From assembly GCA_015179125.1 (NCBI GenBank), contig WHVA01000593.1, positions 1 to 64,000 on the forward strand: a stretch of DNA of 64,000 nt, in the 5' to 3' direction. How positions within the stretch are numbered: position 1 is the stretch's first letter; every line of letters begins with the position of its first letter. Position numbers and translations under genes: made by a program. Of the stretch, positions 1 through 64,000 are shown piece by piece. Source of the DNA: Gautieria morchelliformis (taxonomy: Eukaryota > Basidiomycota > Agaricomycetes > Gomphales > Gomphaceae). Below the pieces are notes generated by a model, which saw only the letters and a program-made list of their open reading frames with translations, was not told the origin of the DNA and made no database searches.

Positions 1-303
1 CACTGATGGATGAAAGTCACATGACCGTGCCGACGAGAGAATGGTCTCGATCTAGAGGATAGCTATGTCAAAGGCTTCGCTTTTGAGGTAGTCTAGAGTA
101 AACAGTAATAGTGAACTCTCAACAAAGAATTGGAGTAAACTATTGAGATCTAAGTTCTGTAGCTATCAAACAAGACTACAGCAACTTCAAGGGGTGAAAC
201 AGTTGATTCTGGATGATTTGATTCATACATTCATAGTAGCTACTTATACTATACTAGTGGTAACTACTAGTGTTCGAGATAGTGAGTCAATGGGTCAAGA
301 AAA
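1..303. other. unassigned flank left of hAT element
   Basis: AT-balanced sequence with no coding signal or repeat that I recognise. It is the left flank of the hAT element that begins near 304. Confidence 0.4.
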
Positions 304-494
304 TAGGGCTCGGCACTGTACCGTATACGGTTACGGCCGTATGTCATACGGCCAACTTACAGTCGCCTCTGTACCATATCTGTACCGTATCCTGGGCCAC
401 CAAACTGCTCAACGGTATGGGTACGGCCGTATTATGGGCATACGGGCATACGGGTTTTACAGGATGTATGTGACACTTAAAATGGACTACAGCC

Positions 495-2074
495 ATGGTA
501 AATAAGTGTCTGGTTATATGTTCCTTATTCATCCAGCACCCGTGCCAACTTGAGGTTTTGTTTGATGATCATCAGCATACAGATAGTCTGTGCCTTCAGA
601 CTCGCGTGCTGCAAGGATGTTTTGGAACCCTTCAAGACTTTGGTGTTATTGCTAACGCCTCAGTCTATCAGAACGTGTCATTTACACGACTAGTAGAATA
701 CCGGTTCAATGCAGCAGCACAACTCCGGAAATAATTTAATATTTGTACCTTGGTTGCAATCCATGTAATAACTAGTCCAAGTTATTACAGCTAGAAGGCA
801 ATGCGTTTCTTAGCTGCACTGAACAATAAACTAAAAGAGTGTGTAGGTTCAAGGACACTATCGGGGTCCAAGAGTATTCCTTTTAATAAAGAGGGAATAG
901 GCTCCGCAGGAGAGTTTGTAAGTGGATTGGGTCGACCAACGTCAATGCACTGCAATAATGAGAGAGTAATGTGAAGTGGCTTTCACACACAACTTGACTT
1001 GACTTGTGAAAGTCACTGAACAGGAAAATCAACTGAACAGCTCGTCTCGGGTATTGGAGTGCTAATTGACAAGAAAATCGATTGCCAACCTCACTCTGTA
1101 GAGTTTCACCCAGCGTGTTAGGCTAAGTGGCTAAGCAGTAAAGCAACTACTTAACTAAGAATAGTTACTCTAAGCAAGAGTAGTATTCTAGTTCGGGTTA
1201 GGAACTTAGATAAGATGTGCAAGTCACACAAGCTGTGTAGGATAGAAGATGGGTAGATTGATTGCTCAAAGGGCAGGCAAAGGGCCTCCTTTTATATTGT
1301 AATGTACAAGAGCTTAGTAAGCAGGTATAACCTTCTATCTATTAATGGAATCGGGGAAGAAGCTTGTGGAAGATGGAAGAAAGGGTTGGAAGAAACTGGC
1401 TGTTTCCAGGGGACTCTACCATGCTTCCTACCAATCAGAGCTTGATTTGTCAGGAATGACTCACTGAAAGGGGTCATGTGCCATAGCACAGCTTGGCTGA
1501 GTCATGTACTCCTGACTCACCAAGGTGTGCCTGGATTGGTTGAGCCATTGAGGCTGTATCTCCAGATAACCATGTATTTGGCACTCAGAAGCTGAGTGAG
1601 CAGTTGTGAGCCAATTAGGGCTCTGTAGCCGTAATTACTAAGAGCACTGCTTAGCACAGCTGAGCATAGCCTGGTACAGCCTAGTTGTCATGACTGACCA
1701 TGATCCCCATTGTTTGGTGAAGCCAAACAGGCTGCACAGTTGCTATGGCTGCATATAGCAACTGTTTGGGACTCAGCTGGAAATACTGAGAGAGCCATCC
1801 TGCGGGACTTGTGGGTGCTTGGGTGACCATAAGTCCGAAAATGCGAGTTTGAAATAGAGCGCCCGGAACAGAGTTGTGGGTGCTAGAGGATCCACAACTC
1901 TGTAATGACAGAAAAATGGTAGTTTGAGCCATGGAGACTTTGGAAAAATAAGGAAAAATATAAGATAACTAGAGGCCATGGAGCGCATTGTGATTGCATG
2001 CCTTGATGATATTCCATTGATCCAAATTTGGTGGTCAGTGGTTTCCACATCATCTGAATATGGATTACTCATTG
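495..2074. other. non-coding interior of hAT element
   Basis: About 1.6 kb between the left terminal repeat and the transposase remnant. Only short ORFs are present and none is recognisable. It may be decayed transposase 3' sequence or a later insertion, and I cannot tell which. Confidence 0.35.
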
Positions 2075-2100
2075 TTTTTTTTTTTTTTTTTTTTTTTTTT
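2075..2100. repeat. 26-nt oligo-T tract
   Basis: An uninterrupted run of 26 T inside the hAT remnant, just after the last recognisable transposase block on the minus strand. It could be the poly(A) trace of a retroposed insert, but no insert body or flanking duplication was seen. Confidence 0.9.
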
Positions 2101-2135
2101 GGAGTAGCTATGCAAATAGATCTGCCAGATTCATT

Positions 2136-5100
2136 TCAGCAGAGATGCCATGTGAGCTCATCTTGCAGCCCTTGGAAAACAGCATGAGTGGAAGAAAGTA
2201 TGGAATGCTTGGTGGTTGACATCTGGGTGGTAGCATCACGAAAACAGCACAGCCATTGCATCACAACCTTGATACCTTCCCAGTCTTCTGGGGTCATTTC
2301 GTAAGCGCGCAGTTCTTTGTTTTTTTTTGCCATGTAGTTGTCCACATCTTGCTGATAATCTAATGCATGACCTACAGGACTGTATGAGCAAATAGTGTGC
2401 TAGGAGGATGAAGGGTCGCACGAAGCATTTGGTGTGTCGAAGACCAGCGTGTCTTGACATCAAGTATAAGCATTTTGGCGATCTCATCTCACTCCTGATT
2501 AGTTGCCTTGTTGTGTATGGATGTCTCAACCTCCTCCAGCCATAGTCGTCATCTTTGAGGGCTGGAACGCACAGCGCACACAATCCTGCGAATCTGGAAG
2601 CAGGCTGAATTTATTACCGCAGAACATGTTAAAGACACACACCTTAGCTACTGCACTCAGTACAGGTCCCATGTTGTCATCACCTTCTTCCAGATCATCT
2701 TTCTGGGTTACAATGTCTGCATCTGACTCTCGGTTGACTGGCAGTGTGACCCCATCCTGATAATTGCTTCATTCCGCGCCTCGCCTCTGTGATGCGGTAA
2801 AGGCACCCAGACCCTCAAGCAACTAAGGGGAAAATGATACCATGCATAATATGGAAGGGACTGATTCTAACTGCGTACCTTCAGGGCAGCTAAGTGAACA
2901 GTGTGATGGATACAGCGCATCTGCGCCTTGCTTGCTGAAAACTGAATCCCTTCTTTTGCACATAACATACCCAGAGATTCCATCATAGTGTCATTGTTGC
3001 TGGCATTGTCAGCAACAATGGCTTGGATCTATAAGCTGCATTGGTGTCATAGAGATTGGTGAAAAGGTGTAGAGCAGACATACCCGTCCTTTTAGGCCAT
3101 ACAATTCCAGTGTTTTCCACACTGACAGAGCCATGTTCTCTCCCGAGTGCTCACCGACTAGTTCCTGAAAATCTATCAACACTTCTTCTACTCGTTCCAA
3201 ATGTTAGGTGGTGGGAGGCATCGTCGACTGGTGATACTCGTACCTAAGTCCCAACTGTTAGACACATAGTGCATGACTACAGCCAGAAATGCGAAACCAT
3301 TGCTGGATGTCCATGCGTCAAGCGACAAGCTTACTTTGCCTGCGAGGTCCTAGTGGTAGTCATTGAGTCAGCCAACGTTGTATGTTTCTGGTTCTGTGCA
3401 TGCCCACCATAATAAACTGCTTCATTGTATCAACAGTAGACTCGCCCATCTTCGTCACACGCCGCTTGATGGCAGTAGCACTGGGGATATGCAGCAGTGC
3501 TGAGGAATGGTGGGTATGGTGCATTAGCGCCTTAAACTCGGGTTTTTCAACTTTGTCAAAAGGCTGGTCACACGCAACCTGCCACTTGACCAACAGCTGC
3601 TCGAACTTGCTTTGATCCCAAGGAACCTAGATCCAAAGGTCCATACACCAAGTGAGCACATTGTTCCTATGCAATATATTGCTCACACACGCACCTCATT
3701 CTTTGCCACTTGACGCGAGAATGCTGCACGCAGGGGGCCCTGGTTGACTTCCAAGGTGCAAAGATATTCTTGAGCTGTTTTTGAATTCAATGGGATCTTG
3801 TTTGCCGCAAATTGTATCTCTTCCACATAGGTCTCTGATCCTGATGGCGTTTAATTGATTGATACAACCGGAACATTTCAGGAAAGTGAGTCTGTAAGTG
3901 CATTACCAGACCTGCACCTGTCAATTGCGCTGCACCATGGGGTCCATACATGTTCATACCATTTTGCGATCCCTTCATTTTCTTCATTACAGTCAACATC
4001 TTCCGCTTACCATGGTAACAGCGATAATGCTTGTCTCCTGGTTGCCCGTTTCCTTCAGCATTATTTGCTACAATTTCATAGAAATGGTAAATCAGGGGCC
4101 CGGTAACACCAGCAACCAGCATCTGTGTGAATTATATTGGTAAAATTTCTACTGGCTAACCTCTTTACACACCCGTGGATCAACATCACCCCCATTGCTG
4201 GGTTCTTGGGCCTCCGTTGTCTTAACCCTTTTGACAGGGGGCTCACAATCTCGAGTGGTGCATGGGTGTTCATCAGCTGCTAATACCTTGTCATTTATGC
4301 GCTGCGAAGGTTTCGATGCAATGCATTTCCACTTCTTGCCCTCATTCTCAATTGCCATGTTTGCTGCCTTGGCAGCAATCCATGGCGCAGAGTGGTTCCC
4401 AGCTTTGGTAATTGTTTCTGGAATGGTTTTACGAGGAAGAAGATCTGCGAGCTGTCAACTCTTGAGTGCGGTGGCCACGTTTTTCCTCTCAAATTGATAT
4501 ACTTACTTCCTCATTAGGAACAAACTCATTGGTATCGCTTGCCGAACTACACACCCCACTACTTCCCTCTTCAACGTATGCAGAGGAGCCTCTAGGTGAG
4601 TCGACATTATTCTCTAAGATCTCAAATGCATTCTTGCTTCTCGTTGACCCTGGGAAATTCACGGCAGGATCCTGCATCATTCCATGACTCTTCTGCCCCT
4701 GTGCTTTGGCTCTTGCTGTTGCGTTTGCATCTGCAGCCTGTTCGCAAAGCTGTAGTTGCTTATTTGGCTGGTGAGTTCGACGACTTCTGCCCTGTGCGGC
4801 AATGAAACCGCTGTCTTCAGATCCACCTATCAACCTGTCAGGGTTTTATGACACATTGGACCATGTACCAGCAACATCTTTATTTTCTGCCATGGCTCCA
4901 GCTGCCTTGGCCGCCACACGCAAAGTATCGATCCACAGTTTCATGAGGTCAGTGGCAGGGTTCTCTTCCTTTTTCATCTCATCCAAACACCAGCGCACCA
5001 ATGCGACCGTCTGCATCAAACCTGACCCTTGCTCAGTCAGCTGAATACCACTTGACTTCTCCCCAAACGACGCATGCATGGCTTTGTTGAATGCTGGCCA

Positions 5101-5265
5101 TACACCCTCCTCCTGCAAGAACACAAAATCTAACACTGGAGGCAATTTTGAGTTGGGGGGTGATTCGGGCAAAGTTTTTGGAAGTTGTTCAAAGAGATAT
5201 CGCAACTGGGTGCATTCATCCTCGCACGACATCACCATGGTGGGAAGGGGCTTGGTTCGGAACAC
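2136..5265 (-). pseudogene. hAT family transposase remnant
   Basis: This is the remains of a cut-and-paste transposase. Read on the minus strand, the blocks come in the order of agaricomycete hAT proteins. First is an N-terminal region (5265-4846), then a basic linker (about 4400-4150). A BED-finger-like block follows (4122-3787, with GDKHYRCYHGKRK and a following HLQTHFPEM). Next is a DQPFDKVEKPEF segment (3593-3360), a DDE-core-like KVSLSLDAWTSSNG segment near 3330, and ALSVWKTLELYG near 3100. Last is an MTPEDWEGIKVVMQWL block near 2280. Several introns are probably included, but stops inside conserved blocks and shifts of frame between 3000 and 2350 mean it is not a working gene. The C-terminal hAT dimerisation motif was not found. 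Confidence 0.7.
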
Positions 5266-5620
5266 AAGAGGTCAGGTGTGCTCGATCACAGTGTGGGATG
5301 CCCATATGCCCGTGGCTGATAGCTTACATGACTACTGGCACACCAATTAGTCATTCACTATTGCTCTCGTACTGTATTCAACTTGTTGGAATTGTACAAC
5401 TATGACAGTACTTACTACTACCTACATACATGGCTGTACACTGCGTAAATACGCGGCGGTACACTCCGTAAATATGGCCGTATTCATACGGCGTCATATG
5501 GGGTCATTCCTGCCGTCACCGTCATACGGTCAGATATGCTCGAGCGAGTGATGGTATGGGTACGGCACCATAATATGGCCACCGCAAGTACGGTTAGTAC
5601 GGGTACGGTGCCGAGCCCTA

Positions 5621-7929
5621 TGAGAAACTACTTGTAACTAGAGGGGTGACTACTTATAGTCATAAAGTCATGGGAGTGATGGGGATAGTATCAAGGGTGT
5701 TAAGCTTTGGAATAGGGTCTTGTACCTATTATACAAAGCCCCTGTCTACATGGTGTCAAGTAGTAGTCAGCTGGTTGTGTCATGGAGCTCAATAGAAAGT
5801 AGAAATTAAATCTCTCCTGCCTAGCATAAATGCTAGTCTTGGTGATGGGGCCGCTGTCTCTGTGCCTCTTCTGTGGGGCAGCTGATTGAGCACACGTACT
5901 TGGAATGACATTCTGTAGTCATTCCGCGACGTCCAGTGCTCCTGCGCAGTCTACACTCCTCTGCAGTGTTTGGTGCCCGCACCTCCTCGGTGCCTGTGGC
6001 CTGTGGCCTGGCGCATGTGAGTCAATAGGCGCGCTGTCTCTGATCGGCTGCACGTGGTCGACGCCCGTATCCCTGTATCTTATCTGTAGATAAGATAGCT
6101 GTTCATGATGTCATGTATCTGTCGTTTATGTCGATGTCCGTCATAAGTGTCATTCCTATCTTTTTAGTCATTTTTCTTTTCTTCTTTTTATTAGTTTCTT
6201 TGTATACATAGATGACTTAAAATAGAATAGTTGTGTATATCATAACACTCTGAGGATCAGGCCATTGCCACTGCAGGTGTGTCCTCGTTGAGACTGGTAC
6301 CAATCGTCACTGGTCCATAGACTGTCAATTCCAAATACCTGATCGTTGAATTTACCGTTAGCTATCTATTTCGAAGCCTAGGTGGAGTAATTGGCATCTC
6401 TGCAGGCAGTGCGGTGGCGCAGAACACTTTGCGTGTATGTCATCCCGACTCACTGGCCGGGACATGACATAGACGAAGTCAGTATTTCTTTTTACGTAGG
6501 CTTTTCAATATCAACATATTTGGACTATAGATCGTCCGCCGTGTGCGGAAGTCGCTGTCATATGTAGGCACACTCGATCCCGGCACCCGTGTTATCGTGA
6601 GAGGGTCTTACGAACAAGCATTGTTGCTACATTTGTGTTCAGAACGATTATGGGTACAGGGGGGCTTCTGGCGAGTTTATTTGTACGAGAGAAGAGCCTA
6701 GGGACGAAATAATATAGGTATAGACATGGCGGATGACCCCTGGACAGACGGATACAGTTGATATATATGAAGAGAGGAAAATGGCTTACAATATTCATCC
6801 CTAAATACATGTTCCGAACATATTTTGGCATCTCTCCTGGAGCTTCACGACATACAAAGAAGCATCGCAACCGTGTCCAAGGTGAATCTGATCATTGACA
6901 TTAAGGATTATTATTTGTCTGCTCTCCATTCATGCTTAGCTTTCTGTCGCATCCTAATTTATGTTCCTTTCATGGAACTTCGAAACTACTGTATAATTCG
7001 TCAAGGGATCAGGTCTTCCCAGTACTTCAGAGGCACGCACTCCGGCTGGCACATGGAGCTTATTGATCTCACCACCGATTAGCACCTCCCCATGGTTTCA
7101 GAAACCTGAAAACAGAATGTTCCTACGACTGCCATGGCGCCAATGGTCTTTGAGCAGAGGTGTTACCTAGATCTCTTTCCCAACAGCAGCCAATTTGAAT
7201 TGAAGACGTCACTATGTAGCCAGGAAATTAGCGCCTGCTTTACTGTAACTATGTACGTATCTATGGTACGTACGTCAGATCTAGCTAAACAGCGCGCGAT
7301 CGACTTCTTCTTGCTCCGCCACGCCGAATTGCACATAATTAGAACTCTTCGTGTGATCTTTTCAAATCCGTACATCCATCGCTGACAGTGGTTTCCCCAT
7401 CACGGTATCACCAAGCGCATCTGTCTCATGTATCAACGTATAACCAGGTTGCTACATGCAGTGATGGCTTCGAGCAAACATAGCCCAAAGATTACCAGTG
7501 TGGAGTGATTTTCAACCTTTTGTGGAGCCGTTCTCAGCCGTATATAACGTAAGCGTTGTCAGCTTCTGGCTGGACTAAACACATCATTTGTGTAGGGTCT
7601 CAAAGAAATTCTCCAAGTTTTATTATGTCGATTCGATTGGCCTGAAAGCTTGAATACTAATTCTAGAGTGTTTTTGCTACCAATAGATAGTAAGCTCAAC
7701 TAAGTTGAAAACATTAGGCACACCATTCAGTTGAGCTACTATCTATTGGTAGCAAAAGCACTATACCAGTGGCCCCATGGCCCACAGGAGCTTGTGAGTA
7801 CCCGAACTGTTCCAAGTTGCCGCGTTACTACCCGAGACGGCGCACCTGTCAATGTGTCGTGCATACATGACACAATTTCCCATACAACTGATGCAAACCT
7901 GGATGTTTGTCGCTGACTGCCATTGAGGA
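5621..7929. other. gene-poor interval
   Basis: 2.3 kb without a coding region I can support. Short ORFs (for example 6592-6870 minus and 7134-7385 plus) have no recognisable family or splice continuation. The only clear structure is the hairpin at 7667-7762. Confidence 0.4.
7667..7762. repeat. imperfect inverted repeat, 35-bp arms
   Basis: Left arm 7667-7701 pairs with right arm 7729-7762 around a 27-nt loop, with one mismatch and one unpaired base. The shared core is TGCTACCAATAGATAGTA. It lies about 170 bp upstream of the DUF6533 gene. It could be a short foldback element or a hairpin RNA source. Confidence 0.8.
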
Positions 7930-9880
7930 ATGGACACTGTTGCTGACCTTTTCCAAGAGCTGGTCACTGGTGTTGAGCACCTGTGAGTAAAGCATCGTTA
8001 ACCGCTGATTGAGATGATCCTTACTAGTAGCTTGTGCTTCGAAAACTCTACAGCAGGGCTGTCCGCTGTTATATTATCGCACCCGTCGGTAAATCATGTT
8101 ACACCAACCTCTGGCATATGGATTTTGACACCAATGACAACCTAGTGGTGCTCTACTATGACTGGCTACTAACTTTATGGCTGGAAATGGAGATAGTTTG
8201 GAAGCGAAGGATGACCGGACCAACTGTCCTTTTTATTTTGAATCGATATTTTCCGCTCTTGGGCCTCGTTCTGGAGATGATTGCGTATTTAACGAGTGCA
8301 TTCTCCCCCGAGGTATGCTAGGTTTGCCTTACATAAATTCTTCCGTATTCAGCTCATTCTGCAGCTAGGCGTGAGTATACTTCGCCCATAAGGAGGCGCG
8401 CGCCTTTTGGTCTTAATAACACCCCCTTACTTCAACACAGATGTACAAAGCGTGTCATACCGTTCGTGGTGGCATCGAACGTGATCAGCCAATCGATTAT
8501 TGGAAGTAAGCAAATTCCCGGCAGAATACCAAGCTGTGACTTGCTACATCTCACATTTCAGTCATTCTCCTTTTGCGGACATATGCACTGTATGAACGTC
8601 GTACCTCTATTTTTTTAATCGTATTTAGTGCCTGGATTGTGGCTTTGGCTGTGGGAATTGTAAGTACACTTATTTAACATTCTTGGAGTTCGCTAATCAG
8701 GTGTAGTGGGCAGCAAGCTGTCTGGTTCCTCTCCCCCTCCCTCCCGGTATTCGGGGTTGTTTGCCACACGTTCCTGCGAATTCGTGAGTAACCTTTGTCT
8801 TTACAACACGCGACACTTGATAATAATCATTGTGGTGCATGTTACGGATTACTTAAATCAGGAAATACCGTCAGTGTTTATAGCTACTTTAAACAATTAT
8901 CGCTTGTTAGTGCCTGACACGATTTCATCTTGTATCGTTAGAATTTGCGTCTGCATACCTGGTATCTTTGCTTTATGACGCCTTGGTATATGGTCTTACA
9001 CTTCAAAGAACGCTCACTCTCTGGCGCGTAAAAGGCCCCTCGTCCATGAATAGAACGCTCATTTGTCTCATCGCACGCGATGGTCTGTGTTCTACCATCC
9101 TTCCTACCATCTGTTCTCACCCCACCGCAGGCAGCGTGTACTTCGCGTATGCGTCTCGTTTGTTTTCATAAATATCGTCTCATGCTATAGTATCCAAGTG
9201 TGCTCCTTGGGTCAAATTTGCTGTCAATTTTCTTGATTTGTGTAAGATCTTTCCTTGCTATTGTGGTAATCCCCTTAAAGCTGAAGTTAAATCATCAGTT
9301 CGCAGAAGTATGTTGATATTGTGTAATTGATCTTTTCCATCGCTGTTCACACTTCTTTTATTGCAGCCCAACATGCGTACCATCAATGTCACGTTTAATC
9401 ATGTGTGAGTTCGAAACCCCTTCAACGCCATTCTCCGTAAAGCTTATATTTTCGATCCCCTTTAGTATACCGGTCGTGTACGTTTCGTCGTTATTGACTT
9501 GTGAGAAATTGCGTTCATTGGCCTACAGTATAGTGTCTCGTCTACTCCTTAACCTCCGTAAGGTCACGCCACAAAGCCCAACACAACCTTCTAGTCGCTC
9601 GACCATCGTCTTCCCTGAGGGGTCGTTTCCTACCGGGATCAGCAGCGATTTGATAAGTGCGGTCATTGGGAATATCGGGGCAGATTTTGAGAAGACGTCC
9701 TCGCCGTCAACACGCTCGTGGAGTATGAGGAGCCAAGCCACCACGCATGAATATCCCTTCCCTGAGAGCATCGAGGATTCGGAGAGTGGGATAGAAATGA
9801 TCCAAGTATCCGACTTAATACAGGAAAGGGAGAGGGTGATTGGCTGGGACCAATTATGGGCAGCAGGGATTAACGGATAG
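7930..9880 (+). CDS. DUF6533 multi-helix membrane protein
   Basis: A multi-exon gene of the basidiomycete DUF6533 family, predicted integral membrane proteins of unknown function. The proposed start at 7930 gives MDTVADLFQELVTGVEHL, the usual kind of N-terminus, followed by a GTGAGT donor. The hallmark block LYYDWLLTLWLEMEIVWKRR with FILNRYFP lies at about 8148-8250. The next helix, ILLLRTYALYERR, begins at about 8563 after an intron. A short loop ending in a cysteine and proline stretch lies at 8707-8785. LLYDALVYGLTLQRT is at about 8965-9010, then RDG is split by an intron before SVYFA. The last exon has VSRLLLNLRKV and a Ser/Glu-rich tail to the stop at 9880. About eight exons with 40-160 nt introns are needed. 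The exact joins around 8030-8150 and 8313-8440 are not settled by eye. No break inside a conserved block was seen. Confidence 0.75.
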
Positions 9881-11107
9881 CCTGTTCCGGATTGACATAG
9901 TACCATGTTGTAATATAGTATACTGAGGGCTATGAGCGGGCACTTAATTATTGCCCCAAGCTAAAACCCATTCGATCCAGTTGTTTGAATATGCCTTGCA
10001 CTTGGATGCCCTAACTTGACATGCACTGATCGCTTTGGTCAGGGTGATATGTGACAAGTTGTCTATTTGAAGCCCAGAAGTACAGATGTTTGAGAAAAAA
10101 GGGAATGACAGCTACTTGCTTTCATCTCGCAGAGTGTAGTATGCTGTGAACATCCGATTCAGGGCCAGAGAGATTCTCATGCTGATTGAGACTCAAATCG
10201 AGTAAGTACCACCGGCATGAGACCTAAATGTATGTCTGCGAACATGTTACAACGAGGCCAGCAGTGCGATCGGTTATGGCCTGCAAGGTGAGGTTATAAG
10301 GAATTAGCTCAACATAATCCACATAGCTTGAACCGCCCAAAACACGGTGTTGTAGTGAGGTTGCAAGAATATCAGAATACAATGATAACCGACATTCGAA
10401 TTGGTAGCATTATGACACCTATTTGATAATCTTTCGACAACGTGTATGTAGTCTGGCACCCTTTGTCTTGACAGGAGCCGCTTGGAATGGCATTGACTAG
10501 CGCGCGCGAAGACGGCTAATTGGCTCCAACGCGAGCCTACAGTTGATGCAAAGAGATAGCTGAGACCAAAGACTAACTGGGAGAATCTTATGATCGATAA
10601 TATACAAGTTACGCACCAGGAGAACAGCACCGCATCTGTTCAATTGCAACGAGCACCACACATTATGCATGAGGTCAAAGTTTTCCTTGAAGTAGTCGGT
10701 CAAGTCTATGGACTCGACATCCTCTTAGTTGGTAGGCATACCCTTGATCCCAGAGAGTTCCATGGAGTGTACAGCAGCACAACTCGCCGATGACAGGACA
10801 ACTGGAATCGCAGATGAAGCGCGCGTCCGTGACCGCTACCAGACTCAGCTTGCCGTCAATGTCGCGAATATTGCGCTTATACTAGTGGATGGGCTTGCAT
10901 GACCAGGCGTAGAGACATTAGACGATGATACCGGCGTAGCCGTTATCACTCTCATTACAGGTCGAGCGTGAACTTCGCACCGAGCTATCGGATACCATTC
11001 AGACCTCGCTCTTGCCTCATGCCATTATCAAGTCGTATCGACAGGCTTTACTGGTTAGGAACTATAAAGGAGCCCAAGTCCCTCATGGCTCTCTCCGAGC
11101 CACTACT
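9881..11107. other. intergenic region, nothing recognised
   Basis: 1.2 kb between the DUF6533 gene and the first NFKBIL1-like gene. ORFs here are short and without family resemblance. The promoter of the downstream gene should lie at its right end, but no clear TATA box was seen. Confidence 0.4.
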
Positions 11108-12294
11108 ATGTACTTCCACTATCCAACCTGGCTAGGCTCGATGCCTGACCCGTCAATGATACCGCCGCCACCAGTAGTCTTCAAAGCGTACTATTTCAAG
11201 CCAGAGAAGTCGGCTAAGAGCAAAAGTGATCCACATGTGGGCTCGTACGCTGAGGACGACATTGGCGTGGACTACGGTCCCGAGTATGTGCGCCCAATGC
11301 CGTGTCCACCGCCACCCAATTTACCGAAGAAAGGAGATTATCATGAATATTGGACTTATACACGTGCCTATCATGCTCATCCGCATCCATTTGCGAGCGC
11401 TCATGACATCCCACCTTTCCCGCGTGCTCGCCCGTTTGGATATCCGCCCACTTCGCATGAATATTGGTATACACATTCGTACTCGTATTCGCACCCGCAC
11501 TCACAATCCCACGCGCCGCATTTCAAACATCCACACACCTCATGGTCGACGCCAGAGGCTACCAGAGCTTGGCGCGCGAAGCAGTGGAAACTATGGGAAG
11601 AATGGGACAGGAAGGCGAAGGAGGCTCGGCAATCTCGCGATCGCTCAGGGTGGGATTGGGCCCCACCCAGTTCCAACCCCCGCCCTTCGGAGTCACATGG
11701 TGGATGGCGCGAGGGCTGGTTTCCCCCTCGTAGTCCTAGCCCTGCGAGATCGGACAGTGGAGGGTACGACCGTGCAAAATGTTCCAGTGGACAAAGCCAT
11801 GAAAGGAGTTGGGATGAGGCAAATCAGGGCAGAGAAGAGTACCGGCCCCATCCGTCTGCCGAACGGTCGCATTTCTACTCTAATCCACCCTCGGGGGCGA
11901 GACTCTCCGAAGCATTTGCGTTGTATTCCAAGTTATGGGAGACGCTACTCAATCCCAACCACTGCAAACAGTTGATGTTTTGCAATATACCATGGCCTCA
12001 ATACCCTTCACCCCTTTCTGTCGAGGACATCGACGTGCAGAATGTACGGGCTTTCTTGCTAGCCGGCGGACGACCTCTGAAGGTTTGTTGCTTGTTGTCG
12101 CTTGTTTCCTTCCAGATGCTGAGGTTTTGTGTTACGGGTAGGTTTGTCTGCGCGAAGCGCTGCTTCGATTCCACCCTGACAAGATAGCTATGCTGCTTCA
12201 GCATGTCGTGGAAAAAGACAAAGCGGACGTTGTAGCAGGCTGCGAGGCCGTGACTCGGTGTCTGAGCCAACTCATGAAACGTACTACCCTGTGA
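11108..12294 (+). CDS. protein with NFKBIL1-like HPD tail (paralog 1)
   Basis: Unknown function; a 375-residue product is predicted from two exons, 11108-12082 and 12142-12294, joined over a 59-nt intron without frame change. I chose ATG 11108 because the open frame upstream begins with a non-ATG codon. Residues about 30-230 are low complexity and rich in His, Pro, Tyr and Ser. After that comes a conserved block with LYSKLWETL, FCNIPWPQYPSP and VRAFLLAGG, and the second exon reads LREALLRFHPDK followed by a helical tail. That last part resembles the C-terminal HPD-containing helices of NFKBIL1-like proteins, which look like a degenerate J domain. The same architecture recurs in the next gene, so the pair probably arose by tandem duplication. 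The start is uncertain by a few codons. Confidence 0.65.
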
Positions 12295-12831
12295 CTAAAA
12301 TAAAAAGTTGGACGGTTTGAATATAATAAGTACTGTACAGCAGAACATTGGATCACGCTGAGGAGCGAAATGCGGGATAATTAGCTAAGGCGTCACCTCT
12401 ACCACTCCTCTGATGCTGGCAGTAACTCAGGTGGGCAATTTTCACTCCATTTCTGGTCATCGACCTTGATGATACCTGCATCTGGATTGTATCATATCGG
12501 AGAACTGAGTTATACCGTGGGCAATATCCGGCAACGCCATACAAAAGTCAGTCAGGACGGGATGTTCCCAGTGAAATCGAAGTTGTCATGTTCGCAAATA
12601 GCCTCTATTCTGACCGACTGTTTCTTGTCTTTTCAAGTTTTTGTCCGACCCTGACATGGTAACCTGTCCGTTACCGGGTGCATTCGGCGTGCAAGGAGTG
12701 GTAGATAGGCCTCTTTTCAACGTTGTAGGTTGTAGTTTATGACCGCGTGATTGATCTCAAAACCCTGTTGCCTTCCTTTCACCTCGTGCGCGAACCGCCC
12801 CCGCATCATTCAAACGCTGCCGCGAGCCCGG
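12295..12831. other. intergenic region upstream of paralog 2
   Basis: About 540 bp with no supported gene. It contains the promoter of the downstream gene at its right end. Confidence 0.5.
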
Positions 12832-12838
12832 TATATAA
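12832..12838 (+). promoter_or_regulatory. TATA box of paralog 2
   Basis: TATATAA lies 62 bp before the ATG at 12900. A start of transcription roughly 30 bp downstream would leave a 5' leader of about 40 nt, which suits a pol II core promoter. Confidence 0.55.
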
Positions 12839-12899
12839 CCCCTGAGCGTCATTCTTCTGGGCTCAGTTGAATCAGATTCTCCCATGGGACACGTGTACC

Positions 12900-15224
12900 A
12901 TGAAAGCAAGACGTTTAACGAACTCGCCTAAAGCCAGACGGCCGAGAAAATTCATGTTTCCTAAATTCCGCTTTCCGAGCATATTTCGTAAGCGCCGCGT
13001 GTCTATCACGCGAATAAGCGCTTGGCAGGCAAACCCCTCCAATCATGGCACAAAACCAAAAACTTCCCCCACTCGCTACGTCAAACGTATCCTCTCTTCC
13101 CTCACGCCTATGGCCACCGCATCGGCAGATACTCATGCATCCACTACTGCTTCCATGGCTGCATCGTCAGGCGAATCATTCACAGAGTCTCCCACAATGA
13201 GTTATCCCGAGACAGTCGAGCGTAACGAGGAATGGGTGCAACAGCTGGAGGAAGAACAGAGGTTGCGATTCGACATCCAGGCGCGGGAGATGTATGAACA
13301 ACTTCTCGATGATCTAGCCTCGGCTGGCCCGTTTGCGACGCCCGAGACACGTCAGCAGTTGGACAGACAATACCAAGAAAGGCTGGACCAGATGAAGCAG
13401 ATACAGCAAGAGGAACTCGAACTGCATATCGAGACGGAGCGGCAAGAACGGCTATGGAGCATGGGTCAGCAGGATCCCTCATGGGAGGGGTGGAGTTCCG
13501 TGCACCAGGCTAGCATTCTCGCACAAATTAAACGGGATCGATCTAGCGAAGATCACCAGACTATGAACGAAAAGATATGGGAGAATATGCGGGAGGGGGA
13601 GGACTCCCTCAGGAGAAGTGAAGAATGGCAGAAGTCCGAACCTCAACGCGTGCGGGATCGGAAGCAATGGGCGGAGAGGACACGCCTGACTTCTTCGCAC
13701 ATATCGGCAAGACGTGACCGGGATCGAGCAGAAGCTGAGGCCCATGCAATGGCGGCTCGCGCTAGGGAAGAACAAAGTGCGCGATTTGCTGAAGAGGCGA
13801 GGCAGAGTGCCGCGAACCTACGCGCACGCACGTCTCAAGCAACATTCAACGGTGAATTCGACACCCCAAGGCGAGCGGGCCCCGTCAGGTCGCCTATGTC
13901 CGAGTCGTCAAGCCGTTCGAGCGTGAACGAGAGCATCTTCAGCTCAAGCCCCACGGCATATACAGCAGCGAGTTCTGTCCCTAACGATCGATCGACCCCG
14001 ACCGATGCTCAGCATAAGCAAAGTGCCTCTCGCACGATACCCATCTCTATTCCTGTACATGATAACGTGCGTGCTGGTTCAAGTACCTTTAGCGGATCTT
14101 CGCCGTCGGCAGGAACACCGCTCACCAACAAAAGTGCACAAGAAAAGAATACTAAGCCAGCTGTATGGATACCTCCTGAAAGGGCGAGAGAGCCTGGAGC
14201 TCCCTCACGCAAAGTATCAGGGCAGTTTGATGGAGCGCGAGATCCCCCGGCAAAGAAGACTTCCATGTTGTTTGGGGCGTCCCCTGGACCGCCTCCTACG
14301 CGAACATTGGATGAAACCTTGAAACGGAGCCAGTCCCAACACGCAGGACAAGGTCCAACATCGTATGCACAATCTCAAACATCGCAGCCACAGCCGATGC
14401 GTGCGACAGCATCATCGCAACCACCACTCCACCCACCAAATGCGCCGGGGATACGTTCACAGCCTCTGCCTCAGACCCAACCGCCAAAACCACCATCTGG
14501 AACCCCATCGGCGCCTCGTAGTACATTTTCTTCGGTCTTCTCAAACTCAAAGCACTCTACGTCCCCAAAGCCTGCGGGATCGTCCAACGTGGACCCGGGA
14601 ATAAGGCCAACTGCTGGAGCGAGATCGACACCTCCCACTGACGAATACAGAGCCAAGATGAGAGCTGAGTATGTTCGGAAGGAGGAGGATCGCGTAGAGG
14701 AGGAGCGTAGACGACGAGAGCAAGAGGCAAATGAGCGACGCGCGGAAGACGCAAGGCGTCGGGGGGCGGAGAAACGACGCCAGGAGGAGAAGGAACGAGA
14801 AGCGGAACGTCGCGAAGCTGAAAGGAAGATGCGGAAGGCGTCGATCAACCACCTGCCTCCCGTTACCGACCGGCCGGTGCTGGAGATATGGAACGCATAT
14901 GAAAACCAGTGGGAGGTGATGGCGACAGCGACGAAACTCCGATTCCGTTCCATTCCGTGGCCTATGCTTACACCAGTATCTTCGCCCGATATGCTCCTTC
15001 CAATCTATATTGCAGCCTTTATACTTAACCCGCAACACTCTCAAGGGAAGTCACGAAAGGACCGTTTGCGAGAAGCACTGCTGCGATGGCATCCTGATAG
15101 GTTCGAAGCCAAATGGTTGAAGAAGGTCGTGGAAGAGGAGCGAGACAGCGTCCAAGAAGGCGTGGGTTGTGTAGTGCGCGCTCTGAATGACTTGCTGAGC
15201 GCTGAAGGAACCTTCGCGGCGTAG
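12900..15224 (+). CDS. coiled-coil protein with NFKBIL1-like HPD tail (paralog 2)
   Basis: A single open frame of 774 residues from ATG 12900; the frame extends further upstream only through a non-ATG codon. The N-terminus is very basic (MKARRLTNSPKARRPRKF). Residues about 105-340 are Glu/Gln/Arg-rich and helical, and residues 340-580 are Ser/Pro-rich and probably disordered. A charged coiled coil rich in EERRRREQE-like repeats covers about 580-650. The conserved end holds LEIWNAYENQWEVM, RFRSIPWPML at about 680, FILNPQHSQGKSRKDR, and LREALLRWHPDRF at about 725, followed by a Val/Arg helix. This tail matches the end of the upstream paralog and resembles NFKBIL1-like proteins. Function is not known. 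The same pattern in two adjacent genes argues that the frame is real. Confidence 0.8.
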   Translation: MKARRLTNSPKARRPRKFMFPKFRFPSIFRKRRVSITRISAWQANPSNHGTKPKTSPTRYVKRILSSLTPMATASADTHASTTASMAASSGESFTESPTMSYPETVERNEEWVQQLEEEQRLRFDIQAREMYEQLLDDLASAGPFATPETRQQLDRQYQERLDQMKQIQQEELELHIETERQERLWSMGQQDPSWEGWSSVHQASILAQIKRDRSSEDHQTMNEKIWENMREGEDSLRRSEEWQKSEPQRVRDRKQWAERTRLTSSHISARRDRDRAEAEAHAMAARAREEQSARFAEEARQSAANLRARTSQATFNGEFDTPRRAGPVRSPMSESSSRSSVNESIFSSSPTAYTAASSVPNDRSTPTDAQHKQSASRTIPISIPVHDNVRAGSSTFSGSSPSAGTPLTNKSAQEKNTKPAVWIPPERAREPGAPSRKVSGQFDGARDPPAKKTSMLFGASPGPPPTRTLDETLKRSQSQHAGQGPTSYAQSQTSQPQPMRATASSQPPLHPPNAPGIRSQPLPQTQPPKPPSGTPSAPRSTFSSVFSNSKHSTSPKPAGSSNVDPGIRPTAGARSTPPTDEYRAKMRAEYVRKEEDRVEEERRRREQEANERRAEDARRRGAEKRRQEEKEREAERREAERKMRKASINHLPPVTDRPVLEIWNAYENQWEVMATATKLRFRSIPWPMLTPVSSPDMLLPIYIAAFILNPQHSQGKSRKDRLREALLRWHPDRFEAKWLKKVVEEERDSVQEGVGCVVRALNDLLSAEGTFAA

Positions 15225-15777
15225 TGGTCAGTGGCTTTGTTCCCTCTCGTTTCCTCTTGCTACCCTGCCGTTATAGAAGATGGATGTAGACTCAGCAGAA
15301 GAATGGACGACGAACGCTAGAATCTCAGTGTCCCTCTACCCAGCATCATTCCACTGCATTTGAATATTGCATTTGGAGCTATATGGAGGACTTAGCATCC
15401 GTATACAATGTACGTACGTGATATATGCCTTCTTATATGTCTGGTCAGTTCCATGCGAAGAATATCCGCACGGTTAAGAGGCAGATCGGTCCAGATTGTC
15501 CTGAGTAGACTAGGTTGGTGTGTCGTTCGGTCGACTCGTCTTCAACAACCTAGGGCCGAGGCCTGAAGCTTGAAGCTTGAAGGCCTGAAGTCATGGGTTA
15601 CTTGAAAGTCAAAGAAAAAGCAACACACAGGTAGTACAAGCTTTCTCTTATCATCCAGAGAAACGAAGCATCTACGGTACTGTAAGCAAATGTGAGCCCG
15701 TGACTCATAAGTTACGTAATAGGCCGGGCGGTTCGGTTACCGTAACAGTCGCGCAAATCCACCAACCTTTTCCACGG
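15225..15777. other. intergenic region before PEX13
   Basis: About 550 bp, no gene. A short GAAGCTTGAAGCTTGAAGG repeat lies near 15566-15585. No clear TATA box. Confidence 0.5.
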
Positions 15778-16896
15778 ATGAGTATGGTGTCCCCACCAAA
15801 GCCTTGGGAGCGGGCAGGCGCCACTGCAGCTGCCGCATCGTCATCCTCACCACAAGATACCGCTTCCTCAATGCCCTCAACATCTACCGTAGCTCCTTCC
15901 ATCCCTGATCGTCCGTCGTCACTCACTGCCACACCTGGTACTAGCACATCACCATATACCAATCCACTTACCGCGCAATACAATGCGTCTCCATATGGCT
16001 CACCGTATTCTAATTACGCCTCGCCGTACAATCGAATGGGCGGATCCATGTATGGTGGAATGGGTTCGTATGGGATGAGCGGGTACGGGGGAATGGGTTC
16101 GTATGGAATGGGCGGATATGGCGGGATGGGTGGGATGGGTGGCTACGGTGGAATGGGTGGATATGGTGGAATGGGCATGGGCTTACAGCCTCCGGGCTTT
16201 GATCCCACCAACCCTTCACTCACGCAACAACTTGAAGCGACCACACATTCGACCTTCGCGCTCCTGCAATCAATCGTGCAGACATTTGGAGGCTTTGCAC
16301 AAATGTTAGAGAGTACATTCATGGCGACTCACTCGTCGTTTTTCGCCATGGTTGGTGTGGCGGACCAACTCGGACAGCTTCGTAACGCACTGGGCACCGT
16401 CCTCGGCCTATTTGGGGCGGTACGGTGGCTGAAGAGGATGATCACAGGACGCTCCGCCGACGGGATGACAGATGAATTTGGGAACTTTTTGAACCGCCCG
16501 CCGGGTGCACCTCCACCAAACCCAAACGCACCGAAACCAAGTAAAAAACCTCTCATATTCTTCCTCCTCGCCATATTCGGCATCCCGTATCTCATGCACC
16601 GCCTCATTCGACATCTTTCTATGCGTCTTCCGCCACCAAGCCCTCACCAGGTGCTTGACCCAAGCAAGCTGGTGTTCGCACGGGCCGCGTTTGCATTTGA
16701 GACAAAAGATCCTGTAGAGCTTGCGTTACGAGAAGGGGAGATGGTCGCCGTACTTGGTACGACAGATCCCATCTCAGGTGTGGAGGGTGAATGGTGGCGC
16801 GGTCGCACACGGGAAGGTCGGGAAGGATGGTTTCCCAAAGCCTATGTGGAGGTATTGGGTAGTCCTGGTACTGGAGAGGCAAAGAAGGTCATCTAG
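15778..16896 (+). CDS. PEX13: peroxisomal membrane protein PEX13
   Basis: Peroxin 13, a docking-complex subunit in the peroxisomal membrane that binds PEX14 and the import receptor PEX5. The predicted protein has 372 residues from ATG 15778; a second ATG at 15784 is equally plausible. The start MVSPPKPWERAG is typical of the family. Residues about 60-140 form a Tyr/Gly/Met-rich repeat region (GYGGMGSYGMGGYGGM). The conserved membrane part follows: a segment around FALLQSIVQTFGGFAQMLES, then LGQLRNALGTVLGLFGAVRW, then the hydrophobic PLIFFLLAIFGIPYL near residue 265. A C-terminal SH3 domain runs from about residue 295 to 365, with VFARAAFAFE, EGEWWRGRT and GWFPKAYVEVL. The gene is intronless here and looks complete. 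It is the best identified host gene in the window. Confidence 0.93.
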   Translation: MSMVSPPKPWERAGATAAAASSSSPQDTASSMPSTSTVAPSIPDRPSSLTATPGTSTSPYTNPLTAQYNASPYGSPYSNYASPYNRMGGSMYGGMGSYGMSGYGGMGSYGMGGYGGMGGMGGYGGMGGYGGMGMGLQPPGFDPTNPSLTQQLEATTHSTFALLQSIVQTFGGFAQMLESTFMATHSSFFAMVGVADQLGQLRNALGTVLGLFGAVRWLKRMITGRSADGMTDEFGNFLNRPPGAPPPNPNAPKPSKKPLIFFLLAIFGIPYLMHRLIRHLSMRLPPPSPHQVLDPSKLVFARAAFAFETKDPVELALREGEMVAVLGTTDPISGVEGEWWRGRTREGREGWFPKAYVEVLGSPGTGEAKKVI

Positions 16897-18060
16897 GTTT
16901 TCGCTTTTTTTAGTGAGTCTGCATTACCGTATTCACATCGTGTCTTTCCAAAATTTATTATGCCGCAATCGCATTGGCTTTGGATCACTGAGTGAGACCA
17001 TGCAAGCAGCAAAGTAATCGCCACCATGGTCAACGTTCTCGAGGAACACTTTTCCCGTAAATTGTGCCGATGTGTATACATTCCGTTACACACGAGACTA
17101 TCTCTTCTGAACTAGGAAGCAGCATCGCTACAGCACCGTAGGCATGCCGAAGCCGACAATCGTTGCAGTTCTCGTTTCTGGTGCAGTAGTTTAATTGAGG
17201 TTCATCCGATCAGGATTCGTGGTTCGTTCCAGACCAAATCTACTTCGACGTGAACGTCTACTCCGACGTTCCCCGTGCTGCACCAGGTATGTCCGTTCAC
17301 AAGGATAATGCCTTTACTCCGCCATTTATCCACATCCCCACTGATGTACCCAGCTCATCACTGATATGCACGTGCCGTCCTTGTACCATGGTCATACCGC
17401 TTGTACGTACGAAGCGAAACGATCTTTGGTATTTGGTAGCATTCTGTAGCCGTCATCCCAGACGTTATGCTTGACCTTGGTCTTACTAGTGAGTCAAGTT
17501 CTTCCAGCTGCGTTAATGCTAATTTTTCTGCTCTTTACGCTATAGGAACCTAAGCAACAGGTAATTGAGGCGTCCACTCATCAAAATGTTCGCGTAAATG
17601 CCAATTATATCCTTAGACAATCAGCTTAACCCGTGTTTAAATAGGTAAGTATACTAAGCAAATCGGGTTGTGGACTCGGACAGTACTGGAATTGGTCTGT
17701 TCGTTGGTTTTATCTTGACCCGGTAAGACCAAATTTCATTGGTTTGTTTCAATGGGGCTATTTCAATGAGCTACCCACTGAAATCGGAAACTCCGTGGGT
17801 AGACCCACTAGGTTTCAATGGATTTGCTACTGTATCCACAGTGACCGCTTGTATGTATGAAGCGAATCGATCTTCGGTATTTGGTAGCCATTCTGTAGCC
17901 GTCATCCCAGATGTTATACTTGACCTTGGTCTTACCAGTGAGCTTCTTCCAGCTGTGTTTTTCTGCTCCTTACGCTATAGGAACCTAAGCAACAGGTAAT
18001 TGAGGAGTCCACTCATCGAAATGTTCCCATAAGTGCCAATTATATCCCTAGACAATCAGC
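16897..18060. repeat. intergenic region with diverged direct repeat
   Basis: No gene is supported. Segments at about 17400-17630 and 17850-18062 are direct copies. They share GTATTTGGTAGC, TCTGTAGCCGTCATCCCAGA, CTTGACCTTGGTCTTAC, GGAACCTAAGCAACAGGTAA and AGACAATCAGCTTAA, with scattered differences and a short deletion. The second copy abuts the stop of the F-box gene. Confidence 0.75.
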
Positions 18061-19359
18061 TTAATACCAGACATCGTCCGAACAAAATAAACACCGGAAA
18101 CACAATAGGTTACAATGGGTTACCCTAACGCCTCGTGTTGCTAATAACGGATGTGCGGCAACCATCTCCCTACTCGCCTCAACTGCCGGCTCAGAATTGA
18201 AGCCACGGGTAGTCCAGATATTGATGCGCAGCACCCGCAGAAACTGGAGTAGAGGTCCTGCAAGGACACTGTACACTTCTTCCAAAGCTGCCCAGTCCAC
18301 CTGCGTGCGGTCACACCAAGGTTCCATACGCAATTCCATATGATGTATATGGTTGGATGCATTGATGGTAGACAGGACATTCCTTAAGGCGGATAGACAG
18401 CCACTTTGCATATTCACGTGCACCAGACTTAAGACCTCAATATTCACATTGAACGCCAGATCGATAGGGAACGAGACTTTTGCTCTCAAGTCAGGCAAAG
18501 GTTTTGTGTTTAATCAAACAGGTGGTCACTCACACGGAGATGGCAGGGAAGTAAAGAGATGCTTGAGTGAGCTGCCGATGGCGCAAAGTAGCCGGTTGAA
18601 ACTGTCATCTTTAGCCTCAGCAGGGAAGTATGTGTGCAATGTATGGATGTGCGATACGTCCAAATGTGATCGAGGTCCAAGGAGCCAGCTAACAGATGCG
18701 GTATTGGTATACCTGAACCTCATATCCAGGTGAGAAATGCAACACCGCTCGACCTGTTTATTGACGTCCGCTTGGGCGTCTTCCAGCGCCACGGGATTCT
18801 GAGACATCCACATGAGGTCTGAACGTAGGACGAGGCCTGTTAGGCTTCTGGCGTGATTTATAAAGTTCATGAAGTCGTCCATGCAATTAAACTGCGCGTC
18901 GAAGATGCATACAAAGGCCATCGAGGGCAGCTCGAGTACCCGGCAAAGCGATTGTCTGAAATCTCTTTGCAGGTCATTCCAAGCGAGGCCTTCAATTTTG
19001 AGTTTCTGCACCTGGGTGAGTTTGCGCAATAGTGGGGAGAGTGGTTCATCTAGCCCTCGCTTGGCGTCTGTAGAGCGTGGAACGCTTGACATGTCAGGCA
19101 GCCACAGCTCTCGGATGTAATTGGAAAGATGGGGCGAGTTGAGTAGAACCTGATCCAGTTGCTGGATTTGTACATGGAGCTCGTGATACCGCCTTAATTG
19201 ATGCTTAAACTCTATGCGGTGAAAAAGGCGACGTTGGCTTGAGGGAAGCCAAAAACGGCAAACCAGCGAGCAGGCGAGCAGGTCAGAGCGCCACATACTG
19301 TCCGGCTCGTCAACATAACCGATAATTTCATCAATGAGTTCTAGGGCTAGACTATCCAT
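18061..19359 (-). CDS. F-box domain protein
   Basis: A fungal F-box protein, expected to recruit substrates to an SCF-type ubiquitin ligase. Exon 1 is 19359-18534 and exon 2 is 18482-18061. A 51-nt GTGAGT intron (18533-18483) lies between them, and the joined frame is 415 residues. The F-box lies at the very start: MDSLALELIDEIIGYV, then ACSLVCRFWLPSSQRRLFH. It is followed by PHLSNYIRELWL and leucine-rich stretches typical of basidiomycete F-box families. Start ATG 19359 is preferred over the longer open frame because it puts the F-box at residue 1. Substrate unknown. The stop codon abuts the intergenic direct repeat. Confidence 0.82.
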
Positions 19360-19718
19360 GGTTGTTTGCAGGATCGCAGTGGTGGTGGCGTTCACCTCGG
19401 GATACGAAACGTTGGCTTGACGCTGAACGGCGAAGCTAATGGCTCGGATCCGTGACCTCAATTAGCTGAGGTGTAACGTGCCTTAGACATCTTGATTGGG
19501 TTTGTATCAGTATGTAGTCACACTCACAGTGGATGACTATCCGTAGTCCTAAGTCCCTACGAATAGAGCGAAAAACCGTGAAGTGCACGTGCGGAAAGAG
19601 AGTCAAAAAGGGGCACGTTGCTTTGCGAGGAGGTCGCTAAATAGGAGGGAGTCAGGCCCCCGCCGAGACACGTATGACGCCATGTCCTGGCGGGACTCCT
19701 AAGCCTGCAGCGAGGGTA

Positions 19719-20840
19719 CTAGTAGTAATCACGTGCAATAAACACGAGAAGGAATTTCAGCGGCGGCTGAGCGATGGGGAGATAAACGATCTCGGGATTC
19801 CAGGTCGTCGACGCGGCACCTGCCGCGCTCTTTCCCCGTACCGCTTGGGCGTACAGAGATACATGGAACAGCGAGCACACTGAGACGGCGAATATAAAGA
19901 AATTAGTAAGGTAGCTGCCCAGAAGACTGGCATTTGCCATAATGCGTTTAGGTGCAAAGGGTTCCTTAGCAAGCCAAGGGGTGGTTTCAATAACAACGAA
20001 GGCAACCGTGAGGAAACAGAAGGCGGCGAAAGACCCCAATGTAAGACCATGATGTGTTGCTCCCTGGATCGAGGCCTAAGAGGAGGCTGAATATCGCAAT
20101 TACAAGCGTGAGAGCTCATAGGAAATCAATCCGGCGAAGTTTCGACTTGATAGAGAGGGATAAAGGGCCCGAGCAATGATAAGCTCCGTCATATTGCGTG
20201 CCAGACCACAGGCGAGACATCCTATCCCAAATACAGAATATGCAAATAACAAGCAAGCCTTGCGACCTTTTTTGCATCAAATGAAGAAGTGTATAGCGGC
20301 AAGGCGGCCGGAAAGCTCACCAAAAATATCGCTCAGCTTCGCATACAATGGTCTAACATTTAAACCGAGAACATGAAAGACGGCTTTGTACGCACTGGAT
20401 AGACGTCAGCGTCAGCATGTATCCATTTGCAATCCAGCTGGGATTTTGTAGCTGTTTAAGGTCGCTTCCAATGGATGCATATGAGGAGGCTACGATGATG
20501 GTGCCATCCATCGCAGCCAGAAAGATGCCCAGAGATACAGGACGGAGCTAGCTCTCAGTATTCAAATCCAACGCTGAGGTACTATGTAATGTGAGGTACC
20601 ACGTACAATAGGCAGCAACCGGGCTTGTTCTCCTGATTCTTCGCTTGCCGGACCAGAATGTGGCGGAGCCTCTACACTGTCACCATCAAGACCCTCGCCA
20701 GGACTTTTGTCACAAAGACGGCAAGGGTGCGGCGCCAGCAACAAGTCCGTTGTGGGTTTTCGGGGCCAGTAATGATCGTGTCACTGCAGCGTCTGCCTCG
20801 GTGGTGAAAGAGAGGAGAAGAGAAGATTGCTCAATCTAGA
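19719..20840 (-). pseudogene. MFS transporter remnant with internal deletion
   Basis: The remains of a major facilitator transporter, probably of the 14-helix drug or vacuolar amino acid permease kind. On the minus strand the parts are a Glu/Ser-rich N-terminus (20760-20600), LRPVSLGIFLAAMDGTI (about 20550-20500), ANGYMLTLTS (about 20420), YAKLSDIFG (about 20345), a short intron, then GRKACLLFAYSVFG (about 20260-20215) ending near IIARA. The next recognisable block jumps to a later helix with LLLGLDPGSNT (about 20060) and FVVIETTPWLAKEPFAP (about 19980). The helices between are missing and the protein also stops early near 19719. Host-type gene, broken by a large internal deletion and C-terminal loss. 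Confidence 0.7.
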
Positions 20841-21293
20841 TTCTACGCCGGCTACCACAACCGCGCGTCACGGCGTCTATTACATACCCCGATGCAAAGC
20901 ACCAAAACGCCTCCGCGGAGTAAAACATGTGGCCCGAAAGCAGCTTCGCGTGCGATAAGTTGTACGTTTAGACCAGGTTCAAACCGTAAGCTGTAAGACC
21001 AATTTTCAAACGTGACTAGTAATCCAAGCTGTCCTCCTGGGTCAGCCAACCGTTGTAGAGGGTGTTAATGTCCATATTGGGCGGGATGTGATGCCAGTGT
21101 CAGCTATGGACTTTCATTACGCTAGAAAAGGGGTCAGACCCCCTGCGTAGATTCAGAAGTCTGGGCGATGGGGGCGAGGATCGGGCGGCGGTTTACTGTA
21201 AAGTCGTTGAGGAGTCCATGGAAGCAAGCGATTGCGTGCTTTGCATCGGAAACACAGAAAAACTAGGCCCTCGGCGATGCCAGTATTCCACCT

Positions 21294-21300
21294 ATAAAAG
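21294..21300 (+). promoter_or_regulatory. TATA-like box before hairpin
   Basis: CTATAAAAG at about 21293-21301, 42 bp before the hairpin's left arm. At that distance a pol II start would fall a few bases to 20 bp before the stem. Confidence 0.4.
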
Positions 21301-21342
21301 TCTCGGTGCGACGCCCCCTCTTCTGCCCAACAGATACTACTG

Positions 21343-21453
21343 GGATTGCTCCCCATCCATGAGAAGATTATGGCTGTCCTCGAACGGCATATTACTACTA
21401 CTAATATGCCGTTCGAGGACAGGCGTAAGGCTCTTATGAATGGGGAGCAATCC
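21343..21453. repeat. long near-perfect hairpin
   Basis: Arms 21343-21394 and 21402-21453 around a 7-nt loop CTACTAC. The inner 21 bp (21374-21394 with 21402-21422, core CTGTCCTCGAACGGCATAT) pair perfectly. The outer 31 bp pair at about three quarters of positions, with a perfect 14-bp base GGATTGCTCCCCAT. Confidence 0.92.
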
Positions 21454-22159
21454 CTCCCTCGTCACGGTACAATGAGCGCCACATCTGCACCGCCTCCACC
21501 CCCACCCCCACCACTGCCAGCTACCTCTTCATAAAACCGCCTCAGCCACTCGACTAACCTGCAGACTAATGCGAGTCCACCACCCCGGCGATGGAGGCAG
21601 GGAAGCTCGTCTATGATGTGCGTGGTAAATCACGCACCTCATATATCAGCTTCTTTGCCGCCAGGCGTCTTACTCTCCAAGGTGCTTAAGTCCGAAGAGG
21701 CAGGCATCCCGCTTATCATCGAAGGCTGACACGAACACCCAGATTGGAACCATACTCTGGTCGGCATGGAAGGCTTTGTGACAGACGGAAGCCAGAGTGA
21801 GTATCGATACATTATTACTGATTAGCTTTGTCGATCGTCCTTCGCCATGTAACCCTCCCAAAATCAACCTACTGATCGTCCGGCTGCCATCACAGTGTAC
21901 GTGATATTCGCAGTTCGAAAGATATCAAAATGCCTCTGAGTGAGCTGGTGGTCCTAGCTTTATGAGACACGGTTAAAGGGCGATCAGCGGAATAGTGAGT
22001 CGTGGTATCTCCTTTGAACGAATGCAAGGCTGATTTTCACAGCATCAGAGGGCCCCGTTCACTACGGCAAGGATATCATATCGTTATCTCCTGCCTACCT
22101 CCTATGGTTTGTTCTATTCGACTATCCGCAGTTTATACTGATTATGAATATAGCATGTG

Positions 22160-22900
22160 TCACACAACAGCTGGAGGATCGGCATTCTGGTTCACGTGGA
22201 AATATGTTGAAGGCCGGTCCTTCTGGGGCGGATCTGCCCTCGAAGACAGGTCCGCCGCAGAAGGATCTGCCTGGAGCCTATTTCCATGTGAACGATGAAC
22301 TTGGTCTGGAACTGGCTCACGAGAACCATGAGGCCACTGTCGAACCGTTTCGCGCGGCACCATTCAATGTGTATGTGGCAGAGCAAGCCTTAGGTGACCT
22401 GGTCCTCGTGCCGCCACGCAGCTGTCTTCAAGTTGTCCACGAAGGCGACATCACCATCAAAATGAGCCGGAGCAGAATGGGCCTAAAGAGCCTCGAGTAC
22501 GCGCATTATTGGTAACGTCGTGCTTATATTAACGGATCTGTCCGGGTGTGTCGTAAGGAGGGCGGCGAAGAGCATACTCGTCACTTGATAGACATGGACC
22601 GGTCCCTCAGCTCTTCCGCCTCTACACCCGCCACTTCATATCCCCCCGATTCTCGTCTTCCGCTCTCGTCGTCGTGTCGTGACCCATCTCTGCCCGTCCA
22701 GTCGATGGCCGTTGCACCTTCGCCAGAGGCCGTCCGCGGTGTGGTGGAGGCCACCCTCAAGAGTGTCCTCTACCTTAGCTCCCTAACCAAACACAGGTAT
22801 GTTTCCTGTAATTCCTTGCACATACGACGTGTCCGGTTAAGTTACTCAGTCGAGTCGGTTCCCTGCACTCCGGCAGGCAGGCTGCAGCTATGCATGAATT
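22160..22900 (+). pseudogene. JmjC/cupin-like gene fragment
   Basis: An open stretch (22144-22515) reads DRHSGSRGNML, then DLPGAYFHVNDELGLELAHE, APFNVYVAEQALGDLVLVPP and MSRSRMGLKSLEYA. This is the order seen in the C-terminal half of a JmjC-domain-containing family of basidiomycetes, in which a cupin fold usually binds Fe(II) and 2-oxoglutarate. A stop follows at 22513. Coding-like sequence resumes in another frame at about 22546 (VCRKEGGEEHTRH, then a Ser/Pro-rich stretch). No N-terminal half was found upstream. I read this as a decayed fragment. The family name is from memory of the motif pattern and is less sure than the fact of the break. Confidence 0.5.
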
Positions 22901-23284
22901 GAACTGACTAGCTGCGGATGCCTTCAATCGCTAAGTCTCGCGGATTCCTTTGAAATATCAAGAATCACTCGCAATATGATCTGGAGCACGTACGTACACA
23001 CTAGGCCATTCGAGTCGCGCTAGGGTCCACTGACGAGTGAGTGCCCATCGAGCAAATTAAACCTGTCAGCCTGGCTGATAGAACCAATTCAGCTAAGGCA
23101 ATGCAGAAGCATCATAAATGGTTAGCCGCCTGAATATTCTCAGCATACTGTTGATTACATCGGACTGACATGGGCTGGAAGTGATTCAGAAAGGTCTTCC
23201 TTTCAAGAAATTTGAGGTCGAGCGGCATGTAAGTGAGTGAGCGCCAGCAGAACAATGAAGGCAAACCGTGACAAGCTCACCTCA
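22901..23284. other. left flank of CACTA complex
   Basis: About 380 bp without gene or repeat. It ends in CTCA, the left target-site duplication of CACTA element A. Confidence 0.5.
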
Positions 23285-26200
23285 CACTGTAGGAAAGATC
23301 GGAACTTAAAATACGCGCCCAATGCACTTGCCCTGAATATCAGTTCCAATTCGTACTGTTATATCGTTCCAGATTTTCCCAAAATACAGAACTTATTTCC
23401 AGTACATATTTGAACTGAAGAAAAGTTCCAAAATAATTTTTTTGAAACTGTCACTGCGAACTTTTTTTTAGGTTCGAAAATGAACTTTAAATTGTTTCTC
23501 CAAGTTGATATAAAGTGTTCAATGGTTAATGACTCGAGAAATGATAACCATGACAGCAGATTGCAAAGCACTGCAGAGATGATACACGTATCTGGGAAAT
23601 TCGAAAACTATGTGGCTAGTCATCGTCTTCCGGCTCTGGATCGACGAAAACAGTGCGAGCGAGGTCCCCACTGCGATCAATGATTCCCCACTCATTTCCA
23701 CGCTGGACTCGCCCCACAACACATTCCACCGTACGGAGGTCAATAATAATAGTTGTCGTATAGTTGTCATATGTGGTAACCTCATGTGTGGCGTCCTTGC
23801 CTCTGGTCGAGCAAGGTGTGACCAGGGCCAAAAGGAACCGGGTGGGTTGCTCAATGTCAAGTCTGCGTGAGGGAGGAAAAACAAGGTCGTAAATTGCCTC
23901 TAGCCGCCCGTAAAAAATCTGCCAGACTTGGGGCGGATGATGAAGGCCGCGGTGATTGTTTGCAACCATGAGTGTATACTGAAATGAGAGATAAATCAAT
24001 GATTATTTCAGATGTTAAAAATAGACTGCACATACACGAACAAAAGAGGCATCACGTGTCAACTTCTCTTGGGCCTCGCTTATGGCACATCGGGCACGTA
24101 TCTTGTCCCCCGCATTCGCGATGCGAACCTTTCCCCATCTCGTCATCGTTACAGGTATCTTCTTCTTCATATAGTTCGTGTCGCACGCGTAAATCTGGGC
24201 AAGGTAGAGAGCAATTCGGGTGCGAAGGTCAGGCTCAGGTTTGAAGTCGATCTTGCGAGGGGAACGCAGGATCGTATTGGGAACTAAAAGACAATAAAGA
24301 TATAAGCAGTGCTTCTGAATGCCCAGTATGTAATTGTATTTTTGACTTACATCCTTCATACTGCTTCTCGGTGCCTGTGAGGGCACCGTCGAGTCGCTCG
24401 GACGCAAGGAGCTCCCACACACGTGGGTAAAATGCTTTGAGCTGAGAAAGTTGGGCTGAGCGCTTGAGGTACATAGCGAGAGTAGCGTATGGATGGAGCC
24501 GTGAGGTAACCCAACTACCGAGCTTGCCACAAAACCGCTCCATCGGGAAGGCCCAAGTGGTCCGGGAAGGCCCAAGTGGTCCAGGCAGGACCACACCAGC
24601 AAATGTAGTCGGGAATATGAAGCAACGTGTGTACGTTGAATGTACACACAATCAACCGTTGCTCTTCATACGCATAGTACCATCTGAATATATATATAGT
24701 TAGCACGTACATAGTGTGGCACGGATGCCAGCCATGCCTCATGAGCGCAACGTACTTTTCATATTCCTTGACCCATTTGATTATTGAGGTCTCCATTTCT
24801 TGAAGCTCCTGTTCCTTGATCGTGAATTGAAGGCAACGCTTGATTATCTCCACGAGATCGCAATAGTGTCGGTAGTATTTTGCGTTTGGGAAACGATTGC
24901 GTAAGAGTATTGGACCCAGGTATTGAAACCAAAATGACATATACTCAGCTTTATACTTGGAGTTTGTAATGTCTGGCATTGCTCCTACAAAATCTGAGGG
25001 TATGGTTTTGTAGGCCTCGGCAGTTTCAGCACCGATAAGCTCCCAGATGTGAGGGGTGATCTGATAACCCTGGTCCACTGGCTCCAGATGCTTGAACTTA
25101 CCTGATCCGTTCCAATGCTGCAGTAGCATGGGGCAAATATTTTCGAAGAATAAATGCATGATATCGTGTGGGAAGCTCCGAGGAAAATGGATTGAAGTTA
25201 TGCGAAGAACCATGGAGAGTCTATTGATCCCATGCTCCATGCCAATATCGTTCTGGCCACCGACAGTATCGTCCTCATTCATCTGAGTGAGATGTTCCTG
25301 GAGGTTTTCACGTGTGCGAGGTGGCAGGTTTTGTGGGTCGTATAGTTCTCTGCGTGGCCGCCCAGGGCGGCGTGGACTGGTGAGCACTGGGTAGTATTTG
25401 GTATTTGAACTGCCATGGATGCGTTCAGCTTGGATTAGGCAACACCTACAAGGGCTATAAGCCCCGTGGCCTCTCAGGCATAGCAGCTTCGAGACTGCTG
25501 GCAGATCTCCTGAGAATATGATTGCATATGCGTGTAGATTGAAGCTTCGTTTAGTGTCTGCATCGTAGGTCTGTACGCCCTTGGCAAGCAGATGGCATTC
25601 TTCAACGAGTGGGAAGAAAAATGTATCCAAGGCCGTGGGACTGCCTGGGATCACGCCAACGGCAATCAAGTTTTCGATCCGTGTTCTGATTTCAGAAGAT
25701 AAATTGTAATTCACCAAAATTATAGGCCAGGCGGAATTGCTCTTGCTTTGCCAAGTGCCGGTCTCACTGCAAAGACCTAATTCTGTGTTAGAAACACAGT
25801 CAAACTGCTGCCATTTATCAATGAACTCACCTGGAAACCATCTGTGGAGCCACCAAATGCGATGTCCCTTGCATCAGAAAAGTATTTGTGACCGAGATTG
25901 ATGCCATCAATAATCACATCAGACTCGAGCATGGATCGGTAATTTGAGCCGTCGAATACATCGGAGAATTCTCCAGGGGTGTGCACATATTTGCTTCGGT
26001 ACTTGAGTCGCTCAATCATCCACTGCAGGAAGAGCGGCCCCTGAAAATCAGTTCCCTCGGAACTCATAAAACAGTTCCAAAGGAACTGAACACCAGTTCC
26101 AGAGAACTGATCTTAAGTACACAGATACCTTGCTGCCTTGTTTGTCACGTACTGAAATCTAGTAGTATAAATGTCACTTGGTGCGCATAGTTGCACTGAA

Positions 26201-26747
26201 GGGCAGTTCCATCGGAACTTTAATTCAGGTATTTTAGAACTGAACAAAAGTGTTCATTGACTCTATAGTTCAGTAACAACTAATTACCGAGGGGGGGCTT
26301 TTCCTAATTAGGGACTTCTAGTACAATGCCACCAAGCCGTGTCTTGGGGCATGCGACTCTGCGAGTGAACAGCATATTACGAATGGGAATGATGGAGAGC
26401 TGAATGTGATAACAAGCTGGGGGTGATGCAATAACAAGCTGGGGCTGATGTGATAACAAGCTGAGGCTGAATGCGATAACAAGCTGGGGCTGATGCAGGT
26501 CGAGAGTTCAATGAGGTATGTGCGAGAGCGAGTCGAGAGTTCAGTAAGCTATGCGTGAGAGACAAGTGCCGGCGCCAATGCGAGAGCTGAGGGTCAAGGG
26601 CGAGTGCCGCGAGTGGAATGGGGCGAATGCAAAGAGTGTAAAGAGAGTGGGATGAGTGCTGTGCATGAGAGGAAATAGTGGGGCGAGTGCCACGTACGAG
26701 TGCGAAGAATGGATATCGAAATAGCATGGATGGTGGCCGCGCGAGTC

Positions 26748-28859
26748 TCACTTGTTCTTGGTTTTGGATGCAGAGGGGACATTCTCGTCCATCTAGTGAG
26801 CATGATTAGTATTTGTCCTATTCCCAAGAATGATAATATGAGATGGGGTAGGCATACCTCACGGACTTTTTTAGACGGCTTGGAAACCCGTGTGCTCTAT
26901 ACAGGTGGCATTTTATTAGTTAGGTTGGATATTTTGTAGATATCTAACTCACCTGTTTCCTGGGTGGCCGCACCGGTACTGGTTCCTGATGAGAGAATAC
27001 TAAGTCATAAGATCGCGTGATATTAGAGAGCGCTCATGCTCACCACGGCAACGTTCTTGCGTTTGGCCTAAGTGGTGACATTATTGACATGTGGATAATT
27101 AACTTGTGATAATCGAAAGAATGAAATCTGGAACTCACTGGCACAGTCGTTTCTTCCTGAGCATGTGCACCTTCCTCTCCTGGTACCGGTGTCCTCTTTC
27201 TCTTCTGGCCGGCATGAGTTTCTTCGATGGCAGCACTGGCAGCTGGAGTATTCTTTGCCTTGGCTGTCGCAGCCTTGGTTCCAGCCTTTTTCTTGCCTTT
27301 GCCATTGCCTTTGGGCTTGGGTTGCTGGCTGGACATTCCGAGCATCTCCAGCTCGGCATTGTTAGCTGTAGGTTGCGGTTTCACAGTGCCATATTTTTTC
27401 TGGGGCGCAGGCTAACAAGCAATCTAATTAGTAAGGGTTCACGTGCTTTTATATAGTAAATATGTTTCGAAGCAAAGAACGGTGGGAGAAAATGGCTTGG
27501 CACACATACCTGGAGGACCTTGATAGATACAGACGTTTCCGTCAATGGCCTCTTCTTTGAAGTGTCCTTGATGTTCGAGCCCGTTTTGCCTTTTTTGTCC
27601 TTTTTCTTTGTCATCTTGACCACTGGCACTACCGAAGCAGCAGCCGGGATGACGGTGGCAAGAGGGGCAGCAGGGATGACGGTGGCGAGAGGGGCAGCAG
27701 GGATGACGGTGGCAAGAATGGGTGCGATGGCGGCCCCAGTCGTAAGAGGATGGGCAGGAACTGGGACACTTGGGCGACCGGCTCGCCTCCTGGCAATGGC
27801 ACGTGCCTGTTCAGACGAATTCTTGAGGTACTGCTGCATGAGTGCACGTATTGGCCATGCACCATAGAAAAAATTAAGTTCGGGGATCTCTTTGAGTATC
27901 TGTCATATTATTAGTTCTTAATGTATGTAGAAACAAAGAAGACGCACATTTGCTTCGGTGAGCAACAATTTACGGTCCTCTTGGTAGCGCATGGCCTTCT
28001 TCGTGTCCAACAGCTTGGCGCACCACTCATGAACAGTGACCTATATAAAGGACGGCATGTTAGTCTGATTGATAGTATGTGGTCGCATCCTTGAGTTCTT
28101 ACCAATATTTCACTATACTGCTTGTCCCCTTTCTTGAAACCCATATGCATGCGTATATTGAAGTCGCGACCTCCAGTACCGTCAGGTTTTGGTATAACAT
28201 CGAAGACCTCGCCGTTGTTACTCCTCCTGATGAGGTCTGCGAGCGTAAAGTTAACCTCTGTCACCTTTTCTTTCTTCTTGGGAGGCTCGGGCTCAGTGTT
28301 GCTCCCAGATCCAGATCCAGATCCAGAGCTGGCACTGTCACTATCACTCTCAGAAATGTCAGTATCGCTCCCAGATTCACCATCACTGTCGCTGTTGGAA
28401 CTATCTTCAGATTCACTTCCAGGTTCCGTGTTTTCACCTTCGTAGTCGGCATGGACTGTGCTGATGGGCTGGGCAGCACTGACAGAGGTAGCGGTTAAAT
28501 CGGGGGTATCTTATGGGAAGAGGGGGGCCGAAGTGGCTTGGATAGAGGTATCTGGGGTTTCTTCTGCAGGGGAGGGACCAGCGCCGGCTAGAGATAAATG
28601 AAAAAAATTAGTATATGCATGCAAAATCAATTTTATGCTTTACCTGGGACTGTAGGTGGCAACAGCGTTCTAGGGTCTACACCCTGAGCATAGAGTTTGT
28701 GAAAGATATCTACGTGGTGTGGGAAGGCCGTAGGCCAGAGTATTGTGGGAGGGTCAAAAGACGGCCTTAGGACACCGAGAAAAGTTGGAACTTACGTGTC
28801 CACTCTGGCGGAATTTGATTGGACTTAGACTTCTTCATGGATTTAGACTTCTTCACCAT
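26748..28859 (-). CDS. CACTA accessory gene of element B, acidic/Lys-rich protein
   Basis: Unknown function; transcribed divergently from tnp2 inside element B. The proposed start at 28859 gives MVKKSKSMKKSKSNQIPP. Further exons hold DIFHKLYAQGVDPRTLLPP (about 28710-28650), an acidic Ser/Asp/Gly stretch (28470-28300), and the best conserved core FTLADLIRRSNNGE with PDGTGGRDFNIRMHMG (28250-28140). After that come HEWCAKLLDTKKAMRYQED (about 28030-27970), ELNFFYGAWPIRALMQQYL (about 27880-27820), Ala/Pro repeats, several Lys-rich blocks, and a tiny last exon MDENVPSASKTKNK ending at 26748. Many very short exons. A role like the DNA-binding TnpA of plant CACTA elements is possible but is inference. 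One stop near 28513 has to fall in an intron. Confidence 0.6.
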
Positions 28860-29019
28860 TGTGTTCAGTGTCGAGTCCGAGGAATGAGTCTGTGAGTGGC
28901 GGGAAGCTGGTGGTACGATCTAAAAATTCAGGATTACCTAATGAACGGAGATTCAACTGACTTGAGGATTTTCATTTGCCCCAAGTACTGTACTAGCGCC
29001 GGCCTGCTTGCTTCCTCCC

Positions 29020-32000
29020 ATGGCTGGCAAAGAGCCCTGCAGATGCATTCCTACCTGCATGAAGCTCCTAGGTCCTAGGCAACGTATCCGTCATCGTCAA
29101 GCTATCGAGGCAGCACTTGCTCTCGGCTCATCGGAATCGGATCATGGAGAACATGGATCCGGTGATCTCGGTGGTGCAGGCACTGGTAGGAACATCGACA
29201 TTGACCGTGATGGGTCCCAAGAGTCAATTCGGAGGGATGTGGCTGAGGACTTCATGGACATTACAAGCAACACAGGTGATAGCACTGACGGCTATAGTGA
29301 TTCCAGCAACACTAGTAACTCTAATGATGACCTCGAGCATGTGCTGGATGCCACAATTGCTCAGGGTGAGGACACCAACGACAATGAGGAGGAAGATGTT
29401 GAGCCAGATGAAATTACCGATGACAATCTCATTCAAGTTCTCCAGGAGCGATTTGGCGATGAATGGGAGCAGCAACTCCATGATCTTCGTATGTGTCTGA
29501 TCTTACTATATATACTAGCTGTGGCTCAAGAAATCGAGATAGTGTCTCATCTTTCTTCAATTAGGAGGTACCGAACTCACAGATCAAGACCTTGATAACA
29601 TCAGTGTCTTTGCCCTACGTATGCAAGGCACGGGTCTATCACGGTCAACCTATCAAAACTTGCGCCGATTCTTCAGACACAGGTTGAACCTGGACACGGA
29701 GTACTTGATGTACCGCCGTGTGGAATTTCTCTCAGGTGTCAAGCCAGTCTTTTATGACATGTGTAACAAGTCATGCTGCCTCTTCGTCGCTGCTCTAGCT
29801 GCGCGTCGGGATTGCCCCATATGTAACCTCCCTCGCTTCCATGCCACCGGCAAGCCAATCGCACGGTGGTCCTACCTCCCGATCATCCCTCGATTCAAAG
29901 CATGGTATGAAAGCCTGCCGATGATTGAGCGACTCAAGTACCGAAGCAAATATGTGCACACCCCTGGAGAATTCTCCGATGTATTCGACAGCTCAAATTA
30001 CCGATCCATGCTCGAGTCTGATGTGATTATTGACGGCATCAATCTCGGTCACAAATACTTTTCTGATGCAAGGGACATCGCATTTGGTGGCTCCACAGAT
30101 GGTTTCCAGGTGAGTTTATTGATAAATGGCAGCAGTTTACTGTGTTTCTAACGCAGAATTAGGTCTTTGCAGTGAGACCGGCACTTGGCAAAAGCAAGAG
30201 CAATTCCGCCTGGCCTATAATTTTGGTGAATTACAATTTATCTTCTGAAATCAGAACACGGATCGAAAACTTGATTGCCGTTGGCGTGATCCCAGGCAGT
30301 CCCACGGCCTTGGATACATTTTTCTTCCCACTCGTTGAAGAATGCCATCTGCTTGCCAAGGGCGTACAGACCTACGATGCAGACACTAAACGAAGCTTCA
30401 ATCTACACGCATATGCAATCATATTCTCAGGAGATCTGCCAGCAGTCTCGAAGCTGCTATGCCTGAGAGGCCACGGGGCTTATAGCCCTTGTAGGTGTTG
30501 CCTAATCCAAGCTGAACGCATCCATGGCAGTTCAAATACCAAATACTACCCAGTGCTCACCAGTCCACGCCGCCCTGGGCGGCCACGCAGAGAACTATAC
30601 GACCCACAAAACCTGCCACCTCGCACACGTGAAAACCTCCAGGAACATCTCACTCAGATGAATGAGGACGATACTGTCGGTGGCCAGAACGATATTGGCA
30701 TGGAGCATGGGATCAATAGACTCTCCATGGTTCTTCGCATAACTTCAATCCATTTTCCTCGGAGCTTCCCACACGATATCATGCATTTATTCTTCGAAAA
30801 TATTTGCCCCATGCTACTGCAGCATTGGAACGGATCAGGTAAGTTCAAGCATCTGGAGCCAGTGGACCAGGGTTATCAGATCACCCCTCACATCTGGGAG
30901 CTTATCGGTGCTGAAACTGCCGAGGCCTACAAAACCATACCCTCAGATTTTGTAGGAGCAATGCCAGACATTACAAACTCCAAGTATAAAGCTGAGTATA
31001 TGTCATTTTGGTTTCAATACCTGGGTCCAATACTCTTACGCAATCGTTTCCCAAACGCAAAATACTACCGACACTATTGCGATCTCGTGGAGATAATCAA
31101 GCGTTGCCTTCAATTCACGATCAAGGAACAGGAGCTTCAAGAAATGGAGACCTCAATAATCAAATGGGTCAAGGAATATGAAAAGTACGTTGCGCTCATG
31201 AGGCATGGCTGGCATCCGTGCCACACTATGTACGTGCTAACTATATATATATTCAGATGGTACTATGCGTATGAAGAGCAACGGTTGATTGTGTGTACAT
31301 TCAACGTACACACGTTGCTTCATATTCCCGACTACATTTGCTGGTGTGGTCCTGCCTGGACCACTTGGGCCTTCCCGGACCACTTGGGCCTTCCCGATGG
31401 AGCGGTTTTGTGGCAAGCTCGGTAGTTGGGTTACCTCACGGCTCCATCCATACGCTACTCTCGCTATGTACCTCAAGCGCTCAGCCCAACTTTCTCAGCT
31501 CAAAGCATTTTACCCACGTGTGTGGGAGCTCCTTGCGTCCGAGCGACTCGACGGTGCCCTCACAGGCACCGAGAAGCAGTATGAAGGATGTAAGTCAAAA
31601 ATACAATTACATACTGGGCATTCAGAAGCACTGCTTATATCTTTATTGTCTTTTAGTTCCCAATACGATCCTGCGTTCCCCTCGCAAGATCGACTTCAAA
31701 CCTGAGCCTGACCTTCGCACCCGAATTGCTCTCTACCTTGCCCAGATTTACGCGTGCGACACGAACTATATGAAGAAGAAGATACCTGTAACGATGACGA
31801 GATGGGGAAAGGTTCGCATCGCGAATGCGGGGGACAAGATACGTGCCCGATGTGCCATAAGCGAGGCCCAAGAGAAGTTGACACGTGATGCCTCTTTTGT
31901 TCGTGTATGTGCAGTCTATTTTTAACATCTGAAATAATCATTGATTTATCTCTCATTTCAGTATACACTCATGGTTGCAAACAATCACCGCGGCCTTCAT

Positions 32001-32324
32001 CATCCGCCCCAAGTCTGGCAGATTTTTTACGGGCGGCTAGAGGCAATTTACGACCTTGTTTTTCCTCCCTCACGCAGACTTGACATTGAGCAACCCACCC
32101 GGTTCCTTTTGGCCCTGGTCACACCTTGCTCGACCAGAGGCAAGGACGCCACACATGAGGTTACCACATATGACAACTATACGACAACTATTATTATTGA
32201 CCTCCGTACGGTGGAATGTGTTGTGGGGCGAGTCCAGCGTGGAAATGAGTGGGGAATCATTGATCGCAGCGGGGACCTCGCTCGCACTGTTTTCGTCGGT
32301 CCAGAGCTGGAAGACGATGACTAG
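29020..32324 (+). CDS. tnp2 transposase of element B
   Basis: Transposase of CACTA/EnSpm elements, which cuts at the CACTG ends. ATG 29020 gives MAGKEPCRCIPTCMKLLG, a Cys-containing start shared with element A. An acidic region follows, then FGDEWEQQLHDL and an intron at about 29489-29565. The next exon has LRRFFRHRLNLDTEYLMY, CCLFVAALAARRDCPICNLP and FGGSTDGFQ. After the intron near 30110-30165 comes VNYNLSSEIRTRIENLI and the large Tnp2 core (HAYAIIFSGDLPAVSKLLC, FPHDIMHLFFENI, FPNAKYYRHYCDL). The end is an RIDFKPEPDL-like domain and DRSGDLARTVFVG. A 19-nt tandem duplication at 31359-31396 throws the frame just before the conserved FPMERFCGKLGS. Unless this is spliced out, the protein is truncated and element B is not autonomous. 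Confidence 0.8.
31359..31396 (+). repeat. 19-bp tandem duplication in tnp2
   Basis: GACCACTTGGGCCTTCCCG is repeated twice back to back (31359-31377, 31378-31396). The same duplication is at 24544-24581 in element A. It inserts 19 nt into the WTTWAFPMERFCG block. Confidence 0.92.
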
Positions 32325-33310
32325 CCGCATAGTTTTCGAATTTCCCAGATACGTGTATCATCTCTGCAGTGCTTTGCAATCTGCTATCATGGTTATCATT
32401 TCTCGAGTATTAACCATTGAACACTTTATATCAATTTGGAGAAACAAAGTTCATTTTAGAACTTAAAAAAGGTGTTGCGTCGATGAGTCAAAAAAAATTT
32501 TTGGAACCTTTGGTGTAGTTCAAATTAGTACTGAAAAAAAGTTCTGTATTTTTGTAAATTTCCGGAACCCTAAAAAAGTACAAATTGGAATGGACAATCC
32601 GTGTAAGTGCATTGGAAACTGAATTTAAGTTCCGATCTTTCCTACAGTGCATCGGCAGGCTTTCATACCATGCTTTGAATCGAGGGATGATCGGGAGGTA
32701 GGACCACCGTGCGATTGGCTTGCCGGTGGCATGGAAGCGAGGGAGGTTACATATGGGGCAATCCCGACGCGCAGCTAGAGCAGCGACGAAGAGGCAGCAT
32801 GACTTGTTACACATGTCATAAAAGACTGGCTTGACACCTGAGAGAAATTCCACACGGCAGTACATCAAGTACTCCGTGTCCAGGTTCAACCTGTGTCTGA
32901 AGAATCGGCGCAAGTTTTGATAGGTTGACCGTGATAGACCCGTGCCTTGCATACATAGGGCAAAGACACTGATGTTATCAAGGTCTTGATCTGTGAGTTC
33001 GGTACCTCCTAATTGAAGAAAGATGAGACACTATCTCGATTTCTTGAGCCACAGCTAGTATATATAGTAAGATCAGACACATACGAAGATCATGGAGTTG
33101 CTGCTCCCATTCATCACCGAAGCGCTCCTGGAGGACTTGAATGAGATTTTCATCGGTAATCTCATCTTCAACATCCTCTTCAGTACCATCTGCTTCTTCA
33201 TCCTCTATGTTGAGTGTGGCATCGGCTGGAGGCAGAACAATATCACTAGAATTGGTGCTAGAATAACTTGAGTCACCAGTAGAACTGTCATCTGTGTTGA
33301 CCGCTTCTTC

Positions 33311-33610
33311 TGTTGGGATGAGTAAGCGGGAACGCAGCCGGTGCGTCAGACGCACCGTACAACCAGTAACAAAGACCAGAATAGCCACGGTCATACATGA
33401 CCGTGGTAGTATATGATACGGAAAAGTAGCTACGCACACCTCAGTGAACTCCCCATTCACTGAGGTGCGTATACCCTTCTCTAGAACTAGGCAGACCATG
33501 CTCACATGTCTTGTAGCTTGTCTGTCTATAGGTACAGTAATACTATACACTCAGTGAACTCCCCATTCACTGAGCTTGTCTTTCTATAGCTACTGCGCAT
33601 AACCGCTACA
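33311..33610 (+). repeat. Copia 5' LTR
   Basis: 300 bp, TG...CA bounded. It holds several palindromes (GTGCGTC/GACGCAC type, CCACGGTCAT/ATGACCGTGG, and two copies of CAGTGAA...TTCACTG). Confidence 0.95.
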
Positions 33611-33622
33611 GGTTATGGGCCC
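33611..33622 (+). promoter_or_regulatory. Copia primer-binding site
   Basis: GGTTATGGGCCC starts at the first base after the LTR. It is complementary to GGGCCCAUAACC, the anticodon-arm sequence expected in a fungal initiator Met tRNA. Priming by an internal tRNA fragment is known for Copia elements. Confidence 0.6.
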
Positions 33623-36600
33623 CGCAGAGCCTACAATGTCCTCCACTAACTCAAAGTCATTTACTGTCCCGAAGCTTGCCCGAGACGGCTCAAATTGGGT
33701 TACCTGGAAGAGCCAGACGCTGGCCACGTTGTCGTCGACTCGTGGCGCCAAGCGGCACCTGGAAGGGACCGCCCGGGTTCCTCCTCCGATTCCCACTTAC
33801 CCCACTGGCCACACGCTAACGGATGAACAGGAGGAGGAGCTGGATGACCTGGAGAAACGATGGGACGACTACAACCAACGCGAGGCCACGATCATGGCCC
33901 AGGTCTTCACCACGGTCCCAGACAGTGTGCTAATCGAAGTATGTAACCTTGCCACTGCAAAAGAGGTATGGGATGCGGTGTGCGCGAAGCACGAGGCCCG
34001 AGCACTCACCATTAAGGTTGATATGCGGTGCCGGATGTACGAGCTAAAATGCGAAGACGATGCTAATGTCCGCACGCACCCGGAATCTCTTATGAGGATG
34101 CAGGAGCAGCTTGCCGGAATGAACGCTAAGCTCACTGACGATGACCTGGTCACGGTCATCCTCGGCTCACTCCCCAAGTCGTATCGCCCGTTGATTAATG
34201 CGATCACGATGTCAGCTGCGCATGCCAAAGCTAAGCTGGAGCTGGACCAGGTCGTGGGGACGCTGATCGACGAGTTCGAGAGGCTTACAATCGAGGAACG
34301 CCAGCTGAAGGCGAGCGAGAACGCGCTCGCAGTAGCTAAGGGCCGCGGGAAGCCCCAGGGCCGCAGCAACAACTCCAGTGGCACGAAAAGTGACGTAGAA
34401 TGCTGGAAGTGTGGCAAAAAGGGGCACGTAAAAGCAGAATGTCGGTCTAAAGCTAAGAAGAAGGACGATGACAAAAAGGCGGGCAGATCGGCGAACGTAG
34501 CAGCGGAAGGTGATGGCTTTGCCTTCACGACGACGCTCGCCGGGACCACACTTGCGCTGGGAACGAGTCTGTCGACGGAACGGGAAGTTGACGTCTATGA
34601 CTTGGGCGCATCAGGCCACATGTCACCGTACCGGCACCGGTTTACCACCTTCAAGGACATCACGCTGCGCGCAATCAATGCCGCGGACAAGACTGTATTC
34701 AAGGCTACCGGGATAGGCAACATGCGAGTCGAAATCCCAAATGGGAAAACGACGACGCATGTTACCTTGAAGGACGTACTATACTGCCCAAACCTCGCTT
34801 TCACCTTAGTCTCCCTGACGCGCTGTGACGCAGCCGGGTTCACGGTCCTGTTAAAGGACCGGAAATGCTTAATCCGGGACGCGAAGGGGACGCTGCTCGG
34901 ACAGGTCCCACTCACGGATGGGCTCTACAAGTTAGAGCGCAAGCCAACGGCGGCGGTGGCGAGTACAACGCGTAAAACACTCACGCTGGATGAACTGCAC
35001 CGCCGCATGGGGCACATATCACCACAGACCGCCCGGAAACTCGTCCAGGACGGCACTGTGACTGGACTCGAAGTAGACACAACGAGCCAGGCTACCTTTT
35101 GCACAGCATGTGCGCAAGCGAAGCCGACCCGCAAACCCGTGCCGCAGAAGCGGGAGGGTCCGCGGGCCGCAAAATTCGGCGACAAGGTCCATTCGGACGT
35201 GTGGGGGCCGGCCAACCCCCAAAGCTATGACGGAAAGGATTATTTCGTCAGTTTCACTGATGACTATAACCGGTGGACATACCTGGTACCAATAGCGAAA
35301 AAGAGTGACACGTTCGGCTGCTACAAGCAGTACGAAGCGTGGATCGAGACGCAACATGGCGCCAGGGTCAAATGCTTGCAAACAGATCGCGGCGGGGAGT
35401 ATCTCTCTGATGCGTTCACAACCCACCTGAAGACAAAAGGCACCGTGCGAAGCCTCACCGTGCATGACACGCCGGAGGAGAATGGCGTGTCAGAGCAGCT
35501 CAACCGGACGCTGTTGGAGCATGCACGGGCAATGCACATTGCAGCCAGCATGCCCAAGTTCCTATGGACCGAGTCAGTCCAGCACGCTGTGTGGTTGAAA
35601 AACCGCACACCAATGCGTGCACTCGATGGCAGGACGCCGTACGAGATGGTACACGGCGTGAAGCCGGACCTCATGGACTTACCGGAATGGGGTGCACGGG
35701 CATTCGTCCTCAAGGAGGACACTGGGAAACTGGAGCCGAGGGCAGAGGAAGGGAGATGGGTAGGGTACAGCGACGAGAGCGAAGGGCACAGGGTGTACTG
35801 GCCCAGGAAACGTCGTGTTACCGTCGAGTGTAACTTGACGTTCGACGGACCAGTCATCCTCACCCCCGCTGATGCGCTGACTGAGGGGGAGACATGGACC
35901 CAAGGCAGTCAGAGGGCCAGCGGCGCCCTGCCCGGGCAACCACCCCCACTCCCTCCAGTCGACCCCACGCGCGGCACACGTACCGCGGACCCCCTCGAAG
36001 GGCTCGAGGCCCCGGACCCCATCGCGGACCAGCCCCAGGGCAGGGGCCACCGCACGCGGAAGCCGTCCGCATATGTGCGCGACATCGCGGACGGTGCGGG
36101 GAGCAGCACAGGTCATGCAAACGCACCCGCATACCCACGCGGGTTGCCTCTACCCACCGAGCATCGCGCCCTCGCGGTCCTAGAAGAACTGCACGAGGAC
36201 GTGGCCGAGGTCGAGGGGGGCACACACGTGCACACAGGCACGTACACACATGCACACGTGCCGCACTGGTCCACCGCAGATCAGCCCTTCAAGGCCCTGG
36301 TGGAGCCAGGAAAGGACGGCGGCGGGATGGAGGGGGAGACGCGCCCCCTAGACCTCGCGGTGCACGCTGCCAGAGTTGAGGGGGAGATGCGACCCCCCCC
36401 CCTTGATTTCCCGCTGGTGGCGGCGGCGACGCAGGGTGCAGCAGTCGACCCGATAAGTCTCGCTGATGCACGCTCACGCGAGGACTGGCCCCTCTGGGAC
36501 ATGTCCATCAAGCGCGAGCTGGATCAGCATGCGACACTAGGGACCTGGGACCTGGTGGAGCCCCCAGATGGAGTGAACATCGTCGGCAGTAAGCTTGTTT

Positions 36601-38003
36601 TTCACTACAAGCATGACGCGAATGGCAAAGTCGTGGCGCACAAAACGAGGCTCGTTGCGCAGGGCTTTTCACAGGCGGAGGGGATAGATTACAACGAGAC
36701 CTTCTCCCCCACCGCTAAGCTTTCCGCTATTCGCATAATTGCCGCAATCGCTGTCAGGAACGATTGGGAACTGGAGCAGACAGATATAGACGGCGCGTAC
36801 CTTAACGCCCCGATCTCTGAGACTGTCTACATGCGTCAACCAAAGGGGTATGAAGCTCCAGGGAAGGAGCATCATGTCTGTCGCCTCAATCGCACGATCT
36901 ACGGCCTGAAACAGTCAGGACGAGAGTGGTACGAGATGCTAAGCGGCATCATGTACCGGTTCGGGTTTGCGCGCTGTGAGGTGGAGCACGCTGTATTCTA
37001 CAGATACGCTGGTCAGGACGCGCTCATAGTAGCCGTGGACGTGGATGATCTTACGATGGCGGGAAACACGAAGGACGCGGTGCGCAGATTCAAGGACGAG
37101 TTACGCACCGTGCTCAAGATAAAAGACCTTGGAGACCTGCATTGGCTGCTAGGGATCGAGGTAGTGCGAGACCGCAAGCTACGCACGATCTCGCTGTCTC
37201 AGCGAGTGTACATTGACAAAATCCTCGCGAGATTTTACCTACAGAATGCGAACCCGCTGAGCACGCCACTCGACCCCCACCACCGGCTGTCATTATCCCA
37301 ATCCCCGTCCACCCCTCGTCAATTTGAGGATATGCGCGGCGTACCATATCGAGAGGCCATCGGCTCTCTGATGTATGCAGCGCTGGGCACCCGCCCGGAC
37401 ATCTCCTTCGCTGTGTCCTTCCTGGCGCAGTTCATGCAGAACCCAGGAAGGCCACACTGGGAAGCTGTGAAATGGGTTTTTCGTTACCTTAAGGGAATGA
37501 AAGAAATGTGCCTTACCATCGGTGCATCGCATGGAGGCCTGGAGGCCTTCTCTGACGCCGATTGGGCCTCACAGGAGCACCGGCATTCGATATCCGGGTA
37601 TGTATTTACCATCGACGGAGGTGCCATCTCCTGGAGTTCAAAGAAACAGCCCATCGTTGCGTTGTCAACGACGGAAGCTGAATATATCGCAGCGACCCAC
37701 GCTGCAAAAGAAGCCCTCTGGATCTGGATGTTCCTCGCTGAAATCACGCGACCGCTCAGGCAACCCATCACCATCCACCTCGACAACGTTTCCGCTATAT
37801 CGATCACCAAGAATGATGAGTACCATCCACGTACAAAGCACATAGACATACGGTTTCACTTCATATGGCAGGCCGTCGAACAGGGACTCATACACGTCGA
37901 CTATGTTCCAACGGATGACATGGCCGCCGATATTTTCACGAAGGCGCTGCCTCGACACAGGGTCCAGCACCTGAGTACGCTACTGGGCCTGCGTTCGGCT
38001 TAA
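33615..38003 (+). CDS. Copia gag-pol polyprotein
   Basis: A 1462-residue uninterrupted polyprotein in the Copia domain order. Gag fills about residues 1-300, with a CCHC knuckle CWKCGKKGHVKAEC near 262. The protease region is near 327, the GAG-pre-integrase zinc segment HRRMGHISPQTARKL near 461, and the integrase core about 520-700. A Pro-rich linker follows at about 760-920. Reverse transcriptase runs from about 960 to 1210 with QTDIDGAYLNAP and VDVDDLTMAG. RNase H ends the protein with LSTTEAEYIAA and HLDNVSAISI. The ATG lies four bases after the LTR and overlaps the primer-binding region. It has no neighbouring partner gene. Family assignment is secure; activity was not assessed. Confidence 0.93.
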   Translation: MGPAEPTMSSTNSKSFTVPKLARDGSNWVTWKSQTLATLSSTRGAKRHLEGTARVPPPIPTYPTGHTLTDEQEEELDDLEKRWDDYNQREATIMAQVFTTVPDSVLIEVCNLATAKEVWDAVCAKHEARALTIKVDMRCRMYELKCEDDANVRTHPESLMRMQEQLAGMNAKLTDDDLVTVILGSLPKSYRPLINAITMSAAHAKAKLELDQVVGTLIDEFERLTIEERQLKASENALAVAKGRGKPQGRSNNSSGTKSDVECWKCGKKGHVKAECRSKAKKKDDDKKAGRSANVAAEGDGFAFTTTLAGTTLALGTSLSTEREVDVYDLGASGHMSPYRHRFTTFKDITLRAINAADKTVFKATGIGNMRVEIPNGKTTTHVTLKDVLYCPNLAFTLVSLTRCDAAGFTVLLKDRKCLIRDAKGTLLGQVPLTDGLYKLERKPTAAVASTTRKTLTLDELHRRMGHISPQTARKLVQDGTVTGLEVDTTSQATFCTACAQAKPTRKPVPQKREGPRAAKFGDKVHSDVWGPANPQSYDGKDYFVSFTDDYNRWTYLVPIAKKSDTFGCYKQYEAWIETQHGARVKCLQTDRGGEYLSDAFTTHLKTKGTVRSLTVHDTPEENGVSEQLNRTLLEHARAMHIAASMPKFLWTESVQHAVWLKNRTPMRALDGRTPYEMVHGVKPDLMDLPEWGARAFVLKEDTGKLEPRAEEGRWVGYSDESEGHRVYWPRKRRVTVECNLTFDGPVILTPADALTEGETWTQGSQRASGALPGQPPPLPPVDPTRGTRTADPLEGLEAPDPIADQPQGRGHRTRKPSAYVRDIADGAGSSTGHANAPAYPRGLPLPTEHRALAVLEELHEDVAEVEGGTHVHTGTYTHAHVPHWSTADQPFKALVEPGKDGGGMEGETRPLDLAVHAARVEGEMRPPPLDFPLVAAATQGAAVDPISLADARSREDWPLWDMSIKRELDQHATLGTWDLVEPPDGVNIVGSKLVFHYKHDANGKVVAHKTRLVAQGFSQAEGIDYNETFSPTAKLSAIRIIAAIAVRNDWELEQTDIDGAYLNAPISETVYMRQPKGYEAPGKEHHVCRLNRTIYGLKQSGREWYEMLSGIMYRFGFARCEVEHAVFYRYAGQDALIVAVDVDDLTMAGNTKDAVRRFKDELRTVLKIKDLGDLHWLLGIEVVRDRKLRTISLSQRVYIDKILARFYLQNANPLSTPLDPHHRLSLSQSPSTPRQFEDMRGVPYREAIGSLMYAALGTRPDISFAVSFLAQFMQNPGRPHWEAVKWVFRYLKGMKEMCLTIGASHGGLEAFSDADWASQEHRHSISGYVFTIDGGAISWSSKKQPIVALSTTEAEYIAATHAAKEALWIWMFLAEITRPLRQPITIHLDNVSAISITKNDEYHPRTKHIDIRFHFIWQAVEQGLIHVDYVPTDDMAADIFTKALPRHRVQHLSTLLGLRSA

Positions 38004-38010
38004 GGGGGAG

Positions 38011-38310
38011 TGTTGGGATGAGTAAGCGGGAACACAGCCGGTGCGTCGGACGCACCGTACAACCAGTAACAAAGACCAGAATAGCCACGGTCATACATGA
38101 CCGTGGTAGTATATGATACGGACAAGTAGCTACGCACACCTCAGTGAACTCCCCATTCACTGAGGTGCATATACCCTTCTCTAGAACTAGGCAGACCATG
38201 CTCACATGTCTTGTAGCTTGTCTGTCTATAGGTACAGTAATACTATACACTCAGTGAACTCCCCATTCACTGAGCTTGTCTGTCTATAGCTACTGCGCAT
38301 AACCGCTACA
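38011..38310 (+). repeat. Copia 3' LTR
   Basis: 300 bp, about 98% identical to the 5' LTR, preceded by the polypurine tract. Confidence 0.95.
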
Positions 38311-38739
38311 TCTTCCTCCACATCCATTTGGTCATTCAAGCCGGTGTCCTCAAAGCCATGATCATAATCACGGTTAGATATCGCCTGTTCGCCATGATCA
38401 TTATCACGGTTAGATATCGCCTGTTCTTGATCATCAAGATTAGATCTTGTCTGTTCCTGACCATCCGATTCCGACGAGTCAATAGCAAGCGCCGCTTCAA
38501 CAGCTTGACGATGCCGAAGACGTTGTCTGGGACCTAGGACCTTGAGGCAGGTGGGGATGCAACGACAAGGCTGTTTATCAGCCATAGCAACTTAAGATGT
38601 GAAGAGCGGCGCTTACTCCCAGTGGAAATGGGATTCCTGAATTGCTCAAGTCAGTTCAATATCAGCTAATCACGTGCTAAGTGCTCTCTTCCTTATAGAC
38701 GGGTAAGTTTTTTTTCGGTCGTGTTATAGCCACATCACA

Positions 38740-40739
38740 CAACCCATCCCAGATCTTTTCAACACTCTCTCCGCTCAGGTTATTGACCCAAGGAGCTTGC
38801 TCCATACCAATGCCTCTGGTAGTGTGTTTCTCTTGTTTTATTTGAACCCGTATACTGATATATATTGGCTACACATAACTAGGTGCTGGTCCCTCCCCTC
38901 AAATCAATAAATTTGTTACAGCCGCTACCCCTGAAACAACCATGGACACCAGCTCAGATCCACTGCTCCCCTCTAATACCTTTCCTTCAACCACCTCCAC
39001 GGCTGCCGCAGCCCAGCCCACACTTGAAGACCAAGCGAACACTTTGAGTGGTGATGAGGACAATGATGGATCCGGCAGTGACAGCGGCGAGGGATCCAGA
39101 AGTGACAGTGGGGATGGGTCTGGCAGTGAGAGCAGCGAGGGATCCAGCAGCGACAGTGGCGATCGGTCTGGCAGTGACAGCGGTGAGGGATCCGGCAGTG
39201 ACAGTGGCGATGGTTCTGGCAGCGACAACAGCAAGGGATCTGGCAGCAACAATAATGCAACTGATCAGCCTGAGCCTCCAAAGAAAAAAATCAAGGTAAC
39301 TGACATAGAATTCACACTCCCAGACCTCATCAAAAGGAGTAACAATGGTGAGCCAATCAATGTCATACCAAAACCCGATGGCACCGGCGGTCGTGACTTC
39401 AACATTCGTGTGCACATGGGTCTTGCAAGCCATAAATCCTTGTATACGGACATATGTGTGAGTTTTTCACACTTATTATTGACCTTGAACTAATGCACCA
39501 TTCCGAACTGGCAGCAAACCGTACGTGGATAGTGTGCCAAGGCGCTAGACTGCGACAAGGCCATGCGTTACCAAGATAACCGCAAAATTTTAATTACTGA
39601 AGCAAATATACGTTATTAACTCTCTTTTCAGTCATGCTTTGGAGTACTAACAGTAGCCAGATACTACAACAATTTCCCGAGCTTAATTTTTTTCACGGCG
39701 CTTGGCCAATCCGTGCCCTCATTCAACAGTGTCTCAAGAATTCTTCCGAGCAAGCCCACGCCAGAGCACGCAAACGCGCCACTCGCACCCATGTCATCCT
39801 TCAGGTGCAACCTCAAGTTGCTGGTGCCATCACAGCACCACTCGCTGCCACCGCCGCCGCCGCACCAATTGCCCCTGTTGTTCCAACGGTCGTGGCTGCT
39901 GCCACTGCCCCAGTGGCGGTGACCAAGATCAAAAACAAAAATAAAAAGGGCAAACAGGTCACCAAGGAGAATCCAAAAGAAATCTTACCATCCAAGCCAG
40001 TCCCAGTCTCTGTTTCGCTTACCATGTCCAAAAAGAGCACCAAGAAGACCAAGAAGAAGGCATTGCATGCAAGTAGTGATGTAAAGGACTCAGCGCCTTC
40101 ACCAGTAGCTTTGGTTTGCTTTTAGTTTTATTATGAAGGCTTATTACTAACTACTGGTTTAATCAGCCTGCCCTACGGGAGGACACCCGAGTCGCCAAGC
40201 CAAAACCAACGCCAAACTTTCAACCGGTGGAGAACCTGTCACTAGCAGCTGGAAGCCGCGATGACCTCGAGATGCTCGGAATATCCAACAGACCGGCTAA
40301 AACCAAGGGCAAAAAAAAGTCGGCAGGCAAATGTGTGACTGCCAAGGCAAAGGGCAAGATGGCTGCTCAACCGGAGAATACTACAGGGAAGAAGAGAAAG
40401 AGATCGGCTGTAGAGGTGGATTATCTTGTCGAGGACCACGCGATGGTGAGGGGTATCTGACATTATCTTTCATGTGTGTTATTAGCTCATCGTTCGGTTC
40501 CTTCATTAGGAGCGTATCGAGCCGGAGCCGCCTAGGAAACAGGCAAGTAAATCGTTACTACTATTCTAATACACACATTGATATTGCACTGCAGAGCAAA
40601 AGAATCTCCAAACCTTCCAAAAAGGTCCTTGAGGTGTGTTTGCCGGTGTGCGCTTCTATCAAGCATTGATCTTGCTGCTTATTATCGCACGCACCAGATG
40701 AACGATGCACCCTCTGGCTCCACATCCAAGAAGAAATGA
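38740..40739 (+). CDS. CACTA accessory gene of element A
   Basis: The counterpart of the minus-strand accessory gene in element B, here on plus and divergent from tnp2. The first clear exon has IDPRSLLHTNASG (about 38780-38820). After an intron come AGPSPQINKF and MDTSSDPLLPS (38942). An acidic array of Gly-Ser-Asp-Ser repeats (39050-39240) follows, then FTLPDLIKRSNNGE with PDGTGGRDFNIRVHMG (39310-39420). Later blocks are CAKALDCDKAMRYQDN (about 39540), ELNFFHGAWPIRALIQQCLK (39680-39740), Ala-rich repeats and Lys-rich blocks. The last exon MNDAPSGSTSKKK ends at 40739. Identity to B is moderate and uneven, highest in the core. Exact start and all tiny exons are not settled. Function unknown. 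Confidence 0.6.
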
Positions 40740-41355
40740 TTGCTAATATATCTCTGGCGATGGCCCTCCGACCTTTCTCCGCCTTCGTTCGCCACGCTCC
40801 CGCATTTGCAATAAATTTATCTAGGTCACACCTCGTACGCTGGCTTCTCGCTCTCGCAATGCTCTTGTTATGCTCTCGACGCGTATCTGCACTCGTTCTC
40901 ACGCAATCTCGGCTCTTGTCGACTCACTCGTTCTTGCCCTCTCTCGGGTCTCTTCGACTCGCACTAGCTTTCGCTGGCATTCTTGCACACTCTCGGCTCT
41001 CCGGCCTCGACTCACACTGGCATTGCGCAGTTTCGGCTTTCGTCGACTAGACACATCGGTGTTGGGTTGGGATTATGAGGATATCCGGCTTTGTATCCAG
41101 TACTGATTTATCAAAATAAAATGCACTTTTTTCCAGTTCTAAATACCTTAAATTACAGTGCCTCCAGAACTGTACTTAAGTGCAAAAAAGCGCGTGAAGT
41201 GACATTGGCGCGATGTAAATTCAGTACGGGTCAAACGAGCTGTCCATATCTCTGCGTACTGTTCTTCAGCCCTGCGGAACTGAACTTCAGTGCATCCAGA
41301 ACTGATATTTCAGTTCGTCAGGTACTGAAGTTCAGGTCCCGCGCTTCCTGCAGTG

Positions 41356-41617
41356 CTCATATGACTAAGACGACCAATGGATGTCATCGATCCACACCGC
41401 CACCTTACACGGTGAGATGTATGAGGATGGGAAAAGATGAACATGAGGAAGCGGAAGGGATTATGACCTAAAATGCAAGTTACAGCCCCTGGCTGTGCAT
41501 GAGGATTTGATTCTATGCCGATCCTAGATAGCCTTAGTAGAGGCGTCATGTCATCGTGCGTATTACTGTAATTTCTGGATAGGAAACGCGAGAAAGCTCC
41601 TAATTCGGCGTACTAGT
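41356..41617. other. spacer between CACTA A and Tc1-type element
   Basis: About 260 bp of unassigned sequence. It starts with the right target duplication CTCA of element A and ends before the TA of the Tc1-type element. Confidence 0.6.
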
Positions 41618-41619
41618 TA

Positions 41620-42310
41620 CACCCGTTTGCAGTACCTAAGGCGCGCGTCGGATTTGCTTCCGTTTTAGCGCGCAAACTTCGAACAATGATATCTTGCTTG
41701 ATATCGCTCCGATTCGCTTGAAATTTCATATCTGAAGCTATGTGGACCATAGCTAGGGCATAGAACTAAAAAATCCGAATAAAACAAGCATTTTATATTT
41801 TGCATTTTGGGTGCTGAGGGGGGAACAATGTCAAGCTTAGCTTACTGTATGTAGTTCAATGCAGGTTTTAATTTTGTTTGCTACTTTGTACTAATGGTGA
41901 GAACCCACTACAGGAGAATCTCCAGAAGAGGGTGTCATAGGATTGGAGAGGAAGGGCTTAGCTTCTTCTGACATTGGATCAGTGAGATCTGACGGTAGGC
42001 GTTCATTCTCAATGTCGGATTTCCTCCTGTGTAGCATAAGCCCCGAAATCTTTGATCCCTTCCGCACCGAGTGCCAATGCACCATAAGGCAACTTCGCCG
42101 ATCCTGACACGTTCTTGAGCTCGGAAACCGCGGGGGCGCACACGTATGCGGTGGGGTGAGGGGCGCGGAGGTGCTGGGGTGGGCGAGCTGGTATAGGAGG
42201 ACGGGGTGGTGGGGGAGCGGGCGGCGGCGGGTGCGGGTGCGGGTGCGGGTGCAGGTGCGGGTGCAGGTGTGGGTGCAGGTACGGGTGCAGGTACGGGTGC
42301 AGGTGCGGGT
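41620..42310 (+). repeat. left long inverted repeat of Tc1-type element
   Basis: Reverse complement of about 45780-46469. On the minus strand it encodes VSELKNVSGSAKLPYGALAL, as the right arm does on plus. The inner end runs into GGGTGC-type hexamers. Confidence 0.88.
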
Positions 42311-42935
42311 GCGATTGCAGCACGGACGACACGGAGCTCATCGTGAGGAGACTGGGCATACGGTTAGCAGGGTGCGGGGGCGTCGACACACCTTGACACC
42401 CAGGGGACTCCACGCAGGGGACATGGGGGATACCGGCCCAAACGGCAGCCGGTAGAGGGACGGGAGCGCGGACGTGACACGACTGGGCTGGCGGCCCTCG
42501 AGGCGTGCGAGGACGTCGCCGCGGTTGGTGTTGCGGTAGCGCGTGGAGGCGCGGGACGTGGCGGTGGTCATCGCGGGGGTGTTGACGGTAGGAGTGATGG
42601 AGCCGCGGTCGGTTGGGGTGCGGGTGGACGACAGGAAGGAACTGCTCGTGCTTGTACGAGTAGAAGGGGCGCTTCAAGTCACAATGGTGGACTTGTAGTT
42701 GGGACGCGTGACAGCCCTTTCAGCGAGGATGTAAAGTAAGCATAAGTAGCAAACTCACCAATAAAAACGGGATAGTGGCCATTCGACACCTGAAAATTAC
42801 ACTTGAGTTGGGGTTCAGCATTGGGAGTAAGGGTGCAAATGCTGTCGCACGATTCATGTCATAGAATTCTTGGTCAGGGTGTGTGTTTCGGGAACTTCCG
42901 TTCTCCTTGTATGTACTACCCACACCATCGCTCAT

Positions 42936-44141
42936 ATGCCTCGCCCTGGCAACCCTAACCCTGTTCGTCACATGTACAGCAAGGATCTGCGGGATCGCGT
43001 TATACAGCAAAAATTCAAGCTCAACAAGAAATCAACTGATATTGCAATTGACCTCGATATGTCACTACGTGTAGTTCAACGCACAATCAAACTCTGGCGG
43101 GATGTTGGAGACGTCGTGGCAGAGCCAAAGCGGCTATCTCATGGGTCAAAAATGACCTCAGCTCAGAGTGAAGTAAGTAATTCATGTCTGTGTTTAGCTG
43201 TAGCTTATTTTATTTTATAACAGTTTCTTCTTGCGCTTCTTGAACGCTCGCCCGATCTTTACCTCGATGAGCTTGTCGAAGAGCTAGAGGTGCAGCATGG
43301 TATTTTAGTAAGTATATCAACTGTCTGGAGGACGCTTCGACATCTTGGCTTGCAAAGAAAGAAAGTGAGTCATTAAATCCTCGAAGAATGACAACCTTTA
43401 TATTTGTCTCCAACCCCGCTTTCACGGGCAGCCGCAGAGCGCTGTGAAGCCTCGCGGACTGCTTTCCAGTTTCGTATTGGTAGTGAACCACCGGACCGTT
43501 TGGTTTTCACAGATGAAAGCGCAATTGACCTTCGCACAACGTATAGACTAATGGGATGGGCTTACAAGGGATGTAGGCCTCGAGTGCGAGCACGTTTCCA
43601 AAGGGGCGAAAGGTAACGATTTGTGCACGGGCCTCCATTATTGTATCGCTAATATCCACTCAGATTTTCAATCCTTCCGGCGCTCTCACAAGATGGAATC
43701 ATCTATAGCCATATCAAATTAGGGGCATACGACGGTCCAGAGTTCCTTGGGTTTCTGAAGGGCCTTTTAGAGGTAATGAACCCTTACCCGGCACCACAGA
43801 GCGTTCTTGTTATGGATAACTGCGCCATTCACCACATACCTGAGGTTTCACTCTTATGTGCCCAAAGGTTTTTACCATTATAAACTGTTTTCACTAGTGT
43901 CTAATCTTGCATTTGCAGAGGAATCAAACTGATGTATCTTCCGCCGTACTCGCCCGATCTCAACCCGATCGAAGAATCATTCTCCTTCATCAAAGCTCAC
44001 CTCAGACGTCATGGTGCCGAGTTCCGTGCATGTGTTGCAAGTAAGGAGAGGGCTGAGCTATTCATGTTTCTCTACGAGGCACTGGATCGGATTACACGCA
44101 GACATGCGCGAGGGTGGATGAAGGACTGTGGCTATCTGTAG
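42936..44141 (+). CDS. Tc1/mariner-type DDE transposase
   Basis: Cut-and-paste transposase. ATG 42936 gives MPRPGNPNPVRHMYSKDLRD, followed by a helix-turn-helix with KKSTDIAIDLDMSLRVVQRT. The intron 43173-43223 has GTAAGT and CAG ends. The second exon has LYLDELVEELEVQHGI and STVWRTLRHLGLQRKK, the paired-like second half. After another short intron come FQFRIGS and VFTDESAIDLRTTY (first catalytic Asp). Then follow an intron near 43613-43662, FSILPALSQDGIIYSH, SVLVMDNCAIHH (second Asp), an intron near 43850-43918, and YLPPYSPDLNPIEESFSFIK (Glu), ending at CGYL. All three catalytic positions are present. Exon joins near 43365-43430 and 43850 are approximate. No stop was seen in a conserved block. 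Confidence 0.82.
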
Positions 44142-44352
44142 TGCAGTTGTACTACTGTAATGTAATTTTTTTGTTGTCAGAATGTTGAAAATTATCTGCA
44201 ATGTGATGGATGATATTGGTAAACAACACTTAGTAGTGCAAAAAGTACTCATTGGCCAATTACGTGCGTCGAGTATCGTAGTATTGTGATAATTCCTACA
44301 GTGGCTACAGGATCTCATAATATTATATGCGTTACATGCGGTCTTTCCCAGC

Positions 44353-45010
44353 TCATCCTCTCTCTTCACCTGTCATTTCCCCCTCCTCGACTCTCTCTTC
44401 ACCTGTCATTTCCCCCTCATTAACATAATCCCAACTCTCTGGCAGGTCTGAAAGAGATTCAAGCCCAATCGTTACATACTGCTCGTATGGCTTGGTGGCC
44501 TGTAAAGTGTACTCATCGGTGTTCACCTTAACGAAGTCTGGTGTCAGCCATTCCAGAGCAGTCTCCCGAGAAAGCGTTAACCATTGAATCAAGAGTTTGG
44601 AGAATGGCTTGAAGCCCTTGGAGAATTCTTTCGCGGCATCCTGTTGCTTTAACCTATCAAGGAAACTTCCCCTAGCTTGTAACACAGATAACTCGTCGGA
44701 GAGCATCGTTTGACGGTAATTCTGTTCTAGTCGCCCGAGTGCCCCCTTGGTCTCCAGAATCTCCAGAATCGACCAAAATAAAACCCATATAAACGACTCC
44801 AGGTCATCAATTACTTGGTGCACAACTTGCGTTCCAGAGTCCCAAGCAACAATCAGCGCCTGAGACATGAAAGGCAGCGTACCCTAGAACCATGTAAATC
44901 ACAAGCCGCACACAGCAACTAAAGACCCACCGAGCCTCTCTTGGTTCGGCACTCGTCTTCCATATGAACTTGCCCCGGGCTTCGAAGCATCCGCTGACCC
45001 TGTTCTTCAA
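44353..45010 (-). pseudogene. FunK1-type protein kinase C-lobe fragment (cargo)
   Basis: The C-terminal part of a fungal FunK1-family protein kinase. Exon 45010-44927 ends in AEPREARW, and a 43-nt intron (44926-44884) follows. The second exon reads GTLPFMSQALIVAW, then VIDDLESFIWVLFW, the HDDLES-type helix of this family, and continues to a stop at 44353. The N-lobe and the catalytic loop are absent, since the sequence upstream of about 44970 no longer resembles a kinase. The fragment lies inside the Tc1-type element between the transposase and the right inverted repeat, in opposite orientation. The C-terminal tail carries a short repeat, GEMTGEERVEEGEMTGEE. No kinase activity can be expected. 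Confidence 0.72.
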
Positions 45011-45179
45011 TCACGCCTTTTTGCTTAGCTCCACAGGCTCGCCGTCAAGTACCAGCTGCTCCCTGTCAACTCCCCCATAACCCCAGTGGCCAACTTCGGT
45101 GAGTATCCCGGCCCGTATTCCTCATACCAGGGTGTCTGACCACTCAACTCCTGCAGAGCGCCACGGCCCAGGCACATTC

Positions 45180-45880
45180 GTGTCCCAGGGCACGCGTACC
45201 TGCACCCGCACCCGCCGCCGCCCGTTCCCCCACCACCCCGTCCTCCTGCACCAGCTCGCCCACCCCAGCACCTCCGCGCCCCTCACCCCGCCGCGTACGC
45301 GTGCGCCCCCCAGCACCTCCGCGCCCCTCACCCCGCCGCGTACGCGTGCGCCCCCCGCGTCCTTCGCGTCGTCGCCCAACCCGTCCCCGCACCTGCGCCC
45401 GTACCTGCACCCGCACCCGCACCCGCTGCCGCCCGCTTCCCCACCACCCCGTCCTCCTACACCAGCTCGCCCACCTCCGCCCCCGCGTCCTTCGCGTCGC
45501 CGCCCAACCCGTCCCTGCACCCGCACCCGCACCTGCACCCACACCTGCACCTGCATCTGCACCCGTACCTGCGCCCGCACCCGTACCTGCACCCGCACCC
45601 GCAACTGCGCCCGTACCTGCACCCGCACCCGCACCCGCACCCGCCGCCGCCCGCTTCCCCACCACCCCGTCCTCCTACACCAGCTCGCCCACCTCCGCCC
45701 CCGCGTCCTTCGCGTCGCCGCCCAACCCGTCCCTGCACCCGCACCTGCACCCGCATCTGCACCCGTACTTGCACCCGCACCCGTACCTGCACCCGCACCC
45801 GCACCCGCACCTGCACCCACACCCGCACCCGCACCTGCACCCTCACCCGCACCCGCACCCGCCGCCGCCCGCTCCCCCAC
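45180..45880. repeat. hierarchical GC-rich minisatellite
   Basis: Three repeat levels are visible. Hexamers of CACCCG/CACCTG/TACCTG type fill 45390-45430, 45515-45650 and 45735-45865. A 45-bp unit containing CACCTCCGCGCCCCTCACCC occurs twice at about 45268-45357. A unit with CACCACCCCGTCCTCCTACA and CTCGCCCACC, TCCTTCGCGTCG recurs at about 45230, 45440, 45660 and 45880. All plus-strand frames are open and Pro/Ala/His/Arg-rich, which is a by-product of the repeat. Confidence 0.85.
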
Positions 45881-46469
45881 CACCCCGTCCTCCTATACCA
45901 GCTCGCCCACCCCAGCACCTCCGCGCCCCTCACCCCACCGCATACGCGTGCGCCCCCGCGGTTTCCGAGCTCAAGAACGTGTCAGGATCGGCGAAGTTGC
46001 CTTATGGTGCATTGGCACTCGGTGCGGAAGGGATCAAAGATTTCGGGGCTTATGCTACACAGGAGGAAATCTGACATTGAGAATGAACGCCTACCGTCAG
46101 ATCTCACTGATCCAATGTCAGAAGAAGCTAAGCCCTTCCTCTCCAATCCTATGACACCCTCTTCTGGAGATTCTCCTGTAGTGGGTTCTCACCATTAGTA
46201 CAAAGTAGCAAACAAAATTAAAACCTGCATTGAACTACATACAGTAAGCTAAGCTTGACATTGTTCCCCCCTCAGCACCCAAAATGCAAAATATAAAATG
46301 CTTGTTTTATTCGGATTTTTTAGTTCTATGCCCTAGCTATGGTCCACATAGCTTCAGATATGAAATTTCAAGCGAATCGGAGCGATATCAAGCAAGATAT
46401 CGTTGTTCGAAGTTTGCGCGCTAAAACGGAAGCAAATCCGACGCGCGCCTTAGGTACCGCAAACGGGTG
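45780..46469 (-). repeat. right long inverted repeat of Tc1-type element
   Basis: The partner of 41620-42310. The outer about 550 bp are nearly identical; the inner part differs in number of CACCCG/CACCTG hexamers. Confidence 0.88.
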
Positions 46470-46471
46470 TA

Positions 46472-47492
46472 AGACATGGGGCACGACGACATGGTATCCG
46501 TGACATGGTGCATTCGGTGTATCAGCTATCTGGTGATGTAGAGCTGTTCTCGGTGCCCGAGGGGGGATCGATGCGACGTGGTTGCAGTTTTATAACTTAG
46601 TATGGTGCTTTGCCGTCATCCGATAATTAGATTGGAAAATTGTGTAACACCGTACAGTATCCACAGCACTGTTCCATTGAATTTCATGATGGTTCCTTGC
46701 ATTGCGTGATCGACGATTCTGAGTGAAGAGAGCGTGGCCGCCAGACTAAGATACACAGCAGACCGACCCTGACTCGTCAGTTACAACGAGCAGCATGACG
46801 GACACGGACACATGTGCAGACACGGACAAGGACAACAAGCCACGACATTGTCATCTTTGCATGGTAGGCACATGTCGCCACTCGCCCCGTCCTTTCATCC
46901 ACTCCTTCATCTTTCACGGCATTCCCACGTGTTTTACCCGTCCACTCCAGAGGTCAGTTCACCTCCCCCTACATATAATTATCCTCTGACACCTGAGTGA
47001 AATTATGCACGGTCATGATGGTTCATTCTCCCAGTTGGTTGAAGAAGCTCGATCAGGGATGCTCATGCTCACCCGAGCCGTTATTTCTCTTCAGCGATAG
47101 CATCATGTAATGTGAGAGTCTGTGATGGATCAGGGACAATTCCTCACGCCGATGATAATAAAGTTCGCTCTGGCAATCCTACTCATTATATTCGTAAGTC
47201 CTAGCTCCACCTCGTCGCAGTGGTATACCATTGCGGCACGTACGTATAAATATACTTATACTATGCATATATTTACATGAGTTACTGAAAGCAAAACCAA
47301 CTCACAAGCATCGTTATCATCGTATTATAAGTGCGCTCGCTTAAATATATACTTGCACATTTACTCCTAGGCCAGCTGGAGGGGGCACACATGATCCCGG
47401 AGCTCACATCCTTGGACTGATGCTCGGATATTGGAAAAGTGGGCGAGTATGACATCTCTAGATTTGGGGTAGTCAAATAAATCTGCCAGTGT
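46472..47492. other. interval right of Tc1-type element
   Basis: About 1 kb with at most one small gene (46795-47099). Otherwise nothing recognised. Confidence 0.4.
46795..47099 (+). CDS. possible small spliced gene, unknown
   Basis: A weak candidate. ATG 46795 opens MTDTDTCADTDKDNKPRHCH, then GTAGGC at 46864 could be a donor. A Pro-rich stretch STPEVSSPPPTYNYPLTPE follows (46944-47000). The frame SEIMHGHDGSFSQLVEEARS ends with a stop near 47099. Each piece looks protein-like in composition, but the joins are not demonstrated and no family is recognised. Confidence 0.2.
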
Positions 47493-49364
47493 CTAAACCC
47501 ACCCAATCCGATAGTATCGATACACCATCTCTTCCGTTTCACAGTCACTGTAAGCATCGTGCAGAATATCTTCCTGCCTGATGATAGCTATTTCCAGAGG
47601 TATAGGCTCCATGGCAGCGTCAGCGTATGGGGACGTAGCTTCAGCCGAAGGACAAGGAATGTCAGTGTGATCGCCAGTGTCGCAAATATTGGACGACTGT
47701 GGTGGTACATTAGCATGTTGACTCAGCTTACGTGATGAAATGATATCTGCAGCAGGTCGAAAAACCTCTTCCACAGAACGGGATTCGACAGCATGTGTAC
47801 GCCTGAGGGGGATAATAAGATGGAAGAGTGCGGGTATTGGCCACTGGTCCGTGCGCAAGGGCGACGTATCACTTCGGTAAGAATGTCCTGGAGGACCTGT
47901 GGCAGGTGCCTGGATGGTATTTTGTAACGAGGGTCTTGTAGGTTTCCTCAAAAATCACTCGACACAGGCACGGACCCAGAGTGCGTGTGAATGTTCGTAA
48001 ATGATATCTGCTCCAATAATAACGTCAAAGGGTATGTCCAACTGAGATGCAATCGAAGAAGTAAAAGATGGGGTGGCTGAGGCCAGGATGTTAGCGTTAG
48101 TAGCGCGAAGCTGCTGTCGATCATGGATAAGGTCAGTCTGATCTAACACTGGATTTGAGGCTTCAGGCCGGGACTGGAAAAGCGCATCAGCATCGTTCGG
48201 CCAGTTGTTGTCTGGTACCAAACTCTCAGATGTCTCTTTACCCACCGTCTTTGGCAAGCCAGATCGTGAGCCCACATAAGGGTTTGAGATAGGATGCGCC
48301 AACGAATGGATCACGGACCAGTCCAGCGGTAGGACAACCATATTGGGGGCGCAACACGAAGTATGCGATATCCCAGTGTTATTATCATTATCCACAGGCG
48401 ATTGGGAGTTGATTGATGCAGCTGGGAAGTTGACAGCAAAGGTGAATCGTAGATTGGCGAGGACGGACGGATGAAAATCTGTCGCAAAGACCGTATCGAC
48501 AACCAGCGGCGCCTGATGAGTATCAAATGAAATTTGCTCTTCGCACTGTCGATCCCAGATTCGCTCCAACACCTTTCCGAGCACCAACGACGCTAAACCT
48601 GTTCCTGCACCCAGTTCCAATGCTCGGAAGGGTACATTGACGCGACGTTTCAGGGTGCCTAGTTGCTCCCTCGAAAATATAGAGAAGTTTGAGGGGTTCT
48701 CAGCGATCATTTCTGCGAGTATGCATGAGCCACCCCAAGTTTGTGCACCAACACTGGAGAAATCGCTTGACTCAAGAGGGGCGTCGCGGAGTATGACCGT
48801 GAATTCGTCCATTCCTTCCTCCACAGTGTTGGGAGAATCGACGCTGATGAACGAATTATGCGTGGGCGTCGACGACGAATATGAGTCGGGAATGACAGTG
48901 GGCTTGGGTACCCTACCCAGCAGCGGAAACGTCAATGTTCGTGTTACAGTCCCCGAAGCAGCCGCTCCGGCACAGATGGCAAGGAGGGAGGCTGCCTCTT
49001 CCAATGCCATTGAACTGACTCTGGAGGAGCCTGACGATTCGTCACCAACTTCGGAAAAGAGTGAGACGAAGCGTGTGAGCCATTGGATAGCGAACGAGCG
49101 TTCAAAAGCGTCAGCGCGAATCGCTGAGAGATCGTTGCTCTGTTTCTCTGCCTTCAGCTGGTAAGGGTCGAGCCTCTGGTGTGCGACGGCCGGATCACTA
49201 TAGGAATGCGAGCCAACGCTATGGCGTCGACGACTGGATCCTCTAACTTCCGGCAAATATATGTAGCGCAGAGAAGCAAGGGCGTCCCATATTTGTTTTT
49301 CAGAGCAGGTCTTCAGCAGCTTCAAGGGAGGAAGAAAGGTGGTGGGGGGCACCACATCGGTCAT
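47493..49364 (-). pseudogene. seven-beta-strand lysine methyltransferase-like gene with in-frame TGA
   Basis: A Methyltransf_16-type S-adenosylmethionine-dependent methyltransferase, likely acting on protein lysine. ATG 49364 gives MTDVVPPTTFLPPLKLLKTC; the longer open frame upstream is probably leader and repeat. Landmarks on the minus strand are WDALASLRYIYLPEV, the GGSCILAEMIAENP region, motif I ALELGAGTGLASLVLGKVLE (near 48610), VFATDFHPSVLANL, and FDVIIGADIIYEHSHALWVR (near 48000). The frame then meets TGA at 47957-47955 and continues in the same frame with LRKPTRPSLQNT, FHLIIPLRRTHAVESRSVEE and the family's C-terminal YRYYRIGWV at 47493. A single nonsense change, for example from CGA or TGG, explains this. 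A sequencing error or readthrough are alternatives. Expected length is 623 residues; the truncated form lacks the last 150 or so. Confidence 0.78.
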
Positions 49365-49392
49365 TGCCACCTGTACGGCACCAAACTGTAAT

Positions 49393-49436
49393 CTAGTTAG
49401 ACGCACACCCCACATGTGTGGTCTAAGTCTAACTAG
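49393..49436. repeat. hairpin upstream of methyltransferase
   Basis: Perfect 10-bp arms CTAGTTAGAC (49393-49402) and GTCTAACTAG (49427-49436), with further pairing of CACACC/TGTGTGG inside. It lies about 30-70 bp before the proposed start codon. Confidence 0.7.
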
Positions 49437-49609
49437 CAAATTCCTCGTGATAGGTCTATTCCGTAGTTTATTCCACGAAACTGTGTCCAGGTCAGTAGTA
49501 GTTCCCTTGACCTGTATAGCCCTTTGGTCCCCTGCTGTGTGTGGACTCTGTACGGCACTGTCCGCCGTCAAACTCCGCCACCACACGGCCCCTGGCCAAC
49601 TCGAACCAC

Positions 49610-49975
49610 ATATGCTCGTCGTCGCTGATGGCGAGCACAACACTGCCTTTATAAATAATTACTCAGACATAAAAAATATATCACAAATACGCTAAAAATC
49701 AGGAGATGACGAATATAGTTAGTTCGTCGTTCCGTCCTAAGCGCCGGTCCCGTGCTCGCCATCTGCAACGGCGAGCAGGCCGTCTACTTCAAAACTGAAT
49801 AGCTAGATAATAAAAATATATCACAAATATTCTAAAAATCGGCAGTTGACGAATACAGTCTTTCCGTCCTAAGCGCCGGTCCCGTGCTCGCCGTCTGCAA
49901 CGGCGAGCAGGCCGTCGACTTCAAAACTGAATAGCTAGATAATAAAAATATATTATAAATTTCCTAGGAATTCAG
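49610..49975. repeat. tandem repeat, about 2.5-3 units of 115-140 bp
   Basis: Units share GCAACGGCGAGCAGGCCGTC, ACTTCAAAACTGAATAGCTA, AAAAATATATCACAAATA and TCCGTCCTAAGCGCCGGTCC. Two units (about 49757 and 49873) are very similar; the first (from about 49610) is diverged. Each of the later units carries a GCTCGCC...GGCGAGC stem. Confidence 0.85.
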
Positions 49976-50163
49976 GGACGTTGAACATGGAATTCCATGG
50001 CATCGAAACCACGATCGTTCGCGAGAACGATGTGTGCGGCACCCCAAACCAGCAGAAAATCAGTAATCAATTTCACAACTGGAAGTATGAGATTACAGGT
50101 CTTGTTCCAAATAGGATTCCAAATGGTAAAGGCAGTAAGAACATACCTTGCGGGCTCTTATCG

Positions 50164-51672
50164 TCAGTTCTCGCTGGTAGACGCCTGAGATGCCTCGGGC
50201 TGTTTATTAGTGTCTTTCTTTTTCGGACCAGCCTTGGTGCTCGGCCTCTTCTTACCCGTCGCAACGCTGTTCTGCTGCTTCGCTTTACCCTTTTTGCTCT
50301 TGCTTGTGGAAGCTCCCCCAGAACTGTTCTCTTTGTCTGCTTCTTCCCCAATTCTTCGCCTCTTGTTAGAATCGCCGTTCGCATTGGACTCCAAGCTAGA
50401 GTCAGCACCTGATTCGGCAGTTCCATAGGCCTGGCGTTTGCGATGTTTAGGTGTGGCTTCGGCCTCGGCTTTCTCAAATGCGGCGTGGCGGGCATCCCAG
50501 TTGTCCTTCGATCATGTGACCCATCTGCATTGTTGCTCAGGGTCCTCGAGCGTGAGTGCCGTCTGGAGGCGACGAAGGTCGCGGAAGGAGCTGATGTCAG
50601 AGACACTGCCGAAGCGGACACCATCCGGCCAGTTGATGAGCTCCACTCCTTTATCCACTACCATAATTTTCTCATACCGCTCATAGTGCATGACAGCCTT
50701 CGGGTCTCCAGTGATTGCGACCAAGCCCTCACAAATCAGGCGGCGAATGTGGCTTTTACATTTGGCCAGGCGTCCATTATGATTAAGGACTAGACCTTCA
50801 GGATGAGTATGTAAGTCACCAGGTTCCCAGGCTGCAGAATGCTAAGGGCTTCTACCTTCAACATCACCCAAAACATAGGCCTCAAAATCTTTGATGATAT
50901 CTGCGGTGTGTCTTTTCATCCCATTCAGTAAATAACGACTGCCTTTATCAGACGCAGCACAGAACCCTTCCATCGTATGTTCCGGTTTTCCCTTCACAGC
51001 AAAAATAAATGTTTCCATATTTGTGCGAGCATTTAATACCATAAGCTACAATAAGAGCATATCAGTCATTATTCCGATCAGGTTAATTACATACCTTACC
51101 TCGTCGGAAAGTCATTCCAAAGTCAGCCGGGCATCCTGAACAACTGCATGAGTACTTGCCCGAGGGGCTGAATGCTTTTTCTCGCGCCAAATCTCGGCCT
51201 GTGTCCGCAGAAACACCTGCATACCATGGGAGAGCTTGGAGGCAAACTCGCACCCGCACAGCTGATGGAGTTCAGCCTGGATTTCTTCAAAACACATCCT
51301 TTCATCATCTGTGATGTCTGCATCAAGTGTGGAATGCAAAGTTTAAGTACAACGCATGTAAGTCGCGTGAGTACATTGCTTACCTCCTTTATGTCCGGCC
51401 AGGAACGCCTCGACCTGTTTAGCAGCATTGTATACACTCACGGCACGCTTCTGGTGGACGACATGCCCTCCTTGAAAAAACTGGTGTTGAAACCAGGACA
51501 CAGAACGATGATATTTCTTGCTGAGTCGTTTCGCTTCGTTGTCAACAATTGAGAGAACAGCATCTATCTCCTGGTTAATGGCAGCATGCTTGGACAAAGC
51601 CGCAGCACGAGCCAGCTGACGTTGGCGATATGTTAGAGCAGGGCCCTTACGCCTTTTGCCTTCACTAGGCAT
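50164..51672 (-). pseudogene. conserved basidiomycete hypothetical protein, interrupted
   Basis: Unknown function. Exon 1 at 51672 starts MPSEGKRRKGPALTYRQRQL, then SKHAAINQEIDAVLSIVD and KYHRSVSWFQHQFFQGGHVV. After an intron comes DERMCFEEIQAELHQLCG and SAPRASTHAVVQDARLTLE (51339-51115). The next exon has LNARTNMETFIFAVKG and RYLLNGMKRHTADIIKDFEA (51042-50870), then LVLNHNGRLAKCKSHIRRLI and RDLRRLQTALTLEDPEQQ (50790-50515). The frame then meets TGA at 50514-50512 and continues in the same frame with SKDNWDARHAAFEKAEAEAT and a Lys/Ser-rich nuclear-type tail to 50164. The pattern resembles a hypothetical family often found near transposons in agaricomycetes. The TGA, and an unclear join near 51112, suggest decay. 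Confidence 0.6.
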
Positions 51673-51785
51673 GATGAAGGTGAAAGGATGCGTTATCCCA
51701 AACTCCGCCCGTTAGGTAAACGCATGTATGATTGTTCTATTCATAGTTTGAATGTTATTCCAAGAAAATCCTATCTAACTAGTGT

Positions 51786-53103
51786 CTAGAGATCGCGAGC
51801 GATAGCCTCGAGAGCATTACTAGCCAACACTTTAGCCAGAGGCTTCTTAATGCCCGCTTTCTCTTCAATGGAAGAGACCAAGTGCGCTGGTGGAACTGCG
51901 AAGGCCGTGTCCATGAGCCACTGGGCCCATTTCATAGTGTCCCTGCCGCCTGGGAAGTGAACGCTATCTACCATATTGAAAAGTGTGGCAGGCACTGTGA
52001 GACACTTGTGCCGAGCTGGCTGTTGGTCAACGGCTGTATCAAGCTTGAGCTTGAGCCAGGCGTCAAATAAGGAATCTGGGATCATCGAAGGGTTCTCAAT
52101 CGCATTTGGAGTCGTTGTGGAAATGATGGTTGCGCTCCCGGATCTGGGAGCATGGGGTTTGTATCCCTTGTCCAGCTTGTTCACTGGAGATGCCGCTAAC
52201 TCCGTGGATTCTGTACAGCGTCAGTGCACAGTATTGACACTAGACATTAGATAACTTACCGACTCGGGTGTGATACCTGACCTCGACGACCCTTTTTTTC
52301 CAGTTGGAAGTCCAAGGCAAAGCAACATCGCATACAAATGTCTCTGCCAACACGATTATTGCGTGGCGGTAAGGGGAGACATTGTCCCCAGGGATTATTA
52401 CCGTGTTATGCCTGAGTCGCATGCCACTGATGTCACTAGGCACCACCTTGGGGTCGTGCTCTGGATGAGTCGCTATAAATACGCATGCTGAGCCCGTCAT
52501 GTTGTTGTAGACAGCAACCTACAATGTACATAGGGAGATGGGTGTCAAATGTAAGGATTTCCAACAAGAGAAAATCACATACGAGATCGTTTATGTCACG
52601 TAACAGATCCAAACGCACATGTGTGCGTTCATCGACGTGAAAAATCCAACCTGGTGGCATTTGGCGTGTCATTGTTGGATCCCATCTCTGTGATCCAAAC
52701 CCATAGGCGCGTCTGCGCCTCTCGCCAGCGATGGCAGCAGTAGTCAGTACTATGCCGTGGGTCTCCTGTTCTTCAATCCAGCGCTGGATATGGTCCAGAC
52801 CAAGGGACTCGATAGCCATAGCCGGCGGCCCAGGAATGTTGATGAAAGTAGCAGGCAGGTGATCATGGCCGTAAATCATTGTGGGACAAGGAGAGCTGTC
52901 AGCGAAAAGCTTGTCGATGAGGGGAGTGATCGCGTGAGTAGCTTAAGATGTGTTGTCACGTCTGTCACAAGGGCTGACGCAGCTTGAAGCACGCACGAAT
53001 CGCGACGGGAATCGCCTACATTGTGAAGGGTGGGTACGTCAATGAGAGTCTGCCCGGGGGCAATGCCGCCGCAGTGTGTGGTGAGTGGCGTGGTGCTGTT
53101 CAT
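51786..53103 (-). CDS. hypothetical protein, unknown family
   Basis: A multi-exon gene. ATG 53103 gives MNSTTPLTTHCGGIAPGQTL and ends exon 1 near VLQAASALVTD. A 50-nt intron (about 52958-52909) joins to FADSSPCPTMIYGHDHLPAT, then MAIESLGLDHIQRWIEEQET, RRRAYGFGSQRWDPTMTRQM and HVDERTHVRLDLLRDINDL. After an intron near 52575-52520 come ACVFIATHPEHDPKVVPSDI and RHAIIVLAETFVCDVALPW. After another intron near 52257-52215 the last exon has NKLDKGYKPHAPRSG and FPGGRDTMKWAQWLMDTAF, ending at 51786. No signal peptide or membrane segment seen. Not recognised. Its first exon and upstream region are duplicated just to the right (about 53215-53382). Confidence 0.6.
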
Positions 53104-53382
53104 GCCACTGAACGTCAGAACCCGATCACAGCTATATAGGTGATCCTACGTACCCGAGAGATGACGAGGCCCTCGCTTCTTCCTTTGGGCTGATTACGGA
53201 TTCCCATCCCGAAAACAAGGCGACGTCAGGTGCATGTGTGGGGACGTCAATGAGTGTTTGCCGTGGGGCAATGCTGCCGCAGTGCATCATTCGCGGCGTG
53301 GTGCTGTTGGGACCACTGAACGTCAGAACCCGATCACAGCTTTATGAGTGATCATACGTACCCGAGAGATGACGAGGCCCTC
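53018..53382. repeat. tandem duplication of a first exon and promoter region
   Basis: About 53018-53175 and 53215-53382 are direct copies. They share GACGTCAATGAG-like sequence, GGCAATGC(C/T)GCCGCAGTG, CACTGAACGTCAGAACCCGA, TACGTACCCGAGAGATGACG and AGGCCCTC. The second copy stops exactly where the gypsy LTR begins. Confidence 0.85.
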
Positions 53383-54073
53383 TGTTACGACCGATCATTT
53401 CCGGCTTCCGACTCTCAGTTCCGCCACACCTTCCGCCCCTCCAATATTTCCGCAACACATTCCGCCCCTCTGACATTTCCGACATTCCGCCCCTTGTACA
53501 TTTCCCTTGTTCTTTCGACTCTATTACTCGGACCCACCGGACCCACCTCGCCATCCATCAAAACCACATATCCGGTCACCCTTGTAGTTCGTTGTCAGAT
53601 ATGTTTTCCCGACCCCTTGTTCTTTGCCATTGTTCTACCTTACCCTGAACCCCCCTTGTAGTCCCATTGTTCCCAATTAGTTAGTTCCCACACATTGTAC
53701 TCGACTTCCGCTTCCTCCGGAATTTGCTTAGTACAACACCATTACTTGTTGCTCTGCGCTTTGTATAAAAACCCTCTCATGTATGTCTGTTATTCTCCAA
53801 TCAGATAATCACCTTCGATACTTGATTTCCTTCGCTCCATCTCCTGTTCTTAGCACAGCGAGTTTAGCAAGATCTCAGTCTCTCTCAGTCTTCCGCCTTC
53901 CGCCTTCCACCTCAGTTCCGACACAAGTTCCGACCAAACCTTTGGTCCAGTACTTTCCGACTTCCGACTCAGTTCCGAAATACTTAGGACGATAGTTCAT
54001 TGGGGGCACAACCTATAAGTTGAAGCCACTGTCCTTTCCAGTTCCGACTTAGTGGAAATCTCGATACGTAACA
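53383..54073 (+). repeat. gypsy 5' LTR
   Basis: Contains a TATAAAAA box near 53764 and a run of TTCCG pentamers (seven within 53890-53979). Confidence 0.92.
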
Positions 54074-54106
54074 GTATTATCTGATTCCCACCCGATAACT
54101 ATCACT

Positions 54107-55495
54107 ATGCCTCCTCGTACCACAGCTACTTCAGCTCGAGCAGGAGCTGTCGAAGCTCTCTCTTATTTTGGCAGTCTTAGATCCGCAGCACCAAGGCACG
54201 CGGAACCCTCCAGCAGCTCTCGTGCCGACGATGAGCTTTCCGATGCTTTTCCGCAACGATTCGAAGAAGTTCCCGACGCTAATCCCGACGAAAATCCCAA
54301 CTATGACGGGAATTCGACAAGTAGCAGCGGCGAACAAACAGCAGCGTCATTCCAACGCCCAGCTCCACCACCACCACCTCCACCAGGACCACCTCATGGC
54401 GGCCCACCCGGCGGTCCTCCACCTCCAATTCCACCTCAGATTCCCGCCAACCCAGTTCCGCCCGCGCCAGTTCCGGATCTTGCAAAAGCCATCGCCATGC
54501 TAGCTGGTCAACTCCAGCGCCCGGCCCAAGCACCACCACGCCCCAAGACAAAGGTCCGCGAACCAGATCAGTTCGACGGTTCCGACCCCAAGAAGCTTCA
54601 GCCATTTCTGGTCCAGCTTCAACTCAACTTCCGCGATCGTCCTGACGCCTTTCCCGACGACGAACGAAAGGTCAATTATGCCCTTTCCTATCTCCGAGGC
54701 ACAGCGCTCGACTATTTCGAACCCGCCCTCATGGATCCGTTCGCTCTCGTCGACTGGGCCGACGATTACCCCAATTTCATTTCCGAACTCCGCAGTAACT
54801 TCGGACCATTTGATATGGAAGCCGATGCGGAAAACGAACTCGATAAGCTTCGCATGAAAGACACTCATAAGATAGCTAAATATATCGTCACGTTTCAGCA
54901 GCTCGCTCCTCGAGTCCAATGGGGAGAAGCTGCACTCCGACGCCAGTTTTACATGGGCTTGCCATCCCGCATCAAGGATGAAATTGCCCGCGTCGGAAAA
55001 CCCGCCACTCTTACCGACCTCCGCAACCTCGCCCAATCCATCGATTCGCGCTACTGGGAAAGACACTCCGAGATTGCTCGCGAAACTTCCGCCCAGAGCA
55101 AAAACGACAAGTCTTCCGACAAGAAGTCTGATAAAGACAAGAAGAAGACTAATTCCGGAAACAACAACTCCGGAAACAACAACAACAGTTCCGGATCCAA
55201 CTCCGGCAACCGGAACAACAACAACTCCACCCCTCGCAATAACCAGGCCTCTGGTTCCAACACCAATGCCCGGAAGAGCACTCCGGACCTTTCCGACAAA
55301 CTTGGGAAGGACGGAAAACTAACCCCTGTAGAACGCCAGCGTCGCATGAACAACCTTTGCCTCTTCTGCGGCAAAGGAGGTCACGTCGCTCGCGACTGCA
55401 CTCGCGCTTCCGCCTCCGCTGCTAAGGCCAAGGGCCGCGCAGCAAAGACGGAAGAGAAATATGAAGCGGTTCCCGATGCGGATTCAAAAAAATAG
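54107..55495 (+). CDS. gypsy gag protein
   Basis: A 462-residue open frame starting 34 bp after the LTR. The N-terminal third is Pro-rich and disordered. The capsid-like core covers about residues 140-330 (FDGSDPKKLQPFLVQLQLNF, YALSYLRGTALDYFEPAL). A Ser/Asn/Lys-rich linker follows, then one CCHC zinc knuckle, CLFCGKGGHVARDC, near residue 418. Length and order fit gag of basidiomycete chromoviruses. Pol follows directly. Confidence 0.88.
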   Translation: MPPRTTATSARAGAVEALSYFGSLRSAAPRHAEPSSSSRADDELSDAFPQRFEEVPDANPDENPNYDGNSTSSSGEQTAASFQRPAPPPPPPPGPPHGGPPGGPPPPIPPQIPANPVPPAPVPDLAKAIAMLAGQLQRPAQAPPRPKTKVREPDQFDGSDPKKLQPFLVQLQLNFRDRPDAFPDDERKVNYALSYLRGTALDYFEPALMDPFALVDWADDYPNFISELRSNFGPFDMEADAENELDKLRMKDTHKIAKYIVTFQQLAPRVQWGEAALRRQFYMGLPSRIKDEIARVGKPATLTDLRNLAQSIDSRYWERHSEIARETSAQSKNDKSSDKKSDKDKKKTNSGNNNSGNNNNSSGSNSGNRNNNNSTPRNNQASGSNTNARKSTPDLSDKLGKDGKLTPVERQRRMNNLCLFCGKGGHVARDCTRASASAAKAKGRAAKTEEKYEAVPDADSKK

Positions 55496-55499
55496 TCAG

Positions 55500-58400
55500 C
55501 AGTCCTCCGGCCTCCGCACGAGCTGAGGGCTGTGTTGACCCCATTCGTGCGACAAACGAGGTTAAACTCAACGCATCCGCTCTTTCGTCCTCCGACTCCC
55601 TCTCTGTTCCGCTCACTTCCGACACCATTTCCGCACCCCCGTTTACAGCACTGGTCGACTCCGGTTCGACTCATTGTTTCCTCAATTCCGACTTTGTTTT
55701 GAAACACAAACTTCCGACCCGCAACATTCCGACAATTCCACTCCGCCTTTTCGACGGGTCTTCCAACACGGGAATTTCCCAAGTTGTGGATCTGTCTATC
55801 CGCTTCGCTACTGGAGACAACCATGAAGTTACGTTTTACGTTACTCCGCTAGATGCTAGCTGTTCCGTTGTACTAGGACACAATTGGCTCACCCGATATA
55901 ATCCGTCGATTAACTGGGCATTGGGTCAAATACAGTTCCGTACCCCAGATCAACTTCCGTCTATTCCGACGTCATCCGCAAAGATGGCCAGGCCTCTTCT
56001 GCAACTCCGCTCGTGGATTCAGTTCCGCATTCCGGTCCCGCTCTAGCACCTCCGCCCCTCGAAGCTCCTCGAATTGCACTCGTTTCCGCCACCGCTTTCC
56101 GCGTATTGCAACGGCAAAATGATACGACCGTTTTCCAGCTTCACCTCTCTGACTCAGTTTCAGTCAAGGCTCGTTCCGCCTCGACTTCCGCTCCGGTCGA
56201 CATGAGCTCAGTTCCGGAAGAATATCGCGACTTCCCGGACGTGTTCAATAAAGCCAAAGCCGACAAACCTGCTGAACATCGACCTTACGATCTGAAGATA
56301 GATCTGGAAGAAGGAGCATCTCCGCCCCTTGGACCAATCTACTCTCTTTCGCAAAGTGAACTCCTAACTCTCTGCGAGTTCGTCGATGAACATCTCAACA
56401 TGGGCTTCATACGCCCTTCGCTGTCTCCGCACGGCGCTCCAGTCCTCTTCGTCAAGAAGAAGGATGGATCTCTCCGCCTCTGCGTAGATTTCCGCGGACT
56501 CAATGCCCTCACTAAAAAGGACAAATATCCGCTTCCGCGCATTTCCGACTTACTCGACACTCCCCGCAGGGCGAAGATCTACACCAAAATTGACCTCCGG
56601 CACGCTTATCACCTTGTCCGCATCAGGGAAGGTGACGAGTGGAAAACCACCTTCCGCACCCGCTACGGTGCTTTTGAGTGGACTGTCATGCCTTTTGGTC
56701 TAACCAACGCTCCCGCCGCTTTTCAGCGATTCATGAACGACGTATTTTCCGACCTCCTCGACGTATGCGTCCTAGTCTACATTGACGACATCCTCATCTA
56801 TTCCGACACACCGGAAAAACATCGGGAACATGTCCGCGAAGTACTCCGCCGTCTACGCAAACACCATCTCTACGCAAAAGCAGAGAAATGCGAATGGCAC
56901 GCGACACGGTCGAATACCTCGGCTACATCCTCTCTCCAACAGGTCTTACCATGGCAGAGGACAAGGTCAAGGCAATTCAAGAATAGCCGGAACCCCGACG
57001 TGTTAAGGATGTTCAGTCTTTCCTTGGCTTCGCCAACTTTTACCGGCGTTTCATTTATAATTTTTCCGACATTACTGTTCCGCTACGCGTCTCACCAGGA
57101 AGGGTGCCCCATGGAATTTCACTCCGGAATGCCGTTCCGCATTTGAAGCTCTCAAATCGGCCTTCACCACGGCTCCCGATACTCGGTTTCTGGATTCCTG
57201 ATGCCCAACTTGTACTCAAACCGACGCTTCCGACTACGCGCTAGCCGCCATTCTTTCCATCATTTCCCCGACGACGGAGAAATTCATCCGATCGCCTTTC
57301 ATTCCCGCACCTTTTCCGCCCCGGAACTCAACTACGATGTCCACGATAAGGAACTACTTGCGATTTTCGAAGCCTTCAAAATTTGGAGACACTACCTCGA
57401 AGGTCCAACTTATCCGATCGACGTTGTAACGGATCATAAGAACCTTGAGTATTTGCAACTACTAAGATTTTGACTCGCCGTCAAGTCCGCTGGTCTGAAT
57501 ACCTCTCACAGTTCAACATGGTGATCCGCTTCCGCCCCGGAAAGCTCGGAGCAAAACCCGACGCGCTCACTAGACGTTGGGACGTCTACCCAAAAGAGGG
57601 AAGTAGCGACTATGCCAGCGTTAATCCGCACAATTTCCGCCCAGTATTCTCTACTGAGCAACTGGCATCGTCCCTGCGTGCCACAGCATTGCAGTTTCCG
57701 CTACTCCGCGCCTCAATTATTATGGACACCGAGTCTCTCCATTCCGACATCCGTTCCGCACTCCGTTCCGACCCCACCTCCGCAGCCCACCTCGATGACC
57801 CCACCAGTCCTGGATGGTCCCTCGATTCCGACGGATTTCTCCGGTACAAGTCCCGGATTTACGTTCCGGATACCAACGATCTACGACTTCGCGTACTTCA
57901 GCAAAGCCACGATCATCCGCTCTCAGGACACCAAGGCCAGAACAAAACCCTCGACATAATCCGACGCACCTATACTTGGCCCTCCTCCGCACGATGGTCC
58001 AAGACTACTGCAAGTCATGCACCACCTGTATGCGAGCCAAGCCTCAACGTCACAAACCCCCTCCTGAAGCAACTTCCGATCCCGGAACAACCGTGGAATT
58101 CGATATCCATGGATTTCATTGAGAAACTTCCTAAGTCATCCGGCTATGATACCATTCTAGTGATCGTTGACCGCCTTACAAAGCAGTCCATCTTTATTCC
58201 GACCTATGACACCATAACTTCCGCCCAGCTCGCACAGCTCTTTGTGCTCCACGTCTTTTCCAAGCACGGAATACCTTCCCATGTCACTTCCGACCGTGGA
58301 TCCGAATTCGTGTCATCCTTTTTCCGCACCCTCGGAAAGGCTCTCGACATGAAGCTCCACTTCACTTCCGGTTATCACCCCGAAGGAGACGGACAAACGG

Positions 58401-59190
58401 AACGTACTAATCAGACCCTTGAGCAGTATCTCCGCATCTATTGCAACTACCAACACAGCAATTGGTCCGACCTTCTTCCGCTCGTGGAATTTGCCTACAA
58501 CAACGCGCCTTCCGCTACCACCGGAATTTCACCCTTTTACGCCAACAAGGGCTACCACCCGAATCTCGCCATCCACCCGAACGCGACCTCGCCTCTGCAA
58601 GAGCCCGAGATTTCGTTGTGGAACTCGACGACCTTCACCAGCACCTCCGAGAGAAATTACAGCTGCCCAGAAGAGATACCAAACTTCCGCCGATCGGAAA
58701 CGCCTTCCGCAACCGGCATTCGAGATAGGCGACAAAGTCTTTGTCAAAGCTGAAAACTTCCGCACCACTCGTCCCTCGAAGAAGCTCTCTGAGAAATACC
58801 TCGGTCCTTACGAGATCATCGCTAAGGCCGGCAGTCGTTCTTTCACCCTCAGACTTCCTGACAATATGCGCGCAGTACATCCGGTATTCCATGTCTCCAT
58901 GCTTGAGCCCGCAGTTCTGAATACAATTCCGAATCGAGAACAACCTCCACCTCCGCCAGTCGTCATCGACGGAGAACCAGAATATGAGTTTCGGAAATTC
59001 TCAACTCCAAGCTCGACAGAAGATACCGCTGCCAACTCCAGTACCTAGTCAAGTGGGCAGGCTATGAAAACACCGACGAAGAGACTTCCTGGATTTCCGC
59101 CACGGAACTTGATCACGCCTCTGACCTCGTCTCTGATTTCCTCAAGTCATATCCTGACAAGCCTGGCCCCATTTCCGCGCCCTAGTCAAT
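55500..59190 (+). pseudogene. gypsy pol region, broken
   Basis: A decayed pol of a chromovirus. Visible parts in order are the aspartic protease region (about 55590-55950), reverse transcriptase (about 56290-57000, with [20 protein letters not shown] and [11 protein letters not shown]), RNase H (about 57190-57470), and integrase (about 57880-58560, with FIEKLPKSSGYDTILVIVDR and GYHPEGDGQTERTNQTLEQY). The chromodomain is near 59000-59130. Several breaks interrupt the frame. Confidence 0.85.
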
Positions 59191-59326
59191 TCCGACCTCA
59201 TTTCCGACACCCATTGCTTCTTACAATTCTCAAGTCATTATTAAAATCCGACTATTATTCCGATGTGCTTATTTCTGACACTTCAAGAAATTATATTACA
59301 AGTCCTTTGACACCCCTACTCCTCCG

Positions 59327-60531
59327 TCATAGTCTCCCCCTCGACCTCTTTTTCCGCTCCTGGCTCTTTTTCCGCCTCCCTACCTCGACACTCACCAACT
59401 CCGTTTCCACCCTTTCCCTCGTTTCCGCCCCCCCACTCGGACCAGCTTCCGCCCCAATTCCCTGCTCCCGCAGCCACGCATCCATTCGGTCCCGGACCAG
59501 ATCATTCCGCCACCGCATTTCCCGCGTCAATTGCTGCAGGACGGTAGACATGACAGTCATCTGATTCTGAATTGACAGAACCTGATGCTGCTGAACCTCG
59601 GCCATTTCGATCATGATGTCCCGGATTTCACGTTGTTGTTCCCGCATGGCCCTCAGCGACCCGGCAATATCGAGAAGGGGATAGGACATGGTAAATCGGT
59701 TCAGAACCGCCTGTCCCGATTTTCCGGTCACCGGAACCGTTTCCTCAGCCTTCCCTCCACTCGGTCCCGGTTCTGCCTTCGGATTCGATCCTCAACCTTC
59801 TGTTTCTTTCGCTCCAGCCTCGAAGCGCACCCGTCCACTACACAACGCCTTTCTTGTCACGACACTGGTCGCACGACGTTTCCGTGGGTTACTCGACCAC
59901 GTGCATCCGCCCCCTTAGACTCGCATGGGTCGCAGGGAGCTTTTTCCTCATCGCCGTCCCGAATTTTCCGCTTCTTCGTCGCGGATTCTCCGGCCCCAGT
60001 TCGCGCAGTTCAACATCCAACTCAACTTTTCCTTTCGAGCCGTCTGGAATGCGTCCGCCCGACGTTTCCGTTCCGCCACAGGTTCACAGGGGTAGCAATC
60101 TCCTTTTGCTTCCCTTTTCCTTCCGGAGACGGTGTACCTTCCGCCGAACTTTCCGAGTCTGACTCTGACTCGTCACGAACATCATTCTGGGAGAATCTTT
60201 AGTTGATTCAAGAAATTCCGCCGAACATTTCCGACTCACTGTTCCCTTCCCGCTTTCCTCCGCAGCCGCCTTCTCTGCAGCAGCCTTGTCCGCAGCAGCC
60301 TTTCGTGCCGCCTTCCGTTTCCGTTTCTCTTCACGGACGCGCTCCTCCTCTCGCGGCGTTCGCGTTCTTTCCTCTCCTGCTCCTTCCGCTCCTTCTCCCG
60401 ACGTTCTTTCTCTTTCCGCGCAGCTTCCTCAGCCTCGCGTTTTTCGGCCATTTCCTTTTCGCGAGCATATCAGCGAAGTGCTGTTTCATCTCCGCGCTGG
60501 ACATCTTAGAGAAATCTACTGGGGCACTCAT
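59327..60531 (-). pseudogene. antisense accessory ORF remnant of gypsy element
   Basis: Between pol and the 3' LTR the minus strand carries open stretches of protein-like composition. These include MSAPVDFSKMSSAEMKQHFA at 60531, a strongly charged Glu/Arg/Lys coiled-coil stretch just after it, and at 59731-59327 a helical stretch with MREQQREIRDIMIEMAEVQQ. Antisense genes in this position are seen in some basidiomycete gypsy elements. It is broken in a few places. Confidence 0.55.
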
Positions 60532-60652
60532 GATGGAATGGAGAGAAGACGCGTTTTTTTCATCAGCCTATCTTTCGAACTCCGACGCGTTTGTTCACAG
60601 GTCACGTGATCCGACCTGTGGTCTCGCGGGGCTCGACCTTAGAAGGAGATAC

Positions 60653-61334
60653 TGTTACGACCGTTCATTCCGACTTCCGACCCCAGTTCCGCCATACATT
60701 CCGCCCCTCCGATATTCCGCAACACATTCGCCCCTCTGACATTTCCGACATTCCGCCCTTGTACATTTCCCTTTCTTTCGACTCTATTACTCGGACCCAC
60801 CGGACCCACCTCACCATCCATCAAACCACATATCCGGTCACCCTTGTTAGTTCGTTGTCAGATATGTTTTCCCGACCCCTTGTTCTTTGCCATGTTCTAC
60901 CTTACCCTGAACCCCCCTTGTAGTCCCATTGTTCCCAATTAGTTAGTTCCCACACATTGTACTCGACTTCCGCTTCCTCCGGAATTTGCTTAGTACAACA
61001 CCATTACTTGTTGCTCTGCGCTTTGTATAAAAACCCCCTCATGTATGTCTGTTATTCTGCAATCAGATAATCACCTTCGATACTTGATTTCTTTCACTCC
61101 ATCTCCTGTTCTTAGCACAGCGAGTCTAGCAAGATCTCAGTCTCTCTCAGCCTTCCGTCTTCCGTCTTCCGCCTCAGTTCCGATTCAAGTTCCGACCAAA
61201 CCTTTGGCTCAGTACTTTCCGACTTCCGACTCAGTTCCGAAATATTTAGGACGATAGTTCATCGGGGCGCAACCTATAAGTTGAAGCCGCCGTCCTTTCC
61301 AGTTCCGACTTAGTGGAAATCTCGATACATAACA
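60653..61334 (+). repeat. gypsy 3' LTR
   Basis: The partner of the 5' LTR, with the same TATAAAAA box near 61025 and several small length differences. Confidence 0.92.
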
Positions 61335-64000
61335 CAACCTCCCAGTCCAATTCCCTTTGAACCTATGCCGGTACCCGCTTCAGACAACATGGATGTTGAA
61401 CATCCTAGTTTTTTTTGGATCATAACCACCCGGGTCATATGTAGCCTTCGGCGAAGAGTTGAACATAAACTCATCACCTGGAGGCAACGCAAGGGACCAG
61501 TACACTCCTGACCTTCCTCGTATTACTCGTGCTTATCACGCCAAGCTCAACGGTATGTCAAGCTGCTCAGTACTCCTTAAAATATACATTAACGTTAATT
61601 ACTTTTATAGGGCAGATCTGCAATGAGAACGGTGATGATATACCACCTGATACACTACCTCCTCCACGTGGTTCAGACCAGGGACCTGACGACTGGACAC
61701 CATATGCTAATTCCTCGAACTTGAAGTTGCTGACTTCCTGTATCGTCGCAACCAGATGTCAGCCAGGGATATTAACTTCATTCTTAGCCTCTGGGCAGCA
61801 TCCCTTGCTATCACAACGACAAACCACCATTTACAAAAGTCACACACATGTATGACACGATTGACTCCACACCTCTTGGCGATATTTCCTGGGAATCATT
61901 CAGCTTGCAGTATAATGGAGAAATACCTGCAGACAATGTCCCATCTTGGATGGAAGCAGATTATGATGTCTGGTTCCGTGACCCACGTATTCTGGTCCAT
62001 AATCTCGTGTCTAACCCTGATTTCAAATTCAATTTCGATTACACACACCCTTTCAAGAGTGTACTACTGATAATACCCATCGGTTTCGGGATTTTATGTC
62101 TGGGAATTGGGCCTGGAGTCAGGCAGTAGCCATCCCATCGCTCGGATTTTAAAAATCATGCTCATCATTGATTAGGACATTATAGCTGATGATCCCCAAA
62201 CCCATGGCTCAGTCTTTGCCCCATAATACTTGGCAGTGACAAAACTACTGTATCTGTAGCTACTGGACATAATGAGTATTGGCCCGTTTATCTCTCCATC
62301 GGAATATACACAATAATATCTGACGAGCGCATCGCAATGGTGTTGTGCTTCTTGCTTTCCTTGCAATCCCTAAAAGTAAGTTTTATATCTAACCATATTA
62401 TTATTTGCTGACACATCTGTATTTCATTTAGCGACTCATGAATTTCGCGATGATGCTGCCTTTCGTAAATTTCGCCGTCAACTCCTACATTCGTCACTGG
62501 CCAAAATACTCGAACCTCTCAAACCTGGCATGACAAGTCCTGAGGTCATTCGATTTCCAGACGACCACTTCAGGAAGGTTATTTATGGCTTGGCCCTTAC
62601 ATCGCAGACTATCCAGAACAGGCACTGCTCGCCTGCATCGTGCAAGGCTGGTGTGCAAAGTATGTATTCTTTTATGCTGATGGGACACTTCGCTCCTTCC
62701 AGATTGGATAGATGGGAAATGGTTCCGCCACACCTTTGTTACGACCTATATGGCCTTCGTTGGTCAAACCATTAACCCATGGGATGTGCCTGTCAAGAAA
62801 GCCATTAAGGTGATGCAACAGATTTGGGATGCAACTAATAGCCACGAGTACGAGATAACATCTTCCACCGCAGTCTATCAAAAAGTATGTGACTGGCCCA
62901 TTTCGGGAATGACACTTATTCCCATACTACAGACTATTCAACGCCTCGCTGACTCGTGGCGAAATGTTATTGGTTCCACTGCCATTGCGATCCTTCTGGC
63001 ATTTTTGACTCGCAAGAGCACTTACAAGATTCAGATGAAGAACGCCAAGAATTCTGCAAGTATTACCTCGACAGACTTCGCTTTTTGTATGAGGACTCTG
63101 ATCATGCCAAAAATGCAATCAGTGTGTTAAACTGGATGTCATCGTGAAAATCCATCTAATACTAACAAGAACCATTCAGAAATGGAGGGGGCTCTTTCGC
63201 AACCCTTTTGTCCTCCAGACTTTTGCTGCACACCTCACCGCCATCGAAGGTTGCAAGGCAATTCCTGGCCTCCATGATGATGCTAAGCTTGCTGATGCAG
63301 CTACTGGTGCTTTAGGCTTGTCCGCCGCTGCGGTAAGTGTTATCTATTATGCTCAGAGGGTTGTTCTGACCGTTGTTAGGTGGAGAGAGCACTAACTCTC
63401 GTTGTGACTGGCACGTTGACGACTGCGACGGCCCGCGCTGCCAAAGGCAAGATGGTAACTCTGCCTAGGACTATGAACCTCTCTACTGGCAAGGAATCCA
63501 TGCGCCAGACAGGTTTCAGCGATGCATCTTGGGGCTTTGCTTCCGTGCTTTTGCCAAATCGGCACGCGGGCTCAATGACGACAAGTTCAGCCATCTCATG
63601 AATGATGCCCAAGCATTTGTCAAGCCAACTCGCGCACGAAACAGATCTACCAACGTTGCTACAGAAACAACCTCAAGGATGATGACGAACGGGCATGCCT
63701 TGTCGACTACTCCGGCGGCTCCGATTCTGACTCTGAATCAGACTGTAAGTAAACTTCTTCGCCTCCTCAAACCCGACTACTAGGTTGAACATTATCTTAT
63801 TCAGAATCTGTGCCATGGCATGACTTGCAGCAGTCCATGATATTTACACATAGATTCCCACTATTCTCATTTCAATACATATGGCCTGTTACCATGCCAG
63901 ATTCAACTCTGGCTCGTCATGTTTCACCCATTTAGACTCGTTTTTCTACCGCTTTTTTTTTGGGCACTTAATGAATACTTAGCACATTTAGCATGATTAA
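61335..64000 (+). mobile_element. Plavaka-type DNA transposon, truncated by LTR and window end
   Basis: Coding blocks on plus match the Plavaka type of agaricomycete transposase and continue to near the right edge. The left end was not found: recognisable sequence starts directly at the gypsy LTR (coding for PIPFEPMPVPASDNMDVEHP). Confidence 0.7.
61340..63783 (+). pseudogene. Plavaka-type transposase, interrupted
   Basis: Blocks in order are a Pro-rich lead (61340), YHAKLNG (about 61540), RNQMSARDINFILSLWAASL (about 61750), YDTIDSTPLGDISWESFSLQ and YDVWFRDPRILVHNLVSNPD (61848-62030), and FMSGNWAWSQA (62095). Then come HGSVFAPIILGSDKTTVSVA and TGHNEYWPVYLSIG (about 62200-62300), FRKFRRQLLHSSLAKILEPL (about 62470) and EQALLACIVQGWCAKC (about 62620). 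After these come DGKWFRHTFVTTYMAFVGQT (62700-62760), LADSWRNVIGSTAIAI (62950), and the C-terminal region TGKESMRQTGFSDASWGFA (63490). Introns account for some frame changes, but others, for example near 62060-62170 and around 63000, look like real breaks. The N-terminal zinc finger usual for the family is missing on the left of the LTR junction. Confidence 0.65.

Follow-up and report, generated by a model that had tools for sequence, protein, structure and literature searches.

Tc1/mariner transposons are usually 1-2 kb in length, and their DD34E members such as Sleeping Beauty and Tc3 combine a DDE_3-type domain with catalytic D, D and E in register, an HTH-like N-terminal part, a TA target duplication and inverted ends. 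Apart from the HTH-like part, for which there are candidate matches, these features recur in the element described here, which differs in that its family measures approximately 8.4 kb, has arms of 0.6-0.7 kb, carries two extra genes and has a TTAA target at nearly all tested ends. Other systems resemble it in part, as far as the available sections of the respective reports describe them. IS3EU of rust fungi, a carrier of alpha-kinase and TET/JBP genes (PMC12730594), is likewise a fungal DNA transposon. In it the kinase gene is convergent with the transposase or opposite to it, and a further gene sits between the two or at their side. Its transposase, however, belongs to another superfamily and its kinase is an alpha-kinase rather than a FunK1; the word 'mariner' is absent from the text of that report. 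Pack-Mariner elements of rice (PMC8903248) are mariner-type, hold pieces of host genes and show a TA duplication, but are non-autonomous, whereas the family here has a transposase and whole genes. In C. elegans, Turmoil-1 (PMC2572040), a DNA transposon of 5 kb, has inverted repeats of 760 bp and a captured coding sequence that contains an intron; it differs in belonging to the Harbinger superfamily, in holding its capture inside the repeats and in being described from one full copy.

The element lies in a window of 64,000 nt, the whole stretch of DNA analysed, and we conclude with good confidence that positions 41617-46472 hold a copy with an internal deletion, belonging to a young Tc1/mariner-type family of approximately 8.4 kb that is present in many copies in the fungus Gautieria morchelliformis (Table 1). 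A preliminary description had taken the sequence for an element of the Tc1/mariner type whose arms are unusually long and whose cargo resembles host sequence, and this is borne out. Including flank letters the inverted arms (41617-42319 and 45770-46472) span 703 nt and are 98% complementary, with mirrored CACCCGTTTGC at the outer ends of both, and terminal inverted repeats far above the usual length were found in the window copy and 12 elements (one with a damaged end). As the arms end in GC-rich repeats, their inner limits vary.

Table 1 Features of the insertion and its probable derivation by internal deletion (positions in the window)
Feature	Position	Strand	Remarks
Whole insertion	41617..46472	.	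T-TA-[element 41620-46469]-TA-A; very probably an internal-deletion copy of the ~8.4-kb family
Left TA of target duplication	41618..41619	.	target TTAA; empty sites at C196, C208, C548, C189
Left inverted arm	41620..42319	+	arm also found genome-wide
Transposase exon piece 1	42936..43172	+	putative HTH part
Transposase exon piece 2	43224..43364	+	putative HTH part
Transposase exon piece 3	43434..43613	+	first catalytic D; no in-phase GT-AG join to piece 2 in 16 copies
Transposase exon piece 4	43665..43867	+	second catalytic D
Transposase exon piece 5	43920..44141	+	PDLNPIE motif, stop
Last FunK1 exon	44356..44883	-	PF17667; only FunK1 remainder besides the stretch up to the junction
Deletion junction	44933..44935	.	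3-nt overlap AGC; ~3.8 kb absent (rest of FunK1 and whole gene U)
Right inner region	44936..45769	.	largely GC-rich short-period repeats, without evidence of coding
Right inverted arm	45770..46469	-	arm-to-arm complementarity
Right TA of target duplication	46470..46471	.	empty sites

The TA duplication and mirrored ends noted earlier also stand, and the genome has four further places where the counterpart of this insertion is an empty TTAA. Empty sites for three insertions (the window copy and two others) comprise eight places, all TTAA, of which the central TA is doubled on insertion. Of 91 exact ends, 87 have TTA in front of them. An element itself ending in TA and inserting without duplication would be expected to leave the same filled sites. 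A number of other classifications were rejected. In piggyBac the 4-bp TTAA is duplicated, whereas the empty sites here hold one TTAA and only the TA is doubled. KDZ elements (Kyakuja, Dileera, Zisupton) have a KDZ transposase and a longer target duplication (8 bp); here the duplication is 2 bp and no such Pfam match occurs in the scanned exon pieces. A 5-bp duplication (TACTC flanking L037) was discarded as the empty site C404 already reads TACTC-TTAA-TACTC, and repeats of the terminal sequence further inside the arm, as in Sleeping Beauty, amounted to weak local matches only. Two coding assignments of the preliminary description found no support: the stretch it read as proline-rich coding sequence consists of short-period, GC-rich repeats with more than one open frame, and the gene-like sequence it placed within the arms showed no coding signal in three minus-strand frames across 36 distinct arm sequences.

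The transposase was described from the outset as intron-split with three catalytic residues, which our analysis upholds. All five exon pieces are open in the window copy, and when joined they match DDE_3 at 2e-27, over the cut-off, as expected of a Tc1/IS630-type DDE transposase. In an alignment with Sleeping Beauty the D, D and E fall in register, the overall match being weak (E 0.14), and the spacing of 34 in the joined protein (D-34-E) rests on the splicing chosen. Matches of the N-terminal part to HTH_32 (1.2e-7) and HTH_Tnp_Tc3_2 (1.7e-4) are both under the curated cut-offs. An in-phase GT-AG join of pieces 2 and 3 was present in none of 16 copies and the gene model is incomplete. Movement of the element would be of the cut-and-paste kind and driven by its predicted transposase, and with five open transposase pieces the window copy falls outside the Pack-type class, which is non-autonomous and has no transposase gene.

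Further copies with the same ends, for which the preliminary description had suggested a search, are abundant: the 26-nt end with up to two mismatches occurs 206 times genome-wide, in comparison with none for the backwards control. Elements with both ends (n = 12) measure 4.9-21 kb, and in a list of 24 end pairs 17 measure 8.2-10.2 kb, the window copy being the shortest. The other copies for which both ends are available are not short and cargo-free, as the preliminary description had allowed they might be, but longer and cargo-bearing. A 21-kb "element" on C981 with palindromic flanks and 4.2-kb arms, probably an assembly palindrome, was set aside yet kept among the 24 pairs, and its halves were entered as separate rows in the polymorphism and exon-openness tables. 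Full copies of approximately 8.4 kb contain three genes, namely the transposase, a whole FunK1 gene convergent to it and a gene U upstream of FunK1. Divergence among copies is approximately 2%, and in one copy 15 of 15 tested exon pieces are open. The joined FunK1 exons of a full copy match PF17667 at 1.4e-32 and 113.3 bits (cut-off 24.1), placing the gene within the family. This layout is widespread, with a DDE_3 match within 6 kb of 54 of the 68 matches to the N-terminal FunK1 exon, convergent in all 54, and U just upstream on the same strand in 60 of 68; the remaining 14 of 68 have no DDE_3 match within 6 kb, nor do 30 of 91 U matches within 8 kb. Differing cargo between identical ends, which had been looked for as a mark of capture, was not seen, the cargo being alike throughout the family and other sequence appearing only behind a related transposase. 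Host genes probably supplied the cargo to an ancestor, ahead of the present burst.

The FunK1 C-lobe fragment reported between the arms of the window copy is real, scoring 24.1 bits against PF17667, exactly the Pfam cut-off (E 1.7e-5). Its presence there is what would favour capture by the window copy itself in Pack-type fashion, as the preliminary description had proposed. Only the last FunK1 exon is open in this copy, the other five FunK1 pieces being absent, and in comparison with four longer copies the window copy is collinear, at 98.6-99.5% over the 219 nt up to a clean junction and at 96% where the match resumes beyond it. Since the fragment is collinear with the whole kinase gene of the longer copies it is the remainder of a deletion, and capture by this copy is very improbable. 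A deletion of approximately 3.8 kb with a 3-nt overlap removed U together with the kinase gene except for its last part, and probably arose through faulty repair. Equally improbable is that a short Tc1/mariner element sits inside a larger duplication of host genes, with arms and cargo forming a segmental repeat and the transposase alone mobile. The GC-rich repeats at the arm ends are compatible with such an arrangement, but the empty TTAA sites of three insertions join exactly at the outer arm ends and the TTA before nearly all exact ends likewise speaks against it.

Whether the family carries its cargo to any advantage is a separate matter. The kinase may have an accessory role; the fuller proposal that FunK1 and U both aid the element, as suggested for the TET/JBP genes of other fungal transposons, with the kinase affecting silencing or the transposase itself and U serving as a nuclear partner, we regard as rather doubtful. 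Both genes are kept in fixed order in most copies, 3 of 14 rows have every FunK1 piece open, as 4 of 12 do for U, and the available sections of PMC12730594 provide a precedent in the kinase and TET/JBP genes of other fungal transposons. U, a multi-exon gene whose family was not recognised, has a stand-alone relative at 72% DNA identity, against which its dN/dS is 0.14, a value for which the host side may account. Polymorphism among copies, however, gives no sign of constraint, shared changes having an N/S of 1.53 of expectation for FunK1 and 0.77 for U, neither significant, and the window copy, which lacks both genes, occupies a site whose counterparts elsewhere are empty, although the deletion may postdate insertion. 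In most copies the cargo is now probably passenger DNA.

A related group, 73-80% alike in the N-terminal part of the transposase and known from the transposase and adjoining sequence rather than from element ends, carries in the same place behind the transposase a piece of DUF6698 fused to part of an SSO1-like gene. This different sequence at the cargo place supports the view that one Tc1/mariner lineage has acquired genes repeatedly, as judged from sequence comparison. With regard to donors of the kind expected for Pack-type elements, the only close one is a likely host donor of the SSO1-like piece at 96%; an intact donor for the element kinase, which the preliminary description had named as support for capture, was looked for in the genome and not found, and U has just the relative mentioned above. 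Full copy, deleted copy and relative with other cargo form a natural series for the gain and loss of cargo, and extend multi-gene cargo, already known in other fungal DNA transposons, to Tc1/mariner.

Several fungi have expanded sets of FunK1 kinases, for which the available portions of two reports (PMC3203195, PMC6001611) give no known function or spreading mechanism, and we found no report of FunK1 inside a transposon in the accessible parts of the open-licence PubMed Central literature. A search in which 107 of 377 candidates were scored gave at least 83 merged FunK1 loci. A DDE_3 match is present within 8 kb of 30 of the 83, every one of them convergent as described above; a good part of this genome's FunK1 copies can therefore be put down to the transposon. 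We tentatively suggest, as something conceivable rather than probable, that a large multi-gene Tc1/mariner lineage repeatedly takes up and multiplies host genes just downstream of its transposase, its cargo including an intact FunK1 that serves the element, and that the fungal FunK1 expansions, otherwise unexplained, stem in part from elements of this kind. Whether these expansions are transposon cargo is directly testable in other mushroom genomes.

Another class of FunK1 repeats, considered as a possible second kinase transposon, is represented by 4 kb around C305:19884, in which no transposase or ends were recognised. Its kinase is 38-42% alike to the element FunK1, in short pieces only, and is therefore no close donor. 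The 4 kb recur at nine other places, with 92-97% agreement across 2.5 kb or more.

The Tc1/mariner-type element with long inverted repeats put forward in the preliminary description is real, and there is more to it than first seen: it belongs to a multi-gene Tc1/mariner family. In the window copy the inverted arms are 703 nt long and 98% complementary, and the proposed mirrored ends were borne out as CACCCGTTTGC...GCAAACGGGTG with TA flanking either side. The genome comprises 122 Mb in 1113 contigs, with the window at 1-64000 of C663; its FunK1 genes and numerous short introns point to a fungus of the mushroom type. Further copies with the same ends were abundant: there are 206 instances of the 26-nt end at up to two mismatches, against 0 for its backwards control, TTA stands directly before 87 of 91 exact ends, and 514 nt of the arm returned 310 candidates, with 98-100% identity in the best 40 of 310. 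Reading 20 stretches together with the window gave 12 two-ended elements, among them one with a damaged end and one 21-kb palindrome, and seven one-ended stretches. Pairing drew on 116 ends (part of the 26-nt end list, the arm search and three others) and yielded 24 elements. Their lengths run from 4.86 to 21.0 kb, with 17 falling in the range 8.2-10.2 kb; none of the 24 is shorter than the window copy, and shorter copies may exist beyond the 116 ends used. At C981:625-22627 (stretches L034-L036) two copies form an inverted dimer of 21 kb whose flanks are palindromic as well; it is either a genuine palindrome or was produced by the assembly.

Coordinates of the insertion and its deletion in the window
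Feature	Position (window)	Detail	Basis
Whole insertion	41617-46472		arms and TA read in sequence
Deletion junction	44933-44935	3-nt overlap AGC	collinearity with longer copies

The window copy tracks the longer copies to element position 3319 and resumes some 3.8 kb further on. The longer copies hold the transposase, a whole FunK1 kinase gene (joined exons matching PF17667 at 1.4e-32) and a further gene, U, read as four exon pieces with no Pfam match; FunK1 and U both lie on the strand opposite the transposase. The C-lobe fragment previously thought to have been captured by the window copy is the last exon of the full FunK1 gene, and thus a deletion remnant instead. The description of an intron-rich transposase with three catalytic residues held up: its five exon pieces, all open in the window copy, when joined match DDE_3 at 2e-27, as well as HTH_32 and HTH_Tnp_Tc3_2, both below their cut-offs. 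The best solved structure was Sleeping Beauty, a weak match (0.14) in which the three catalytic residues are in register with 34 residues between the last two. The gene model is incomplete, since pieces 2 and 3 lack an in-phase GT-AG join in all 16 copies shown.

This gene order recurs across the genome. A FunK1 search gave 118 matches, merged to 83 loci, and with 132 of 151 DDE_3 matches used as neighbours a DDE_3 lies within 8 kb of 30 loci, convergent in every case. Exon sets gave similar orientations, using 68 FunK1 N-terminal hits from 133 matches and 91 U C-terminal hits from 157 (other rows, including diverged ones, omitted) against 150 DDE_3 matches. U lies within 4 kb of 60/68 FunK1 hits, upstream and on the same strand in all 60 (median 312 bp), leaving 8 without it; DDE_3 lies within 6 kb of 54/68 FunK1 hits (54/54 convergent; 14 without) and within 8 kb of 61/91 U hits (61/61 on the opposite strand; 30 without).

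For U a stand-alone relative was found on C604 (L059:1584-2969), with 72% DNA identity including introns over 1.4 kb, about the length of the U gene. In C604:209500-214499 (L059, 5 kb) there is no long inverted repeat, and other likeness to the element is confined to weak matches, none longer than 27 residues; an ORF at L059:4420-4998 presumably resembles a retrotransposon gag. Between U and this relative dN/dS is 0.14 over 352 codons (dS 1.4, near saturation), which indicates that U was a working gene for much of the divergence, on at least one side. An intact FunK1 donor, sought as support for capture, was not found among the matches listed; as scoring covered the top candidates only, these are all close copies. 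A different FunK1 gene sits at C305:18400-22399 (L060) in a recurrent block. Nine other places, several of them sharing a contig, match this block at 92-97% over 2.5 kb or more.

There are signs that this lineage acquired host genes on more than one occasion. With the N-terminal part of the transposase, members of its own family matched mostly at 85-99%, and below these came at least 24 matches at 73-80% and some more distant. At one such sister locus, on C164, the transposase end has 85% DNA identity to the window family and the likeness ends at the stop codon. Among the best 40 of 158 matches, some or all of the stretch that follows (within L061:1-1101, C164:11940-13040, the 1.1 kb behind the N-terminal match) is common to eleven places including C164 at 95-99%, and fifteen others match only its first 230-246 nt at 84-92%. 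On the opposite strand this stretch carries a DUF6698 piece (1e-5) and then a t-SNARE piece with an intron and one in-frame stop (SSO2 at 8e-9 in solved structures; only sub-threshold families in Pfam, V-SNARE among them), joined at about L061 position 822-824. Again in the best 40 of 158, the t-SNARE part stands alone at two places on C281 and one on C560 (from position 822 or 831, 96%), and the DUF6698 part alone on C226, C743 and C462 (ending at 823-824 or earlier, 87-96%). A syntaxin-family search gave weak matches (E 1.8e-5 to 0.094), with two N-terminal pieces at each C281 and C560 place and only the second at seven sister places. Together, these partial matches make it most likely that a DUF6698 piece became fused to an internal segment of an SSO1-like host gene, and that the two then spread along with a Tc1/mariner transposase; C281 and C560 carry the likely host donor.

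Copies differ by about 1.5-3% outside GC-rich repeats. Of 20 rows, 18 contain the transposase gene, and in 11 of these 18 its five pieces are all open. The six FunK1 pieces are all open in 3/14 rows (not counting a row truncated within the first piece) and the four U pieces in 4/12, and one copy has all 15 open. This picture is in keeping with a recent burst, most of whose copies are decaying. Changes were compared with random placement in 19 rows, one site being represented by a single haplotype. Those shared by at least two rows had N/S of 0.51 of expectation in the transposase (P 0.033, not corrected for the several tests made), 1.53 in FunK1 and 0.77 in U, the latter two not significant; nor were singletons (1.14, 0.83 and 0.98, respectively). 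Selection keeping FunK1 was not seen in the polymorphism or openness data (19 and 20 rows).

To recover empty sites, the left and right 200-bp flanks of seven insertions were fused with a TTAA between them. Three of the seven gave uninterrupted matches. The window insertion matched four other places at 96-99%, L037 matched C404 and C989 (the latter cut at the contig end) at 99%, and L032 matched at least 35 places of a repeat at 89-96%; for the other four there was none among the matches listed, which the L032 repeat filled. The L032 element is located within a high-copy repeat with at least 35 empty places. At eight empty places covering the three insertions the join consists of a single TTAA; in occupied sites the sequence is T-TA-[CACCC...GGGTG]-TA-A, which points to entry at TTAA with doubling of the TA. 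An element itself ending in TA and inserting without duplication would leave identical sites.

Precedents are the kinase and TET/JBP cargo of other fungal transposons (PMC12730594), Turmoil-1, which has long arms and captured exons (PMC2572040), and the Pack-Mariners of rice (PMC8903248); in the literature searched, no paper placing FunK1 inside a transposon was found. Elsewhere in the window, GC content reaches 58-61% per 2 kb at 34000-38000 vs about 48-50% on either side, and 53000-62000 has a long, strongly negative GC skew of -0.22 to -0.31 per 2 kb.
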